DNA of 64,000 nt from Gluconobacter frateurii (GTDB taxonomy: Bacteria; Pseudomonadota; Alphaproteobacteria; Acetobacterales; Acetobacteraceae). Below the pieces are notes generated by a model that made no database searches, had not been told where the DNA came from, and worked only from the letters and a program-made list of their open reading frames with translations. Shown here one piece after another: positions 1 to 64,000 of the stretch (the first letter of the stretch is position 1; each line of letters starts with the position of its first letter). The stretch covers positions 868,001-932,000 of the forward strand of contig NZ_BEWN01000001.1 of assembly GCF_002723955.1 (NCBI RefSeq). Reading direction: 5' to 3'. Both the position numbers and the translations under genes were made by a program.

Positions 1-841
1 TGTTGATCTAGGGCGGTTTGGGATGGCGATTATTGACGCGGAAGGCGCCAGCCATACTGTTGGTGATGCCGAAGAGCCATTTTCCGTTCAGAGTGTTTCC
101 AAGGTTTTTGGCCTGACTCTTGCCCTGAATGCCGTAGATGCAGGCTTGTGGAGCCGTGTGCGCCAGGAACCGTCTGGCAGTGCTTTCAATTCCATTATCC
201 AGCTTGAAAATGAGAATGGAATTCCCAGAAATCCGTTCATCAACGCGGGTGCTATTGTGGTCTCGGATATTCTGGTTTCGCATTATGGCTTGGAGGGTGC
301 TCAGAATGAGCTCCTGGGTCTTCTACGTCCGTTGAGCGCTGATCCGGATACCATTCTGATTGATCGTGAGGTTGCCACTCAGGAAGAAGAAACGGGGTTC
401 CGCAACAAGGCCCTCGCGAATTACATGCGAACCTTCGGGAATATTCACAATGCCGTCGATGAGACGCTTGCATTTTATTTTCATCAGTGCGCTCTGACCA
501 TGAGTTGCCTTCAACTCGCGGAAGTCGGAACTTACCTGATGACCGGCGGGATTAACCCCCGCACGGGAGAGCGGGTTATTTCAACCCGGAATGCACAAAC
601 GGTTCTCGCTCTCATGATGATGTGCGGTCATTATGATGGTTCAGGGTCTTTCGCCATTCGCGTGGGGCTTCCTGGAAAGTCTGGTGTTGGCGGTGGTATT
701 CTTGCGGTTACGCCGGGAGTAGCGTCTGTGGCAGTCTGGTCACCTGGCCTGAACACGCAAGGCAATTCCCTGCTTGGAACCCGTGCGCTCGAGCGGCTTG
801 TCCAGCACACAGGCTGGAATGTCTTTCGCGCCAGTCGATGA
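1..841 (+). CDS. glsA: Glutaminase, 5'-truncated by the window edge
   Basis: Hydrolyses L-glutamine to glutamate and ammonia; cytosolic, serine-dependent beta-lactamase-fold family. The frame is open to the left edge (residues VDLGRFG precede the first visible Met), so the real start lies outside; 279 residues are visible of roughly 300-310 expected. The catalytic S-x-x-K motif (SVSK) is at visible residues 31-34, followed by the family block [14 protein letters not shown] (about 70-83) and a GKSGVGGGI block near the C-terminus. The Met at position 23 is internal to the conserved region and should not be taken as the start. The identification is firm; which paralogue it is cannot be told. Confidence 0.93.
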
Positions 842-1367
842 GAAGAAATAGCAATACATTATTAAATTAATACAATAATTATATTCCGCTATAAATTGAA
901 TATTTTCCCATATTTGGTATTCTGGAGCGAATACCTATGAAATGGCATTGCGGAGAGCTGCATATGTCCTTTCCTTTCACTAAGCGTATTCTCGTTCCTG
1001 TTTTTGTATTGCCAGGGCTGACGTGTGTTGCTGCCGGTGCGGAAGTTCCTGACTGATGCCATTCATGCGACAGGTGAGACCTGTATGTTCTCCACAGACA
1101 TGCATTTCGCCATAAATGTCTTGGATTACGCCGGGCATTCGCCGCATGGCTTGGCTGAATAACGCATTTTGGCCATGCGGTGTGACTTGAATCTGGCCGT
1201 GGGCGATGCCGTGAGATACTGCGCCCAGCTTGGGGAAAGCGCTCACGGCTTTGGTCCAGGGTGACCTATAACAGCTACTTTCTCTTAGGTGTGTGGCGCT
1301 TTTCCATTTTTGAATATTGAGATGCAATCGCCACGAAAATAAAGAATCCGTCAGATAAGGGCCGGTC
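842..1367. other. Gene-poor interval with an AT-rich leader and a probable gene relic
   Basis: About 525 bases between glutaminase and mntH. The first 120 bases are AT-rich with no clear terminator. From 964 a plus-strand reading frame begins with a signal-peptide-like segment and then breaks (listed separately). The minus-strand open frame at 980-1387 overlaps the mntH 3' end and has no recognisable family. No RNA gene is seen. Confidence 0.5.
964..1162 (+). pseudogene. Possible remnant of a small secreted protein gene (frameshifted)
   Basis: An ATG at 964, with a GGAGAG motif about 8-12 bases upstream, opens a 30-residue frame that looks like a signal peptide (basic N-terminus, hydrophobic core, Ala-Ala-Gly-Ala end) and stops with TGA at 1054-1056. 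The +1 frame across that point stays open to a TAA at 1160-1162 and would add about 35 residues with ordinary composition. This pattern fits a frameshifted small exported protein, or a very short real peptide. No homologous family is recognised, so function is unknown; a sequencing error is an alternative. Confidence 0.3.
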
Positions 1368-2753
1368 TTATCCAGCCAGCGTGTCATAGAGGAGTTTGAA
1401 ATTCAGGATGAGGATCAACCCGGCCACGCCCCAGGAAAGAGCGGTCATAACGGGAGAGATCGTGAATTCTCCCATTTTGCGACGGTCGGATACGAACATC
1501 ACAAGAGGGATGACGGCAAAGGGAAGCTGAAGCGAAAGAATGACCTGACTGGCCAGCAGGAGGGTGCCGACACCATGGCCGCCATAGATCACTGTCACGA
1601 TAGCAACGGGAATGATTGCCAGACCCCGTGTCAGGAGGCGTCGGGCCCAGTGCGGAATATGTAGCCGCAGGAAGCCTTCCATAATGATTTGCCCGGCAAG
1701 GGTGCCGGTAACAGTCGAGTTGGTTCCTGCGGCAAGGAGGGCAAGGGCAAATAGTGTGGAGGCAATCCCTAAGCCAAGAATGGGAGACAGCAGCCGATAA
1801 GCATCCTCGATTTCTGCAACGTTTTGATGGCCTGTTTCATGAAATGCGGCTGCTGCTACGATCAGGATGGCGGCGTTGATGAACAGGGCTAGCATGAGGG
1901 CGATCGTGCTGTCCCAGGTTGACCAGCGAATTGCCTCGCGCCTTCCTGCAGGCGTGCGGTCATAAGCCCGGGTCTGGACGATGGAAGAATGCAGATACAG
2001 GTTATGTGGCATGACGGTCGCGCCGATGATGCCAATCGCAATGTAAAGCATTCCAGGTGTCGTAACGATCTGAGAGGTGGGAACCAGCCCTTTCAGAACA
2101 CCGGCGACAGGGGGGGCCGCGGCAACAAGCTGAACACCGAAGCAAATGGCGATGATGGACAGAAGTCCGATGACAAAGGCTTCCAGATATCGGAAACCTT
2201 GTCCCATAAGAAGTAGAACGATAAATGCATCGAGGATCGAGAGGATGGCCCCTCCCAACAATGGCAGGCCAAATAGCAATTGTAAGGCCACCGCCGTCCC
2301 AATGACCTCTGCAAGGTCGCAGGCAATGATGGCCAGTTCGCAGGCCAGCCATAAGACAATATTGATTGCCGGATGAAATTGATCGCGGCATGCTTGCGCA
2401 AGATCACGACCGGTAGCAATGCCCAGGCGGGCAGAGAGTGCCTGCAGCAGGATTGCCATCAGGTTGGAAAGCATGATGATACAGAGCAGGCTATAACCGT
2501 ATTGGGCCCCTCCCTGAAGATCCGTGGCCCAGTTACCAGGGTCCATATAGCCTACTGAAACCATGTACCCGGGGCCGACGAAGGCCAGAAAACGCTTCAG
2601 CCAGGACGTCTTCCCATCAGGGACATGAATGCTGGAAAAAACCTCCGGCAGGGAGGGGCGTGTCTCGTCCTCTTCACGTGAAAAACGCCATGCCGCAGTT
2701 TTGTGAGGCAGATCGCATGAGGACGTTTCAGGTGGGATGGAGTTTTCTGGCAT
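1368..2753 (-). CDS. mntH: NRAMP-family proton/manganese symporter MntH
   Basis: Imports Mn(II) (and some other divalent metals) across the inner membrane with protons. The hallmark MDPGNW motif in the first membrane segment and the [10 protein letters not shown] motif in segment 6, which form the metal site, are both present, with about 11 hydrophobic segments. The ATG at 2753 gives 461 residues; an in-frame TTG at 2768 would add five. An N-terminal hydrophilic extension of about 55 residues before the first helix is longer than in E. coli MntH. It is divergent from mntR, so Mn-dependent repression from the shared 2754-2897 region is likely (inferred from the family). Confidence 0.95.
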
Positions 2754-2780
2754 CAGAATGCCATTCAAACGTAAATCTTT

Positions 2781-2820
2781 AAATTATGCAATATGCTATA
2801 TTGATGAGATACTTCTCAAT
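2781..2820. promoter_or_regulatory. Candidate MntR operator/promoter region between mntH and mntR
   Basis: The divergent intergenic region holds the odd-centred inverted repeat GCAATATGC (2788-2796) and an imperfect TTGA..TCAA repeat (2801-2819) in AT-rich sequence. Position between a Mn importer and its DtxR-type regulator makes these operator candidates. No match to a known MntR box is claimed. Confidence 0.35.
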
Positions 2821-2897
2821 TTTTCAAAAGCTGGAGTTAAATGAAAGAATGTTTTATTCCCTTGTGAATAATTGATGACGAAGTTGGTTGGCAAACA

Positions 2898-3386
2898 GTG
2901 GAACGCAAAAAAAGCAGTCAGAAAGCTCTTTTGGACATGGAAACTCATTCAGAAGGATTCCGTGCCAACCGGGCTGCCCGACAGAAAGTGCTTGTTGAGG
3001 ATTATGTCGAGTTAATTTCCGATCTTTTGTCCGAAGGGCAGGAAGCTCGTCAGGTCGATATTGCCGGACGGCTGGGCGTGTCTCAGCCAACGGTTGCCAA
3101 GATGCTTGCTCGGCTCTCAGCGGAAGGGCTTGTGACCCAAAAACCCTACAGGGGAGTGTTCTTGACGGATGCTGGGCAGGCCATGGCCAATAAAGCCCGG
3201 CATCGTCATGGAATTGTAGAGGCTTTTCTTCTTGCGCTGGGCGTCAGTGAAGAGAATGCTCGCATTGATGCTGAAGGTATAGAGCATTACGTTGGGGCAG
3301 AAACGCTTGCCACGTTCGAACGCGCTCTTAATCAGGGCTTGGCAAAATTCATGAGGATTTCGCCACCAACAGGGATTGAAAGCTAA
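2898..3386 (+). CDS. mntR: Manganese-responsive regulator MntR (DtxR family)
   Basis: A Mn(II)-activated DNA-binding repressor controlling manganese import. The 162-residue protein has the DtxR-type winged helix ([20 protein letters not shown], about residues 51-70) and the C-terminal dimer/metal part with [10 protein letters not shown] and EGIEHYV, closely resembling the E. coli-type MntR without an SH3-like domain. The start used is GTG at 2898, which retains the N-terminal extension typical of this subgroup; ATG at 2937 is the alternative and no strong ribosome site separates them. Divergent neighbour mntH supports the assignment. Confidence 0.92.
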
Positions 3387-3396
3387 TGGCTAATCC

Positions 3397-3705
3397 CTAG
3401 TTCTTGACCGTTCGAGACGCTCTGCATGTCGCAGCAAACCGGCATACTGAGCATACGACAGTGATGGATGGGTCATCATTAAAGATGCAGCCCTCTGAGC
3501 GCTCCATTGCATAGCCTTTTGGTGCCGGGTTGGTCCGAAAGGCATCAACGATTTGGCTCATCCAGGCAGTGAGGCGTTCAGGAACATGTTCCTGATTATT
3601 TAACCACCATTCAATATCGTCTTGATGGCGATCGATTTGAACAGCGAGTTCGGCGGGTGTCCAGCGTGTGACACTCAGGAAATCGTTTAATGTTATGCCA
3701 GCCAT
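3397..3705 (-). CDS. Small HTH-like hypothetical protein
   Basis: A 102-residue protein, convergent with mntR (10-base gap). The N-terminal half (about residues 5-50) reads like a short helix-turn-helix: a 'TPAELAVQI' helix, a turn, then 'IEWWLNNQ' and a 'PERLTAWM' helix, as in small phage-repressor-like proteins of alphaproteobacteria. The C-terminus carries three cysteines (C-S-V-C...C) that could bind metal. The family is not recognised by name; DNA binding is inferred only from the helix pattern. Confidence 0.6.
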   Translation of the reverse strand: MAGITLNDFLSVTRWTPAELAVQIDRHQDDIEWWLNNQEHVPERLTAWMSQIVDAFRTNPAPKGYAMERSEGCIFNDDPSITVVCSVCRFAATCRASRTVKN

Positions 3706-4310
3706 TTCAGCATCTCCGGTGTGTCGAGGAAGACGGAGAACTACGGGTACGCTGGCTGATCGGTAATCGTCAATATATCGTTAATATCATTGTGGACACA
3801 AATGATACCAATTGAAACTTCCATTCCGTTTTTGGCCATATTTCCACAAAAATGGAGGTTTTCGTAGGATACCTACCGCCCGTATTGAGATGGCGGTTAT
3901 TCTAGGAAGAGGGGAGTAGGAGTGCAGAAATCGGGACAGTCTGCCCAAGAAATAATTTATAACTAAAATACATAGTTAAAATAGATAACTTTTTTGTGTG
4001 GACGTGTGGGATACATAAAAAGATGCTTCGCGAAGGGTGTAGAGCGGTGAGATCGCTTTGCTCCAGATAGTGTTCGTAGCTGATTCTGGCCAGTCAGTGT
4101 TTCCGCAAATGATATGCGTGATAACGGCGATATTTTACGAATTTTCAGGTTTGGTTGCGCTGTGTCATTACCAATGAAACGTTTTAAATAGTGTTTTTTA
4201 GAATTTTAAAGCCGGAGTATCAGTCAATCATGGCTGCATTTGCGTTTGACAATGCAGCGAAACATGAACGTTCCGGGAAACTCGATTTCGAAATTTCCCG
4301 GAATCAGAAA
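3706..4310. other. Long intergenic region with an inverted repeat, no gene seen
   Basis: About 600 bases between the small HTH-like gene and the DeoR gene. It is AT-rich, has many stops in all frames, and contains the imperfect inverted repeat at 3785-3807 (arms TATCATT/AATGATA) upstream of the HTH-like gene and a CTTCGCGAAG palindrome near 4027. The short plus-strand frame starting at 4191 overlaps the 3' end of the DeoR gene and is not supported. Confidence 0.5.
3785..3807. repeat. Imperfect inverted repeat upstream of the HTH-like gene
   Basis: Arms TATCATT (3785-3791) and AATGATA (3801-3807), extended inward by GTG/CAC with one offset base. It lies about 80 bases upstream of the 3705 start, a plausible operator position for an autoregulated HTH protein. 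Confidence 0.4.
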
Positions 4311-5129
4311 TCAACCGCAGGTTTCTATATTGATTCCATCCTGGATCAGAGACTTCCGAATGGATGGTTTGAGCTGAGAGTCCGTCAGGACAAGATCGAA
4401 CTCGTTTAGGGAGGCGAGCCGATGTAGGCCGCCTTTTCGGAATTTCGTGCTATCTACAAGTAGGACCGTTTGATCCGAGATTTGCATCAGCGCCTGCTTC
4501 ACTTTCACGACGTCCTGATCGTTTTGGAAAGCGGTCTCGTTATGGATGATCGATGTTGAGAGAAACATCGTATTGGCGCGCAGCGATTTGGCCGCCTGTT
4601 CACATACAAGACCGAAAAAAGCGTTGCGCGGTTGATTATAATCGCCCCCAAGGCAGATGAGTTTGAGGTTAGGGTAAGGGGAAAGGGCCTGAATAACTCC
4701 GACGGCGTTAGTAATAATTGTCAGGGGAGCGAGAGCCGGCAGAAGCGGAAGCATCGCTGCAACCGTTGTCGAGTCATCCAGTACCAGAATCTGTTCCGGT
4801 GTGATCATCGAGATGGCTCGATGGATGATCGACTCTTTTAGATCAGGTGCACGGGACTTTCGGAAATTGACAGTTTTCTGCGTTACGACGCGGTTTTTAA
4901 GAACAATGCTGCCATGAAGTTTGTCGATCAGACCCTGGGCGGCGAGGGCATGTGCATCCCGGTGGATGGTCATGCGGCTGACGCCAAACCGTTCGGACAG
5001 GGTCTCGATCGTGGCGCTTCCTGTTTCCAGAAGAACGTCAAGAATCTGTTGCTGCCTGGCGCTATTGTCCCGACGTTTGCTGAGAAGGACACCAGGAGAG
5101 GCAGTTGTCACGCCCGAACCATCAGTCAT
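4311..5129 (-). CDS. DeoR-family regulator of the polyol operon
   Basis: 272-residue transcriptional regulator. An N-terminal DeoR helix-turn-helix (ATIETLSERFGVSRMTIHRD, about residues 38-57) is followed by the sugar-phosphate-sensing domain. Its effector motifs are atypical: LDDSTT replaces the usual DxGTT-type loop, and GGDYN...AFFG replaces the usual glycine-rich GG...GP region. It is divergent from the polyol kinase, with palindromes in between, so it probably controls that operon. It is clearly related to the second DeoR protein at 10664-11488 (shared GG-x-YN, AF-x-G and MFxSTSxIH patterns), more than to GlpR at 18982. Confidence 0.88.
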   Translation of the reverse strand: MTDGSGVTTASPGVLLSKRRDNSARQQQILDVLLETGSATIETLSERFGVSRMTIHRDAHALAAQGLIDKLHGSIVLKNRVVTQKTVNFRKSRAPDLKESIIHRAISMITPEQILVLDDSTTVAAMLPLLPALAPLTIITNAVGVIQALSPYPNLKLICLGGDYNQPRNAFFGLVCEQAAKSLRANTMFLSTSIIHNETAFQNDQDVVKVKQALMQISDQTVLLVDSTKFRKGGLHRLASLNEFDLVLTDSQLKPSIRKSLIQDGINIETCG

Positions 5130-5279
5130 CTGTCAAAAAGATCCTTGTCCATCGGGAAGGCCGTTTCGCGGCAAAGGGACTTCTACATACCAGCGCTGAC
5201 GAGATTTGTAATGTTCGGATGTGCAGTTTGATGAGGTTTTCGGTGGAAATATCACACACGCAGCTCTGTGGGATAGAAA

Positions 5280-5293
5280 GTGATATTTATCAC
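5280..5293. promoter_or_regulatory. Candidate DeoR operator palindrome
   Basis: GTGATA-TT-TATCAC, a perfect 6-base inverted repeat, lies between the divergent DeoR gene and the kinase. Further TATCAC and GTTAT half-sites follow within 60 bases, suggesting several binding sites. Confidence 0.5.
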
Positions 5294-5330
5294 ATTGACG
5301 GCGATATAATAACACTTATATCACCTGATA

Positions 5331-5349
5331 ATAACATTTTTGGTGTTAT
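5331..5349. promoter_or_regulatory. Second candidate operator, ATAACA...TGTTAT
   Basis: Inverted repeat with 6-base arms and 7-base spacer, 54 bases upstream of the kinase ATG. It overlaps the TTG that opens the longest kinase frame, which argues that the frame upstream of 5403 is not translated. Confidence 0.45.
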
Positions 5350-5402
5350 CGGCTGATCATTCCGTGAAGGCCGATGGCGAGATAACGTCCGGAGGGCCTG
5401 TG

Positions 5403-6995
5403 ATGCGCCAGGATTTCACAATCGGGATCGACTGTGGTTCCACCACGACGAAGGCCGTTGTCTTTTCGAGAACGGGTGAGATCGTAGGGTTGGGCCGTCG
5501 GAGGGTTCCTCAACATATGAACGAGCCGCGCCACGTCGAACGCGATATGCATGAAGCATGGCGCGCAGTTATTGAGGCTGTCAGAGAGGCGCTTGAGAGC
5601 TCGGGCGTTGATCCCCGAGCCATTGCCGGCGTGGGCGTGACGGCACACGGTGATGGACTTTTTGTTCTTGACCGCTCAAGTGAGCCGCTAGGGCGTGGGA
5701 TCATGTCGCTCGACAGTCGCGCAGCGGAATTGCACGAGGAATGGAAGCAGGAGGGGTGTCTTGAGAAGATTGTTCCGATTGCGGGGCAGCGGCCTTATCC
5801 CTATTCGGCCAACACGCTTCTTGCGTGGATGAAGCGTCACCAGCCTGAACGGTATGGCGCGATTGGGACGGTTTTTTTCGCCAAGGACTGGATCCGGCTG
5901 TGTTTGACTGGCGAAATTGCTACGGATCTGACGGAAGCCAGTACGTCGTTCACGGACCTGTACACGCAGGACTATAGCGACAGCATCCTTGATGTTCTTG
6001 ATATCAGAGAGATCAGGAATGCGCTGCCACAGATGCGCCTTTCCTGTGATCGGGGCGGCGCGATTACGCGTGATGCTGCGGTTGCGACGGGACTTCTTGA
6101 AGGCACGCCAGTTTCGGTGGGCCTGCATGATGTGACGGCTGCGGCGGTGGGGCTCGGTTATACGCAACCGGGCGATCTCTCCATTACCGCGGGCACTTTT
6201 TCCATCAACGAGATTTTCCGGAGCGGTCCGGTCATTGGAGACGGATGGGCCTGCCGTGCCGGATATCGTCGCGGGTTGTGGAATTGCATGGCTATTTCGC
6301 CTGCGTCCTCCAGCAATCTCGAATGGCTGGCGCGCCTGCTGCTTCCAGAAGAAAAGGAAGCGGCTCAAATTCTGGCGGGAGAAGTTGACGCCAGGTTGGG
6401 TCGGTCCCGTGCGGAGCGTGCGGTTCCACTCTATCACCCCTTCCTGTTCGGGTCCCCTTACGAGGCTCCGGCCAGTGCGTCCCTTTTCGGGGTACAGTCA
6501 TGGCATGACCGGGCCGATCTGTTTCAGGCCATGATCGAAGGCACGATCTTCAATCATCGGGAGCATGTCGAGACCCTTCGTCTGACGGGTGCTGTTCGTC
6601 GCCTTGGCGTGTCGGGGGGAGGGAGCGGTCAACCGTCCATTGCCCAGATGTTCGCGGACATTCTTAATATGCCGGTGGAAATTTCCACCGTTCGGGAAGC
6701 CGGTGCGCTGGGAGCGGCACTGACAGCCAGTGTGGCCGTTGGTCTCCATGACAGTCTCGAAGACGGTGTTGCGGCACAGGATATTCCCATGACTGTCTAT
6801 CAGCCCGAGCCAGCCCGGACCCGGGTCTATGAGGGCATTTACCAGCGTTACGTTGCGCTCACGCAGGCCATGAAGCCGTTCTGGTCAGGCCTGTATGAAG
6901 GGGCAGCGGAAGGGCGGGCAATCGAGGCGAGTAATCAGGCGCCGGTCCCAAATTTTATTGTCGCGGCTGAAATGACGCAGGAGATCAGGCCATGA
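5403..6995 (+). CDS. FGGY-family polyol/carbohydrate kinase (EryA-like)
   Basis: ATP-dependent kinase of 530 residues. The N-terminal actin-like motif IGIDCGSTTTKAVV (about residues 7-20) and the C-terminal LGVSGGGSGQP...FADIL block are the FGGY signatures. The ATG at 5403 is chosen because GGAGG (5391-5395) sits 7 bases upstream; the longer TTG-initiated frame runs through an operator palindrome. It overlaps the next gene by ATGA, the start of a tight operon with a GlpD-like dehydrogenase, an aldolase-like protein and TpiA. It is distinct from the GlpK at 22434. By context it phosphorylates a polyol (erythritol, threitol or a pentitol are candidates); the substrate cannot be read from sequence. 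Confidence 0.88.
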   Translation: MRQDFTIGIDCGSTTTKAVVFSRTGEIVGLGRRRVPQHMNEPRHVERDMHEAWRAVIEAVREALESSGVDPRAIAGVGVTAHGDGLFVLDRSSEPLGRGIMSLDSRAAELHEEWKQEGCLEKIVPIAGQRPYPYSANTLLAWMKRHQPERYGAIGTVFFAKDWIRLCLTGEIATDLTEASTSFTDLYTQDYSDSILDVLDIREIRNALPQMRLSCDRGGAITRDAAVATGLLEGTPVSVGLHDVTAAAVGLGYTQPGDLSITAGTFSINEIFRSGPVIGDGWACRAGYRRGLWNCMAISPASSSNLEWLARLLLPEEKEAAQILAGEVDARLGRSRAERAVPLYHPFLFGSPYEAPASASLFGVQSWHDRADLFQAMIEGTIFNHREHVETLRLTGAVRRLGVSGGGSGQPSIAQMFADILNMPVEISTVREAGALGAALTASVAVGLHDSLEDGVAAQDIPMTVYQPEPARTRVYEGIYQRYVALTQAMKPFWSGLYEGAAEGRAIEASNQAPVPNFIVAAEMTQEIRP

Positions 6996-8701
6996 AATCC
7001 ATTTCCGTTGTTTCGGACAACACTGAATTTGATGTCGTCATCATTGGCGCTGGCATCAATGGCGCAGGGTTGTTCCGCGAACTGGCGTTACAGGGCGTCA
7101 GGACGCTCATTCTGGATCGGAGCGACATCTGCACGGGCGCGTCCTGCGCACCCTCCCGTCTGATCCATGGGGGCATTAAATATCTGGAGACAGGCGAGTT
7201 CAAACTTGTGGCGCAATCCACGCTTGAGCGTAACCTGCTTCTCAGGAATGCACCGCATGTGGTGCGTCCACTGCCGACGGTCCTGCCGATCCGCACATGG
7301 TTTGGAGGCATTGTTCCGTCTTTCCGCCGCTTCCTGAATCTGGGGGGCAAGATGACGGATCGGGGCGCGCTTGTTCTGGAAGCGGGGCTACAGATCTACG
7401 ATTTCCTGGGGCGTCGTGCCCGGGTCATGCCACGGCATTCTTTGTTCCTGAACCGTCGTACGCGCCGCGAATGGCCGCATATGGCGAAAGATGTTGTGGC
7501 GACGGCTCAGTACTATGATGCTGCCATCACGCAGCCTGAGCGGCTTGGCTATGAGTGTGTGCAGGACGGGCTTGAAACGGCTCCGAATTGTGAAGCCCTG
7601 ACCTACACTGCGCCTGTTTCGCTGCAGAATGGTCATCTTGTACTGCGTGATGTGCTGACGGGTGAAACGCGTACCGTGAAGGCCCGTGTCATCGTCAATG
7701 CCGGCGGCGCATGGATTGATCAGATCAATGCAGTTCTTGGTCTCCCAACGAAGTATATTGGAGGCACCAAAGGCTCCCATTTGCTTCTGAAGCACGATGA
7801 CCTGATTCGGGAACTGAAGGGGCGGATGGTCTATTTCGGCACGCCGGACGGGCGTATCTGCCTAGCCTATCCGTTCTTCGGTAATGTACTTGTGGGGTCT
7901 ACGGACCTACGGATTGAAGACCCGGACAAAGCCGTCTGCACGGATGAAGAGCAGGACTACATGCTCCGTATGCTGGCGGATCTGTTCCCCGGTTTTCATA
8001 TTGCCAAGGAACAGGTCGTCTACCGATACAGCGGTGTGCGACCTTTGCCGGCCACGAATGCGGCAGATCCGGGGGCTATCAGCCGAGATCACATCACCCA
8101 CGAAGACAACCTTGCAGGAACGCCTCTGCTCTCTCTCGTCGGAGGGAAGTGGACGACATTCCGAGGGCTGGGTGAAGAAGTAGCAGATCGTATTCTGACG
8201 TTGCTAGATTATCCCAGAAGTACGTCCACGAAAGAACTGGCCATTGGCGGAGGGCGTAGTTTTCCATCTGTGGAGCAGCACACGGCCTATCTGGACAGGT
8301 TGGCCATCTCCTGCGGAATACCGCGCCCCCGGGCTGCTGATCTACTGGATCGATATGGAACGCTTGCGCGGAAAATTGCCGCGTTCTGTCAGGAAGAGGC
8401 GGACGCGCCGCTGCGCACGCTGCCTTCATACACGCGTCGTGAGTTGGCGTTTATTGCCAGAAATGAGCTGGTGCGCCGACTGTCGGATGTTCTGTACCGG
8501 CGCACACCTATTGCATTGAGCGGACGTATGACACCGGACGTGGTGCAGGACGTCGCTCGTGTCGTTGGGGAAGAACTGGGCTGGAGCGAGCAGGATATTG
8601 TTCGTGAAGCTCAGGCTGCCTGGAAGGAAGGGCGTGAGCGCCACAACCTTCGGGGTGAATTCCCTCTCTCGTCTGAACCCCACGAAATTCTGAAGGCTTG
8701 A
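6992..8701 (+). CDS. GlpD-like FAD-dependent polyol-phosphate dehydrogenase (EryB-like)
   Basis: 569-residue flavoenzyme of the glycerol-3-phosphate dehydrogenase family. The FAD Rossmann motif G-A-G-I-N-G is at residues 19-24, the DAO-family SRLIHGGIKYLE block at about 53-64, and a C-terminal GlpD-type helical domain follows. Compared with the true GlpD at 19888 it has an insertion after the FAD region and a different active-site neighbourhood (CAPSRLIHGG versus SASTKLIHGG), consistent with another phosphorylated polyol. The expected reaction is oxidation of a polyol phosphate to a keto-phosphate with electrons to quinone (family inference). Translationally coupled to the kinase (ATGA) and 3 bases from the next gene. 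Confidence 0.87.
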   Translation: MKSISVVSDNTEFDVVIIGAGINGAGLFRELALQGVRTLILDRSDICTGASCAPSRLIHGGIKYLETGEFKLVAQSTLERNLLLRNAPHVVRPLPTVLPIRTWFGGIVPSFRRFLNLGGKMTDRGALVLEAGLQIYDFLGRRARVMPRHSLFLNRRTRREWPHMAKDVVATAQYYDAAITQPERLGYECVQDGLETAPNCEALTYTAPVSLQNGHLVLRDVLTGETRTVKARVIVNAGGAWIDQINAVLGLPTKYIGGTKGSHLLLKHDDLIRELKGRMVYFGTPDGRICLAYPFFGNVLVGSTDLRIEDPDKAVCTDEEQDYMLRMLADLFPGFHIAKEQVVYRYSGVRPLPATNAADPGAISRDHITHEDNLAGTPLLSLVGGKWTTFRGLGEEVADRILTLLDYPRSTSTKELAIGGGRSFPSVEQHTAYLDRLAISCGIPRPRAADLLDRYGTLARKIAAFCQEEADAPLRTLPSYTRRELAFIARNELVRRLSDVLYRRTPIALSGRMTPDVVQDVARVVGEELGWSEQDIVREAQAAWKEGRERHNLRGEFPLSSEPHEILKA

Positions 8702-8704
8702 GCC

Positions 8705-9688
8705 ATGAACCGTTACGAAGAAAAAATTGCACGCATGGTGGCCGGCAAGGACACGCGCTACGACTTTATTCTGGCAGACGCCAAGGACTCAGATATGGCC
8801 GCGGGTATCAGCGCCATGGGGCGCCGTCGCAATCCTCGGCCGGGCCAGTCTGCGTTTCGGACCAGACCGGAATATCTGTCTGAAATCCAGTCCATTATCC
8901 GTCAGGATATTGTGGACATCATGCTGACGTCTGCTTCCATTCTGGAAGACCTGCTGGAGCGGGACGCATTTGATGGAACGAAGGTGCAGACGGCTATTCG
9001 TGCAAACGATACGACCGATCTCTGGCGCGGGCGGGGCAGCGATTATCGGTCCCAGAAGTCAGTCCCATTTCGCTCAGCCTCCCTTGAACGTGCCCAGACG
9101 GGTCTTGGTCTGTATTCCATGACGTTCAATGGTGATGTCGAGCAGGATACGTTGGCTCTGGAAGAATTCGCCCGCTTCCGTGAAGAAGCCCAGATCCATC
9201 GGTTCTCGTATTTCCTGGAAGTTTTCAATCCTAATGAAAGTCGGATCGCGTCCAAGGATTATGGACTGTTCCTCAATGATATGATCACCCGTTGTCTTGC
9301 CGGACTACGAAAAGAGGAAAAGCCTGTTTTCCTGAAGGTTCCGTTCAATGGAGGGGAGGCGCTCAGTGAGCTCTGCCATTATGATCCGGCTGTTATTGTC
9401 GGGATCATGGGTGGCGGCAGTGGAACAACGCGCGATTGTCTTGAGCTGGTGCATCAGGCTCAGGGCAGCGGCGCGCGTGCTGCCCTGTTTGGTCGTAAGA
9501 TCGTGGATGCTGATGATCCGCTGCTTCTGATTGAAGCCATGCGCCGTGTGACGGATGGTGATCTGTCACCGAATGAGGCAACGCATTTCTATCATGACGG
9601 GCTGAGCCGGAAAGGCATTACGATGCTGCGTCCGGCCGAATCTGATAGTCTGGTGACGGAAAGCGTGCTGCTGGAACAGGCCGCCTGA
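8705..9688 (+). CDS. Class I aldolase-like TIM-barrel protein (FbaB/LacD/DeoC-like)
   Basis: 327-residue cytosolic protein. Its strands and loops fit a class I aldolase barrel: a candidate Schiff-base lysine K211 in FLKVPFNG and a phosphate-binding glycine loop GGGSGTTRD (236-244), then ARAALFGRKI and a DPLLLIEAMRRV helix as in FbaB/LacD-type enzymes. The first 120 residues are a less familiar N-terminal extension rich in Arg. It sits between the keto-phosphate-forming dehydrogenase and triose-phosphate isomerase, so cleavage of a keto-phosphate to dihydroxyacetone phosphate plus an aldehyde is the simplest role. The family name comes from motif memory, not a search; an isomerase or racemase role is possible. 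Confidence 0.65.
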   Translation: MNRYEEKIARMVAGKDTRYDFILADAKDSDMAAGISAMGRRRNPRPGQSAFRTRPEYLSEIQSIIRQDIVDIMLTSASILEDLLERDAFDGTKVQTAIRANDTTDLWRGRGSDYRSQKSVPFRSASLERAQTGLGLYSMTFNGDVEQDTLALEEFARFREEAQIHRFSYFLEVFNPNESRIASKDYGLFLNDMITRCLAGLRKEEKPVFLKVPFNGGEALSELCHYDPAVIVGIMGGGSGTTRDCLELVHQAQGSGARAALFGRKIVDADDPLLLIEAMRRVTDGDLSPNEATHFYHDGLSRKGITMLRPAESDSLVTESVLLEQAA

Positions 9689-9736
9689 TCTTATAAAGAT
9701 CCTTACATTCCAAGCTCTTCGCGTCTGTATGAGCAT

Positions 9737-9761
9737 TCTCCGCGTTGATCAGGCGCGGAGA
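9737..9761. terminator. Hairpin between aldolase and tpiA genes
   Basis: Arms TCTCCGCG and CGCGGAGA with a 9-base loop in the 196-base gap. There is no following T-run, so it is more likely an mRNA-processing or partial attenuation hairpin than a full terminator. Confidence 0.4.
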
Positions 9762-9884
9762 GTTGACTGGAAAATATCATTCATTTCGGAACTTCCTGTG
9801 TTTGGGATGTTAGGATTTAGCGTTAAAGCTGTCCTATGTTGAGCGATAAAGAATCGGCAATCGCTCTCTTTTGTGTGGAGATGA

Positions 9885-10667
9885 ATGGTGACTCGCAAGA
9901 CAGTCTGGATCGGCACGAACTGGAAAATGAACAAAGGGCCGGCTGAGGCTCTTGCGGCAGCCGAGGCCCTGAAGGGTTATCAACCGCCAGAGGGCGTGAA
10001 GCCGTTCATCATCGTGCCTTTTACGTCTCTTCAGGCTGTCGCGGATGTTCTGAAAGTTTCAGACGTTCGGGTGGGTGCGCAGAACATGCACTGGGAGGAG
10101 AGCGGCTCCTGGACCGGGGAAATTTCACCAGCAATGGTCAAGGAATGTGGAGCCGACATCGTGCTGATTGGTCATTCCGAACGTCGGCAGCATTTTGCTG
10201 AGACGGACTGGACTGTAAGTCGCAAGATGGCTGCGGCGTTGCGGCATGGTCTGCAGCCGCTTCTTTGCATCGGGGAAAGCCTTGATGAGTATGATTATGG
10301 CGTAACGGCGGAAACGCTGGCGCGACAGCTCAAGATCGCTTTGCATGATGTGGCAGTGAAAGATCTGCCCAATATTCTCGTCGCATACGAACCCGTCTGG
10401 GCTATTGGGGCAGGGGGGCGTGCTGCCGATACGGACTGTGTCGCGCGTGTTCATACCGGTCTGCGGCAGGTTCTGAATGAAATCGCCGGTCCGGAGATCG
10501 GGGCGCGTGTGCCGTTGCTCTACGGCGGCAGTGTCACCCAGGACAATGCGCGCAGCTATGTCGAGCAGCCAAATGTAGACGGCGTGTTCGTGGGGCGTGC
10601 TGGCTGGAATGTCCCTGACTTCGAAAAGCTGATCGACCGTGTCATCGAGGAAAGGGCGCCAGCATGA
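9885..10667 (+). CDS. tpiA: Triose-phosphate isomerase
   Basis: 260-residue TIM enzyme interconverting dihydroxyacetone phosphate and glyceraldehyde 3-phosphate. All catalytic residues are present: N12 and K14 (TNWKMN), H97 (IGHSERR) and E169 (AYEPVWAIG), plus the C-terminal YGGSV phosphate loop. Preceded by GTGGAGA. Placement in a polyol operon rather than with gapA/pgk suggests a pathway-dedicated copy. In Brucella and rhizobia a TpiA-like protein (EryH/TpiA2) of the erythritol pathway isomerises a tetrulose phosphate, so a C4 substrate is an alternative. Overlaps the following DeoR gene by ATGA. Confidence 0.92.
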   Translation: MVTRKTVWIGTNWKMNKGPAEALAAAEALKGYQPPEGVKPFIIVPFTSLQAVADVLKVSDVRVGAQNMHWEESGSWTGEISPAMVKECGADIVLIGHSERRQHFAETDWTVSRKMAAALRHGLQPLLCIGESLDEYDYGVTAETLARQLKIALHDVAVKDLPNILVAYEPVWAIGAGGRAADTDCVARVHTGLRQVLNEIAGPEIGARVPLLYGGSVTQDNARSYVEQPNVDGVFVGRAGWNVPDFEKLIDRVIEERAPA

Positions 10668-11488
10668 TCCCTGATCTTCTTCCTGGCAGTCGCGGTCTTT
10701 CAACGCGCCGACAGGCCGTGCTGGATTACGTGACGGAGCAGGGCTGCGTGCTGATTCAGGACCTGCTTTCGCATTTTGTCATGACGCGGGCGGCCATGAA
10801 CCGCGACCTGCATGCACTTGCCACGCAGGGGCTTATTCGCAAGGTTGGCGAAAGTGTTACGACACTCTCCAATGCCGTTGCCGCTAGCAGTATTACGCAC
10901 AGGGCTCGGCAGGCCGTTCAGGAAAAGCTTGGAATTACCGCGATTGCTGCGGGCTTGATCGAAGAGGGCGATACCATCGCCCTTGATGATTCCACGACGT
11001 CCCGGTTTTTGTCTGAGCGCCTGAGTTCGATCGGGCAACTCACGGTCGTGACCAACAGTCTTGGGATCAGCACCAAGGTGGGGCGCTCAAGGAATATTAA
11101 TCTGATTGCGCTGGGTGGGCATTATAATCCGACCTTCGATGCCTTCTTGGGGGTATTGTGCGAGCGGAGTGTCACGTCTTTGCGGATCAACACTCTGTTC
11201 ATGTCGACCTCGGCCATTCACGGACTTTCTGCTTATCATCAGGATGAAGATCTCATTAAGGCGAAGAGTGCGCTGATGAACATGGCAGATCGACGTGTTC
11301 TGATGGTGGATAGTCGTAAATTTGGTATCAGCGCGCTTAATCATCTCGCCAATCTCACGGATTTCGATACCGTAATAACTGATTCCGGGCTGTCTGATGA
11401 GGTTGGTGATCGCTTGGTGAGGGCCGGGATCAATCTTCGAATTGCCGATATGCAGGTTCTGGAAACTCCTATGGCGGTTATGGCCTGA
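10664..11488 (+). CDS. Second DeoR-family regulator, translationally coupled to tpiA
   Basis: 274 residues with the DeoR architecture, but the recognition helix region (MTRAAMNRDLHAL) is diverged from the usual SxxTIRRDL. The effector domain carries LDDSTT and GGHYN...AFLG, the same atypical pattern as the DeoR protein at 4311-5129, so the two look like sister paralogues sensing related ligands. Being the last gene of the operon it is probably made with the enzymes and gives feedback control. Whether it binds the same operators is unknown. Confidence 0.87.
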   Translation: MIPDLLPGSRGLSTRRQAVLDYVTEQGCVLIQDLLSHFVMTRAAMNRDLHALATQGLIRKVGESVTTLSNAVAASSITHRARQAVQEKLGITAIAAGLIEEGDTIALDDSTTSRFLSERLSSIGQLTVVTNSLGISTKVGRSRNINLIALGGHYNPTFDAFLGVLCERSVTSLRINTLFMSTSAIHGLSAYHQDEDLIKAKSALMNMADRRVLMVDSRKFGISALNHLANLTDFDTVITDSGLSDEVGDRLVRAGINLRIADMQVLETPMAVMA

Positions 11489-11633
11489 TATTTCCAGGCT
11501 GGTTTCTCGAAACTGTCTTTGGGTCTGGCTTTTTCGTGATTTTCAAACAGTAAAAAACATAAAACTGAACGATCTTTAGCTCGTTTTTTATTCAGTGGAT
11601 ACATCTGAAAAAGCGAGCCAAAGGATAACCTTC

Positions 11634-12572
11634 ATGATCAATCCGTGCGGCAACGGGCTTATTGCAGTCGACAAGAAGGCTGCTCAGGTTCTTTTTCTCG
11701 ATCCTGATACACTGGAGACGCTAGATCACATTGGGGGAATGCCGGTTTTGCCGCACGAACTGGCAATTGATCATGAACGCGGGCTGGCATTCATACCTGC
11801 CTTCGGAGATGGGGCACATGGAAACAACCCCAATCCAAACCATTTCGTTTCAGTAATTGACCTTAATGCCAGAACGCGCGTTGCAGATATTGATCTGACA
11901 CCACTGGAAGCTCCGCACACTTTGCGCTTTGGTCCGGACGGACTTTTGTATGTCTGCTGTGAAAACAGTTCCGCGCTTGCGGTAATTGATCCGGAAACCA
12001 AACGCGTGACGGCAGTTCTGCCGACGCATTCCAGCAATTCCCACAGACTGACCATTCTTCCCCAGCGCAAGCTGATCGTCACGGAGAATGAGGAAGATGC
12101 AACGCTGTCTGTCATTCGTATTGGTGACGATACCGTCAGGCGCACGATTATTCTTCCTGCACCTGTCGCGGGGATAGAGCATTTACCGGACGAAAAATTC
12201 GTCGTGGTGACAAATGCTTTCAAGCCATCCCTTTTTCTGATGGATGTGGATGCTGGAGAGTTGCGGCAGGAAATCGCACTCAAACACCATAGGAAAGCCG
12301 CGCAGATTGTTCGGCTTAGTCCAGACGAGCAGTGGCTTCTCGTTATTGGCGATTTCGAGCCTGTTGTGACCCTGATTAGCCTGCCACAGTGGGACCAGTA
12401 TCCTGTTGCAGTCGGGAACAAGCCGATGGATGCAGCCTTCAGGCCGGATGGAACGACTGTGATCGTTGCGAATGAAGATGATGGGACAGTGACAGAGATC
12501 GATCTTGCGACCCGGAAATCTATCAGGACGGTTAATGTCGGATCCGGGTGTGAGACGCTGGGGTTTTTCTGA
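11634..12572 (+). CDS. Cytosolic YncE-like beta-propeller protein
   Basis: 312 residues made of repeated blades with VI-D-ARTR-type motifs (VSVIDLNARTR, LAVIDPETKRV, TEIDLATRKS), typical of YncE/lactonase-like seven-bladed propellers. The ATG at 11634 follows AAGGATAA with good spacing; the GTG at 11595 would add 13 residues. Unlike most YncE proteins it has no signal peptide, so it should be cytosolic. It lies 145 bases downstream of the polyol operon in the same direction and ends in a strong hairpin. A 6-phosphogluconolactonase-like or scaffold role is conceivable; no active site can be assigned. Confidence 0.7.
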   Translation: MINPCGNGLIAVDKKAAQVLFLDPDTLETLDHIGGMPVLPHELAIDHERGLAFIPAFGDGAHGNNPNPNHFVSVIDLNARTRVADIDLTPLEAPHTLRFGPDGLLYVCCENSSALAVIDPETKRVTAVLPTHSSNSHRLTILPQRKLIVTENEEDATLSVIRIGDDTVRRTIILPAPVAGIEHLPDEKFVVVTNAFKPSLFLMDVDAGELRQEIALKHHRKAAQIVRLSPDEQWLLVIGDFEPVVTLISLPQWDQYPVAVGNKPMDAAFRPDGTTVIVANEDDGTVTEIDLATRKSIRTVNVGSGCETLGFF

Positions 12573-12602
12573 ATGGCCCACAAGTTATACGGGCCATTCA
12601 GA
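12568..12602. terminator. Bidirectional hairpin between convergent genes
   Basis: A perfect 12-base stem (TCTGAATGGCCC / GGGCCATTCAGA) with an 11-base loop covers the stop of the propeller gene and precedes the end of the convergent TonB receptor gene. No good T-run follows on either strand, but position and stem strength fit a shared terminator. Confidence 0.65.
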
Positions 12603-12616
12603 AAAGAATAGGTCGT

Positions 12617-14911
12617 TTAGAAATTGATAAGCGTCGTGACTTTGAAGCTCCGACCTGGTTGTGAGTAGTAGGATTTTGGAACGCTGATGCTGTCTGGAAT
12701 ATCCAGTGCGTTATAATAACGCTTATTGAACATATTATACATTCCGGCCTGAACGCGCAGGTTCGGGAAGAACTTGGGCGAGTACCAACCTGTCAGGTCG
12801 AAGATCGCGTAACCTGGTGTCTTGTTGGCATTGGACGCCATATTTTCGACCTTGTTTCGCGCAGCGGCAAACGTCGTCGAGAAGTTCGCACCCCAATGTT
12901 CCCGGTTATAGGCAACACCCACAATCCCGCGGAAGGGCGCTACGGAATTCAGGTGAACGTGTTCATCTGTGTCACGCCCGTCGGAATAGGCGAGGGAGGT
13001 CCAGACCTGCCAGTAATTGGCGAATGTCCAGTTTGCTCTGGCCTCCACACCATAGATACGGACGTGCTGACGATTAACATATTCAAAGACACCAAATGGA
13101 TAATAGCCGCTAATTCCTGCTGCCGCAGCCGTCGTGGTGATGGTGTCGATAAAATTGTGATAGTAATTGTCGAAGAATGAAATCGTGGCACCGCGCTTGG
13201 TATCTCCGTATCGGGCGCCGACTTCCCAGCCTCGACTGGTTTCAGGTTTGAGGTTCTGATTTCCAATCGAGACATAACTTCCTGTGCCACCATATGTTAG
13301 GTACATTTCGGTAGCAGAAGGTGCGCGGAAAGCCTCGGAGTACTGACCATAGAGTGTAAGGTTTTTCAGGACGCGGGCTTCGACCAGGACCTTTGGTGAA
13401 AAATGGGAGCCACTGGCACCGTTGGGTGTGCCGCTGTAAGCCGCATTGTTGACATAGGTCGGTGTGTATTGCGGGCTGCGCTTGTAGTAATCGAAGCGGA
13501 AGCCTGGAGTGATATGGAGCCACTCCATTTTCCCCACTCCAATCCGATCCTGCACGATCGCGCCCAAGTCTGTACCATGAACATCTGGCATATCTGATTG
13601 GTTAACGTGGAGGAAGCTGCAGGCATAAACGGTCGCTGTACAGTTATCTATGCCACCAGCGTACTGGCTCGTATCAGTAATATAAGCTTCTCCCCCCAGG
13701 GTGATGACGTGATGAAGTGGACCGGTAAATACATTGGAGGTGATTGAACCTGTTGTACCATACGACTGGACGGCAAGATTGCTGTTACGGTCATATTCGC
13801 CGATCGGAGCTGTAAGACGATTGGCGGCGGTATCGGTAATCATGTTGACCTTCTGCCAGTAGGCAATGAGATGGGCCTCACTGATGAATGCAGAAGGGCG
13901 CTCCGCCTTGTAGTCGTAGCTGCCGGAAACGCGGGACCGCTTGCTTTCTTCCAACGTGTGATAACGACTGTAGGTGGAACTGATGCTGCTCAATGTATTT
14001 TCGTTGTAATTGCGATCAAAGACTTCCCCTGTCAGCCCAAAGCGATGGCCGCCTTCGACATATTGGTGAATTTTTCCAAGAAAATTGCCCTGTGTGTAAG
14101 AGGCAGGATCCTTGTCAGAACGCGTTGTGCCTACACCGCCGGTACCTCCCATGTTTCCAGTCTGGCTTCCTGTTTGATAGCCGCCCTGAACAAGGATCAT
14201 TGTGTTATGGTAACGTCCTGCGAGAGCCTGATTGAGATATCCGCTTTCGCTAGACCCGTCGTAGGTCAGCTTTGTCAGGCCGCCGAAAACCTTATTTCCC
14301 GTCAGGATATCTTCCGGGTCCAGGGTTTTGAGGGAGACAACACCTCCGAGAGCGCCTGTTCCGAAAAAGCCGGAATTTGCGTTTTTGACAATGTCGATCG
14401 AACCAAGCGAATTAAAATCGTAGGATGATACACCGCCATCTACACCCCGGGCACCGTCATTAGCCCAGATCGTCCGTATACCGTCGATCGTGGTCAGAAT
14501 GCGGTTCTGATCCAATCCACGCATGTTAATGCTGAGATTGTTGTTGTTGTAATTTATCCCGGCATCTACGCGCCGTGCATAGTCTGAAATGCTGTCGATC
14601 ATGCGCGACTGAAGTGTTTTCAATGTCACCGTTGTCGTCATGACACGAGGCTTTCCGACAGCGCTATAGTCGGCGTCGGGATCAACTTTCATGGAATTGA
14701 TAACATCTGCCGAAGCCTGTCCGTGCACGTGGAGCGGACGGAGCTTTACTGTAGGGGTAGGGCTTGCTGCTGGTGCTGCTGGCGTTTCTTTAGGCGCTGC
14801 TGTTGTCTGAGCCTGTGCAGCAGGGAAGACTAAAAGTCCCCAGGCCAGGGCAGATGTAGCCAGCATTGCCTGACGTCGGTGACGTGTCAGAGCCGATATA
14901 TGTCGAATCAT
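12617..14911 (-). CDS. TonB-dependent heme/hemoglobin-type outer-membrane receptor
   Basis: 764-residue outer-membrane transporter. A signal peptide (about 1-35, ending AAQA) is followed by a Pro/Ala-rich linker, a plug domain (about 85-210, with INMRGLDQNRILTTIDG) and a 22-strand barrel ending in Phe (LINF), as required for BAM. It has the FRAP box (YSEAFRAPS) and a NQNL variant of the NPNL box characteristic of heme/hemoglobin receptors. It is divergent from the heme oxygenase-hmuTUV operon with a Fur box between, so it probably brings heme into the periplasm for HmuT. Confidence 0.88.
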   Translation of the reverse strand: MIRHISALTRHRRQAMLATSALAWGLLVFPAAQAQTTAAPKETPAAPAASPTPTVKLRPLHVHGQASADVINSMKVDPDADYSAVGKPRVMTTTVTLKTLQSRMIDSISDYARRVDAGINYNNNNLSINMRGLDQNRILTTIDGIRTIWANDGARGVDGGVSSYDFNSLGSIDIVKNANSGFFGTGALGGVVSLKTLDPEDILTGNKVFGGLTKLTYDGSSESGYLNQALAGRYHNTMILVQGGYQTGSQTGNMGGTGGVGTTRSDKDPASYTQGNFLGKIHQYVEGGHRFGLTGEVFDRNYNENTLSSISSTYSRYHTLEESKRSRVSGSYDYKAERPSAFISEAHLIAYWQKVNMITDTAANRLTAPIGEYDRNSNLAVQSYGTTGSITSNVFTGPLHHVITLGGEAYITDTSQYAGGIDNCTATVYACSFLHVNQSDMPDVHGTDLGAIVQDRIGVGKMEWLHITPGFRFDYYKRSPQYTPTYVNNAAYSGTPNGASGSHFSPKVLVEARVLKNLTLYGQYSEAFRAPSATEMYLTYGGTGSYVSIGNQNLKPETSRGWEVGARYGDTKRGATISFFDNYYHNFIDTITTTAAAAGISGYYPFGVFEYVNRQHVRIYGVEARANWTFANYWQVWTSLAYSDGRDTDEHVHLNSVAPFRGIVGVAYNREHWGANFSTTFAAARNKVENMASNANKTPGYAIFDLTGWYSPKFFPNLRVQAGMYNMFNKRYYNALDIPDSISVPKSYYSQPGRSFKVTTLINF

Positions 14912-14977
14912 TTTCAGCCTCTAGATGAGAATTGTTCGCATTCAATCCTCCAGAGTTTTTGGTGCGTCAACCTAATT

Positions 14978-14996
14978 GATACTGATTCTCATTTTC
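14978..14996. promoter_or_regulatory. Fur box between the heme receptor and heme oxygenase genes
   Basis: The 19-mer starting GATACTGATTCTC matches the classical Fur consensus (GATAATGATAATCATTATC) at 15 of 19 positions by direct comparison. It lies in the divergent promoter region and could serve both directions. Confidence 0.75.
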
Positions 14997-15113
14997 ATTG
15001 AGATGGAAAAGCAAATCTGCCACATAGGAAGTGAACCGACTCTTCAAATCTGAAGAGAGGGTCTTGGTTTTTGAAAAATTATGTCTGTGGGAAACGAAAG
15101 GAAAACGCCAGTA

Positions 15114-15737
15114 ATGTGCGCTTTTTTTGCTGAAAACACGCTGTCATTCGCATTGCGCGAAAAGACAAAATCCATTCATGACCGGACTGATCATCGGATC
15201 ATGTCCATGGGGCTTTTCTCAAGTCTGAACGGTTACAGAATGTTCTTGCTGTCACAATATATTTTTCACCGTGACATAGTGAAAATTTACGAAGGCGAAA
15301 CATTAATTCGACTTCTCCCTGATTTAAAATCGCGCAACCGGTTCGCATGCATAGAAGCCGATATGCATGATCTTGATCTGCCTCAGCCGCCTGCCAGTAG
15401 CGGGGATGTGATTCCATTTAATCCCTCGGTTGCTGTTGGTTGGCTGTATGTTGCTGAAGGATCAAAGCTCGGCGCCAATATCCTGTCTCGCATGTCCTTG
15501 GCGCTGGGTTTGACAGAGAGTTTTGGTGCCCGGCATCTCGCGCCAGCTCCAGAGGGGCGGGGGCAGTCCTGGAAAGTGTTCAAGGCTGCGATTGATGGAG
15601 CGGAGTTGGACCGGACCATGTGCGTAAGCGCTGCGGAAGAGGCTTTTGCCCGTTTCTCCACATGTCTGGACCTTGCCCAGAAGCTGCTTGGAGAAGATGG
15701 AGCAGAAGAGGCAGCGAGAAGTCGGGTTGCGTTATAA
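15114..15737 (+). CDS. Biliverdin-producing heme oxygenase (HemO/HmuO type)
   Basis: Opens heme to release iron in the cytosol. About 207 residues from the ATG at 15114, which has AAAGGA about 10 bases upstream; the longest frame starts at 15081 (218 residues). The proximal-His region LREKTKSIHDRTD (His is residue 33 of the longer form) and the distal-helix motif VGWLYVAEGSKLGA match bacterial heme oxygenases of the PigA/HemO group. First gene of the plus-strand heme operon; its stop codon overlaps a second Fur box. Confidence 0.88.
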   Translation: MCAFFAENTLSFALREKTKSIHDRTDHRIMSMGLFSSLNGYRMFLLSQYIFHRDIVKIYEGETLIRLLPDLKSRNRFACIEADMHDLDLPQPPASSGDVIPFNPSVAVGWLYVAEGSKLGANILSRMSLALGLTESFGARHLAPAPEGRGQSWKVFKAAIDGAELDRTMCVSAAEEAFARFSTCLDLAQKLLGEDGAEEAARSRVAL

Positions 15738-15739
15738 AT

Positions 15740-15758
15740 GAGAATGAATATCATTTTC
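15740..15758. promoter_or_regulatory. Second Fur box, at the hemO stop / hmuT leader
   Basis: The 19-mer beginning GAGAATGAATATC matches the Fur consensus at 15 of 19 positions. It starts 2 bases after the heme oxygenase stop and 50-70 bases upstream of hmuT, so hmuTUV and the downstream gene may have their own iron-regulated promoter. Confidence 0.72.
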
Positions 15759-15811
15759 ATGGATTGCATATGAAACAGTGTTCGTTTTTGAAAAAGGAAA
15801 GAGCAGGCGTG

Positions 15812-16726
15812 ATGAGTAATCGTGGCCTTGATCGTCGTGGTTTTGTCACTCTGCTCTTTGCCGGGACACTCGTGCCGATCGCGGGGCATGCAGAAGGTCG
15901 CCTGATAACGGACTGTCGTGGACGTTCCGTTTCAGTAGGAAGTGCTTCCCGTATTGCCTGCATCGGCGGCACCATTACGGAAACACTTTACCAACTTGGA
16001 GTATCGGAACGAATTGTCGCGGTTGATACAACATCGACCTGGCCGAAAGAGGCACTCAAAGAGAAGAAATCTCTGGGGTATATGCGAGCCATTTCCTCCG
16101 AAGGTGTCCTGTCCGTTCGGCCGGATCTTATTCTGGCCATGAATGCGTCGGGCCCGGCTGATGCGATGGATCAACTTGTTGCTTCCGGTATCCCGGTTGT
16201 GTTCGTAGATTCTACTTCGTCGCCGGACGCTATTCTGAAGCGCACAAGATTTCTGGCCAAAGCGGTAGGGCGTGAGCAGGCCGGAGAAGAGATGTGCCGG
16301 GATATCCAGGCACATTTCGATGCGCTGGAACAGTGGCGAGCAAGCCATTCTGGTACTCCCAGAGTTCTGTTCGTCATGCGGATGACCAATAACCGACCGC
16401 TTGTTGCTGGTCAGGGAACGGCGGCTGACGCTGTGATCCGTCTCGCGGGTGGCATTAACGTCGGAGACAATCTGCAAGGCTACAAGCTGCTCAACACTGA
16501 ATCTCTCGTAACGCTGCGGCCGGATATCATTCTGACCATGAGCCAGGGCGGAGCAGAAATCCGTCAGGCTTTGCTAAGTGATCCCGGCTTCAGCATGACG
16601 CCCGCAGGTCAGAAGAAAGCGATCGTGGAAATGGAAGGCGAGCGACTTCTGGGGTTTGGGCCACGCACGCCTGAAGCTGCACTCGATCTGGCGCATATGA
16701 TGGTTAATGCAGGAAAGCCGGTATGA
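15812..16726 (+). CDS. hmuT: Heme ABC transporter periplasmic binding protein HmuT (Tat-exported)
   Basis: 304-residue class III periplasmic binding protein delivering heme to HmuUV. A twin-arginine signal, LDRRGFVTLLFAG followed by an AHAEG-like cleavage region, is visible in the first 35 residues, indicating Tat export. The mature part has RIACIGGTITETLYQLG, typical of HmuT/BtuF proteins. The ATG at 15812 is preferred; ATG at 15770 (14 residues longer) is possible. A longer frame reaching back to 15620 overlaps heme oxygenase and the Fur box and is not the gene. Overlaps hmuU by ATGA. Confidence 0.9.
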   Translation: MSNRGLDRRGFVTLLFAGTLVPIAGHAEGRLITDCRGRSVSVGSASRIACIGGTITETLYQLGVSERIVAVDTTSTWPKEALKEKKSLGYMRAISSEGVLSVRPDLILAMNASGPADAMDQLVASGIPVVFVDSTSSPDAILKRTRFLAKAVGREQAGEEMCRDIQAHFDALEQWRASHSGTPRVLFVMRMTNNRPLVAGQGTAADAVIRLAGGINVGDNLQGYKLLNTESLVTLRPDIILTMSQGGAEIRQALLSDPGFSMTPAGQKKAIVEMEGERLLGFGPRTPEAALDLAHMMVNAGKPV

Positions 16727-17751
16727 TTGACGTGCGGAGGCACGTGAATCTGTGGCTTCTGGCTCTTGTTCCGGTTCTGGCGCTCGTGATGCTAGGTGCT
16801 CTGGAAGTCGGGGCGAGCGGTATCGGGATTGGTTCGTTGCTGCATGGTTCCGAGGATGCGGGCAGATCCTTATCCTGGATGGTAATGGCCCATATCCGCG
16901 CACCGCGTGTTGTTCTCTCCGCAATGGCGGGCGCAGCTCTCGGAACGGCGGGAACGGTCATGCAGGGTCTGTTCCGCAACCCATTGGCTGATCCCGGTCT
17001 GATTGGTGTGTCTTCAGGCGCTGCACTCGCTGCCGCCTGTGTGATCGTTCTGGGCGTCGATATGGCGCAGCCAGGCCTGCTCAATGGTTGGGCAGTTCCC
17101 ATTGCCGGAATGGCGGGAAGCTTTCTGGTCACGATCCTGCTGTATGTGTTTGCAACCCGGGCAGGTATTACCTCCGTAACGACAGTTCTGCTGGCTGGTG
17201 TTGCTTTCGGGGCTTTTTCGGGTGCTTTGACAGGCATCCTTATTTTCCGGGCCAATGATACGGCGTTACGGGACCTGACATTCTGGACGCTCGGGAGTTT
17301 TTCTGGTGCGAACTGGGAGCGTATCGGGCTTCTCACGCCTTTCCTGCTCGTCTCAGGGATTATCGCCACCCGCATTGCCGCACCTTTGAATGCGATGCTG
17401 TTGGGGGAGGCTGATGCTGCGCTGATGGGTTATCCCGTTGAACGTACCAAGCGGCTGGCCATGCTGGCGGTCGCCGCATCCGTTGGACCAGTTGTCGCAT
17501 TTGTGGGGGCTATTGGTTTTATCGGCGTTGTCGTGCCCCATCTGGTGCGACTGGTGACGGGGCCAGATCATCGCTTTGTTCTCCCGGGAAGCGCTTTGCT
17601 GGGAGCGATCCTTCTGACTGCGGCGGATACGGTGTCCCGCGTTATCGCGGCGCCCGCAGAACTGCCGGTTGGCATTGTAACCGCAGCTCTGGGGACACCG
17701 GTTTTTGTCTGGCTTCTTAGCCGTATTCATGGAGCGGATATTCCGTCATGA
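16723..17751 (+). CDS. hmuU: Heme ABC transporter permease HmuU
   Basis: 342-residue FecCD/BtuC-family inner-membrane permease with about 10 membrane segments. Family motifs include MQGLFRNPLADPGLIGVSSG (about residues 81-100) and GFIGVVVPHLVRL near residue 268. Coupled by 4-base overlaps to hmuT upstream and hmuV downstream, giving a complete heme importer. Confidence 0.93.
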   Translation: MIDVRRHVNLWLLALVPVLALVMLGALEVGASGIGIGSLLHGSEDAGRSLSWMVMAHIRAPRVVLSAMAGAALGTAGTVMQGLFRNPLADPGLIGVSSGAALAAACVIVLGVDMAQPGLLNGWAVPIAGMAGSFLVTILLYVFATRAGITSVTTVLLAGVAFGAFSGALTGILIFRANDTALRDLTFWTLGSFSGANWERIGLLTPFLLVSGIIATRIAAPLNAMLLGEADAALMGYPVERTKRLAMLAVAASVGPVVAFVGAIGFIGVVVPHLVRLVTGPDHRFVLPGSALLGAILLTAADTVSRVIAAPAELPVGIVTAALGTPVFVWLLSRIHGADIPS

Positions 17752-18590
17752 CGCTTGAAATCCAGAATGTTTCCACGTCGGTGAATGGACGAAGTCTTGT
17801 CCGGAATCTCGACCTGTCACTGGCTGCCGGAGAGACTGTTGCCGTCATTGGGCCGAATGGAGCGGGCAAAAGCACCTTACTGAAACTGGCCTGCGGGTTA
17901 ATGCATCTGCAGCAGGGTTCTGTCAGTTTCGAAGGAAAGAGCATCAGCCACCTCTCAAACAGCGAACTAGCAAAGCGTCGGGCATTGTTGCCGCAGGAAT
18001 GTCCAATGCGGGCAAGGTTTACGGCTCTGGAGCTTGTTCTGATGGGAACGGCCATTTCAGGCCAGTCCCGACCGGCTTCGGAGAGGGCTGCGGCCGCGCA
18101 GACTGCGCTGGAGCATGTGGGGCTTTCTGCATTCGCTGCCCGTGATGTCATGACCTTGTCAGGAGGGGAGCGGCAGCGTGTTCATCTGGCTCGCGTACTG
18201 GCCCAGCTTGAGATTGCGGCGCAGGATAACGCACCGGGATTTCTACTGCTGGATGAACCGTTGTCAGCGCAGGATATGGCGCGGCAGAGGCTAGTTCTTC
18301 AGATTGCTGGAACACATGCGCGGCGAGGGGGCGGTGTTCTTCTTGTCCTGCATGATCTGAACTGGGCTGCTGCCTGTGCTGATCGGGTTGTAGTCATGAA
18401 CAACGGTGAGATACAGGCCCAGGGTACGCCTCAGGAGGTCCTGACCTCCCAACTGCTGAATGACGTTTTTGGAATTCCGGACGGCTGTATACATCATCAT
18501 GACAGTTCCGGCCGACCCTATGTTGTCCCCCATGATCTCGTCATGTCGGGCAGAACATCAAACAAGGAGACATCATGTATATTGCAATGA
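17748..18590 (+). CDS. hmuV: Heme ABC transporter ATPase HmuV
   Basis: 280-residue ABC ATPase energising HmuU. Walker A GPNGAGKST (35-43, K41), signature LSGGERQR (about 141-148), Walker B FLLLDEPLS and the switch His in LVLHDLNW are all intact. The gene end overlaps the start of the IsdG-like gene by 16 bases, so the two are translationally linked. Confidence 0.93.
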   Translation: MTLEIQNVSTSVNGRSLVRNLDLSLAAGETVAVIGPNGAGKSTLLKLACGLMHLQQGSVSFEGKSISHLSNSELAKRRALLPQECPMRARFTALELVLMGTAISGQSRPASERAAAAQTALEHVGLSAFAARDVMTLSGGERQRVHLARVLAQLEIAAQDNAPGFLLLDEPLSAQDMARQRLVLQIAGTHARRGGGVLLVLHDLNWAAACADRVVVMNNGEIQAQGTPQEVLTSQLLNDVFGIPDGCIHHHDSSGRPYVVPHDLVMSGRTSNKETSCILQ

Positions 18591-18889
18591 ACCGCTTCAA
18601 GGTGCGCCCTGACAGCGAAGAGGCTTTCCGCCAGCGCTGGCTGGAACGCGAAGTTCTTCTCAAGACGGTACCGGGTTTTGTCAGCTTCCAGTTCCTGCAA
18701 GGGCCAAACCGGGAGGATCATATTCTCTATGCCTCCCATACCGTCTGGGAGTCCTATGACGCTTTTGTCGGATGGACACAGTCGGAGCAGTTCCGCGCTG
18801 CTCATGCTGGTGCGGGGCAGGGCAAGGTTCTGACAGTAGGGCCGCCAGTGTTCGAGGGGTTTCAGGTTCTGCAGAATATTGAAATCTGA
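18575..18889 (+). CDS. IsdG/HmoA-like heme-degrading monooxygenase
   Basis: 104-residue dimeric ferredoxin-fold protein of the antibiotic biosynthesis monooxygenase superfamily. The IsdG catalytic triad is matched by N6, W67 and H77 at almost exactly the family positions, and the TVWES...FxxWTxSExFRxAH pattern is characteristic. It overlaps hmuV, so it belongs to the heme operon and probably degrades imported heme by a non-canonical route. Finding it together with a HemO-type oxygenase is unusual. A heme chaperone role is an alternative. Confidence 0.82.
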   Translation: MYIAMNRFKVRPDSEEAFRQRWLEREVLLKTVPGFVSFQFLQGPNREDHILYASHTVWESYDAFVGWTQSEQFRAAHAGAGQGKVLTVGPPVFEGFQVLQNIEI

Positions 18890-18950
18890 CATGCGATCGC
18901 CGAACAGAAACGAAAGTTCGTGATTGCGCGTTTTTGTTCGGGTTGTCACA

Positions 18951-18976
18951 CTGACCTGAAAATCATGTCAGGTCAG
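18951..18976. repeat. Perfect inverted repeat abutting the glpR start
   Basis: Arms CTGACCTGA (18951-18959) and TCAGGTCAG (18968-18976), 8-base loop, ending 5 bases before the glpR ATG. As RNA it would mask the glpR ribosome-binding region; as DNA it could be an operator. It might also end heme-operon transcription, although no T-run follows. Confidence 0.6.
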
Positions 18977-18981
18977 TCCCT

Positions 18982-19767
18982 ATGAGCAATCTTTCCGTCC
19001 GGATTAATCCTCGCCAGGAGCAGATCATTCGCCTGGTTCGGAGCCAGGGATATGTCTCCAATGAGGACTTGGCCCAACAGTTTGATGTGGCAGTCCAGAC
19101 GATCCGGAGAGATATCGGCTTCCTGGCGGAGCAGGGGCTTCTGACTTGGCATCATGGGGGCGCCACACCGAACTCCACTATTGAAAACATCGCCTATAAC
19201 GAACGGCAGATCCTGAACCTCAAGGCCAAAGACGCGATCGGGCGATGCGCGGCCGGCCTCATTCCAGATCGTTCGTCCCTCTTTATCAATATTGGCACCA
19301 CAACCGAGGCTTTTGCTCGTTCGCTTGGTGGCCATCGTGATTTGCGGGTGGTGACCAATAACCTGCATGTGGCTTCCCTGATTTCTGGGCGGCCTGATTT
19401 TCGAACGGTGATCTGTGGGGGAGAGCTACGTCCGAAGGATGGCGCAATCCTGGGCGCTGCGGCAATCGAGACGCTGGATTCCTTTCGAACCGAATATGGT
19501 GTGATCGGGATCAGCGGAATTGCGGAAGACGGAACGCTGCTGGATTTCGACCTATCTGAAATTCAGTGCGCGCGAACAATCCTCCGTAATTCCCAGCGGG
19601 TTCTATTACTTGCCGATCATACGAAATTCAGCCGCTTACCTATGGGACGTGTGGGTGGCCTTGCGGATATTGATGATCTGATCACGGACCGGCCTGTTTC
19701 AGAAGAGTTCAAAGCCCTCCTGGACGCCGCGAACGTCACACTCCATATCGCCCAAACATCACAGTAG
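18982..19767 (+). CDS. glpR: Glycerol-3-phosphate regulon repressor GlpR (DeoR family)
   Basis: 261-residue repressor expected to be released by glycerol 3-phosphate. The HTH (VSNEDLAQQFDVAVQTIRRD, about 25-44) and a canonical effector domain (INIGTTTEAFARSL; GGELRPKDGAILG; DHTKFSR) are standard for GlpR, unlike the two atypical DeoR proteins in the polyol locus. It directly precedes glpD-glpF-glpK. CGAACA/TGTTCG half-sites in 18901-18940 and a GlpR-like operator before glpD suggest autoregulation and control of the operon. Confidence 0.9.
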   Translation: MSNLSVRINPRQEQIIRLVRSQGYVSNEDLAQQFDVAVQTIRRDIGFLAEQGLLTWHHGGATPNSTIENIAYNERQILNLKAKDAIGRCAAGLIPDRSSLFINIGTTTEAFARSLGGHRDLRVVTNNLHVASLISGRPDFRTVICGGELRPKDGAILGAAAIETLDSFRTEYGVIGISGIAEDGTLLDFDLSEIQCARTILRNSQRVLLLADHTKFSRLPMGRVGGLADIDDLITDRPVSEEFKALLDAANVTLHIAQTSQ

Positions 19768-19831
19768 AGCGCGAAAAAAAGAACACTAATCTGTTATAAA
19801 ACGAATAAGGCTCTTTACTTTATCGTTCAAT

Positions 19832-19849
19832 ATGCGCGAAAACGAACAT
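19832..19849. promoter_or_regulatory. GlpR operator upstream of glpD
   Basis: ATGCGCGAAAACGAACAT matches the E. coli GlpR operator consensus (ATGTTCGWTAWCGAACAT) at 15 of 18 positions. A further AAAACGA...TCGTTTT inverted repeat overlaps it downstream, and the site is about 40 bases from the glpD start. Confidence 0.65.
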
Positions 19850-19887
19850 CAGATGCTCGTTTTGGAGCGTGGTGACAGGAGAGTGTT

Positions 19888-21468
19888 ATGTCATCGATTC
19901 GTGAAGTTTCACCCTTGAACCGGGAAAGCGCGCCTTATGACGTGCTTGTCGTCGGTGGGGGCATTAACGGCTGTGGTATCGCGCGTGACGCTGCAGGCCG
20001 TGGCGCTAGCGTTCTGCTTGTCGAGCAGGACGATCTGGCAAGCCATACCTCTTCTGCGAGCACAAAGCTGATCCATGGCGGGCTTCGGTATCTTGAATAC
20101 TACGAGTTCCGCCTGGTTCGTGAGGCCCTGATCGAGCGTGAGCGACTGTTGAAGATCGCACCGCATATTATCTGGCCCATGCGCTTTGTTCTGCCGCATT
20201 CCAAGATACTTCGCCCCGCCTGGCTGCTTCGGACCGGGCTGTTCCTGTACGATCACCTGTGTACGACCATGACGCTGCCGAAGACTCGCGCCGTCAATCT
20301 GCGTACCGATGTGACGGGTCGTCCGCTCAAGAGCGAATATGTGCGTGGCTTCGAATATTCTGATGGCTGGGTGCAGGATAGTCGGCTTGTCGTACTGAAT
20401 GCCATGGATGCTGAGCGTCTGGGGGCTTCGATCAACACACGCACACAGCTGATTCATGCGGAGCGTGGCTCACAGCTTTGGACGGCTACTCTTCTTGACC
20501 GCGCAAGTGGCGAGACACGGACTGTTCAGGCGAAGACAATCATCAACGCTGCCGGTCCTTGGGTCGCAGAACTGCTTCAGGATCGTGTTGGCGTTGCCAG
20601 CAAGAACAAGGTGCGGCTGGTCAAGGGCAGTCACATCGTTGTGCCGCGATTGTTCGAGAGCAAGCAGGCATACATCCTTCAGAATCCCGACAAGCGCATC
20701 GTGTTTGCCATCCCGTATGAGCAGGACTTCACGCTGATCGGCACGACGGACGTTCCCTGGGAGCAGGACCCAGGCAAGGTGGAGATTTCGAAGGACGAGA
20801 TCCAGTATCTCTGCGAGAGCGTGAACCGCTATTTCCAGAAATCAGTCAGCCCGGATGATGTGGTCTGGACGTATGCTGGCGTTCGTCCTCTGTATGATGA
20901 CAATTCGGGCAATGCGTCTGCTGTCACCCGTGACTATGTGCTGGATGTTGACGCCTCTGGCGCGCCGATCCTCTCTGTTTTCGGCGGCAAGATCACGACG
21001 TTCCGCAAGCTGGCAGAGCATGCGCTTGAAAAACTTGTGACGTATCTTCCTGCATTTGGAGGTCCATCCTGGACGGCGGACACACCGCTGCCGGGTGGTG
21101 ATTTCGCGCCAGCCGATTTCGATCGTCAGGTTGCGAAGCTTCAAGCTTATGCCCCTCATCTGACGCCGAAAACAGCATGGCGTCTGGTCCGGAATTACGG
21201 CTTGCGGGCGTTCGATATCGCGACGGCTGCTGAAACCGAAATGGGCCAATGGTTCGGTACGACGCTGAGTGCCCGTGAAGTCGATTATCTGATCGACAAC
21301 GAATGGGCGCGCTCGGCTGAGGACATCCTGTGGCGCCGGTCCAAGCTTGGTCTGTTCATGACGGATGCGGAGAAGGCGTCCCTCCAGACCTATATCGAGG
21401 AACGCGTCGAGACGGGTCGTCCGGCGGGTTCCGAAACAACACAGACATGGCGGCAGGACGTCGCCTGA
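19888..21468 (+). CDS. glpD: Aerobic glycerol-3-phosphate dehydrogenase GlpD
   Basis: 526-residue FAD enzyme at the inner membrane that oxidises sn-glycerol 3-phosphate to dihydroxyacetone phosphate and reduces quinone. The FAD motif VVGGGINGCGIARDAAGRG is at about residues 23-41; STKLIHGGLRYLEYYEFRLV and the GxxRPLYDD and SVFGGKITTFRKLAE blocks are diagnostic. First gene of glpDFK. Confidence 0.96.
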   Translation: MSSIREVSPLNRESAPYDVLVVGGGINGCGIARDAAGRGASVLLVEQDDLASHTSSASTKLIHGGLRYLEYYEFRLVREALIERERLLKIAPHIIWPMRFVLPHSKILRPAWLLRTGLFLYDHLCTTMTLPKTRAVNLRTDVTGRPLKSEYVRGFEYSDGWVQDSRLVVLNAMDAERLGASINTRTQLIHAERGSQLWTATLLDRASGETRTVQAKTIINAAGPWVAELLQDRVGVASKNKVRLVKGSHIVVPRLFESKQAYILQNPDKRIVFAIPYEQDFTLIGTTDVPWEQDPGKVEISKDEIQYLCESVNRYFQKSVSPDDVVWTYAGVRPLYDDNSGNASAVTRDYVLDVDASGAPILSVFGGKITTFRKLAEHALEKLVTYLPAFGGPSWTADTPLPGGDFAPADFDRQVAKLQAYAPHLTPKTAWRLVRNYGLRAFDIATAAETEMGQWFGTTLSAREVDYLIDNEWARSAEDILWRRSKLGLFMTDAEKASLQTYIEERVETGRPAGSETTQTWRQDVA

Positions 21469-21505
21469 TCTTCTTCTCTTCAATTCTCATGTCGGATATC
21501 CGGTC

Positions 21506-22408
21506 ATGTCAGAGAATAAACGCTACCTTGGTGAACTCCTTGCTGAGTTCTTTGCTGTCGCCATCATCATCCTCTTCGGAGATGGCGTGGCGGCCATGTA
21601 TTCGCTTTACGATCCCAGCCCGTACAAGACGGCGTATTGGGGCGTCTGTATCGTCTGGGGACTGGCCGTCACGGTTGCGATTTACGCGACCGGTGCGGTC
21701 AGTGGGACGCACGCCAACCCAGCCGTGACGCTTTCACTCGCACTCTTCCGTGGGTTTTCATGGAAGAAGGTCGTGCCCTATATGGGAGCTCAGGTACTGG
21801 GTGGCCTGGCGGGTGCGGCATTGGTGTATTCGCTCTATGTGCCGGTTATTGACCACTACAATGCCGCTCATGGCCTGACGCGTGCGCTTGATGGCGGCTC
21901 TGCTGGCGTGTTCTTCACACACCCGGGCGATTTCATCAGCGTCGCTCATGCGTTCTGGGATGAAGCTGTTCTGACCGGTATTCTGGTGTTCGGTATTTTC
22001 GCCGTAACCTGCCAGTACAACACGCAGGCACCGCAGGCGAATTCCGGGGCGCTGATTATTGGTCTTCTGGTAGCCATCATCGGTGCATCTGCCGGTTATC
22101 TTGAGGCCTGGGCCATTAACCCGGCTCGTGACTTCGGCCCACGTCTGTTCTGCTTCTTTGCAGGGTGGGGACAGGCTGCCATTCCGGCACCGTCAAACTA
22201 CTGGTGGGTTCCGATTGCAGCACCCATGGTTGGTGGCCCAATCGGCGCCGCTATCTATCAGTACGGTCTGCGTCCCTTCATGCCGCGGGTGTCTGTCGTG
22301 ACGACGTCGTCCGTATCTGAAGCGCTAAACATGTCTGAACCCGTTCTTGTTGTCTCGAACCCTTCCATGCCTGCTTCAACAGGCCCCGTCATCGACAAGG
22401 TCTCCTGA
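21506..22408 (+). CDS. glpF: Glycerol facilitator GlpF (aquaglyceroporin)
   Basis: 300-residue MIP-family channel for glycerol uptake. Both half-helix NPA motifs are present (HANPAVTL and [10 protein letters not shown]), and the Asp after the second NPAR is the glycerol-facilitator marker. The ATG at 21506 begins [11 protein letters not shown], 37 bases after glpD; the longer frame from 21365 overlaps glpD and is rejected. The C-terminal 40 residues are a polar tail. Confidence 0.95.
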
Positions 22409-22433
22409 TCTGTCCGTTTCCGGAGTAAGTACC

Positions 22434-23984
22434 ATGACACAGAAAGACTGCATCCTGGCGATCGATCAGGGCACCACGTCAACCCGCAGCATTGTTTTTG
22501 ATCGCAATGCAAAGGCTCTGTCGATTTCTCGCAGCGAATTCCCCCAGCATTACCCTGAACTGGGCTGGGTGGAGCACGACGTCGAAGATATCTGGGAAGA
22601 TGTTCTTGAAACGGCAAAGGAAGCTGTTTCAACGGCGGGTGGTATCGGTCGTATCGCTGCGATCGGGATCACGAACCAGCGCGAGACGGTAGTGATCTGG
22701 GATCGCAAGACGGGCAAGCCTATTCATAACGCTCTTGTCTGGCAGGATCGTCGGACGGCCAATGAGTGCAACCGGCTGCGGGAGCAGGGGGCAGAAGAGA
22801 TCATTCGGGACAAGACCGGCCTCCTGCTGGACCCCTACTTCTCAGCCAGCAAGATTGCCTGGACGCTTGATCATGTTCCCGGTGCGCGCCAGCGTGCGGA
22901 AGCTGGAGAGCTTGCCGCCGGCACGATTGACAGTTTTCTCCTGTGGCGTCTGACAGGTGGCAAGAAACATGCCACAGACATCACGAATGCCTGCCGCACG
23001 TCCCTGTTCAACATTCATACCCTCCAGTGGGACGATGAACTGTTGAGCCTGTTCAACGTGCCTCGTGCGCTTCTTCCAGAAGTGCAGGACAACAGTGGCG
23101 AGTTTGGTCGGACGGACCCGGAACTGTTCGGGGAATCTGTTGTCATCGGTGGGATGGCTGGCGACCAGCATGCGGCGCTCATTGGGCAGGCCTGTTTTGA
23201 AGAAGGCATGGCCAAGGCCACCTATGGTACGGGCTGCTTTATGCTGCTCAATACCGGGGAAAAGCCGATCCAGTCCAACAACCGTCTTCTGACGACGATT
23301 GGTTATCGCATTGGTAACAAGACGACTTATGCGCTTGAAGGCTCCATCTTTGTGGCTGGTGCTGGCATCAAGTGGCTGCGCGATGGGTTGCAACTCATCA
23401 CCCATGCGTCCCAGACCGACGACATGGCAATGCGTATTCCTGACAGCCATGGCGTGTACATGGTGCCGGCGTTCGTTGGCCTTGGCGCACCTCATTGGGA
23501 CCCGGAAGCTCGTGGCATGATCTGCGGCCTTACGCTGGGTTCAACGCAGGCGCATATTGCCCGTGCGATGCTGGAATCCGTCGCTTACCAGACGTATGAC
23601 TTGGTTCACGCCATGCGTCAGGATGGAGCCATGCGCGCCAAGACCCTGCGTATTGACGGCGGTATGGCTGCGAATGACTGGTTCGCCCAGTTCCTGGCCA
23701 GCATGCTGAAGGCTGACGTCGAGCGCCCTGTGAATGTCGAGACCACCGCGATCGGTGCCGCCTTCCTGGCCGGGCTGCACGTGGGGCTGTGGAAAGATCT
23801 TGATGAAGTCGCTGCCACCTGGGAGCAGGAACGTCTGTTCTCTCCGAAGATGGACCCTGCACAGCGTCGCATCATGATTGATGGGTGGCAAAATGCTGTT
23901 CAGCGCACCCTGACGCCACATGCAGCGAGTGCCGTTTCCGCGCGTTCGCCAGCACCAAAGGTTAGTACAGTTCAGGCAGCCTGA
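22434..23984 (+). CDS. glpK: Glycerol kinase GlpK
   Basis: 516-residue FGGY kinase making sn-glycerol 3-phosphate. The N-terminal [17 protein letters not shown], the [17 protein letters not shown] block, the [14 protein letters not shown] segment and the C-terminal [16 protein letters not shown] motif are all diagnostic. ATG at 22434 is preceded by CCGGAGTAAG. Last gene of the operon, followed by a rho-independent terminator. Confidence 0.97.
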
Positions 23985-24008
23985 TCGCTCTCCAGGTCTG
24001 TCTGATAT

Positions 24009-24048
24009 GGCCGGTTAGTTCGTCGGGGGACGATAACCGGCCTTTTTT
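24009..24048 (+). terminator. Rho-independent terminator of glpDFK
   Basis: Stem GGCCGGTTA / TAACCGGCC with an inner CGTC/GACG pairing, followed directly by TTTTTT. It also separates glpK from the convergent mqo gene. Confidence 0.92.
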
Positions 24049-24069
24049 ATTGGGGCTGCGTCTGAGACA

Positions 24070-25563
24070 TCAGTTTTCGATCTGCAAGGTTTGGGCTGTG
24101 TCCCGGCGAAGTGCACGGCAGAGGTCCGGATCGGTCTTCAGATCCACTCCATAAGCCGGGAAGATTTCTTTAAGACGGGGCAGCCACCCAGCCGTAGTCA
24201 CGTTCTGCGGGAAGCATTTCTCAACGACCTGCAAAGCTACCGACGCAGCAATGGACGCACCCGGTGAGGCGCCAAGAACAGCCACAAGAGACTGGTCGGA
24301 ACTGCGGACCAGCTCTGTCCCAAAGCGCAGGACACCGTGCAGTCCGTTATCCGGCTTGATGATCTGAACGCGTTGCCCTGCGACGATTTTCGTCCACTGA
24401 CTCTCGCTTGCACGTGGGTAGAAGTTGAGAAGGGAGCGGAAGCGTTTGTGATCGCTCTGTGTGACTTCCCGAACCAGATAATTCATCAGAGACAGATTAT
24501 CTTTGGCGGCTGTGACTGCAGGAATGATGTTTCCACCATTCAGGGACCGGAAATAATCCATCCATGAACCGCTCTTGAGAAACTTCGTGGAAAATCCGGC
24601 ATAGGGCCCAAAGAGCAAGCAGGATTTGCCATCAATCACGCGGGTATCAAGGTGAGGGACGGACATGGGAGGCGATCCGACCGGGGCTTTTCCGTAAACC
24701 TTTGCATGGTGGCGTTGGGTGATGGCTGGATCAGTACACTGCAGCCACAGACCGCTGACCGGGAAGCCCGCGTATCGGTACGCTTCCGGGATACCGGATT
24801 TTTGAAGCAGGGGCAGGGCCGCCCCGCCCGCTCCAACAAAAACAAACCGCGTCAGAACGGAGCGCCTTGCACCCGTCTGCGTGTTGACCCCCGTCACACG
24901 CCACCGACCATCCGTTGTTTTGACGAGATCCGTAACACGGTGGCGATAGAAGCTATGGAAACCTGTTTCTTTTTCGAGGCTGGAAAACAGGCTGCGCGTT
25001 AGTGAACCGAAATCGACATCCGTTCCACTACGGATCCGCGTGGCTGCTACCGGGACGGACGGATCGCGCCCTTCCATGGCCAATGGAGCCCAGTCGGCAA
25101 TCACAGCCGGGTCTTCGCTGTATTCCATTCCGTCAAAGCAGTGATGGCTGGCCATAGCGTCATATCTGGCCTTCAGGAACGCAACATCTTCCTTGCCCCA
25201 GACCAGACTGACATGCGGGCAGGCATGGATGAAGGAGCCAGCATCTGCGAGACGCCCGCTGCGAACCCAGTGAGACCAGAGCTGCCGGGAAATATCGAAT
25301 TCCGTATTGACCGCCAGAGCCTTGGAGATGTCCACGCTGCCATCCGGGCGCTGCGGCGTATAATTCAGCTCACAGTTCCCCGCATGGCCTGTCCCGGCAT
25401 TGTTCCAGGCTTTAGAGCTTTCCTGTCCGCAATGCTCCAGTGTTTCGAACATTGTGATGGACAGTTCGGGAGACAGTTCTTTCAGCAGTGCGGCGAACGT
25501 CGCACTCATGACACCGCCCCCGATCAGGACGACATCAGGGAACGTAGCGGAAGCTGAAGGCAT
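24070..25563 (-). CDS. mqo: Malate:quinone oxidoreductase
   Basis: 497-residue peripheral membrane flavoprotein oxidising malate to oxaloacetate with quinone as acceptor. The FAD-binding VVLIGGGVMSATFAALLKEL (about 10-29) and the mqo-specific SKAWNNAGTGHAGNCELNYTP region are present, as are the ALLGASPGAS-like segment and a full-length C-terminus. ATG at 25563. It is 42 bases downstream of the D-lactate dehydrogenase gene on the same strand and may be co-transcribed. Confidence 0.96.
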   Translation of the reverse strand: MPSASATFPDVVLIGGGVMSATFAALLKELSPELSITMFETLEHCGQESSKAWNNAGTGHAGNCELNYTPQRPDGSVDISKALAVNTEFDISRQLWSHWVRSGRLADAGSFIHACPHVSLVWGKEDVAFLKARYDAMASHHCFDGMEYSEDPAVIADWAPLAMEGRDPSVPVAATRIRSGTDVDFGSLTRSLFSSLEKETGFHSFYRHRVTDLVKTTDGRWRVTGVNTQTGARRSVLTRFVFVGAGGAALPLLQKSGIPEAYRYAGFPVSGLWLQCTDPAITQRHHAKVYGKAPVGSPPMSVPHLDTRVIDGKSCLLFGPYAGFSTKFLKSGSWMDYFRSLNGGNIIPAVTAAKDNLSLMNYLVREVTQSDHKRFRSLLNFYPRASESQWTKIVAGQRVQIIKPDNGLHGVLRFGTELVRSSDQSLVAVLGASPGASIAASVALQVVEKCFPQNVTTAGWLPRLKEIFPAYGVDLKTDPDLCRALRRDTAQTLQIEN

Positions 25564-25605
25564 TGGAGGCAGGGTCCGTAAAAGCAGAACAAAAGGAGGA
25601 GGCTC

Positions 25606-27024
25606 TTATCCTCTATAAACGGGTCCGTTGGGAAGCAATTTGCCCGGATTGAGGATGTGATGGGGGTCCATTGTGTTCTTCAGTGCCCGCATGACGCTAA
25701 GTGCGCCTTCTCCATGTTCGGTCGCCAAAAATTCCAGTTTCCCCATGCCGACCCCGTGCTCTCCGCTGCAGGAGCCATCAAGAGCTAAAGCACGGCCGAC
25801 GATCTTCCGGTCCAGATCGAGCGCACGCTCATATCCTTCCGGCGTATGTTCCGTGATGATGAGGGTGTGAAAATTGCCGTCTCCGACATGGCCGAGAAGC
25901 GGAGCTTTCAGACCGGACGCTGCAATATCCTTCGAGACACCTTCAATCAATTCGCCAAGGCGGGAGATGGGGACGATGCAGTCCGTTGAAATCACGCGTG
26001 CTGTCGGGTCCAGCGCCTTGGCTGCCCAGAAGGCGTCATGCCGGGCTTTCCAGAGGCGTGCACGATCTTCCGCACTTTCGGCCCATGCAAACCCCAGGCC
26101 GTTGTTGGCGAGCGCAAGTTCCTCAGTAGCGCTGACCTGTTCCTGCACGGCCGCAGGCGCCCCGGCAAACTCGAAGAACAGCGTGGTGAGGGGAAGGAAG
26201 CCTTCGAGCTTCGAAAAGCGAATGGAGGCTTCCATCTGCACGCTGTCCATCAGTTCAACACGATTGATAGGGATGCCGCATTGGATGATTTCCATAGCCG
26301 TCTGGATGGCGTCATGCAGGTTTTCAAACTGGCAGACGGCGGCAGAGAGCGTGTCGGGGCGACCGTGCAGGCGAAGCTGGACTTCGGTAATGATACCCAG
26401 TGTGCCCTCTGAGCCGACGAAAAGCGATGTCAGGTCATAGCCCGTTGAGGATTTGCGGACGCGGCCCCCTGTGCGGATGATTTCGCCCGTTGCCAGTACA
26501 ACGGTCAGACCGAGTACATTCTCTTTCATCGTTCCATAGCGCACGGCTGCCGTACCGGAGGCTCGGGTTGCGCACATGCCGCCAACCGTGGCCTCGCCGC
26601 CGGGGTCAACCGGGAAGAACAGACCGGTATCCCGGATCTGGGTATTGAGAGACTGCCGCGTAAGGCCGGCCTGAACGCGGCAATCCAGATCCTCGGCGTT
26701 CAATTCCACGATGGCCGTCATGCGGGACAGGTCGAGGCTGATGGCGTGCTCTGGTGGTGTGACATGCCCTTCAACGGATGTTCCTGCTCCAAAGGCAACG
26801 ACAGGAACACGGGCGACGTGACATTCCTTCAAAACGGCCGAAACGTCCTCGGTGTTTTCCGCAAATATGACAGCAGCAGGAAGGCGCGCAGCATCCATGG
26901 CCTCACCGTGGCTGTGTTCCTCCAGAACGGAAGACGCTGTGCTGATCTGGTTTTCCAGCCGGGGGTGAAGGCGGGACAGAACAGTCTGAAGGCGTTCTTC
27001 GGCAGAGGGGGAGAGAACCGTCAT
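25606..27024 (-). CDS. FAD-linked D-lactate dehydrogenase (LDHD/GlcD family)
   Basis: 472-residue FAD_binding_4 plus FAD-oxidase_C protein. The FAD domain shows PVVAFGAGTSVEGHV and VDPGGEATVGGMCATRASGT, and the C-terminal substrate domain has GHVGDGNFHTLI and CSGEHGVGMGKL (metal and FAD contacts). The sequence is closer to the mitochondrial LDHD/bacterial Dld-II type than to GlcD. Probably oxidises D-lactate (or a D-2-hydroxy acid) to the keto acid, passing electrons to quinone or an electron carrier. Substrate is inferred. Confidence 0.88.
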   Translation of the reverse strand: MTVLSPSAEERLQTVLSRLHPRLENQISTASSVLEEHSHGEAMDAARLPAAVIFAENTEDVSAVLKECHVARVPVVAFGAGTSVEGHVTPPEHAISLDLSRMTAIVELNAEDLDCRVQAGLTRQSLNTQIRDTGLFFPVDPGGEATVGGMCATRASGTAAVRYGTMKENVLGLTVVLATGEIIRTGGRVRKSSTGYDLTSLFVGSEGTLGIITEVQLRLHGRPDTLSAAVCQFENLHDAIQTAMEIIQCGIPINRVELMDSVQMEASIRFSKLEGFLPLTTLFFEFAGAPAAVQEQVSATEELALANNGLGFAWAESAEDRARLWKARHDAFWAAKALDPTARVISTDCIVPISRLGELIEGVSKDIAASGLKAPLLGHVGDGNFHTLIITEHTPEGYERALDLDRKIVGRALALDGSCSGEHGVGMGKLEFLATEHGEGALSVMRALKNTMDPHHILNPGKLLPNGPVYRG

Positions 27025-27118
27025 GGAATATCCAGAATGAAAAATGAGTAATTTTGTAAAATTATTATAAATTCAATACCTGGAAAGACAAACTCTCTCT
27101 ACCAGCTCCGCAGTAGAG

Positions 27119-27148
27119 CAAAAAAAACGCCCCATGGCGGGGCGTTTT
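27119..27148 (-). terminator. Terminator of the metH / small membrane protein transcript
   Basis: Stem CGCCCC / GGGGCG with a 5-base loop; an A8 tract on the low-coordinate side gives a T8 run when read on the minus strand. It lies just after the stop of the 27163-27411 gene. Confidence 0.88.
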
Positions 27149-27162
27149 GAAGGAGGAGGGAA

Positions 27163-27411
27163 CTACCCGTTTCTGCGACGGTCCAGAAACAGGAGCAGCA
27201 GATAAGGCAGGAAAAAATAAAGCGCCATCACGACCATTAGTGGCTTGAGAAGCCAACCCATATCGGCGTGAAGAACGGACCGGCTGAACATGTTGGCGAG
27301 CCCCAGAAGACACGTCACGCAGAAAAGCCCGAAGAAGTTTGCGAAGAAACCACGCTCACCGTTGATTTGCCGAAGCTGGGTCAAAAGCCCGTCGATTTGC
27401 TGGGATGCCAT
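27163..27411 (-). CDS. Small two-helix membrane protein downstream of metH
   Basis: 82 residues with a short soluble N-terminus (about 20 residues), two hydrophobic segments (about 22-42 and 52-74), a short loop and a basic DRRRNG C-terminal tail that should be cytosolic. It starts 20 bases after the metH stop and precedes a strong terminator, so it is in the metH transcription unit. The family is not recognised and no function is assigned. Confidence 0.65.
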
Positions 27412-27431
27412 GAGCGTGGGTCTCCGTTGGA

Positions 27432-30400
27432 TCAGACTGTGAAGTATTTGGCGCGCGGATTCAGAATGACCAGAGCGGATGTCGATTGCTCCGGGTGAAG
27501 CTGGAACCCGTCAGACAGGGAAATACCGATCCGTTCCGCATCCAGAAGACGCAGGATGGGTTCCTGATCTTCAAGGCGCGGGCAGGCGGGATAACCGAAG
27601 GAATATCGTGATCCACGATAGGACTGGGAAAGCATTTTCTCCATGTCGCGGTCGTCTTCTGCAGCAAAGCCGAGTTCGGCACGGATGCGCTTGTGTGTGT
27701 ACTCGGCCATGGCTTCCGCCATTTCGACCGAGAGGCCATGCAGGTACAGATAGTCCTGATAACGGTTGGCCTCGAACCATTCACGAGCCAGGTCAGACGC
27801 TTTCTGCCCAACCGTCACGACCTGAAGGCCGACGACATCGCGCTGTTCGTCGTTGATGTCCCGCACGAAGTCGGCAATGCACTCGCCGTCATCCTTGGGC
27901 TGGCGAGGCAGGGTGAAGCGGGCAGCTTCTGTTTTTCCGTCTTCTTCAAACAGGATGAGATCGTTCCCATCGCCAGCGGCTTTCCAGTAGCCGTAGATGG
28001 CCTGCGGGCGGAGAATGTTCTGCTCCGAATTCAGAGCCAGCATGCGCTTCAGGACGGGACGAAGTTCCGTCTTCGCGTAGTCCATGAATTCTTCAAGGGT
28101 ACGGCCCTGTTTCCGGAAGCCCCACTGGAACTGATAAAGCGAGCGCTCATTCAGGAATGGCAGAACGGCGTTGGGCGTAGCTTCCACCAGACGCGCGCCC
28201 CAGAACGGCGGCTCAAGCGGGGGAAGCTCGCCCGCAACACGGTTCCGGCGTTCGCGGGCCGCAGCCGGGTCCACGACGCCGAAACCACGCGTCTCTGCCG
28301 TCTCGGGTGCACGGGCATTCTTGCGGCTGGCCTTGCCGGCACGGCGCGTCTGGATGGCGCTCAGATAACCGTCAAATTCCTTCTGGGAGATCTTGTCCAT
28401 GAGGGAGAGGCCATCGAATGCGTCTCTGGCATAAGCCACGCGACCGGGCTCCTTGCCACCATAGGACAGCGCGCATTCTTCCTCGACGTAATTTCGCGTC
28501 AGGGCGGCGCCCCCCAGGATGACGGGAACATCAAAGCCCTGACGTCTCATCTCTTCCAGGTTTTCACGCATGATGACCGTGGATTTGACCAGCAGCCCGG
28601 ACATGCCAATGGCATCGGCCTTGTGCTCCTTAACCGCCGTGATCATGTCTGCCAGCGGAACCTTGATGCCAAGATTAATGACCTGATACCCGTTATTGGT
28701 CAGGATGATATCGACAAGGTTTTTACCGATGTCGTGAACGTCGCCCTTCACGGTCGCCAGAACCATCGTACCACGATGCTGACCCTCGACACGTTCCATA
28801 TGCGGTTCGAGCCACGCAACGGCGGTTTTCATGGTCTCGGCAGATTGCAGCACGAACGGAAGCTGCATTTTGCCCGAACCAAACAGCTCACCAACAACCT
28901 TCATGCCATCCAGAAGCACGTTGTTGATGATGTCCAGCGCGGGCATTTCCTGCATTGCGGCTTCGAGGTCTTCCTCAATGCCCTTTCGGTCACCATCGAC
29001 AATGCGGTCCTTGAGGCGCTCGACCGGGGTTTCGGCGCGACGCTTCTTGACGGCATCGGCGGCCTTACGTCCTGCGAACAGTTCAAGGAGCTTCTGGAGT
29101 GGGTCGTAATCCTCGGTCCGGCGATCAAAAATCAGGTCCTCGGCGACCTTGACCTCCTCAGGTGCAATCAGATGCAGCGGACGGATTTTGGAGACATGGA
29201 CAATAGCGCCTGTCATGCCTGCCTTGACGGCATGGTCAAGGAAGACAGAATTCAGGACAGCACGCGCGGCCGGGTTCAGACCGAAGGAAATGTTAGAAAG
29301 ACCAAGGATGATCTGGATGTCCGGGAATTTGTCCCGGATCATGCGGATACCTTCAAGCGTCCACTGGCCCAGCTTCCGATCGTCTTCCACACCGGTGGCG
29401 ATCGTGAAGGTGAGGGGGTCGATCATCAGGTCAGACTGCGGCAGCCCATACTGATTGCAGGCGAAATCGACGAGGCGTTCAGCGATGCGCAGCTTGTCCT
29501 GCGGCTCCTTCGCCATACCAACTTCGTCAATCGTCAGGGCGATCATGGCAGCGCCGAACTTTCGCGCCAGCTTCATGCGGTCGTGCGCGTGATCTTCCCC
29601 ATCTTCGAAATTGATGGAGTTGATGATCGGCTTGCCACCATGCAGCTTCAGAGCGGCTTCGATAACGGGAGTTTCCGTTGAGTCGATCACGAGTGGCGCA
29701 TTCACAGAGGACGTGAACCGGGTAATGATTTCGCTCATTTCCGCGGTTTCGTTGCGTCCTACGAAGGCTGTGCAGATGTCGAGCGCGTTGGAACCCTCGG
29801 CAGCCTGTTCACGGCCTACGGCAACGCAGCCATCCCAGTCACCGCTCTCTTGCAGTTCGCGCCATTTCTTTGAACCGTTGGCATTGCAGCGCTCACCAAT
29901 CGAGAAATAACTGTTTTCCTGCCGCAGAGGGGTCTGGGTGTAGAGGCTGGAAACGGACGGCATCCAGATCGTGCTACGCTTGACGGGCGCAGGACGATAT
30001 TTGTCGCCACCTACACGACGCAGCATGCCCTCCAGGGCCTGAATATGTGGTGTAGATGTTCCACAGCAGCCGCCAATCAGGTTCAGCCCGTCTTCGCGAA
30101 CAAAACGCTCCATCCAGACAGCCATTTCAGCCGGGCTGAGCGGGTAGACCGTCTTGCCATCAACCAGTTCCGGCAGTCCGGCATTGGGCTGCATGGAGAT
30201 CAAGCCCGGCCAGTTTTCGGACAGCCAGCGCACATGCTCGGCCATTTCCTGCGGACCGGTTGCACAGTTCAGGCCGAGGGACGGAACATCAAGCGCGTTA
30301 ACGGTCGTCGCAGCGGCGGCAATATCTGGCCCCACGAGAAGGGTGCCGGTCGTCTCAACCGTCACCTGGACGAAAATCGGTGCGTCCGATCCAAGCTCGA

Positions 30401-30938
30401 TCCGGGCGATCTTTGCGGCGTTCACCGCAGCCTTGATCTGGAGCGTGTCCTGACAGGTCTCAATCAGGAAGCCGTCTACGCCACCGTCAATCAGGCCACG
30501 GCATTGCTCAAGCAGACCCGCTTCAAGCGTGTCGTAGTCGATGTTCCCTAGTGTTGGAAGTTTCGTGCCCGGCCCGATGGACCCCATGACGTAACGGTGG
30601 CGGTCGTCCGAGAACGTGTCTGCGGCTTCCCTTGCCAGAGTGGCGGCGACGCGGTTGATTTCACGGGCGCGATCCTGAAGACCGAACTCGGCCAGCGTGA
30701 CGATGGAGCCGCCGAACGTATTGGTCTCCACCATGTCCGCGCCAGCTTCGAAATAGCCGCGATGAATTTCACGAACCAGTTCCGGGCGGGACAGGTTCAG
30801 GATTTCCGTACAGTTTTCCTGCCCCCAGTAGTCTTTTTCAACTTCCAGATCGAGCATCTGCACACGCGATCCCATACCACCATCACAGAGCAGAACCTGG
30901 TCTGACAGGGCATCAAGAAGATGGGGACGTGAGGACAT
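27432..30938 (-). CDS. metH: Cobalamin-dependent methionine synthase MetH
   Basis: Methylates homocysteine from methyltetrahydrofolate via cob(I)alamin. About 1168 residues with all four modules: homocysteine-binding barrel (zinc Cys in GLNCATG and GGCCGTST), pterin-binding barrel (about 350-620), B12 cap and binding domain (DVHDIGKN with the cobalt-ligating His, about 740) and the C-terminal activation domain (RxELGFxxxExRxxE-like region, about 900-1165). ATG at 30938 (MSSRPHLL) is chosen with GAAGAG upstream; the longest frame uses a TTG at 30953. Single-polypeptide form; no riboswitch consensus is seen upstream. Confidence 0.97.
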
Positions 30939-31128
30939 TGAGGCGCTCTTCAAGAAGGAAACGGAACAGGACAGACCATGACGCGGGCATAGTCTGCGTC
31001 GGAGGTTCGTCTGTATAACGGTTCCCGGAAGCTGCTGGCAAACCGGATCTCTCTTGTCCTTCTTTTGGACCTCCTGTCATAATGAGGAACGCCTCCCCGC
31101 GGGGACACATATTTGCTACGGCATTGTA

Positions 31129-32034
31129 ATGACAAATTCAGTTGGTCGCTTTCTTCTCCTTTTTGTAGCTGTCGCCATTCTGTCGTGGGCCAGTGCCTAC
31201 CCGGTTGTGCGAATTGCTCTTCATGATTTTGCGCCTATTCCTCTGGCTGCCCTGCGTTATGCGATTGCGGCGGTTATCGCGGGAGGATGGCTTATCTGGA
31301 AGCGACCGGCACGTTTGCGTCTCTCTGACGTGCCACAGGTTCTGGCCTGTGGTGTGGTCGGTATCACGCTGTACAACATCTTCTTTAACTGCGGAGAAAT
31401 GACAGTTTCGGCTGGTGCGGCGAGCCTTCTCATCAGTGCGGCCCCCCTTATGGCTGGTCTGATGGCCATGGCATTTCTTGGGGAGCGGATGTCTCTCTGG
31501 GGCTGGGCCGGGTCTGTTCTCAGTTTTGCAGGTGTGGTCCTGATCGCAGAAGGGCAGTCAGGCGGGTTGTCTTTCGGCTCCGGCGCGACACTGGTCTTCG
31601 GGGCTGCCGTCTGTGGGGCGCTCTACACCAATCTGCAGAAGGGTCTCATTCACCGATATGGTGCGCTGACAACGATTGCTTATGTGCTGATCAGTGGAGC
31701 CCTGTTTCTCAGCCCGTGGCTTCCGGCTGGAATCAGCAGTTTCGTCCATGGGTCTTTTGCAAGTCAGGTCTCCGTACTGGAGCTGGGTATTTTCCCAGCG
31801 GCTATCGGGTACGCAGCGTGGGCCTTCGTCATTGGCCATCTGGGGGCGACACGCGGAGCTGCGCTGCTTTATCTCCTGCCACCCGTGACAATGCTTCTGG
31901 CCTATATTTTGACGAATGAAATCCCGACGGTGCGAACGCTGTTGGGTGGGGCAATCGTTATGGCGGGTGTGGTTCTGACCAACACCTGGGGAAGGCGCCC
32001 TGTAGTCGCCAAAGCTGGTCGGACGGCGGGATAA
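31129..32034 (+). CDS. EamA/DMT-family exporter
   Basis: 301-residue inner-membrane protein with ten predicted segments in two EamA repeats (AILSWASAYPVVRIAL...; SLLISAAPLMAGLMAM and a second half from about 150). Family members export amino acids and other metabolites; the substrate is not predictable. The ATG at 31129 (MTNSVGRF) is preferred over the longer frame from 31054. The next gene starts 4 bases after its stop, which suggests a functional link. Confidence 0.88.
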   Translation: MTNSVGRFLLLFVAVAILSWASAYPVVRIALHDFAPIPLAALRYAIAAVIAGGWLIWKRPARLRLSDVPQVLACGVVGITLYNIFFNCGEMTVSAGAASLLISAAPLMAGLMAMAFLGERMSLWGWAGSVLSFAGVVLIAEGQSGGLSFGSGATLVFGAAVCGALYTNLQKGLIHRYGALTTIAYVLISGALFLSPWLPAGISSFVHGSFASQVSVLELGIFPAAIGYAAWAFVIGHLGATRGAALLYLLPPVTMLLAYILTNEIPTVRTLLGGAIVMAGVVLTNTWGRRPVVAKAGRTAG

Positions 32035-32038
32035 CGGG

Positions 32039-32380
32039 ATGCAGCTTTCGGTTTGTGTTGTGACGGATCTGTCAGACTGGCCGCTGACGCGTCGGTCTGA
32101 CGCCGTGCTGGTCGCGGATCAGGTGGAAGAGGGCTGGGCGAGGCAGATTTCGCTTCCCCCACCGTCTCCGTTTCGCAAAATCCATGGGGCCGGTTGCTCC
32201 TGTTGTTCCCGGGAAGGCCTGTCCGTCACAATGGCACAGCTCTTTCAGGACCGCGTTCTGGGTGTTGGTTATCCCTTCAGTACCGTTGTGCTTCTCGTGA
32301 AGGTGGACGAACGCCCAGAGGTACTTGGCATGCTGGAGCAGGATGTCCTCGTTCGTGCCCGATACCGCCTTCAGGACTAA
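32039..32380 (+). CDS. Small protein with a CobW-like CxCC metal motif and no P-loop
   Basis: 113 residues. The only recognisable element is GAGCSCCSREGL (about 50-61, C53-x-C55-C56), very like the GCxCC-[ST]-xR-x-[DE]-L metal-binding loop of COG0523/CobW GTPases (for example YjiA). The Walker A motif of those GTPases is absent, and the remaining sequence fits alternating strands and helices resembling the segment after that loop. It follows the EamA gene by 4 bases and ends convergently overlapping the LysR gene by 4 bases. A metal-binding derivative of a CobW domain is a hypothesis; the family is unrecognised. Confidence 0.6.
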   Translation: MQLSVCVVTDLSDWPLTRRSDAVLVADQVEEGWARQISLPPPSPFRKIHGAGCSCCSREGLSVTMAQLFQDRVLGVGYPFSTVVLLVKVDERPEVLGMLEQDVLVRARYRLQD

Positions 32381-33297
32381 GTAAAGACCCGTTCCCATGG
32401 TGGAACAGGGGCATAGTGTTCTGCCAGAAAGTCGATCATGGCCCTGACTTTCAGAGGAACATGCGTGGTTGGAACATAGACGGCATGCAGGTCAGGCCCA
32501 TCCAGAACTGGCATGTCGAGAGTGATGGGGCGTAATAATCCGGCACGAAGTTCGTCCGCCACGATAAAGGTCGGCTGATATAGGATGCCTTGGCCCGCAA
32601 GGGCTGCCGTTCTCAGAATGTCCCCGTTATTTGCTCTTAAAGTGCTCTGGATGGGGATGGTGCGCTCTCCCTTCCGGCCAAAGCTCCAGTGCGTCGAGCC
32701 CACGGCATCGCTCAATGTATATCCCAGGCAGGCATGCTGCTGAAGGTCACTGACTGTTTTCGGGGTGCCATGCTGTTTCAGATAGGAGGGAGCAGCGCAG
32801 AGTGTGAAAGTAATGTGAGCAAGCCGGCGGGCCTTGAGGCTGCTGGGAGGGAGATGGCCAATGCGTAAGGTCAGATCCCAGCCCTCCGTAATGGGATCAA
32901 CCCGACGGTCATCCACACCAAGTTCAACCGTCACAAGCGGATATCTTCGGCTGAAGTCCGGCAACAGTGGTGCGACATAGCGGATTGCAAAAGAAACTGG
33001 CGTGTTTAGCCGCAGCAGACCTCGCGGCTCCAGAGCTTCGGCGGATACTTCCTGTTCCATGTCTTCCAGGCTGGAAAGCAGGTTCTGGCAACGGTCCAGA
33101 TAAAGGCGCCCTGGCTCCGTTAAGGAAAGGCGCCGGGTGCTGCGGTGGAACAGCGAGATGCCAAGATGGTCTTCAAGAGCTGACACATGCTTGGTAACCA
33201 TCGTCTGCGAGAGTCCGAAAGAGCGGGCAGCCGCTGCGAAACTCCCTTGTCCGACGACCCGGACAAAAACCTGCATACTGGTAATACGATCCAGCAT
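32377..33297 (-). CDS. LysR-family transcriptional regulator
   Basis: 306 residues. The N-terminal LysR HTH (MQVFVRVVGQGSFAAAARSFGLSQ region, residues 8-50) precedes a type-2 periplasmic-binding effector domain. The subgroup resembles AaeR/PcaQ-like regulators with a 90-residue DNA-binding part and the LSxTEPGRLYL hinge. It is divergent from the dioxygenase gene at 33399, and the shared region has a clear inverted repeat, so it probably controls that gene. Confidence 0.9.
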   Translation of the reverse strand: MLDRITSMQVFVRVVGQGSFAAAARSFGLSQTMVTKHVSALEDHLGISLFHRSTRRLSLTEPGRLYLDRCQNLLSSLEDMEQEVSAEALEPRGLLRLNTPVSFAIRYVAPLLPDFSRRYPLVTVELGVDDRRVDPITEGWDLTLRIGHLPPSSLKARRLAHITFTLCAAPSYLKQHGTPKTVSDLQQHACLGYTLSDAVGSTHWSFGRKGERTIPIQSTLRANNGDILRTAALAGQGILYQPTFIVADELRAGLLRPITLDMPVLDGPDLHAVYVPTTHVPLKVRAMIDFLAEHYAPVPPWERVFT

Positions 33298-33317
33298 TTC
33301 ATACCCCGGGTGTTAGA

Positions 33318-33334
33318 TGACTTTCCTGAAGTCA
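33318..33334. promoter_or_regulatory. Candidate LysR binding site
   Basis: Perfect inverted repeat TGACTT-TCCTG-AAGTCA in the 100-base gap between the divergent LysR and dioxygenase genes, at a location and size typical of a LysR-type site. Confidence 0.55.
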
Positions 33335-33398
33335 GGATTATCGTTGCACCAGTTTGATGACAACCTGCCCCTTAAGAGATGAAGGGAGGCAGCTTCTC

Positions 33399-34223
33399 AT
33401 GACAGACATTTCAGCGACGAAAGTCGACGTGGAGCGGCAGCCCGTTCTTTTCATACCCCATGGTGGTGGCCCATGCTTTTTCATGGATTGGCCTCACGTC
33501 TGGGATCGTATGGGAGAGCACCTGCGTGGTATTGGAAAGACCTTGCCTCGTCGCCCATCGGCGATTGTCGTCATGTCCGCACATTGGGAAACTGATCGCC
33601 CAACCGTTACGTCAGGCAAAGCACCTCCACTAATCTACGACTATTATGGGTTCCCGGAGCATACCTACGCGCTCCAGTATCCCGCTCCTGGATCACCAGT
33701 TCTGGCAAACCAAGTTCGGCGTCTTCTGGAGCGCGCTGGTATTGCCGGTGATGAAGATGATCAGCGCGGGTTTGACCACGGGGTGTTCATACCCTTTATG
33801 CTTGCTTTCCCTGAAGCTGACATCCCCGTGGTGGAATTGTCTCTGCCCCATCATGCTTCAGCAGAAGATGTCATGAAAATCGGCCGAGCACTTGAGCCTT
33901 TGCGGGATGAGAATGTCCTGCTGGTTGGGGCGGGCATGTCCTATCATAATCTGCGACGCTTTCTACGACCTGATGCTGAAGCCGACAGGCAGTCCATACA
34001 GTTTGATGGCTGGCTGACTAAAGCGGTCGAGGCTGCGCCATCTCAGCGTGCGTTGTTGCTCGCTTCATGGGAAGACGCGCCCTGCGCAAGGGTGTGTCAT
34101 CCAGAAGCAGAGCATCTGATGCCATTGATGTTTGTCGCTGGAGCCGCAGGAATTGATCCGGGTTCTCGCGACTACAGTGATACCGTCATGGGAAAGGCGT
34201 TGTCCGGCTTCCGTTTCGGCTGA
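33399..34223 (+). CDS. 4,5-DOPA dioxygenase extradiol-like protein (YgiD/DODA family)
   Basis: 274-residue class III extradiol dioxygenase homologue. Metal-site blocks IPHGGGPCFFM, MSAHWETDRP and FDHGVFIPFMLAFP are present, and GAGMSYHNLR near residue 180 matches the YgiD GSGxxxHNLR motif. Start ATG 33399 has GAAGGGAGG upstream. Expected to cleave a catechol ring, but YgiD-family substrates are often unknown. LysR-controlled by context. Confidence 0.87.
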   Translation: MTDISATKVDVERQPVLFIPHGGGPCFFMDWPHVWDRMGEHLRGIGKTLPRRPSAIVVMSAHWETDRPTVTSGKAPPLIYDYYGFPEHTYALQYPAPGSPVLANQVRRLLERAGIAGDEDDQRGFDHGVFIPFMLAFPEADIPVVELSLPHHASAEDVMKIGRALEPLRDENVLLVGAGMSYHNLRRFLRPDAEADRQSIQFDGWLTKAVEAAPSQRALLLASWEDAPCARVCHPEAEHLMPLMFVAGAAGIDPGSRDYSDTVMGKALSGFRFG

Positions 34224-34261
34224 CACCATTTTCTTTTTTAACGTCCAGAAAGGGCTTTGTT

Positions 34262-34864
34262 ATGAAGATACTTCTCTCCGGGGCCATGGCCGCTCTTTCG
34301 CTTACTCTGGCTGCTTCCAGCGCCCTGGCGGCTGCCCCGGCAGATGTCAAATCTGGCACCTATAAGGTTGAAGCCGGTCATACACAGGTCGATTTTTCCG
34401 TCCTGCATTTCGGCTTCACATACTATTCGGGCCAGTTTTCAAACGTCAGTGGTAGCCTGAAGCTTGATGCTGCTCATCCTTCGGCTTCGAAGCTGTCGGT
34501 GACCATCCCCGTTTCCAGTGTTTCGACGTCCAGCACAGTCCTGACGGACGAACTGAAGAACAATGAATGGTTCAATGCCGCCAAGTACCCTGATGCGACG
34601 TTTGTCTCGACACAGGTTTCTCCGGCCGGTGCAGAAGACGCGGTTGTGAGTGGCAATCTCACGCTTCATGGTGTCACCAGGCCTGTTGTGCTGCATGTGC
34701 ACTTCGTTGGCGCAGGTGTGAACCCGATGGATAAGGCCTACACAGTCGGTTTCCAGGCCACGGGAACAATCCATCGCAGCGACTTCGGAGTGAAGAAGTA
34801 TGTGCCTTATGTCAGCGATGACGTGAACCTGACGATTGCCGGTGCATTCGAAAAGCAGCCGTAA
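34262..34864 (+). CDS. YceI-family periplasmic lipid-binding protein
   Basis: 200 residues with a signal peptide (about 1-24, ALAA end) and the YceI lipocalin-like barrel: GTYKVEAGHTQVDFSVLHFGF at the start, DATFVSTQV and LTLHGVTRPVVL in the middle. Members bind isoprenoid or quinone-like lipids in the periplasm. Follows the dioxygenase gene closely and may be co-transcribed. Confidence 0.9.
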   Translation: MKILLSGAMAALSLTLAASSALAAAPADVKSGTYKVEAGHTQVDFSVLHFGFTYYSGQFSNVSGSLKLDAAHPSASKLSVTIPVSSVSTSSTVLTDELKNNEWFNAAKYPDATFVSTQVSPAGAEDAVVSGNLTLHGVTRPVVLHVHFVGAGVNPMDKAYTVGFQATGTIHRSDFGVKKYVPYVSDDVNLTIAGAFEKQP

Positions 34865-34923
34865 GCGTTCAGGTGAGGGAAGGCGTGAGGCTGCGGCCTT
34901 TCGTCTTTCACTCTGCTGAGTAA

Positions 34924-35568
<645 letters not shown>

Positions 35569-35583
35569 GACGCAAAAATGGTC

Positions 35584-35611
35584 AAGCCGGATTTTTGTTA
35601 ATCCGGCTTTT
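35584..35611 (+). terminator. Terminator after the glutathione transferase gene
   Basis: Stem AAGCCGGATT / AATCCGGCTT with a 6-base loop and a short T tract, 15 bases after the stop. Confidence 0.85.
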
Positions 35612-35630
35612 CAGGCAGGGTAGGGAAGAC

Positions 35631-35960
35631 CTATCGAACGCTGTCAATATGGTATCCGTTGGCCATGCGGTAGGTAATCAAAAAGTGCTTTCTTGTCTTG
35701 TGACTCTCGTACCATTCGGCTGAGAAATAATTGCTTAAGGGGTGGCCGTGGAGATTATAAGTCACTTTGTATGAGACAGGGTCATCACTGTCCCCGGTGA
35801 TCTTCTCAACACTGATAACCGTAGCAATCGCGACATGCGTGATTGAATCATCACCCGAAACTTTCTCCCAACCCAGCCAGCCAAATATGCTTAAGGCCAC
35901 AACCAGGACGAGCGCCGCGCATAGGCCTAGCCAGTCCTTGGAGTTAGGTGAGAGCGGCAT
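35631..35960 (-). CDS. Hypothetical single-pass membrane protein
   Basis: 109 residues with one N-terminal membrane segment (about 11-30) followed by a mainly beta-strand soluble part (VTYNLHGHPLSNYFSAEW), probably periplasmic. AGGAAGGTG precedes the ATG at 35960. The family is not recognised. Confidence 0.6.
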   Translation of the reverse strand: MPLSPNSKDWLGLCAALVLVVALSIFGWLGWEKVSGDDSITHVAIATVISVEKITGDSDDPVSYKVTYNLHGHPLSNYFSAEWYESHKTRKHFLITYRMANGYHIDSVR

Positions 35961-36105
35961 AGAGGCACCTTCCTGAAAACATCAGATGCACATATCCAGA
36001 TCACTCTTCTTACGCATCTAAAATATTCTTTTATGGGAGAACGGTGTTGGGCCAGAGCGCCGAAACTGTCGAGCTTTGAACTGTGGAAAATAATGTCGTT
36101 CAGGA

Positions 36106-36140
36106 ATAAGAAAAGGCCCGGGTCAATATTCACCCGAGCC
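36106..36140 (-). terminator. Terminator of the RcnB-like gene
   Basis: Stem GGCCCGGGT / ACCCGAGCC with an A-rich flank that reads as a T tract on the minus strand, right after the 36151 stop. Confidence 0.75.
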
Positions 36141-36150
36141 TGTCTGTACC

Positions 36151-36573
36151 TCAGTAAGGACCAGGACCAGGGGGTGGCGGGGGAACCGGCTGATATCCCG
36201 GAGCCACTGGCTGTGGGCTGGCAATCACGCCCCCTACAACACCCGCAATAATACCGGTTGTGACAGCTGTTAACAGATATTGGTTTCCGTATTGCATCCA
36301 GTAGTACCCACGGGGAGGCTGCCAGAGACCCGGATGACCGCGCCAGTTGTTGACAATCCATCCATTATTCCGCGGTCCTGTGTAACGTTCGCCCTTACGC
36401 CACACCCGGTTACGATCAAACGAATTTGGACCTCCATTGTGACCGCCCCGGTTTTGGAAGCCACCTGGTCCACCCGGGCCGCCGGGACCTCCATGTGGGT
36501 CAGCGGACGCTGAGTTAATCGTGATTGCCAGCATGCAGCTCATCAAAGTGCCAGCGATAATTTTTTTACGCAT
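36151..36573 (-). CDS. RcnB/CigR-type glycine-rich periplasmic protein
   Basis: 140 residues: signal peptide (1-24), a Gly/Pro/His-rich segment (GGPGGPGG repeats, asparagine- and arginine-rich), then the RcnB-family core WRGHPGLWQPPRGYYWMQYGNQYLLTA with a C-terminal Gly-rich membrane-like stretch and Pro-rich tail. Homologues are linked to Ni/Co efflux homeostasis or to virulence repression in other bacteria. The low-complexity N-terminus and the tail make exact function uncertain. Preceded by GAAAGG. Confidence 0.75.
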   Translation of the reverse strand: MRKKIIAGTLMSCMLAITINSASADPHGGPGGPGGPGGFQNRGGHNGGPNSFDRNRVWRKGERYTGPRNNGWIVNNWRGHPGLWQPPRGYYWMQYGNQYLLTAVTTGIIAGVVGGVIASPQPVAPGYQPVPPPPPGPGPY

Positions 36574-36787
36574 AAATTGCCTTTCTCAACATGGTCCGGC
36601 GCAGCAGAGCCGTTTATCCGAACATGTTCTTGAGAGAGATATGAAGGGCGCAGCGTGGCAGTAATATGGCGTATCTCACGAGGGACAATCTCGGATTGTA
36701 ACAGAATTCCGGTCAAACTGTGCCAGATTGGAAACACCTGGCCTGGAAAACTGCAATTTCATATGGAAAATAGGTTCATATAAATTG

Positions 36788-36802
36788 TGGCACTCAGTGC
36801 CA
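36788..36802. promoter_or_regulatory. Palindrome upstream of the siderophore receptor gene
   Basis: TGGCACT-C-AGTGCCA lies about 50 bases before the receptor start, within the 36574-36851 gap that otherwise shows nothing else clear. It does not resemble a Fur box. Confidence 0.5.
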
Positions 36803-36851
36803 AAATGTAGAAGGTCCAGAGAATCTAAAAGACAGCATACAGGATAATGGA

Positions 36852-39047
36852 ATGAAAATCTCGCGGCTTGCGATGTGTCTTCTGGCTGGCTCTGTCATGA
36901 GCAGCTTCTCGGTACACGCTGCGGAGACCCAGGCGGATGTCCCGAAACATCCGTCATCTTCAAAAAAAGCCGTAAGTGCGCCGAAAGCCGAGCAGATTAC
37001 TGTTCATCGTCGGAGTGGAAGTGGAACGGTTGCAGACTACCGGACGAAGGAGGCTTCGCTCGGCCCACTCGGAACACGTTCCATTCTGGATACGCCAATG
37101 TCCGTGATGGTGGTGCCGCATGATGTTCTGGTCAATCAGCAGGTCAGAAACATCAATGATCTTGTTGCTTTTGTTCCGTCTGCCCAGCTTGAAATGCGCG
37201 GAGATCCGAATACCAGTCGGCCGCAGTCCCGTGGGTTTGAAGGGGACGTGATTTCCAACTCCCGGATGGATGGCCTCAACATGGTCATCACCACGCCTTA
37301 TGCAGCCGAGCAGTTTGATAGTCTGCAGGTGCTTAACGGGCTGTCTGGTGCTGTGTATGGGCCGCAAAACCCTGCTGGCACGTTTGATTTCACCCTGAAG
37401 CGGCCGACGGATCGCAAAACGGAGCGTTTTGTTGTCGGCGTGGATTCAAACGGTGCTCCGATGGAGAGCGTCGATGTTTCCGGGCGTGTAGGGCACAACA
37501 AGTGGTTTGGATACCGCCTAAATCTGCTGAATCAGAACGGGGAAGGATACGTCGCGGACTCTCACATGCGCCGTGATCTGGTGAGCGGGGATTTCGATAT
37601 TCATCTTTCGCCCAAAACCGTTATTCAAATTGATGCCAGCCAGTACACCTACGCGCAGCGTGGTTATCCGGGCGGCTTTTCTTACAGCACGGCTATTCAG
37701 CTTCCGAACGCCCCTGACCTGAGCCAGAAGGGCTACGGCCAGAAGCAGGCTGGCTACAATATGGAAACTGACACCGCCCTGATGAAGATCATTCATCATT
37801 TCAATGATGACTGGAGCCTGAAGCTCGGTGGTATGTGGGAAAATGCGGGTAGAAATGTCTTTAGTGTCGGTAATCAACTGCTGAATTCCTCCGGGCGCTA
37901 TAATCAGACGATTTCGGCAGCTACGACGGCCAATGACTTTGTCTCCGGCAGCAACATGGCCTACCTGAATGGTGTGTTCCATACTGGCCCGCTGAAGCAT
38001 CAGATTGAGATCGGAACAAATGGCTACGTTATGGGGAACTACAACCCGACGTCGTCCACAGGGAATATTACGCTGGGGCAAGCCACGATCGGCAACCCGC
38101 AGACCGTTTCCAGCGCCCAGCCTTATTATTCCGGGCGCTATAAGTCTGCGGACACCATGACCCAGTCCCTTCTGGCGGGGGATACGATTTCCCTTGGCAA
38201 GCACTGGTCCATCATGGGGACACTGGCCTGGAGCTGGCTGAGTACCAACAACTATTCCACAGCGGCCGTCAAAACATCAACGTATAGTCGTTCCGCGGCC
38301 TTTAGCCCGATGACGAGCCTGATTTATAAGCCCACATCTAATCAGACGGCCTATTTCACATGGGGTCGCTCCCTGCAGGCCGGGACCACGGCTCCAACAG
38401 GGTCTGTGAACGTCAATGAAGTGACGGCCCCGCTACGGTCGGAAGAATATGAAGTTGGTTACAAGATCCTTGTTGCCAAACGACTCCAGCTGAATGTCGC
38501 AGGCTTCCGCATGTCCCGTCCGTTCGGTTTCACGGACCCTGTCACTTATGTGTATGCCAATTATGGCATCCAGCGGAACTATGGTGTTGAGTTTCAGGCT
38601 TCCGGAAATATCACCGAAAACCTGAGCGTTCTCGGCGGCATGACGTGGCTTGATGCGCAGCTTCTCAATACTGGTGTGGCCAAGACGGCTTACAAGCAGG
38701 TCGTCGGTGTTCCACCCCTTATGGCGAATGTTCTGCTGGACTATCGCCTGCCGTTCCTGAAGGGTGGTGCGGTGAATGCAAATGTTCATTACATGGGGCG
38801 TCGTGCGGCGAATGTTTATAACACGACGTTTGCACCGTCTTATGTGACGCTTGATCTGGGGGCTCGTTACGCAACGCATGTCTATCAGCAGCCGCTGGTC
38901 TTCCGCTTCGGAGTCGATAACGTAACGAACCAGAGCTACTGGGCATCCGTCTATCCCTCCAGCATCAATGGCGGCGGGACGGCTACCAACTCCGCAGTGG
39001 CAGGCCTGCCGAGAACCTACCACTTCTCCATCGAACTGGATCTCTAA
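36852..39047 (+). CDS. TonB-dependent siderophore receptor
   Basis: 731-residue outer-membrane receptor: signal peptide (about 1-24), Lys/Ser-rich linker, TonB-box-like region (EQITVHRRSG), plug (about 75-190, with GFEGDVISNSRMDGL and YGPQNPAGTFDFTLKRP) and a beta-barrel ending in a Phe-x-I-E-L-D-L C-terminus. The overall pattern is of ferrichrome/ferrioxamine-type receptors (FhuA/FoxA-like). No iron-regulatory box is obvious upstream, and the ligand is not predicted. No siderophore transport or synthesis genes are adjacent. Confidence 0.88.
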   Translation: MKISRLAMCLLAGSVMSSFSVHAAETQADVPKHPSSSKKAVSAPKAEQITVHRRSGSGTVADYRTKEASLGPLGTRSILDTPMSVMVVPHDVLVNQQVRNINDLVAFVPSAQLEMRGDPNTSRPQSRGFEGDVISNSRMDGLNMVITTPYAAEQFDSLQVLNGLSGAVYGPQNPAGTFDFTLKRPTDRKTERFVVGVDSNGAPMESVDVSGRVGHNKWFGYRLNLLNQNGEGYVADSHMRRDLVSGDFDIHLSPKTVIQIDASQYTYAQRGYPGGFSYSTAIQLPNAPDLSQKGYGQKQAGYNMETDTALMKIIHHFNDDWSLKLGGMWENAGRNVFSVGNQLLNSSGRYNQTISAATTANDFVSGSNMAYLNGVFHTGPLKHQIEIGTNGYVMGNYNPTSSTGNITLGQATIGNPQTVSSAQPYYSGRYKSADTMTQSLLAGDTISLGKHWSIMGTLAWSWLSTNNYSTAAVKTSTYSRSAAFSPMTSLIYKPTSNQTAYFTWGRSLQAGTTAPTGSVNVNEVTAPLRSEEYEVGYKILVAKRLQLNVAGFRMSRPFGFTDPVTYVYANYGIQRNYGVEFQASGNITENLSVLGGMTWLDAQLLNTGVAKTAYKQVVGVPPLMANVLLDYRLPFLKGGAVNANVHYMGRRAANVYNTTFAPSYVTLDLGARYATHVYQQPLVFRFGVDNVTNQSYWASVYPSSINGGGTATNSAVAGLPRTYHFSIELDL

Positions 39048-39062
39048 GCCATATGAGCCCTT

Positions 39063-39701
39063 TCAGCCAAGGCTGAGAGGGCTGTCTTCCATCCACAGAA
39101 GGGGATGAAAGGTAAAGGCGCGGCGCAGCAGATCTTCCAGATCGGCTTTGCCTTCCGTTTTCATCCATTCATCAACGGCCGTCCGATATGTTGCAATGGC
39201 CGTACGGGCAATTAGCCGCGCGGCAAGAGACGGCATATCGGTAGGGGGGAGGCGCGCCATCAGAGCTTTAGCCAGCGCTTCTTCCCATTCCTCATATTTC
39301 TGCAAACTGACGCTGCGTAATGCTGGTTCAAGTTCCAGAAGCTGAACAAGGGCATAAGCGTATTCTCTGTTTGCCGTAATACGGTGCACCACGGGCAAAA
39401 GTGCCAGCAGCACCATGTCCTGAAGAGAAGCGTCCGGGCTGGCTGAGGCGATCGCGTTCTTGAGTGCCTCGGTCATTTCACTGGTCCAGGCGAGGATGAT
39501 GTCGCCTTTTCCCGAAAAATAGCGGAACAGAGTCCGACGGGAGACATTCGCGGCTTCAGCAATCTGCTCGACAGACGTTTCCTCGTATCCCTGCGTTGAG
39601 AATAGCCGCAAGGCTTCCCAGGCCAGAGCTGTAGCCGTCCGATCCTTCTTGCTTTGACGTCGGGTGAGATCTTTCTTCTCGTCCTGTTGACCATCCATCA
39701 T
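39063..39701 (-). CDS. TetR-family transcriptional regulator
   Basis: 212 residues: HTH in the N-terminus (VEQIAEAANVSRRTLFRYFSG, about 43-63) and a helical ligand-binding domain (TetR_C of AcrR-like type). Its start codon overlaps the 3' end of the SulP gene by 4 bases, so it is read through from the SulP promoter. Target unknown; self-regulation of the SulP gene is possible. Confidence 0.88.
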   Translation of the reverse strand: MMDGQQDEKKDLTRRQSKKDRTATALAWEALRLFSTQGYEETSVEQIAEAANVSRRTLFRYFSGKGDIILAWTSEMTEALKNAIASASPDASLQDMVLLALLPVVHRITANREYAYALVQLLELEPALRSVSLQKYEEWEEALAKALMARLPPTDMPSLAARLIARTAIATYRTAVDEWMKTEGKADLEDLLRRAFTFHPLLWMEDSPLSLG

Positions 39702-41365
39702 GGCGTGGCAACAGCCTGAATGGATTGACGAGCGGCAGCCAAAGCGGTGTGGAGTTCCTCAAACAGGTTTTCGGCGCCAATCGCGCCTACAAGCCGATGA
39801 CGGTTCATGTCTGCTTTCAGCTCTGGACTGACACGCCCGAAAAACATCCTGACTCCTCGTTGGTTGAGATTTTTGAGGAGGGCACGCAGATCCTCCGCAG
39901 CCGAATAATCAATATCCGTGATCGGGCTGCACTCTACCACAATACAGCGCACGGGATGAGGGGCCTCATTCAGGAGCGTTAGAACGTCCCGGCTGAACCG
40001 GGCCGAGTTCGCATAAAACAGGTCTGCACAAAAGCGAAAAATGATGAGACCGGGTTGAGTTTCGAGACCACCATGGGCTGGAACTGACTCAAGGGCTCCC
40101 GTTGCTCCGAAAGGCTGAAGAACCGCTGTATGAGGCGCGTAGCTGTGGCGCACGTGGCGGAAAAGTGAGAGGGCAATGGCCATGAGAATGCCTTGCTCAA
40201 CCCCGGCGCCCAGAACAACGACGGCAGTTGTTAGGGCGAGCCAGAATTCTCCGGGGCTTTCACGGCGGATAGCCAGCAGCGCACGGACTTCAACCATGCC
40301 GATTGCTACAGTGAAAACAATGGCAGCCAGAACGCATTGGGGTAGGTACTGCAAGGGGGCGCTGAAAAAGAGCAGAACAAGCAGGGTAATGGCTGCGAAA
40401 GTCAGTTGCGCAACCTGACTGCGGGCGCCGGACCGAACGGCCATGGCTGTCTGCGTGGGGCTGCCGTTAACTGTGAACGTTCCACTGAATGCCGCCGCTG
40501 CATTGGCAATCCACAAACCTTCCAGGTCCCTGTTTTCGTCAAGCGTTTCGTTGAAATGTGTCGCGAAAGACCGGGAGGTTGCCGCACTCTGCGTGATGAT
40601 CACGAAAACGCAGGATGCAGCGACCGGAAGAAGAGAGACAAACTCATTCCAGCCAATGATCGGCAACTGGAGATGAGGAAGGCCTCCACTGATAGGCCCG
40701 AGTGTAGAGATGCCAAAATGTGAAAGTCCGGCATATTTGCTAAGAACTATGCTTCCGGTGACCACGCATAATGCAGCGGGAAAGCGCGGACGAAAGCGGT
40801 TAAGAAGCAGTATGACACCGATTGTGACTGCTGCAATACAGGCTGAAGCGCCATTGGCGTGATGCAGGTTGGCCAAGGTCTGCGCAAGCTGGCGAATGGG
40901 ATTATGGGCATTAGTCTGAACGCCGAGCAGTTCATGAAGCATGGCGATCATGATCTGGAGCCCCACACCCGTCATGAAGCCAATCAGAACCGTGCGGGAC
41001 AGGAAATCTGCCAGAAAGCCAAGCCGGAACAGGCGCGCGACAAGAAGGAGCGCTGCTACCATCAGTGCTGTAGCGCTAACGAGCGTTATGTAATGAGCGC
41101 TGCCGAGCGGGGCCAGGGCATTGAGTGAGCCTGAGAGGATGGCCGCCGTGGCAGAATCTGCTGCGACGACGAGGTGTTTGGACGATCCGAAAAGAGCAAA
41201 ACCCGCCAACGGAAGCAGGACGGTATAGAGACCCGTCACTGCTGGCATGGCTGCTATTCGGGCGTAACCCAGCACCTGCGGAACGTTAGTAAAGGCAAGA
41301 GACAACCCGGCGAGAATGTCACTCCGCCACGTGGCGGGAAGAACGTTGCGCCAAGACTGCCTCAT
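39698..41365 (-). CDS. SulP-family anion transporter with STAS domain
   Basis: 555 residues with about 11-12 membrane segments (SLC26/SulP fold) and a C-terminal STAS domain (about 435-540, DIDYSAAEDLRALL). SulP members carry sulfate, bicarbonate or dicarboxylates; the substrate is not predictable. AAAGG precedes the ATG at 41365. Co-transcribed with TetR by a 4-base overlap. Confidence 0.9.
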   Translation of the reverse strand: MRQSWRNVLPATWRSDILAGLSLAFTNVPQVLGYARIAAMPAVTGLYTVLLPLAGFALFGSSKHLVVAADSATAAILSGSLNALAPLGSAHYITLVSATALMVAALLLVARLFRLGFLADFLSRTVLIGFMTGVGLQIMIAMLHELLGVQTNAHNPIRQLAQTLANLHHANGASACIAAVTIGVILLLNRFRPRFPAALCVVTGSIVLSKYAGLSHFGISTLGPISGGLPHLQLPIIGWNEFVSLLPVAASCVFVIITQSAATSRSFATHFNETLDENRDLEGLWIANAAAAFSGTFTVNGSPTQTAMAVRSGARSQVAQLTFAAITLLVLLFFSAPLQYLPQCVLAAIVFTVAIGMVEVRALLAIRRESPGEFWLALTTAVVVLGAGVEQGILMAIALSLFRHVRHSYAPHTAVLQPFGATGALESVPAHGGLETQPGLIIFRFCADLFYANSARFSRDVLTLLNEAPHPVRCIVVECSPITDIDYSAAEDLRALLKNLNQRGVRMFFGRVSPELKADMNRHRLVGAIGAENLFEELHTALAAARQSIQAVATP

Positions 41366-41425
41366 AGTGTTTGCCTTTCGGACGCTCTGCCGGATCCTGA
41401 ACTAAAATCCGACAGTGTGCATCGG

Positions 41426-43324
41426 TCAGCCCTGAACAATGCGGATCAGAATGTCCACAATTTCCGGGTCTGCGAGCGTCGAAAGATCGCCCAGGCCATC
41501 TGTCTCTCCACACGCAATCTTGCGCATCAGACGGCGTACGTTTTTCCCGGAACGGGTCTTTGGAAGATCCGGTACGATGTAGACTTTTTCCGGTACTGCG
41601 TAGCGTCCGACTTTGGCTGTGATGGCGCGGACCGCAAGCATTTCCAGTTCGGGGTGAGACGGATCGCGGGCAACGGCGTAGACGATGATCCCCTGACCCT
41701 TCAGGTCATGCGGGATACCGATGGCTGCGCTTTCGACAATGGCATGCTCAGCGGCTAGCGCATCCTCGATTTCGGCGGATCCGATGCGATGGCCGGAGAC
41801 ATTAATGACGTCATCAACGCGTCCGGTGATCCAGTAATAACCGTCTTCATCCCGTCGCGCGCCGTCACCCGTGAAGTAGTGGCCGGGATAGGGGCGGAGG
41901 TAAGTGGTCTGAAAGAGCGTATCGTCGTTCCAGATGGTCAGTGCGCGACCCGGCCAGGAACCATCCAGACAGAGAACGCCTTCTGTCGCACCATCCAGAA
42001 CCTGCCCCTTGTCATCCAGAAGCACAGGATGAACGCCCGGTAGGGGAAGGGTTGCGGACGCAGGCTTTTCCTTTACGGCACCTGGCACAGGGGAAATCAT
42101 GATGCCGCCGCTCTCGGTCTGCCACCATGTGTCGACAAATGCACATCGGCCACCGCCAATCACGTCATCAAACCAGGACCAGGCTTCCTGACTGATTGGC
42201 TCGCCGACAGTTCCCAGAACACGCAGGGACGTCAGGTCATACTGACGTGGAAGGTCATTGCCTTCCCGCATCAGGGCGCGGATGGCCGTCGGTGAGGTAT
42301 AGAATGTCGTAACCTTGTGGGACTGGATGACTTCCCACCAGCGGCCCGGAGCCGGGTGGGACGGCATGCCCTCGAATAAAAGAACGGTTCCACCGTTCGA
42401 AAGTGGTCCGTACACGACGTAGCTGTGGCCGGTGATCCAGCCGATATCAGCCGTGCACCAGAAGACATCGCCCGGCTGATGGTCAAAGACCAGTTCATGC
42501 GTGTAGGAGGCCCATGTCAGGTAGCCACCCGTTCCGTGTACAATGCCTTTGGGCTTACCGGTGCTGCCGGACGTATAAAGCAGAAAAAGCGGGTCCGTAG
42601 AGGCCATGGTTTCGGCAGGGCAGGACGGCTCGGCTTTTTTCAGAAGCGGATTCAGCAGTTCATCGCGACCCTCCTGCATCGGAACTGACTCGTCCGTCAC
42701 ACTGACAACCAGAACATTCCGGACAGACAAGGTCTCAGGCCGTAGGCTCAGCGCAGCGTCCATGGTCGTCTTGAAGGGAATGCGTTTCGCGCCACGACGA
42801 CCGACATTTGCGGTGATCACCAGTGTTGCACCACTATCGGCCAGTCGATCCGCAATGGCTTCTGGAGAAAACCCGCCAAACAGCACGACGTGAATGGCAC
42901 CCAGTCGGGCGCAGGCCAGCATTCCAATCACCCCCTCAATGACCGTGGGAAGGTGAATGGCAACCCGGTCACCGCGAGAAACACCATGGTCGCGGAGGAC
43001 ATTGGCCATCTGGCAGACACGCGCATGCAGATCGCGGTAAGTGAGGCGAACAACGTGGTCGGCTTCTTCCGCCTGCCAGATCAGTGCAGTCTGGTCGCCT
43101 CTGGTTTCAAGATGGCGGTCCAGGCAATTCACGCTGGCATTCAGGGTGCCATCTGCGAACCAACCGTTTCCGGTATCCTGTGCGGAGGAAGGACGAATAT
43201 CCCATTCCAGTCGTGTGCTCTGGTTCTGCCAGTAGGCTTCCGGATCCTGACGTGCGGCGTCTGTGAGGGCGCGGTAATCAGACGGAGAGAGGCGAAATGC
43301 ACCAGAGCGGAAAGGAGTGGACAT
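41426..43324 (-). CDS. acs: Acetyl-CoA synthetase (acetate-CoA ligase)
   Basis: 632-residue AMP-forming ligase that activates acetate to acetyl-CoA. It has the P-loop LLYTSGSTGKPKGI (about 259-272), the WWQTESGG motif (about 404) and the C-terminal PKTRSGKNVRR motif with the regulatory lysine. All blocks match Acs better than propionate-CoA ligase. No partner genes adjacent. Confidence 0.94.
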   Translation of the reverse strand: MSTPFRSGAFRLSPSDYRALTDAARQDPEAYWQNQSTRLEWDIRPSSAQDTGNGWFADGTLNASVNCLDRHLETRGDQTALIWQAEEADHVVRLTYRDLHARVCQMANVLRDHGVSRGDRVAIHLPTVIEGVIGMLACARLGAIHVVLFGGFSPEAIADRLADSGATLVITANVGRRGAKRIPFKTTMDAALSLRPETLSVRNVLVVSVTDESVPMQEGRDELLNPLLKKAEPSCPAETMASTDPLFLLYTSGSTGKPKGIVHGTGGYLTWASYTHELVFDHQPGDVFWCTADIGWITGHSYVVYGPLSNGGTVLLFEGMPSHPAPGRWWEVIQSHKVTTFYTSPTAIRALMREGNDLPRQYDLTSLRVLGTVGEPISQEAWSWFDDVIGGGRCAFVDTWWQTESGGIMISPVPGAVKEKPASATLPLPGVHPVLLDDKGQVLDGATEGVLCLDGSWPGRALTIWNDDTLFQTTYLRPYPGHYFTGDGARRDEDGYYWITGRVDDVINVSGHRIGSAEIEDALAAEHAIVESAAIGIPHDLKGQGIIVYAVARDPSHPELEMLAVRAITAKVGRYAVPEKVYIVPDLPKTRSGKNVRRLMRKIACGETDGLGDLSTLADPEIVDILIRIVQG

Positions 43325-43475
43325 AAAGGAAACGTGCTCACAGACCAGAAGCTAAAAAACGGGAGCAAATCTGTATCGTAAACTGGAGCACAAATCCAAA
43401 AGCAAAAAACCGGAATGGCTTACAATGTTGTAATCTCGAAGAAGTGCTTTTGTCGCTCGTGATCGCTCTGAAGGC

Positions 43476-44036
43476 TTACGGATTTCCGGCGAGACGTTGC
43501 GCCGTCAGATAGGATACGGCTTCCTGCCAGTCATTCACCCGCGGAGACCATTCCACAGTCTGGTTATGAAGAGCGGAAAACAGAACACCCTGACCCTGAA
43601 AATTACGGAAATGTCGAACATTGTCGTCAATGAGGTAATCAGCAGCCAGAATACTTTTGTGACCGCAAAAGACGATATTCAAAGGGGAGACAAAAGGGAA
43701 ATTCTGTTTCAGCCAGTGAAACTTGGGCGCACAGGATGCGGGATATTCCATTGCAGCGGTCGTAATAAAAATATCGAAATTCTGGCTGAGTTCTTTCAGG
43801 GCCTCCTGCGCCCCAGGCATGACCTCTAGGTCTGCAAAAAAATCTCCGGCATGCAGGAGTTTTTCCATGCTCTTGGCATGTTCCGGATCCGCTAGGTTTT
43901 CTAGCTTCCGGCCTCTCAGTTCGTCATCGGTCCAGATGTATCCATGAGTGTCTCGATACCAAAGACGCTGTGCTGCAAGTGCATCTGCAATTACTTCGTC
44001 CATGTCGATTGCAACACGTAAACGATTACTCTGCAT
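43476..44036 (-). CDS. 5'(3')-deoxyribonucleotidase-like HAD phosphatase (NT5C family)
   Basis: 186 residues. HAD motif I DMDEVIAD, motif II ITTAA and motif IV LIDDN are in the right order, as in small NT5C-type 5'-nucleotidases that dephosphorylate nucleoside monophosphates. ATG 44036 with AGGAG upstream; the longer frame starting at 44099 is less likely. Confidence 0.82.
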   Translation of the reverse strand: MQSNRLRVAIDMDEVIADALAAQRLWYRDTHGYIWTDDELRGRKLENLADPEHAKSMEKLLHAGDFFADLEVMPGAQEALKELSQNFDIFITTAAMEYPASCAPKFHWLKQNFPFVSPLNIVFCGHKSILAADYLIDDNVRHFRNFQGQGVLFSALHNQTVEWSPRVNDWQEAVSYLTAQRLAGNP

Positions 44037-44154
44037 GGTTTTCAGACTCCTGAACGGGATCGGAGAAAAAAGTCTCTCCCGTTCAGGATATAAGAGCAAT
44101 CTATCAATAGCCCGCTTTTAATGCGCCGGTCTGTAGGAGAATATTTTTTGCAGA

Positions 44155-44565
44155 TTAGCGCAGGCGCCGACCTTCCTGAAGGCCGTAGAAAATGAAATGC
44201 AGGAAAAGATCGCCATCATATTCCAGAAGGTCAGGATTTGCTGCACGATAGTCATTGGGATCAAAAAAGCGGTTTGGCTGCCGCCCTTCCCGATAGCCAG
44301 TTTCGCGATAATGTGTTGCGGCATCAAGTCCGGCCGCAGTGACATCCGGATATTGGCGCTCATACCATGCTCTGTCAAAAGCGCAGACCATGTCAGCCAA
44401 GAAGGGACTTACAACTGACTTTGGAGTTTCTGTAATTGTCTCTACGACCGCAATTTCAGGTTCTGGTGCTGTCTCTACAACCGACGTGGTTTTTTTTGCA
44501 CGAGGCGCGGTAGCAGGTTTCTTTGATGCGGGGCGACCTGTTGTCTGGCGGCGAGTAGAAGACAT
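44155..44565 (-). CDS. Basic N-tail protein with paired GT-associated 'YPDV' repeats
   Basis: 136 residues from the ATG at 44565 (MSSTRR). The first 30 residues are Lys/Ala/Pro/Thr-rich and histone-H1-like; the C-terminal half has two copies of a motif of about 35 residues (WYERQYPDV...HYRETGYREGR, then FDPNDYRAANPDL...FIFYGLQEGR) resembling the repeats appended to many alphaproteobacterial glycosyltransferases. No catalytic domain is present. Function is unknown; it could mediate binding to polysaccharide-synthesis partners. Confidence 0.65.
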   Translation of the reverse strand: MSSTRRQTTGRPASKKPATAPRAKKTTSVVETAPEPEIAVVETITETPKSVVSPFLADMVCAFDRAWYERQYPDVTAAGLDAATHYRETGYREGRQPNRFFDPNDYRAANPDLLEYDGDLFLHFIFYGLQEGRRLR

Positions 44566-44934
44566 AACGATGAGACCTTTTGAGCTATATCTGTTTCGAG
44601 CAGGGCACACGGAAGGTCCGTCCAGACCTTAGTGCAGAACGCCTTGAATGGGTGAACGATAGCTTAACAAGATAGTTATTAAAATGAAAATTGTACTATT
44701 TTAATAGAAAAGAGCATTGATCCAGATTCATTCATACCGGGCGCATGTTGCAATATGTAAAGGGATTCTGGAATCTGTTAGTTGAGGAAAGTATATATTT
44801 AAAAAACTCATAGAAAAATTATAATAAACTCGTTAATTTAATGTAATTATAAATTTGTATCTTACATGACTGACCTGTTTGCTCATGATCAGTCATGTAA
44901 TTTCTGAATAAATATTGTAGTATACGATAATGTC
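44566..44934. other. AT-rich intergenic region with a 12-base inverted repeat
   Basis: About 370 bases with many TAA/ATT runs, no credible gene in either direction and no RNA gene seen. The notable element is the inverted repeat at 44862-44900, listed separately. Confidence 0.5.
44862..44900. repeat. Perfect 12-base inverted repeat with 15-base loop
   Basis: Arms TTACATGACTGA and TCAGTCATGTAA, about 35 bases downstream of the end of the tannase-family gene on the minus strand. It could be a transcription-termination hairpin, although no T-run follows on that side. Confidence 0.6.
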
Positions 44935-46560
44935 TTACTTCATCTTCATTGTCGCTGGTGGTATGATGCAGGAAAAGCTGGCTGCGTCGTTCATATTACT
45001 ATGCCCGTCGTAATACGCTATCTTCGGCCAAGCACAAACTGGACGTGTACGAATAATTTTACCGTTGGATACGTAGGCCGCAATAATAGTTTCGGGAGAT
45101 TGGTGGCGAGAAATCCAATCATCAATGACACCAAGTTTGCTGAAGGTGTCGCACCCTGACCCCCCGTAGCAGTGCCCCATGCCGGGAATAGTAATGAGTC
45201 GCGCAGAATTCTGCCCGGAGGCCCCAGAATTCTTGATAACGGACTGGTAATAGCTGGCGAGTTGTTCAGGATTATGACCGTCGTTCCAGCCGATATACAT
45301 CAACAGCTTTCCACCGTGTCTGAAAAAAGGCGTTAGGTTGTCGTCAACATGTAACAAGGGGCCCAGCTTACGTGTAGCGGTTGCAATGTCTTTGTCCCAG
45401 TTCAGTGCGGTCCAGTCCCATTCCGGATTTTGGAAAGCTGCATATTTGAAGAGATCCAAAGCTACAGGAAAAGCTTTTCCATCTGCTGAAAACCCTTCCT
45501 CGCTGCCTTTTGCGGGACCTGGGAAGATTACGTTACCGCTATTAGGGTCAATAGGGCCACGATAGATCTGTTCGGCGGATTTTACTTCATTTGCTGTTAA
45601 ACAGTCAGATGTCTCTTGTCCTTTGCATAACAGTTGACTTGGCTTGAAACCGCAACGCTCAGGATCGTCTAGAAAACCCTGTTTTTTCCCGACAGGCGAT
45701 GCACACGCAGCCATAACGGCACGGTTGAGTAACTGGAATTTTTCACGGCCCACGCGGAGGGCAGGATCGTGATAACTCATCCAGCCGGCCCAAAGCTGTT
45801 CAGCATTAAAGCTGACGATCGGATTGGGAGGCGCACCTGCGACAATGCCGTCATAGTCTTCAGGATAGCGTTTGGCTTCGATCAATCCTTCGAGGCCGCC
45901 AAGGGAACATCCGATCCAATAGGCATGGGAGGCTGCTTTTCCATAAAAGCGGCGTATGAGATTTTTGGCTGTGACCGTCATCAAATGGTCGGCGCGGTAG
46001 GCATAGTCGATCAGTTTTTCCGGATGGCCAAGTGCGAAACGGCCTCCCTGACCCTCTGGTGTTGAACTGTCATGACCGGTGTCAGTGCTAGCAACCGCGT
46101 AGCCTTCTTTCACGCCTGTCGTCATGCCCTCATACATGAGCGAACCTGCCCAGCCGAAATTTCCCACACCAAGAAATTTTCCGTTCCATCCTGTGAGAGG
46201 AAGCCAGATTTCTGTGCGGATCTGAGAGTCCGTAGAGGGATGCAAGGTCACCGCAACGCGGCAAAACGATGGGTTCGTGTCTTGTGCCGGATGTCCGGCA
46301 AGGTTCATTCCCGGCGTACTCATGATCCGGGTCAGGGAGGTCTGCGGACTATGCCAGGCTCCGGCGGCTATAGTTTCGATTTTTGTAAAAGTGGCATCCG
46401 GAAGAGCTGTGTGTGCCAGATCTGCGCACGTTGTAGCATGCGCAGCGGGCGACAGAAGAACCAGTGCTGACGTCGCCAGGAGAGATGCTGTGACCAGCCG
46501 GACCATGACTGAACAGGGGTGTTTTACTGAAGGGATGGGAACAAATTGTACAAACGGCAT
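44935..46560 (-). CDS. Secreted tannase/feruloyl esterase-family hydrolase
   Basis: 541 residues of the tannase family of alpha/beta hydrolases. An N-terminal signal (hydrophobic MVRLVTASLLATSALVLLSP, cleavage after AHA) follows a 18-residue extension; GAGGA 6 bases before the ATG at 46560 supports the longer start. Catalytic Ser is in the G-C-S-L-G-G motif (about 218-223); Asp and His (MGHCYGGSG, about 450) are present. Expected to hydrolyse aromatic esters in the periplasm or outside; the natural substrate is unknown. Confidence 0.87.
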   Translation of the reverse strand: MPFVQFVPIPSVKHPCSVMVRLVTASLLATSALVLLSPAAHATTCADLAHTALPDATFTKIETIAAGAWHSPQTSLTRIMSTPGMNLAGHPAQDTNPSFCRVAVTLHPSTDSQIRTEIWLPLTGWNGKFLGVGNFGWAGSLMYEGMTTGVKEGYAVASTDTGHDSSTPEGQGGRFALGHPEKLIDYAYRADHLMTVTAKNLIRRFYGKAASHAYWIGCSLGGLEGLIEAKRYPEDYDGIVAGAPPNPIVSFNAEQLWAGWMSYHDPALRVGREKFQLLNRAVMAACASPVGKKQGFLDDPERCGFKPSQLLCKGQETSDCLTANEVKSAEQIYRGPIDPNSGNVIFPGPAKGSEEGFSADGKAFPVALDLFKYAAFQNPEWDWTALNWDKDIATATRKLGPLLHVDDNLTPFFRHGGKLLMYIGWNDGHNPEQLASYYQSVIKNSGASGQNSARLITIPGMGHCYGGSGCDTFSKLGVIDDWISRHQSPETIIAAYVSNGKIIRTRPVCAWPKIAYYDGHSNMNDAASFSCIIPPATMKMK

Positions 46561-46766
46561 GACGTTCCTCGTTTTATCAAGGTCTTAAGGTCACGCTTTG
46601 TTAGTGTCAGAATCTTCGGGCGCGCGTGACCGTGCTCCTTTCCTGTGAACGCTTCCAAGCAGAAAAGGTAAAGCCTTGATCTCCCCCGATGCCCTATGCA
46701 GTGTTTCAGTGCTGGCTCTGGACCAGACGTGTTTTCCAGGGAACGCGGATTAAGAACGAGGGCTGG

Positions 46767-47960
46767 ATGAATACCAGATTTTGGATGGTTGGAGGGCTGT
46801 TTCTTGCAGCCTTTCCAGCCTCGGGGAAGAGTGTTCCACCGCATATTTCGGCTACTGCTTCGGAAGAGACCATGTCTGTAAAACAGACCCATGAGGCAAT
46901 GATGGCCGCTCGGGCTTTCCTTGCAACATTCGATTCTAAAAGTGTTGGAAAGGTTCAGTTTCCTTTCATTACACAAAAGTCGGGTGAACTCGCTCGCTTT
47001 CGGAGAAGTGCGCCGGATCAGCCCGCACGTCCTGTGATGGATTCACAACCTGTCGAGCCGGTAAAACGAGGTCCAGGTATGGGGCCTCCAGGTGGATTTA
47101 TCGGCGAACGCTACGGTGTGGCTGTGTGGTCCAATTATCCAGTGAGCGATGTGCTGCGTCCCGGCCTGCAAATGGGGCAACTAACAACGTCTCAACAGTC
47201 GGCGGTCCTCCATCTTCTGCAAATTCTTCTGAGCGTCAAAGGCTACGAGAAAGTGCAGGACATCATGGGATCGGATCAGACCCTCGCAGAAAGTGGTACG
47301 TCTTTTGCTTCCGGGAAAGCCGTTTATACTATTGCGATCTTTGGGCAGCCTTCTGAAACAAAGCCATGGATGGTGCAGTTTGGTGGCCATCATCTTGGGC
47401 TGAATATCGTCATTGACGGCGCTCATGGCGTTATGACTCCTACGCTGACGGGTGCACAGCCGGCGATTTACAAGCGCGATGGCAAAACGGTTCGTGTGCT
47501 GTCGGGAGAAAATGACAAGGCATTTGCGCTTCTGAATTCGCTGGATACCGCACAGCGTCATCAGGCCCTTCTTTCCTACAAGGTAGATGATCTCGTTCAG
47601 GGGCCGGGGCACGATGGAGAGACGATCATCCCGGAAGGCATCAAAGGATCAGCCTTGAACGCTGACCAGAAAGCGGCTCTGATGGACCTCATTACGGAAT
47701 GGGCTGGGATTATCAATGACGCTTATGCGGCGCCCCGTTTGAAGGAAATCCGCAATGATCTCGATGAGACATGGTTTGCATGGAGTGGCCCGACCACATG
47801 CGAGCCGGGTCATAACGGCTCTTCCTATTACCGTATTCAGGGTCCCCGTCTGCTGATCGAGTTTTCTCCTCAGGGCGTCGGTGGCGATCCTACGCTGCAT
47901 GTTCATACGGTTTACCGTGACCCGACGAACAGTTACGGCAGCCGTTTTACGGCTCAATGA
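46767..47960 (+). CDS. DUF3500-family secreted protein
   Basis: 397 residues. Start ATG 46767 with GAGGG upstream gives a signal peptide (about 1-21). The core (FPFITQKSGELARF... through HVHTVYRDPTNSYG) fits the DUF3500 family of unknown function. It overlaps the HupE-like gene by ATGA, so the pair is co-translated. No catalytic residues can be named. Confidence 0.82.
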   Translation: MNTRFWMVGGLFLAAFPASGKSVPPHISATASEETMSVKQTHEAMMAARAFLATFDSKSVGKVQFPFITQKSGELARFRRSAPDQPARPVMDSQPVEPVKRGPGMGPPGGFIGERYGVAVWSNYPVSDVLRPGLQMGQLTTSQQSAVLHLLQILLSVKGYEKVQDIMGSDQTLAESGTSFASGKAVYTIAIFGQPSETKPWMVQFGGHHLGLNIVIDGAHGVMTPTLTGAQPAIYKRDGKTVRVLSGENDKAFALLNSLDTAQRHQALLSYKVDDLVQGPGHDGETIIPEGIKGSALNADQKAALMDLITEWAGIINDAYAAPRLKEIRNDLDETWFAWSGPTTCEPGHNGSSYYRIQGPRLLIEFSPQGVGGDPTLHVHTVYRDPTNSYGSRFTAQ

Positions 47961-48505
47961 ACATGACAAGGATCGCTTCTTTTGCTGCGATTGTCTTGTT
48001 GGCTGTCCCTGCGTCTGCTTTCGCGCATCGTCTGGACGAGTATTTGCAGGCAACAACCTTGAACATTACGCACAGCGATATTTCACTCCATTTGCGGCTC
48101 ACACCCGGGGTGGATGTCGCGGAGGGCGTTATCGGTCAGATTGATCGGAACGGGGATGGAAACCTGTCTCTTGCTGAGCAGGTTGGATATGTTTCGCGTG
48201 TTACCCGGGGGCTGTCGCTTTCCATCAATGGGCGACCAAGTCAGCTCATTGCGGGGGAGGCGTATTTTCCATCAGTCGCAGCTATGAAAGCTGGTACGGG
48301 AACCATTGATATTCATCTGAGGGCTGTCACGGAATTTCAAAAAGGGAAGTATCGGCTGATTTACCGTAATCGGGGCTCCGGCCTGGATACGGTCTGGCTT
48401 GTGAACTGCCTGTTCCCACAGGATACAGCGATCCATGTTCTTCAGCAGGGGCGTTCTGAAGATCAATCCTCTTATACGCTGGATTTTTCTGTCAGCGCGC
48501 TGTGA
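47957..48505 (+). CDS. HupE/UreJ-like secreted domain protein with EF-hand
   Basis: 182 residues with a signal peptide (about 1-23) and a body starting HRLDEYLQATTL, a pattern found in the extracellular N-terminal domain of HupE/UreJ-type membrane proteins. Residues IDRNGDGNLSLAE form a single EF-hand-like DxNxDGxLxxxE loop, so Ca binding is plausible. No membrane helices beyond the signal are present, unlike HupE. It directly follows, and overlaps, the DUF3500 gene. Confidence 0.65.
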   Translation: MNMTRIASFAAIVLLAVPASAFAHRLDEYLQATTLNITHSDISLHLRLTPGVDVAEGVIGQIDRNGDGNLSLAEQVGYVSRVTRGLSLSINGRPSQLIAGEAYFPSVAAMKAGTGTIDIHLRAVTEFQKGKYRLIYRNRGSGLDTVWLVNCLFPQDTAIHVLQQGRSEDQSSYTLDFSVSAL

Positions 48506-48600
48506 TCCTTGATCAAATCACCAGCGACGGATGTACGGCATACTGACGGACATCGGCTGGAAGTGTTAAGGGGAGGGCTTCCTTTCACTGAGACGAAGCC

Positions 48601-49557
48601 ATGCCAGACAATACTCCTTTGATCCTGTCTTTCGGAAGCATCAATATTGACGTCACGGCTCGAGCCGCTCGTTTGCCGCGACCTGGAGAGACAGTTCATG
48701 GGGAAAGCTATGCTGTCATGCTTGGCGGAAAAGGAAGCAACCAGGCTGCTGCGGCCGGCCGTCTTGCAGCAGGTTCTAATGTTCAGGTCGCTCTTGCTGG
48801 GCGGATAGGTCGGGATGGCTTTGGTGTGCAGGCGCGTCAGGAGCTTGAGCGTTTTGGTGTGGACCTTTCTCCTCTGCGTGAGGATGCTGCCAACCCAACG
48901 GGAATTGCTCTGATTGGAATTGATGGGAGTGGCGAAAACTGCATAACCGTCGTGGGTGGCGCAAATATGGCTGTTGATGAGACAGACGTACTGCATGCTG
49001 AACAATGGTTGAGCCGTGCAAAAGTCTTGCTGCTTCAGTTGGAAATCCCTCAGCCTGCCGTGCTTGCCGCAGCACGCCGGGCTCGGAACGCGGGGGCGAT
49101 TGTTGTCCTTGATCCTGCTCCTGCGCCGGAAAATGGACTTCTGGAAGAGCTCTGGCAGGAAATAGATGTTCTGACGCCTAATGAGAGTGAGACATTCCAG
49201 CTGACGGGCATTCGTGCCGAAACTGTTGAGGACGCCGCGCGTGCCGCGGACATTCTTCTGGCAAAAGGGGCGAAAGCCGCTCTTGTGAAAATGGGAAGCC
49301 GGGGCGTATTCTGGCACGACGGTACGCGAAGCGGATATAGCGCGCCATTTCAGGTACGGCCCGTTGATACGGTTGCAGCAGGAGACTGCTTCAATGCCGG
49401 GTTGGCTTTTGCCCTGGCGCAGGGACATACGCTCGAACAAGCCGTTCGTATCGCATCAGCGTGTGGCGCACTGGCGACAACGCATCACGGCGCGGCAGAT
49501 GCGGCGCCCGAGTGGAGTGCTGTCAGTGCTCTGATGTCTGCTCAACCCGAGGAATAA
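48601..49557 (+). CDS. rbsK: Ribokinase (PfkB family)
   Basis: 318-residue sugar kinase. The N-terminal GSINIDVTARAARLPRPGETV, the GGKGSNQAAAAGRL motif and the C-terminal DTVAAGDCFNAG motif (catalytic Asp at 263 or so) are typical of ribokinase. Ribose 5-phosphate would feed the pentose phosphate pathway. There is no rbs transporter or regulator adjacent, so alternate pentose or nucleoside-ribose substrates are possible. Confidence 0.88.
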   Translation: MPDNTPLILSFGSINIDVTARAARLPRPGETVHGESYAVMLGGKGSNQAAAAGRLAAGSNVQVALAGRIGRDGFGVQARQELERFGVDLSPLREDAANPTGIALIGIDGSGENCITVVGGANMAVDETDVLHAEQWLSRAKVLLLQLEIPQPAVLAAARRARNAGAIVVLDPAPAPENGLLEELWQEIDVLTPNESETFQLTGIRAETVEDAARAADILLAKGAKAALVKMGSRGVFWHDGTRSGYSAPFQVRPVDTVAAGDCFNAGLAFALAQGHTLEQAVRIASACGALATTHHGAADAAPEWSAVSALMSAQPEE

Positions 49558-49602
49558 AGGGCGCAGGCGCGCAGGGAAAAAGAATATCTCTGCGCATTCG
49601 TC

Positions 49603-50175
49603 TCAAAAAGTTGGAGTTGATGCTCCGATTGCTGCAGAAAGTTGCTCCACCAGATCACGCGTCAGAGCAACGTTCCCGGCATCCGTAGCAATGGGGCCAT
49701 GTGCCGTGAAACTTGCGCGATGATGCGTCACAGGTTTCTGCTCGTCCGATGGTACGAAAGACCAGTCTGCATCCAGCGTGCCTAGGCCGTTCGCTGCAAT
49801 ATCCAGCCGGGTGATGTTGATGTTCAGCCTCGTACTGGGTGTTGAGGCAGAAGTATGAGACGTCACAAAAACAGTTGGCCAGATCTGCGATAGTTTTGCT
49901 GTCACCAGATCTGTCATTCCGCGAGACAGGCGACTGGCCCACCGCCCATTTGTGCTGCGATCCAACAGATCCCCGTGTCTGACAAGCATATCCTGGCTAT
50001 CCAGATAATCAGGAAGCAGGATGGGATCGACCTCCAGAACAGATGTGGTGGCACTGAGCGGGGTCGTTGCTGTTGCTACGGCTGGTGCGCCCAATGTGTA
50101 GAACTTGATGGGTGCAGAGGAACATCCGCTCAGCAGAAGTCCTGCAACGGCCAGAGAAGGGAAAGACAGTTTCAT
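49603..50175 (-). CDS. ABC transport auxiliary lipoprotein (PqiC-like, DUF330)
   Basis: 190-residue outer-membrane lipoprotein: lipobox LLSGC in the first 20 residues, followed by a beta-rich YmbA/PqiC fold (YTLGAP..., LPDYLDSQDMLVRHG). Overlaps mlaD by 4 bases as the last gene of the operon. Such lipoproteins link MCE systems to the outer membrane. Confidence 0.85.
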   Translation of the reverse strand: MKLSFPSLAVAGLLLSGCSSAPIKFYTLGAPAVATATTPLSATTSVLEVDPILLPDYLDSQDMLVRHGDLLDRSTNGRWASRLSRGMTDLVTAKLSQIWPTVFVTSHTSASTPSTRLNINITRLDIAANGLGTLDADWSFVPSDEQKPVTHHRASFTAHGPIATDAGNVALTRDLVEQLSAAIGASTPTF

Positions 50176-51137
50176 TGGTGGCGTCCCGTCAGCAGAAGTT
50201 GCGGATTACGTTCGACATCATTGGCAAATCCGCGAAGGGCTGATGCTGCAGATGCGAGATCCCGTAAGCTTGCATCCAGGTTGGCTCTGTCTGCGGAACG
50301 GGGAGAGGTCATGCTCTGGATGTTGCCCAAGCTCTGGTTGGCCTTCTGGATTGTGGCGTTGCTGTTTTCCAGAAGTGTATGGAGTTCTTTGCCCCGCGCG
50401 CTCAACTGTTCTGAACCGGTATCGGCCAGTCTGTTGAGACTCTTGAGGGTTTGTTCCAGCTCTGGCTGAAGGTGCGTAATCAGATCGCGGCTGGCATCCA
50501 CCATATCGCGACTATGGTCGGACGTGGAGCGAACGCTTTCAATCAGTGCCGGCAGATCGCGATCCAGCCTGTCGGAAAGTTCTCGCACTGCCGCGAGAGA
50601 CGCGTTGGCATTATCTCCCAGTTCCTTGAGAGGAAGGTTTTGCAAGGTCTGAGACATCGCCTGGATGGAAGACTGCTTGGTCGGTATCTCGGTGACCGTT
50701 GCGATCGCCGGGTGCAGAACGGCTGGAGTTTCCGGAGCAAAGTCCAGATCGATTTCGGATGAGCCTGTGACGAAACTTTTGAGGTTCATCTCTCCCCGTA
50801 ATCCTTGAGAGACCAGATCCTTGATTGTTGGCAGGTGATGCGCAGCATTGCTGGTCAAGGTGATATTGTCCGGACGCATGGTCACATACACCGGAATGTA
50901 AGCGTCCTTTGTCTCTGGATTATATTCAATGACGACCTTGTCGACAGCACCGACCTGCACGCCGCGGAACGTGACGGGTGCCCCGACTGAAAGCCCCGAT
51001 GATGCGCCGTGAAAAATCAGGACAGCCTTTTCCATTCGGGTGAACGGATGGAAGTTGCCGAAAAGCACAAATGCTCCAACGGCCAGCCCGATACCGCCTA
51101 CGACAAAGGCACCGACAAGAGCTTGCCTGTTCATCAA
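50172..51137 (-). CDS. mlaD: MCE-domain lipid-binding protein MlaD-like
   Basis: 321 residues with an N-terminal anchor (about 7-28) and one MCE domain (about 35-115; SGLSVGAPVTFRGVQVGAVDKV), then a long alpha-helical coiled-coil tail (about 150-300), longer than in E. coli MlaD. Forms the periplasmic ring that passes phospholipids. Overlaps mlaF by 4 bases. Confidence 0.9.
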   Translation of the reverse strand: MMNRQALVGAFVVGGIGLAVGAFVLFGNFHPFTRMEKAVLIFHGASSGLSVGAPVTFRGVQVGAVDKVVIEYNPETKDAYIPVYVTMRPDNITLTSNAAHHLPTIKDLVSQGLRGEMNLKSFVTGSSEIDLDFAPETPAVLHPAIATVTEIPTKQSSIQAMSQTLQNLPLKELGDNANASLAAVRELSDRLDRDLPALIESVRSTSDHSRDMVDASRDLITHLQPELEQTLKSLNRLADTGSEQLSARGKELHTLLENSNATIQKANQSLGNIQSMTSPRSADRANLDASLRDLASAASALRGFANDVERNPQLLLTGRHQ

Positions 51138-51907
51138 TTGCGTCCTTCTTCGTCACGTTCCCGATGCATGAATGCATGGACCTGAGGTTCATCACAGTGA
51201 TCGCGCAGGTCCCGTGGAGAGCCGTGAGCGATGGGTATTTTGGTTTTGGCATCCAAAAAGATGCCATCATCAGCGATATGGAAAAGACTTGAGAGTTCAT
51301 GGCTGACGATAACAATCGTCGCACCCAGTCCATCCCGGAGATTGAGGATCAGGTCATCCAGACGGGCCGATGTAATAGGGTCCAGACCGGCAGAGGGTTC
51401 GTCAAAAAACAGTACGTCCGGGTCAAGCGCAATGGCACGTGCCAGACCCGCGCGTTTGCGCATGCCGCCACTGATTTCGGACGGCTGAAGGTCTATGGCC
51501 TGTAGCATGCCCACAAAACCAAGCTTCAGTTCAACCAGTCTGCGGATGACGTCGGGTTTCAGGTCTGTAAACATCTGGAGGGGAAGGGCGACGTTCTCCC
51601 CAATTGTCATGGAACTCCAGAGTGCGCCGCTTTGAAAGAGAACGCCGAACCGATGATTAAGCTCGGTTCTTTCTGCTTCTGATCCGTCCCAGTATCTGTC
51701 GCCATCGACCAGGTATTCACCAGCAGTCGGGCGTAGCAAGCCAATCATGCTTTTCAGCAGGGTACTCTTGCCGCAACCGGATCCGCCCATGACAGCAAAG
51801 ATGCTACCCTTTTTGACGTCCAGAGTGATGTTCTTCTGAATCACTTTGGGGCCAAAGGCGAGCGTTACGTCTTTCATGGAAAGAACGGTTGGTCTGGTGT
51901 CGCTCAT
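51134..51907 (-). CDS. mlaF: MlaF-like ABC ATPase of lipid transport
   Basis: 257 residues. Walker A GGSGCGKSTLLKS (about 37-49), signature ISGGMRKRAGLAR (about 144-156) and Walker B DVLFFDEPSAGLDP are intact, with the MlaF-type MRKR signature. Powers the lipid transporter with MlaE. Confidence 0.94.
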   Translation of the reverse strand: MSDTRPTVLSMKDVTLAFGPKVIQKNITLDVKKGSIFAVMGGSGCGKSTLLKSMIGLLRPTAGEYLVDGDRYWDGSEAERTELNHRFGVLFQSGALWSSMTIGENVALPLQMFTDLKPDVIRRLVELKLGFVGMLQAIDLQPSEISGGMRKRAGLARAIALDPDVLFFDEPSAGLDPITSARLDDLILNLRDGLGATIVIVSHELSSLFHIADDGIFLDAKTKIPIAHGSPRDLRDHCDEPQVHAFMHRERDEEGRN

Positions 51908-51910
51908 GGA

Positions 51911-53062
51911 TCAGATCCCCACCACGTCAGCAATAACGGCAAAGATGGCATCAATGGCGATGACACCGACAATCCCAACGACTACGGCGCGCGTTGCGGC
52001 AATTCCGACGTCAGCGGCGGATCGTCCGGCCTTCAGGCCAATGCGGCAACTGGTGAGACCAATGAAAGCACCAAATACGATGCTTTTAATAAAGGCAAAG
52101 ATGAACTGACCGATCCCGAATGAAGTCACGGTCTGATGAAAATATCCGGCAGCCGTAATATCAAGCATTGAAATAGCCACGACGAAGCCACCAAGCATCC
52201 CGACCAGGCAACCATAGAGGTACAGAAACGGCATGGTGATGACGAGTGACAGGACGGCGGGTAAAATCAGGTACGTTGAAGTTGGGATGCCGAAAACGTT
52301 CAAGGCATCAATTTCTTCATTGCCCTGCATGGTCGAGATGCGTGCCGCGTAGGAACCGCCAGTTCTGCCAGCCATGATGATCGCTGTCATGACGGCTGCC
52401 ATTTCGCGCACCATCGCGATGCCGACGAGGCTCGCAACATAGATGCCAGCAGCAAATTTCTGGAGTTCGACGGCGCCCACAAATGCGAGAATGGCGCCGA
52501 CAAGGAAATTGACGATCCCAACGATCAGCAGGGCGTAGGGACCAGCATTCGTTGTATCTGTCAGCAGATCGACAAATCGCATGCGGCTGCGACCGGTCAA
52601 GGCAAGGAAACCGCCCTTAACCGTCATCGCGCCCAGACCTGCAACGGTTCCGATTTCTGTCAGGCCATCAAGCGTGTGCGTCCCGATTGTTTCCAGAAAT
52701 GGAAGCCGTTTTTTACGGGGGGCTGGCTTGTCGGCCGGAACATCAGGCAGCAAATCAAGGAGTTGCCGCATCGGTGCTGGAAGACTTTGCGTATCCAGAG
52801 TGATGTGCCTGTCATGGCCTACACGTTTGACGTCCCATAGAAAGGCGATGAGCCCCGTGTCCCAACGGGTCGTTGCCCGCGTATCAAATGCAAGAGTGCT
52901 TCCGGCAGGGGCGCTATCAAGGCCGTTTCCCGGAAACGACGGAATATTGCCGGTACGGGCCATCCACGAGCCTTGCAGGGTCAAAACCGGACCGCTCTCC
53001 CCAGACGACAAATGCCAGTCTGGAGCGGCTGCGTCTTTTGTTGGGAGATCCGGCTGTTGCAA
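51911..53062 (-). CDS. mlaE: MlaE-like permease with N-terminal STAS-like extension
   Basis: 383 residues. The C-terminal 240 residues are the MlaE permease fold with about five membrane segments (GRTGGSYAARISTMQGNEEIDAL is the family signature). The first 120 residues are a soluble STAS-like region (WHLSSGESGPVLTLQGSW), so the MlaB-type STAS protein appears to be fused to the permease instead of separate. First gene of the mlaE-mlaF-mlaD-pqiC operon. Confidence 0.9.
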   Translation of the reverse strand: MQQPDLPTKDAAAPDWHLSSGESGPVLTLQGSWMARTGNIPSFPGNGLDSAPAGSTLAFDTRATTRWDTGLIAFLWDVKRVGHDRHITLDTQSLPAPMRQLLDLLPDVPADKPAPRKKRLPFLETIGTHTLDGLTEIGTVAGLGAMTVKGGFLALTGRSRMRFVDLLTDTTNAGPYALLIVGIVNFLVGAILAFVGAVELQKFAAGIYVASLVGIAMVREMAAVMTAIIMAGRTGGSYAARISTMQGNEEIDALNVFGIPTSTYLILPAVLSLVITMPFLYLYGCLVGMLGGFVVAISMLDITAAGYFHQTVTSFGIGQFIFAFIKSIVFGAFIGLTSCRIGLKAGRSAADVGIAATRAVVVGIVGVIAIDAIFAVIADVVGI

Positions 53063-53269
53063 GTGTGCCTCGTCGTTTCAGTCAGCTTGTTCTTCCTCTT
53101 GTGTAGGACCAGATTTCCTCGGTGAAAAGAGGGAACTGAACCGTTCGGTCATTTTTGGCTTCGGGTAAAAGGGGCCTATCCATTATTGGGAATAATCAGT
53201 TTTCCTTGTGAGGGCTGCCCAAGGATGAGAGAACGAAGTCAGCTTTCATTTTCATCTGAGATATTCTCT

Positions 53270-54175
53270 ATGCGCTCGTGGATCTTACCTGTTTCGTTTG
53301 CCTGTGCTGCTGTAGTCATGAGTGTCCCGCAGGCTCGTGCATGGGGCCCTTATGGACACGCTATTGTTGCTGACATTGCTCAGGATCGCTTAACCCCGGA
53401 AGCCGCCCAGGCGGTGCAGGCTCTTCTCGCACAGGAAGGACATCAAACGTTGGATCAGGTCGCGTCATGGCCTGATACGATAGGCCATGTTCCAAAGAAG
53501 AAGGGCGGCCTCCCGGAAACATTGGCGTGGCACTACGTGGATACGGACGTTGCCAATCCCGCTTACGAGCGTGAGCGAGATTGTGCGGATGGAAATTGCG
53601 TCGTCGAGAAGCTGCCGGAACTGGAGAAGGAACTGGCGGATCGTTCAGCCACGCCACAGCAAAGGCTGGATGCACTCAAATGGGTCGTTCATCTTGTCGG
53701 CGATCTTCACCAGCCTTTGCACGCCGCTGAGCGAGACCATGACAAGGGAGGAAACGCCGTTCGGCTTTCTTATTACGGAGAGACGGAAAACGGCCACATG
53801 AACCTTCATGCCTTGTGGGATGAGGGGGTGCTGGACCGTCAGGCCTCATTGGTTGTCGGGCCACATTATACGATTGATTTTGCCAAGGCCCGCACAGAGG
53901 CTAACCAGCTTGCTTCAACCATCACGGCAGATGAAACGGCTTACTGGGTGGCTGACCTCTCCAGCGGTGATGTTCACCATGCGGTCGTCGACTGGGCGGA
54001 TGAAAGCCATGCTCTGGCGCGTTCCATTTCCTATGGCGCACTGCCCCAGGTCAAAGGAGCAGACATTCGAGACGCTTATACGGCTATTGCGTGGCCGGTT
54101 ATTCAACTGCGTTTGCAACAGGCAGGTGTCCGTCTCGCCGCCGTTCTGAATGTGGCGCTTGGTCAGAAACAATAA
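53270..54175 (+). CDS. Secreted S1/P1-type nuclease
   Basis: 301-residue zinc nuclease degrading single-stranded nucleic acid. After a signal peptide (cleavage before WGPYGH) the mature protein begins with the Trp that coordinates zinc. Zn ligands are visible in WPDTIG, HYVDTD, HLVGDLHQPLHAAERDHDKGGN and LHALWDEGVL. ATG 53270; the longer TTG-started frame is not favoured. Periplasmic or extracellular. Divergent from the Mla operon. Confidence 0.88.
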   Translation: MRSWILPVSFACAAVVMSVPQARAWGPYGHAIVADIAQDRLTPEAAQAVQALLAQEGHQTLDQVASWPDTIGHVPKKKGGLPETLAWHYVDTDVANPAYERERDCADGNCVVEKLPELEKELADRSATPQQRLDALKWVVHLVGDLHQPLHAAERDHDKGGNAVRLSYYGETENGHMNLHALWDEGVLDRQASLVVGPHYTIDFAKARTEANQLASTITADETAYWVADLSSGDVHHAVVDWADESHALARSISYGALPQVKGADIRDAYTAIAWPVIQLRLQQAGVRLAAVLNVALGQKQ

Positions 54176-54289
54176 GCTGGCACGTTTTCAAATGTCCTGT
54201 GCCCAGATTCTGTCGACTAAAGACCATTTCCGGTAGAGGGAGACGCAATTCGAAGCTGGTGCTTACAGAGACCGGTGGAAGCCTGGCGA

Positions 54290-54520
54290 GTTAGGGGGAA
54301 AGGGGCAATTATTGGCTGCCTGCTGATGCATGAACAGGATCTCGATGGCACCGGACTGTGTCAGCCATTGACGAAACAGACGGATCGTCTCTGCAGTCAG
54401 CAGGCGATCCGTCAGGCCACGCCAAGAAAACCCATAAACGGCAGGGATCATTGATGAGATATTCCATAGTCCGGGTAAACGCTTTGAATTGCTCACCAAG
54501 ACGGCCCAGGTGAGCAACAC
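54290..54520 (-). pseudogene. Fragment of an IS5-family transposase
   Basis: The minus-strand frame contains YGFSWRGLTDRLLTAETIRL and FRQWLTQSGAIEILF, which align by eye with the conserved N-terminal stretch of IS5-group transposases (FxxFLGLxLxDxxPDAKTIWLFREQLTxAGAxxxLF). Nothing of the catalytic DDE region follows and no terminal repeats were seen, so this is a relic. The assignment rests on a motif resemblance. Confidence 0.5.
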
Positions 54521-54602
54521 GTTCTTCAGAATTCTATGAAGAACTATTCAATCATTCCTTGGGCTTCTCTTTCAATCTTTTCTCCATGCCCAATGACAAA
54601 AT

Positions 54603-55247
54603 CTGTCACATGGTGGGATTGTCCACATCCAAGCCGGTAGCACGGCTGATATCTGGATGGCTCAAGATAGTCCAAGGGTTTTTGGCTTCCCGGCTTTCGC
54701 AACAGACGACCCTACGTCGGCCTTCTGTCGTAATGCAGAAGAGCAGATCCAACGGACTCAGACCGCGTTTGCTGGCATAGGCTGGGAGGTTCCGCACCTA
54801 CTTGAGGCGATGGCGAAAGCTGATGAACTGTAATTTGATCCCGTTAGACAGATGCGCATGCCACGCTGGTCGAAAGGGCATGTGGCGCTCGTAGGGGATG
54901 GCTGCGTTTGCCCCGTCTTTTCGGTCAGGACACGGCTCGAGCTGGCGCTGGTTAGTGCTTGTGTACTCGCTGGCGAACTTGCTACCCGTGCGCGCCCGGA
55001 AGATGCGTTCGTAGCTTATGAAAGAATAACGCGACCTTTTGTCAAAGCAAACCAGGCACTGGCGACTGATGGAAGCGGGGCTCTCTTTCTTCCCAAGACG
55101 CAAACACATATCCAGAAGCGCGATCATATTCGCGCAGAAATTGCCAGAAATGGAACGTCCGGGATATTCGACGATACCAACGCGAGGGTGCACAATGCCC
55201 TCCCTTTGCCGGACTGCACATCAGTGTGGCAAGAATATAAGTATTGA
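54603..55247 (+). pseudogene. Degraded FAD-dependent aromatic monooxygenase gene
   Basis: In one frame from about 54603 there is a long stretch including FAGIGWEVPHLLEAMAKADE followed by TAA where the family has a Tyr/Phe codon, then FDPVRQMRMPRWSKGHVALVGD and a continued frame to 55247 (AYERITRPFVKANQAL...). These are hallmarks of the C-terminal half of PHBH/TetX-type monooxygenases (MPRWSxGRVALVGDAA). The conserved DAAYCPSxLxGQG segment is replaced by an altered sequence, so a stop and likely deletion inactivate it. The N-terminal FAD domain is missing. Confidence 0.7.
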
Positions 55248-55584
55248 TGGTGAAGGTTAGAGTAGACAAAGAGACTCTATACGGCACCCTAATGGAAATA
55301 TATTTTTCCGCAGGAGCCAAAAGCTTTCTGCCCCAGAAACTATTCCGCGTATTGCGGCTATGGACATGCAGAATTACGTGAAATTTACGAGCACCGTCAC
55401 GACGTGAAAAGCGAAATGACCATGATTGATGCGAGGGTGGGGAACCAAACATTGTGACGCAAGTAGTTACTCTGGAAAGGGTGGTCTCCTCACAGGACAT
55501 AGTGCCCAGATGCCACCTTTAGACGCTCGCAGCATTTTTCTTGGCACTGCCGTGTGAGAGGCGAAAAATTTTATGGAGGTTGAG
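55248..55584. other. Non-coding interval in the decayed region
   Basis: About 335 bases of AT-richer sequence following the monooxygenase relic. Short frames exist on both strands but none has recognisable content. I see no promoter or RNA gene here. Confidence 0.45.
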
Positions 55585-56097
55585 ATGGTCATGGCCGCGT
55601 CGCCATCGCCGAACGTCGAAGACGTCATCACGCAGGGAAATCCTACGGACAACGAACTGCTCGCGTTCTACCGCTCGGAAATCCGCTTTGAAAGCGAAGT
55701 TGTCAACGGTCGTCTGCAAGCGTTGCTGGGGTCACAGTCCTTCCTTGTGATTGCCTACGCCACGGCAATGACAGGGTCGACTACTCGGTGGGGAGACAGG
55801 ATGGTGCTTCTTGTCCCACCGCTTTTTTCCCTCCTGGGCTTCATGCTTGCACTCATGGCATTACCCGGTATCCGCGCGGGCTACGCGGCGATCGGTAAAT
55901 GGGAAGAAAAGCAGCGGGCCCTTCACCATCGTTACCCTCATTTGATTGAATTTACCTTGGCAGCGAGCGACGACGAAACGCGGGACATGATGCGCCGTGG
56001 ACAGCGGGGCGCACTTTTCGCTCATCAGGCGCCCTTCGTCTTTCTTATCGCATGGACCGTGTTCTGTCTCATTCCTTTCTATTTGTACTGGGGCTAA
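55585..56097 (+). CDS. Hypothetical membrane protein with three possible membrane segments
   Basis: 170 residues from the ATG at 55585, with GGAGG at 55575-55579; the ORF opens 4 codons earlier at 55573. The N-terminus (about 1-45) is soluble and acidic. Hydrophobic segments are at about 48-66, 76-95 and 148-166, with a charged loop (KWEEKQRALHHRYPHL) between the last two. The family is not recognised. It follows the decayed region and is convergent with the efflux operon. Confidence 0.6.
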   Translation: MVMAASPSPNVEDVITQGNPTDNELLAFYRSEIRFESEVVNGRLQALLGSQSFLVIAYATAMTGSTTRWGDRMVLLVPPLFSLLGFMLALMALPGIRAGYAAIGKWEEKQRALHHRYPHLIEFTLAASDDETRDMMRRGQRGALFAHQAPFVFLIAWTVFCLIPFYLYWG

Positions 56098-56199
56098 GAG
56101 GAGCGTCTCGCAGCTGGTGAATTAGCGGGAAGAACACAAGGTCTGCTCTTCATCAATGAAACGAGAGAGCAGATATCTATTAACATGGTTCTTTAGGCT

Positions 56200-57654
56200 C
56201 TATTGGTCAGGTCCCTTGAGTGCAGTTTCTGCATATTGCCATCCCCCACCCAGAGCACGATAAAGCGCCACCAGTGTCGTCTCCGTACGCGTCTGACTGA
56301 TAGAAAGGGCAGATTGACTGGCAAGTAAGGCAGCTTGTGTCGCCACCACGTTCAGATAATCCGTTGCACCCTGTTGATACCTCTCGCGGGCAGCTTTGAA
56401 GGCAGCCTGGTTTTGTAAGGCGGCCTGTTCTGTAAGCTCGTGAGTTGATTGCGCCTTTGTATAAGCCGTCAGAGCATCGTCCACCTCACGCCAGGCGTTT
56501 AGAACAGTACGTCGCCAGGTCAGAATAGCCTCACGTTGCGCGGCTTTGCGGAATTGAAGGGTAGAAATCAGCCTGCCGCCTTCGAAAACCGGAACATTGA
56601 GAGTCGGACCGACGCTGAACTGCTTCGCAGGGAGTGAGAAAAAATCAGCAGCGGAAAAGGATTCCGTTCCCATGTTTCCGGCTAAAGTGATGTCTGGATA
56701 AAAGGCCGCTGTAGCGACCCCCACTTCGGCGGTGGCGGCATGCAGGCGCGCTTCGGCCTCAAGGACGTCCGGACGCCGACGTGTCAGATCTGCGGGTAAA
56801 CCAACAGGCACCCGGGCAGGCAATGGCGGTTGGATGGAAGTAGACCTGAGTTCGGTTTCAAGAGCTCGTGGCGGTTCCGCAAGGAGCAGGCCAATAGCAT
56901 TGATGAGCGCTGCTTCGGAGTTTTCAAGACCGGGCAGATCTGCGCTCATACTGGCAAGCTGTGCAGACGCCTGCGAGACGTCCAGATTTGTGGCGACGCC
57001 ATTCTTAAAACGGTCCTGCACCAGTCTCAGATTGGTACGGGCTAGGCTGATGTTCGATTTCAAAATAGCCTGTTGCTGCTGAACACCCCGCAGTTGCATG
57101 TAGTCGGTTGCCAGATCGCTGACGGCTGCAAGGGCAGTGGCACGGCGCGCAGCCAGCGTTGCTGTCTGATTGGCGCGCTGAGCTTCGACACTGCGACGTA
57201 TGGTGCCGAACAGGTCCAGATCCCAGCTGGTACTGAGGACGTTTTCGTACAAATTGAAGTTCATGCTTGAACCGGGCCGCGGTTCGGCAAGAGAGAAGAT
57301 GCCCTGTGAGCTGAGTTGCCGATAGGCGTAGGAGCCGGACCAGTTGGCCTGCGGCAGACCTGCGGAGGCCGCGACCTTCATCTGGGAGCGTGCCTCGTTA
57401 ATGCGTTCCAGGCCAATTTGCAGGTTAAGATTCTGCCTTCCGAGACGGGCGACAAGGCTGCTCAGTTCAGGGTCGTTAAAGCTGTTCCACCACTGTGTGT
57501 CGATGGCACCGGCGTAAGTCTGACTGTTGCTGTGGGGCTCCGGGCCCCAGACGCCGGGAGTATCAATGGCGGGACGATGAAAGTCAGGGCCCATGGTACA
57601 GGCCGAAAGTACGAGACTTCCTGCAACAAATGCGAGAACACGAAGGTGCTTCAT
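56200..57654 (-). CDS. NodT/OprM-family outer-membrane efflux lipoprotein
   Basis: 484 residues with lipobox LVLSAC near residue 19 and two OEP (TolC-like) domains with repeated FSLPAKQFSVGPTLN and RLEAEARLxAATA-type segments. Third gene of the tripartite exporter, overlapping emrA by 4 bases. Confidence 0.93.
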   Translation of the reverse strand: MKHLRVLAFVAGSLVLSACTMGPDFHRPAIDTPGVWGPEPHSNSQTYAGAIDTQWWNSFNDPELSSLVARLGRQNLNLQIGLERINEARSQMKVAASAGLPQANWSGSYAYRQLSSQGIFSLAEPRPGSSMNFNLYENVLSTSWDLDLFGTIRRSVEAQRANQTATLAARRATALAAVSDLATDYMQLRGVQQQQAILKSNISLARTNLRLVQDRFKNGVATNLDVSQASAQLASMSADLPGLENSEAALINAIGLLLAEPPRALETELRSTSIQPPLPARVPVGLPADLTRRRPDVLEAEARLHAATAEVGVATAAFYPDITLAGNMGTESFSAADFFSLPAKQFSVGPTLNVPVFEGGRLISTLQFRKAAQREAILTWRRTVLNAWREVDDALTAYTKAQSTHELTEQAALQNQAAFKAARERYQQGATDYLNVVATQAALLASQSALSISQTRTETTLVALYRALGGGWQYAETALKGPDQ

Positions 57655-58820
57655 GGTGCGGTGGCCGCGGTGGAAGTTTGGGAAGGCGCCGTGACGGTTA
57701 TGGGGCTCTGGAGTTGTTCTGCAGCGACATTATCAAGGTTGGTATCGACGGTTGTTTCCACAGAAAAGCCAAGGCGTAGCAGGTGCGCAAGTGGCTGGTT
57801 GGGAGCGAGAATGATCTTGACCGGCAGGCGCTGCACGATCTTGGTGAAATTGCCGGTTGCATTTTCTGGTGCGATGGGGGCGAAGACGGCGCCCGATGCG
57901 GGGGGAATGCTATCCACGATCCCATTCAGGGTTATGTCATAGGCGTCCACATGGATTTTGACAGGCTGGCCGGGCCGCATATGGCGCAGGGCGAGTTCGC
58001 GGTAATTGGCGCGGATCCAGATCTGATCAAGAGGAACGAGCGCCATGAGGGCCGCCCCCGGAGCAACGTAGTTTCCGGTCTGGACGCTGCGTTCGCCGAT
58101 CATGCCGTCTTCCAGGGCCCGGACCTTGGTATAAGACAGGTTCAGTTCGGCCTGATGGACATGGGCCCGGTCCATTTCGACAGTTGCTTCCGCAGATTTA
58201 TGCCGAGCCTGAAGAATGGGAAGCTGGGCCCGGGCAGCGGCGATGCGCGCTTCGAGAGATTGGAGCGTGGCCTCCATTTCACGCAGGCTTGCTGTGGACT
58301 GCTGGTGTTCCTGAGTGGAGCCCGCCCCCGTGCGTGCAAGATTGGTGTAGCGCTGGTCATTCTGACGGGCAAAAACCAGTTGGGCACGTATCCGAGCAGC
58401 TTCCCCGACATTTTCGTCAATGATTGATGGCTGACGCGTTACACTGGCAGCAGCATCCTGCACCAAGGCCTCATCCCGGGCGAGGGTTGCACGGTTCTGG
58501 TCCAGTGTCGTCTGATAATCATGGGGGTCGAGCTCGACAAGAACCTGGCCGGCATGGACCGGCTGATTGTCGGTCACGTCCACGGCGATGACCTGTCCTG
58601 CGATACGAGGGGCGACAACAGTATAATGGGCCGTGACATAAGCGTCGTCAGTCCAGACATGCCGGTTGGGGACGAAAATGATAGCCAGCACGACGGCAAT
58701 AAAGATGAGAATGATCCCGCCCCCACTGATGAACAGCCAACGGGTGATGTTGCGGTGCTTCTGCTCCTTCTTTTCGTCTTCCTGAGGGGGGGGGGAAGAT
58801 GTGTCGTTCTGATCCGCCAT
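57651..58820 (-). CDS. emrA: EmrA-like membrane-fusion protein
   Basis: 389 residues: cytosolic N-terminal tail (about 1-25), one membrane helix (about 28-48), then lipoyl/hairpin/barrel modules of the HlyD family (DVTDNQPVHAGQVLVELDPHDY, long coiled coil to about 210, barrel to 340). Bridges the MFS pump with the outer-membrane channel. Proline/threonine-rich tail. Confidence 0.92.
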   Translation of the reverse strand: MADQNDTSSPPPQEDEKKEQKHRNITRWLFISGGGIILIFIAVVLAIIFVPNRHVWTDDAYVTAHYTVVAPRIAGQVIAVDVTDNQPVHAGQVLVELDPHDYQTTLDQNRATLARDEALVQDAAASVTRQPSIIDENVGEAARIRAQLVFARQNDQRYTNLARTGAGSTQEHQQSTASLREMEATLQSLEARIAAARAQLPILQARHKSAEATVEMDRAHVHQAELNLSYTKVRALEDGMIGERSVQTGNYVAPGAALMALVPLDQIWIRANYRELALRHMRPGQPVKIHVDAYDITLNGIVDSIPPASGAVFAPIAPENATGNFTKIVQRLPVKIILAPNQPLAHLLRLGFSVETTVDTNLDNVAAEQLQSPITVTAPSQTSTAATAP

Positions 58821-58869
58821 CCTGCGGCAATTCCTTTCTTTCCCGGCACATGGCTGGAAGATTTTGAAG

Positions 58870-60423
58870 TTATTTCGATTGAAACACGATACGTGGGGGA
58901 TAGGTTCGAACTGGGAGCACGCAGACCCACACCATCAGGAAAACCACAAGGCTACCGAGCACAATCCAGTCGTCGCTGAAAGTCAGTGTGGCCGTCTGGC
59001 GCGTCATTTGGGCGTGCAGGGCAGCCATGCTGCCCGGATTGATGGGCTCACCGGAGGGTGTAAGAGGAGCTGGGCGTTGCAGGACGGGATTCGTGCCCTG
59101 CACCAGACTATAACGGACCTGTCCGAGGCGGTCCGCAATCCGGTCTGAATGTAGTGAACCGCGTTCGCGGTGCATGAGCTGGAGCAGCCAGATCCCCACG
59201 GCTTCTGCGACGGCGCGGGGTGTATTGACCATGGCGGAAGCAAAAGGACCTTCGGAAGGATCCAGCGTATTGGTGGACATCATCAATAAAGGCATGACGA
59301 TCATGGCGTCCCCGATGCCCTGGAGCGCCTGCCATAAGTAGAACTGGTCGCGGTTCCAGTTGGATGTGAGAAAGAAATCACCGATGCAAGCAGTCAGAAT
59401 GCAGGTCATACCGATAAAGCTGACGACACGGGAGTCCACCCAGGTCTTGTTCAGCAGGACCGCCATCAGGGGAAGCATCACGAGCTGTATGGCGGCAATT
59501 TCAAGAGTAACGGGGTAAATCTGTTCCGGACGATAACCTGCTGCAGATTTCAGAAATGACGCTGGCAGCGAGGAAGAGGATAATGAGATGACTACGAAAG
59601 TCAGCAGGGTGCTGGCTCCGTAGGCAAAATTGCGTCGCCCCAAAAGCTGAAATTTAAAAAGGGGAAGGGGATGGAACCATTCGTTCAGAACGAACAGGGG
59701 AATGCAGACAAGGCTTATAAGACCCAGAACGCAGATGAACGGGCTGTTGAACCAGTCCATCCAGTCTCCCATCTGAAGCATGATCGAGAACGAGCCCATT
59801 CCAAAGACGATTAGCAGGAAGCCTTTCCAGTCGAACTTCCAGAACCGTTCGTGTTTCGGAGGATCGACCGGCATTCCATACCACAGCAGCAGGAAAGACA
59901 ATGTGCACAGCGGGATCGACTGCCAGAAGACAAACCGCCAGTTCACCAGGTCCGTCCACAGGCCGGCAAATGCCATGCTGAGGTTGGGAAAAAAGGTGGC
60001 AGTCAGGGCATAGGCGGCCAGACCGTAAAGCCTGATGGGTGGAGGCAAAACTCGCAGGGCAATCGTCATGAGAAGCGGAACGGTAAAACCTCCTGCCAGC
60101 CCCTGAAAAACCCGCAGAATGTAGAGTAGGGACAGGATGGAAGTGAATGGAATAAGGCTGGATGCGAGAACGGCGAGAGTCACCACAAAAAATGAAAACC
60201 GACGCAAGGTGAGCGTGACGGCAAGCCATGGAGAAACTGACATACCGATGATTTCGGCTGTCACATACAGGGTCGAGAACCAGCGTTGAGAGTCCATGCT
60301 GAGGCCTAGCGCCCCGGCGACGTCCGGAAGAGCCTGAGCGGAGACCTGCTCGTTCATTTCTGTAGCGAAAGAGAGAGCTATGATGCCCGCAAGCCCGAAT
60401 AGAGAGCGTTGCTGGCTTGTCAT
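58870..60423 (-). CDS. emrB: EmrB-like MFS drug:H+ antiporter (DHA2)
   Basis: 517 residues with 14 membrane segments, matching DHA2 (EmrB/QacA) transporters: ALPDVAGALGLSMDSQRWFST in the first loop, VFQGLAGGFTVPLLMT (motif C-like). First gene of emrB-emrA-nodT, with a 50-base gap to emrA. No regulator gene adjacent. Confidence 0.9.
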   Translation of the reverse strand: MTSQQRSLFGLAGIIALSFATEMNEQVSAQALPDVAGALGLSMDSQRWFSTLYVTAEIIGMSVSPWLAVTLTLRRFSFFVVTLAVLASSLIPFTSILSLLYILRVFQGLAGGFTVPLLMTIALRVLPPPIRLYGLAAYALTATFFPNLSMAFAGLWTDLVNWRFVFWQSIPLCTLSFLLLWYGMPVDPPKHERFWKFDWKGFLLIVFGMGSFSIMLQMGDWMDWFNSPFICVLGLISLVCIPLFVLNEWFHPLPLFKFQLLGRRNFAYGASTLLTFVVISLSSSSLPASFLKSAAGYRPEQIYPVTLEIAAIQLVMLPLMAVLLNKTWVDSRVVSFIGMTCILTACIGDFFLTSNWNRDQFYLWQALQGIGDAMIVMPLLMMSTNTLDPSEGPFASAMVNTPRAVAEAVGIWLLQLMHRERGSLHSDRIADRLGQVRYSLVQGTNPVLQRPAPLTPSGEPINPGSMAALHAQMTRQTATLTFSDDWIVLGSLVVFLMVWVCVLPVRTYPPRIVFQSK

Positions 60424-60972
60424 GCAAGGCGCACGAAAAGAGAAAAAAGTATCATGTAAAAATTATGCCGGTGCGATCGATAGATCTTCAACTCTATTTG
60501 TAAGTCTTGCGAATAAGTAAAAATTTATATTTTTTAAAACGATCTCATCCTGTAGGGACAGCGTTAAGCTCAGTGGTCTAACGCTAAGGCCTTGCCCGCT
60601 TGATCTGATCAATAATCGCCTATCATTCTTGGTCGGGAGCTGTGGGCATCTCAGTCCGTTGGTTTCAAAACGGCAGGAACGGGCAGCAGAAACATCCATC
60701 ATTGGAAATTGCTTTGTTCGGCGCGCTTTTTTTCAAATGTTAAGACCGTAAGCTTGTATGTCAGCACGCTTCATAGGAATTCCTGCTCGTAAACGGGTGA
60801 AGTCCTTGTCCTCACTTAGTGTCAGATAATGTCTGAGGGCGAACTGGACTTTTACGTAAATAAAATTTCTTTCCCTGTTTTTTCGTAACATATTCTTGAC
60901 CGGCTCGTTGTGTCTTGAAGCGGCGAATTTTCAGACTGTGCCGTTTCTTGTAATACTTTGACTGGAAATAAT
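60424..60972. other. Divergent intergenic region between the efflux operon and MFS gene
   Basis: About 550 bases, AT-rich. The promoters of the divergent emrB operon and the MFS gene should lie here. I see no repeat or clear operator; short frames present (for example minus strand 60463-60702) have no recognisable content. Confidence 0.45.
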
Positions 60973-62190
60973 GTGGCGGAAAACAGAGCGCAGCCCCGAC
61001 ATCGAAAGGACGACCTTTCACTAGATGGGCTGAGTTTTCTACTCGCAGACGTGCAGGACAATCTGGGAAATTTCCTGACGGCTTTTCTGACCCTGCAACA
61101 TTGGCCATCGAACCGGATCGGGGTTGCAATTGCAGCTGGCGGTCTAGGGGCTGTTCTGGCCAGATTTGTCGGAGGGTGGACACTCGATATTGTTGCGCGC
61201 CGGCGCCTGATGCTGGCACTTTGCTGTGTGGTGACATGTGCGTCTGTCGGTGTAATGGCATGGCTCCCTCTGTTTTATCCCATCCTTCTGGCTCATTTTA
61301 TTGCAGGCGGAGCAGGGGCACTCTTCACACCTATTCTTGCGGCAATCAGCCAGCATACTGCTGGAGCTAAAGGCTATATTGCTCGTATGGGCCGTAATGA
61401 ATCTTTCAACCATCTGGGGAATGCGTCGTCTGGTTTGCTGATGAGCATTCTGGGCAAGATGATGGGCCCCGTGGCCCCTCTCTGGGGGGTAGGAGGACTT
61501 GCGGCCGTCAGCCTTCTTCTGGTTGGTGGCTTTTCAAGTCAGGTTGATGAGCCACCAGAACATTCTGGAAAATCCGTATCGGCTCATGAGACCCTCCGTG
61601 CGGTCTTTACCTTGTTATCTGAACCGAGATTGACTGTTTTTCTGGCGACCTACCTGCTGTTCAATATGGCAAATGGCGCCGTGGTACCGCTCATGATCGA
61701 GCGTTATGCTTTTCTTCATCTGGGTAACCCCGCCACTGTCCCAGCTACCTGCATCGTGGTTGCCCAGATTACCATGGTACCTGTCGCGTATCTGGTAGGT
61801 AAGAAAGCACCGCATTGGCCTCGCAAACCTCTTTTTGTCCTGGCTCTGGCCCTTCAGCCGGTGCGAGACAGTCTTGTTGTGCTAAGCGCGGGCTGGCCAG
61901 CGCTCATTGTCATACAGATTCTGGACGGATTGTCTTCTGGCATTATTCTTGTGCTGTTTTACGCCATTTTGGCAGATATCGCTGTAAAGAGCGGGCGTCG
62001 TAATTTGCTGATTGGATTAGGATTAGCACTTGGAACAGTCGGTGCACTTCTCTCTAATCTTGCGAGCGGAATGCTGACATCCTCTTATGGGTTTAGTATG
62101 ACCTTCGTCGCCTTGGGCGTTGCAGGCGTTATCGTGGCGGGTCTGTTTGCATTGGGCATGCCGGAAACTCACTCAATCTCTTCGGATTAA
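60973..62190 (+). CDS. MFS transporter
   Basis: 405 residues with 11-12 predicted membrane segments and a loop between 6 and 7 (DEPPEHSGKSV). The longest frame starts at a TTG (60958); the GTG at 60973 has GGAA upstream and is preferred. The RFVGGWTLDIVARRRLM motif after helix 2 is MFS motif A. Substrate unknown. Followed by the acyl-CoA dehydrogenase gene after 129 bases. Confidence 0.8.
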   Translation: MAENRAQPRHRKDDLSLDGLSFLLADVQDNLGNFLTAFLTLQHWPSNRIGVAIAAGGLGAVLARFVGGWTLDIVARRRLMLALCCVVTCASVGVMAWLPLFYPILLAHFIAGGAGALFTPILAAISQHTAGAKGYIARMGRNESFNHLGNASSGLLMSILGKMMGPVAPLWGVGGLAAVSLLLVGGFSSQVDEPPEHSGKSVSAHETLRAVFTLLSEPRLTVFLATYLLFNMANGAVVPLMIERYAFLHLGNPATVPATCIVVAQITMVPVAYLVGKKAPHWPRKPLFVLALALQPVRDSLVVLSAGWPALIVIQILDGLSSGIILVLFYAILADIAVKSGRRNLLIGLGLALGTVGALLSNLASGMLTSSYGFSMTFVALGVAGVIVAGLFALGMPETHSISSD

Positions 62191-62319
62191 GTGTGACTGC
62201 TGAATATCCTATGGAGTTTATTTCGCTCAAAAGAGTGAATGGATTGCGGCGCACTGAACGGGATCTATCAACCCACACTAAACGTTCCTTCATGGCAGTG
62301 CGTGAAGGAATGCTGAGGG

Positions 62320-63453
62320 ATGGCGATTGCAGAGCAGGATGCTTGTGAACAAGGGCTTGCTGTTTTTGAAGCAAAGTTGCAGCGATTGTTTGAGGAATGG
62401 AAGGCCAAGCCGCTTTCGGCTCCTGAAAACGAGTTTCCTGTTGCTCTCCTGAAGGAGCTGCAAGAAAAAGGCGTGTTTTCGGCTCTTTTTTCGATCGAGG
62501 AAGGCGGCCTTGGGATGTGTAGATCCGCAGAAGGAGGCCAGTATCTCTTCACCCTGCTGAGGCGCGTCGGGTATCTGAGCCTGTCTTTGGGACGATGTCT
62601 GGAAGGGCATGTGAATGTGGTGCGTCTCGTGGAATTGTATGGCACCACAGCTCAGCGCCATGTCCTAAGGTCTCGCCTGAAACAGGCTGGTTTGGCTGGA
62701 ATTTGGGTTACAGATGGAAATCCTCTGGTCACCCTAAAGAGGGAAGGTTCGAGTTACAGGCTTTCAGGAATTAAAGGGTTTGCCAGTGCCGTCAAACAGG
62801 TCAGTCTGGCGTTGATAACAGCGACGCCCAATCAGGGTGCCCCGGTCATGGTTCTTGTCCCGACAACCGATGCGAATCGTCAACGACCTGGCCCAGGGAC
62901 ACTCACCGGAATGCACGCCAGCGGAACAGGAGCCTATGATTTTACGGGCCTTCGGATCGCGCCTGAAGACATTCTTGGATCAGCAGGTGATTATCTCCGA
63001 CAGCCCGAGTTTTCTGCGGGCGCGTGGCGAGGATCGGCTGTGGCCCTGGGAGGAATAGATCATCTGGTGGACCTGCTCAGACAGGAGCTTCTGGCTCGAG
63101 GACGAGCTGACAATCCACATCAGCTGGCCAGGATAGGAGAAGCACTTATTCTTCGGAAGACCGCAGCGATGTGGGTTAAAGAAGCTGTTAAAGCGGCTTA
63201 TTCCGTTCATATGGCATCAGAAGATGTGATCTCGATCATCAATCTGGCCCGATTGGCAGTCGAACGGGCAGCTTTGGAATTGATTACACTCGTCCAAAGG
63301 AGCCTTGGTCTGTCGGCCTTCATAAAAGGTAAAGCGGTAGAACAGGTTATGAGGGATCTGGCCACTTATTTAAGGCAACCTGCACCTGACGAAGCTTTAA
63401 CTGAGGCAGCTTCGTGGTTTGTTCATAATGACTGGCCGGAAGTAGTCTCATGA
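62320..63453 (+). CDS. Acyl-CoA dehydrogenase-like flavoprotein
   Basis: 377 residues with the acyl-CoA dehydrogenase N-terminal helix domain (LLKELQEKGVFSALFSIEEGG), a middle domain with GIWVTDGNPLV...LSGIKGFASA, and a degenerate C-terminal domain. The usual catalytic Glu in the C-terminal helix cannot be located confidently, and the domain is short. It overlaps the next gene by ATGA. In other alphaproteobacteria such dehydrogenases co-occur with PIG-L deacetylase, methyltransferase and glycosyltransferase genes (from memory), so a role in a secondary pathway is likely. Confidence 0.75.
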   Translation: MAIAEQDACEQGLAVFEAKLQRLFEEWKAKPLSAPENEFPVALLKELQEKGVFSALFSIEEGGLGMCRSAEGGQYLFTLLRRVGYLSLSLGRCLEGHVNVVRLVELYGTTAQRHVLRSRLKQAGLAGIWVTDGNPLVTLKREGSSYRLSGIKGFASAVKQVSLALITATPNQGAPVMVLVPTTDANRQRPGPGTLTGMHASGTGAYDFTGLRIAPEDILGSAGDYLRQPEFSAGAWRGSAVALGGIDHLVDLLRQELLARGRADNPHQLARIGEALILRKTAAMWVKEAVKAAYSVHMASEDVISIINLARLAVERAALELITLVQRSLGLSAFIKGKAVEQVMRDLATYLRQPAPDEALTEAASWFVHNDWPEVVS

Positions 63454-64000
63454 ATATTCAGGAAGCTCTAGAAAAATTTGCCCGCTTCCCTGTGGCATCC
63501 TTTGATGCCATCGCTCCAGGGACATCTTTCGTGCTGGCACCCCATCCTGATGATGAAAGTCTAGGTTGTGGAGGTTTTATAGCTTCGGCAGTAGAGCAAG
63601 GGCGTCCACCTCTCGTTGTGATCGTTTCGGACGGATCCGCATCTCATCCAGGTTCCGATGCATGGCCCCCGCAGCGGCTGGCGCGCCAAAGGCAGGAAGA
63701 AAGTGTCCATGCTGCATCGCTTCTGGGTCTTGGGGCAGACAGACTGATATTTATGAACCTTGAAGATACGAAAGTTCCGACACGGGGAACGCGCTTCAAT
63801 TCTACGGTCCATAATCTGCTTGAGCTTCTGTCTCGTTACAAGTGTGAAACCCTCCTAATGCCGTGGAGGCACGATCCACATTGTGACCATGAAGCAGTTT
63901 GGTTCATGGGGCAGGCGTTAAAAACCCTGAAGCCTGGCCTTAAGGCGCTGCAATATCCAGTTTGGGGCCTGACGCTTCCCCTTGAAGCACAGGTTCGAGA
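63450..64000 (+). CDS. PIG-L-family deacetylase, 3' end outside the window
   Basis: N-terminal 183 residues visible, cut by the window edge. APHPDDESLGCGG (about 31-43) is the zinc-binding PHPDDE motif, and RHDPHCDHEAV near 140 supplies the HxxH-type zinc ligand. PIG-L proteins deacetylate N-acetylglucosaminyl-type substrates. Translationally coupled (ATGA) to the acyl-CoA dehydrogenase. Confidence 0.88.
   Translation, partial: MNIQEALEKFARFPVASFDAIAPGTSFVLAPHPDDESLGCGGFIASAVEQGRPPLVVIVSDGSASHPGSDAWPPQRLARQRQEESVHAASLLGLGADRLIFMNLEDTKVPTRGTRFNSTVHNLLELLSRYKCETLLMPWRHDPHCDHEAVWFMGQALKTLKPGLKALQYPVWGLTLPLEAQVR

Follow-up and report, generated by a model that had tools for sequence, protein, structure and literature searches.

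The window analysed here is a stretch of 64,000 nucleotides from Gluconobacter frateurii (contig NZ_BEWN01000001.1, positions 868,001 to 932,000), and its positions 4311 to 11488 carry the following features:

4311..5129, minus strand: DeoR1, a divergent regulator of the DeoR/GlpR family, 272 aa (PF00455 126 bits, PF08220 51.7 bits)
5280..5293, no strand assigned: 14-bp palindrome GTGATATTTATCAC, a candidate operator from reading the sequence, with AT-rich repeats onward to about 5340
5403..6995, plus strand: FGGY polyol kinase, 530 aa from ATG 5403 (PF00370 213.5 bits, PF02782 79.4 bits)
6992..8701, plus strand: GlpD-like FAD enzyme, a predicted polyol-phosphate dehydrogenase, 569 aa (PF01266 131 bits, PF16901 83.5 bits)
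8705..9688, plus strand: ALD, a protein with the fold of class I aldolases, 327 aa (fold and profile matches, no Pfam family)
9885..10667, plus strand: TPI, of the L-erythrulose-1-phosphate isomerase clade, with Asn12 and Gly240, 260 aa (PDB match, tree, motif table)
10664..11488, plus strand: DeoR2 regulator, 274 aa (PF00455 131 bits)

The order, strands and coordinates given for the six genes in the first-pass annotation were all recovered, and its family names DeoR, FGGY, GlpD-like, TpiA and DeoR hold by Pfam and NCBIfam profiles. Kinase and dehydrogenase genes overlap by 4 bases, as do those of TpiA and DeoR2, and 3 bases separate the dehydrogenase from the aldolase gene; in the gap between the ALD and TPI genes, repeats are few and either imperfect or far apart. 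Since a GGAGGG (5391-5396) precedes ATG 5403 and the frame upstream of it is broken by two 2-base gaps in the related loci L005 and L006, this ATG is most likely the start of the kinase, rather than the TTG at 5340 of the mechanical open reading frame.

All six genes are intact and the same gene set is kept in other Gluconobacter, a conservation that is more than chance. Compared with loci L003, L004 and L006, the dN/dS ratios of kinase, dehydrogenase, aldolase, TpiA and DeoR2 lie between 0.024 and 0.082 (0.024-0.038 for ALD), although these ratios are rough, most comparisons having a dS that approaches or exceeds 1. DeoR1 was found in the window and in L003 to L006. DeoR2 adjoins the operon TPI in many loci, and TPI-DeoR2 pairs also occur in L168 to L173 and L209. 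The palindrome GTGATATTTATCAC is identical in five of five aligned loci, and a regulator may bind there.

The domain families are the same as those of GlpK, GlpD, TPI and DeoR/GlpR, so that the locus could be read as a modified glycerol operon to which an aldolase was added. However, the window also contains a full and separate glpD-glpF-glpK operon at a distance of 8 kb (19888-23984), and the kinase and the dehydrogenase are 29% and 33% identical to its proteins. Moreover, neither reaches the NCBIfam cut-off of the respective equivalog (146.8 versus 590.35 bits for GlpK, 276.9 versus 360 bits for GlpD). We therefore rejected the glycerol operon, which we regard as highly improbable. Among solved structures, the best relative of the kinase is the AI-2 kinase and that of the aldolase is LsrF. 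A role in autoinducer-2 processing was nevertheless dropped, since the AI-2 kinase score (167.3 bits) is far below the cut-off of 528 bits and a GlpD-like enzyme is not known to us to take part in that process.

The two enzymes had also been likened to EryA and EryB, but phylogeny places both outside these clades. In a tree of 40 kinases, in which long branches were flagged, the four EryA rows form a clade of their own (starred support of 100) and the window kinase stands elsewhere, together with a second kinase of rhizobia (support 89). In the corresponding tree of 42 dehydrogenases, EryB falls on the canonical GlpD side (again a starred 100) and the window dehydrogenase on the other. Judged by these trees, both proteins appear to be sisters of a second kinase/dehydrogenase pair that adjoins erythritol genes in rhizobia, and not EryA and EryB themselves. 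This sister pair adjoins EryA in L070 and L072, while three protein accessions are common to L073 and the ery locus L137; thus, the nearest relatives stand at erythritol loci in three of the five loci opened.

The protein encoded at 8705-9688 matches no Pfam family. In particular, there was no match to PF01261, the xylose-isomerase superfamily of EryC, and a Pfam scan of 58 ALD members at E 0.01 gave no match to PF01791, which we take to be the family of class I (Schiff-base) aldolases acting on dihydroxyacetone phosphate (DHAP). Against NCBIfam, ALD gave weak matches only, to LsrF-type and ADH-synthase models, and its profile match to LsrF has an E-value of 4.6e-5. The AlphaFold2 model is a TIM barrel (pLDDT 93.6) in which K211 lies in the strand 210-212. 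Foldseek matches are headed by LsrF and an archaeal fructose-bisphosphate (FBP) aldolase; ADH synthase is also among the top fold matches, and the sulfohexulose-1-phosphate aldolase 8tnf is among the structural matches. K211 aligns with a lysine in the LsrF structures 3gkf and 3glc, presumably the Schiff-base lysine of LsrF, and with an alanine in 4p2v. K211, G236, G237 and R264 are invariant in all 58 members. The modelled fold is thus closest to Schiff-base class I aldolases that handle DHAP, and ALD is predicted to be a ketose-1-phosphate lyase that releases DHAP, with K211 as its Schiff-base lysine. The earlier view of this protein as aldolase-like is borne out by profile and fold matches, and the isomerase of the known erythritol pathway that might have been encoded here instead, EryC included, was not found.

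ALD shares with LsrF and the archaeal class IA fructose-bisphosphate aldolases, presumably together the DhnA superfamily, the TIM barrel, the lysine in a barrel strand and, in the last third of the chain, conserved glycine residues and a conserved arginine. In contrast to these enzymes, with which it is 13-18% identical, ALD is longer (327 aa), has no Pfam family and carries conserved motifs of its own (DAKD, FLEVFNP, GGG-GTTRD and FGRKI). To 8tnf and the SFP aldolase YihT it is 12-14% identical, and no sulfo-sugar genes were recognised at the locus. The family is large, with 6,752 of 8,000 scored candidates at E 0.001, and in 60 of 68 rows a gene labelled as sugar kinase is found at most 4.5 kb from ALD, counting both strands. 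Since other ALD branches sit with kinases of other families, the substrates of ALD may vary.

The TPI was named TpiA in the first-pass annotation, but its descent is a different one. The best PDB match is the L-erythrulose-1-phosphate isomerase 11ef (229.7 bits; best entry named triosephosphate isomerase: 194.8 bits), and in the tree it falls inside the EryH/LerI clade (starred support of 99), apart from the genome's own TpiA in a separate starred clade. The motifs NWKMN, GHSERR and YEPVW, whose residues we take to be catalytic in triosephosphate isomerase, are present (GTNWKMNK, IGHSERR and YEPVWAIG). However, the placement with EryH and LerI denotes clade membership only, as the serine of this clade is changed: Ser12 is replaced by Asn, as in true triosephosphate isomerases, and Ala240 by Gly. 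On these residues and the tree, we predict a re-specialised triosephosphate isomerase that descends from L-erythrulose-1-phosphate isomerases. Both substitutions are common to a second set of Gluconobacter TPIs. A single origin of the Asn-type was not rejected with the two trait columns included (AU p 0.212, 38 rows) and was rejected with these columns masked and L016 left out (p 0.0096, 37 rows), canonical and other long rows being removed from both sets. In G686, a genome of the second set, no TPI besides the Asn-type was found, which is indirect support for activity on DHAP and glyceraldehyde 3-phosphate. The contig of G686 also carries, elsewhere, a distant ALD (48%). The Asn-type does not need ALD, since in five Gluconobacter genomes the TPI-DeoR2 pair stands alone, without a neighbouring aldolase gene.

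The first-pass annotation had described the operon as self-contained. This was not borne out, since the window copy belongs to a larger, ancestral operon of acetic acid bacteria that occurs in several genera and comprises the kinase, the dehydrogenase, the aldolase, an erythrulose-phosphate-type isomerase, RpiB, an ABC transporter and a DAK kinase. The operon is split in two in G. japonicus and G. thailandicus, and in the genomes G681 and G218 the half with DAK kinase, LerI-clade TPI and RpiB lies on another contig. The window genome keeps the aldolase half and lacks the other; no transporter is encoded alongside the window copy, and none of the operon's genes was recognised as one for handling formaldehyde. 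The earlier remark that EryC- and EryI-type isomerases are missing holds for the locus and beyond it: the whole genome has no match to PF02502 and hence no RpiB, and none of its three AP_endonuc_2 loci matches the EryC of Marinovum at 1e-5. Ser-type TPI and RpiB co-occur in the same six of 16 genomes, which, being related to each other, do not count as independent. In the Ameyamaea-type locus L092 the TPI is of the Ser-type, but a search of its contig gave no RpiB.

The wider operon resembles the EryABC-EryH-EryI system of Brucella and rhizobia in its polyol kinase, its dehydrogenase of the GlpD superfamily, its TPI of the EryH/TpiB clade, its EryI-type RpiB and its ABC transporter. It differs in that kinase and dehydrogenase lie outside the EryA and EryB clades and an aldolase takes the place of EryC, and the window genome has no RpiB. 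The other operon half, with DAK kinase, LerI-clade TPI and RpiB, resembles the tetritol pathway of Mycolicibacterium, whose LerK we take to be a DAK-family protein; this half is present in G681 and G218, in contrast to the window genome. The enzymes of that pathway are LerK, LerI and DerI, according to PMC10733421 and PMC12780249.

We propose that the window operon may serve the catabolism of a C4 polyol, most likely threitol or erythritol. The FGGY kinase would form tetritol 1-phosphate, and the GlpD-like enzyme would oxidise the carbon adjoining the phosphate-bearing one, giving erythrulose 1-phosphate. ALD would form a Schiff base via K211 and cleave this intermediate to DHAP and a one-carbon aldehyde, whereupon the TPI, re-evolved from an L-erythrulose-1-phosphate isomerase, would convert DHAP to glyceraldehyde 3-phosphate. 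Both DeoR regulators might exert control. The ancestral operon would have had a second, carbon-conserving branch leading via DAK kinase, Ser-type isomerase and RpiB to erythrose 4-phosphate, which was then lost in the window genome. We hold this reading as tentative, a little short of an even chance. A C4 substrate is favoured because the wider operon has a LerI-clade TPI, a DAK kinase and an RpiB that in L013 scores 238 bits against the model for D-erythrulose-4-phosphate isomerase, slightly below its curated cut-off of 240, because the sister kinase and dehydrogenase stand at the ery loci L070, L072 and L073/L137, and because five DAK-linked aldolases nest within the acetic-acid-bacterial ALD clade, among them that of L093, which adjoins a D-erythronate dehydrogenase fusion. 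The exit via DHAP in the window clade is favoured by the two TPI substitutions, the missing RpiB, the co-occurrence of Ser-type TPI and RpiB, and G686. However, an aldolase that loses formaldehyde looks wasteful if the ancestral LerI and RpiB shared one erythrulose phosphate. Other points against this reading are the negative findings on formaldehyde-handling and transporter genes, the different kinases next to other ALD branches, the L013 RpiB score below its cut-off, the AU result with the trait columns included, the relatedness of the 16 genomes, and the locus L092.

With unchanged machinery, the substrate could also be a C5 or C6 polyol, whose ketose 1-phosphate would yield DHAP and glycolaldehyde or glyceraldehyde. 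An aldehyde dehydrogenase gene lies directly behind ALD in Vibrio (L030) and about 5 kb from it in Lichenicola (L031), a ribulokinase-type FGGY protein adjoins ALD in L106 (508.8 bits, cut-off 428), and the ketose-1-phosphate aldolase 8tnf acts on a hexulose derivative. Nevertheless, the aldolases of Vibrio and L106 belong to other ALD branches, the operons of acetic acid bacteria have C4-type isomerases and the nearest kinase and dehydrogenase relatives are those at the erythritol loci, so that we regard a longer polyol as rather unlikely.

The locus L093 bears on another alternative, a tetronic acid as substrate. Here the DAK-linked ALD stands behind a fusion protein of D-erythronate dehydrogenase and an AP_endonuc_2 domain (NF043036 353.5 bits, cut-off 325), a place where one would presumably expect a 3-oxotetronate-phosphate decarboxylase. 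The window kinase would then phosphorylate erythronate or threonate at position 4, the GlpD-like enzyme would produce 3-oxotetronate 4-phosphate, and ALD, acting as a Schiff-base decarboxylase, would release DHAP and CO2. No toxic aldehyde would arise, and the oxidised position would have the -CHOH-CH2OP pattern of glycerol 3-phosphate. Since genes for a polyol (ery) accompany the sister pair of kinase and dehydrogenase in three of the five loci opened and the top named structural relatives of ALD are mostly aldolases, we consider this route improbable.

It is also conceivable that ALD replaces EryC and interconverts D- and L-erythrulose 1-phosphate by retro-aldol and aldol reaction, feeding LerI and RpiB towards erythrose 4-phosphate. 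In the full operon, ALD follows kinase and dehydrogenase, the position that EryC takes in ery loci, and is itself followed by LerI-type TPI and RpiB; in the published scheme (PMC10733421), EryC is an epimerase between these two compounds. We had weighed this as the main reading and lowered it to very unlikely, because the window genome has lost RpiB and the window clade has a TPI of the Asn-type (the triose-type residue), yet ALD is kept under its low dN/dS. Besides, ALD is also present in loci where neither TPI nor RpiB was seen.

The reaction proposed for ALD is that of ketotetrose-phosphate aldolase, EC 4.1.2.2 (erythrulose-1-phosphate synthase). PMC10733421, which deals with a synthetic formaldehyde cycle, attributes it to fructose-bisphosphate, fuculose- and rhamnulose-phosphate aldolases as a side reaction and, in the part available, names no dedicated gene. 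It also calls for further enzymes of this kind and finds their occurrence together with erythrulose-phosphate isomerases particularly interesting. The operons of acetic acid bacteria are a case of an aldolase with just this co-occurrence. Among the matches listed, for most queries the best 8 to 20 of 23 to 1,545, no paper dealt with this operon, with ALD or with the use of threitol by acetic acid bacteria. If the proposal is true, ALD would be the gene for an activity hitherto described as a side reaction, and an unnamed family would gain its first testable function. The full combination, with ALD as a dedicated erythrulose-1-phosphate aldolase, a route in acetic acid bacteria from C4 tetritols to DHAP and C1, and two active-site substitutions that, twice in Gluconobacter, turned an L-erythrulose-1-phosphate isomerase back to a triosephosphate isomerase, we judge possible but doubtful. 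The automatic label TpiA may mask another lineage, and the paired Ser- and Asn-type TPIs offer a small ready-made test of the differences between triose and tetrulose isomerases.

All six genes described at 4311-11488 in the first-pass annotation (a DeoR-type regulator, an FGGY kinase, a GlpD-like dehydrogenase, an aldolase-like protein, a protein of the triosephosphate isomerase (TPI) family and a second DeoR-type regulator, DeoR2) are present according to ORF, Pfam and NCBIfam checks, with ATG 5403 as the likely kinase start. When the five forward genes are compared with those of G. japonicus (L003), G. thailandicus (L004) and G. cerinus (L006), dN/dS ranges from 0.024 to 0.082; most of these comparisons have a dS close to or exceeding 1. 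Against a more distant full operon (L013), four genes were compared and gave 0.075 to 0.137 in three cases, the fourth being not computable. The operon is real and functional-looking; its reactions are predicted. Behind an ordinary-looking list of genes lie a new subfamily of predicted aldolases and a probable change of substrate in the TPI. The window is of Gluconobacter origin, and loci of G. japonicus and G. thailandicus match it here at 96% and 95%, respectively. A separate glycerol operon of the same genome lies at 19888-23984, and a further TPI gene is located on a different contig.

In the proposed pathway, a polyol would first be converted to a polyol phosphate and this to a ketose 1-phosphate, which would be cleaved to dihydroxyacetone phosphate (DHAP) and an aldehyde (formaldehyde in the case of a C4 substrate); DHAP would then yield glyceraldehyde 3-phosphate. 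In the published scheme (PMC10733421), EryC is a D-erythrulose-1-phosphate 3-epimerase followed by the isomerases LerI and DerI. The same paper presents erythrulose-1-phosphate synthase activity as a side activity of known aldolases, with the cleavage direction suggested in Propionibacterium pentosaceum and Sinorhizobium meliloti. Rhizobial erythritol (ery) loci are surveyed in PMC3599248, which names Acidiphilium; its main text holds no word starting with Gluconobacter or Acetobacter.

The aldolase-like protein (8705-9688, forward strand, 327 aa; ALD) lies outside the EryC superfamily (PF01261), and the possibility of a known erythritol isomerase, considered earlier, did not hold. Its top database relative is a G. 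frateurii protein (96%). It matches no family in a Pfam scan, and among 58 scanned family members two Pfam families were found, each in one member only. A profile of these 58 members matches LsrF (E=4.6e-5), and the predicted Schiff-base lysine K211 lines up with Lys in two LsrF chains (3gkf, 3glc) and with Ala in 4p2v. In the AlphaFold2 model (mean pLDDT 93.6), K211 sits on a barrel strand. Foldseek ranks LsrF and an archaeal class I FBP aldolase at the top, and VIA-align re-ranking gives ADH synthase, LsrF, FBP aldolase, sulfohexulose-1-phosphate aldolase and LacD-type and YihT aldolases. D20, D25, E172, K211, G236, G237 and R264, among others, are invariant (58/58). Together, fold and lysine favour an aldolase as the predicted activity.

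The kinases accompanying ALD vary. Within 4.5 kb on either strand, the labelled kinases of 68 rows are FGGY with a GlpD-like gene (27), PfkB (16), FGGY with PfkB (6), dihydroxyacetone-kinase-type DAK (6), FGGY (4) and DhaK/DhaL (1), and eight rows have no labelled kinase; labels come from BLAST hits that score more than 60 bits with one of a few reference proteins, the duplicates L083, L084, L092 and L114 were excluded, and the identical L021 and L122 were both included. In three of the four FGGY rows (L028, L033, L111), a GlpD-like gene lies farther away in the same cluster. The one unlabelled row scanned, Mesorhizobium L023, carries beside and divergent from ALD an ADP-dependent phosphofructokinase/glucokinase-like gene (8321-9589, PF04587). 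This variety fits an enzyme acting on phosphorylated ketones with a common product, which is presumably DHAP. FGGY, ALD and PfkB genes occur within one cluster in L106-L108, and the FGGY protein of L106, the one tested, scores above the ribulokinase cut-off. Three 1.4 Mb genomes of the same class (L103, L104, L105) retain an ALD homolog (44-46%), with FGGY- and PfkB-labelled genes on the opposite strand and a ribose-type transporter. A second kinase/dehydrogenase/aldolase set is seen in Rhizobium (L074) and on S. meliloti pSymB (L075), where a GlpD-like gene accompanies a different class I aldolase (280 aa), a GMC oxidoreductase and an aldo/keto reductase; L074, but not L075, has an annotated FGGY kinase.

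At E 1e-20, ALD is found in 38 of 299 genomes sampled from the family and 7 of 385 from the class (the window genome counted in both). Across the 19 distinct loci opened (11 from Gluconobacter, eight from other genera), the gene order runs kinase, GlpD-like, ALD, TPI, DeoR2 (in some loci), RpiB, binding protein, ABC ATPase, permease and DAK; L012 shows no DAK before its contig ends. The RpiB of L013 reaches 238 bits with the D-erythrulose-4-phosphate isomerase model (cut-off 240). In the five window-type loci (the window and L003 to L006), RpiB, transporter and DAK are absent from this position and a beta-propeller gene follows. In two genomes (G681: L173, L174; G218: L083, L209), the missing half sits on a different contig, accompanied by a TPI and a DeoR2 of its own. 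The earlier remark that an EryI-type isomerase is lacking is borne out, as RpiB was not found anywhere in the window genome. The sole Dak1 gene there shares 35% identity, across 254 residues, with the Shinella reference for the operon DAK.

The name TpiA, used in the first-pass annotation, is right as to the family but not as to the lineage. The closest solved relative is an entry named L-erythrulose-1-phosphate isomerase (229.7 bits; best TPI-named entry 194.8), and a 57-row tree, with long branches flagged, separates canonical TpiA and erythrulose-type enzymes as two starred groups and places the window TPI in the latter. Positions 12 (equivalent to the catalytic Asn11 of textbook TPI) and 240 are Ser/Ala in 20/20 Ser-type acetic acid bacterial rows and 5/5 ery-locus rows, Asn/Ser in 14/14 canonical TpiA rows, and Asn/Gly in all five window-clade rows and all five of a second Gluconobacter set; outside these counts stand L016, L134, L138 and L139 (Ser and Ala too), the long, divergent L113 (Ser in an altered motif) and the long canonical rows L143, L151 and L155. 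Ser at position 12 might give space for an extra carbon. Of the columns conserved in the Ser-type rows, 18 differ in the window clade and four in the second set; the two in common are 12 and 240, with the identical residue in each. The tree favours two origins of the Asn type. In AU tests, a single origin has p = 0.212 if the trait columns are kept and p = 0.0096 if they are masked and L016 is omitted. We read the Asn-type enzyme as probably being a triosephosphate isomerase once more.

RpiB occurs in 6 of 16 Gluconobacter genomes, exactly the six holding a Ser-type TPI, a co-occurrence that does not represent independent events because these genomes are related. ALD is found in eight of the same 16. 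Among 30 TPI loci, the G250 motif was unparsed and the gene is labelled canonical. An exception is the Ameyamaea-type L092, with a Ser-type TPI yet no RpiB found in its contig. The only TPI match in genome G686 is of the Asn type. Solo pairs of Asn-type TPI and DeoR2 with no adjoining aldolase occur in L168-L172 (G680, G679, G686, G683, G685).

The suggested likeness of kinase and dehydrogenase to EryA and EryB was not supported by the trees, in which long branches are flagged, above all for the kinase: EryA forms a clade of its own, and EryB clusters with canonical GlpD, apart from the window enzyme. The sister of the acetic acid bacterial pair is a pair from rhizobia and Paracoccus (support 97, starred, for the dehydrogenase and 89 for the kinase). 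Five of its loci were opened: in L070 and L072 EryA diverges from a shared transporter, L073 has the ABC ATPase, a DUF2291 protein and a sugar-binding regulator in common, by accession, with L137, an ery locus from a different strain, L071 stands alone and L032 carries ALD. These ties to ery loci point to a C4 polyol as the putative substrate. The 30-row acetic acid bacterial ALD clade also contains five DAK-linked aldolases; in the one scanned (L093), a D-erythronate dehydrogenase, likewise C4, is fused to an AP_endonuc_2 domain beside ALD. This cluster (9600-11612 and neighbours) also comprises DAK, an amidohydrolase and an OprB porin, and L091 combines ALD, DAK and an amidohydrolase. The arrangement looks like an erythronate route with ALD replacing the usual decarboxylase.

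Downstream of DeoR2 in the window (11595-14911 and 15081-16726), the beta-propeller gene is followed by what are, judged by sequence, putative TonB-receptor, heme-oxygenase-like and binding-protein-like genes, possibly a heme or iron uptake set. At 1368-3386, a putative NRAMP-type transporter gene diverges from MntR (PRK11050, 226.7 bits, cut-off 153).
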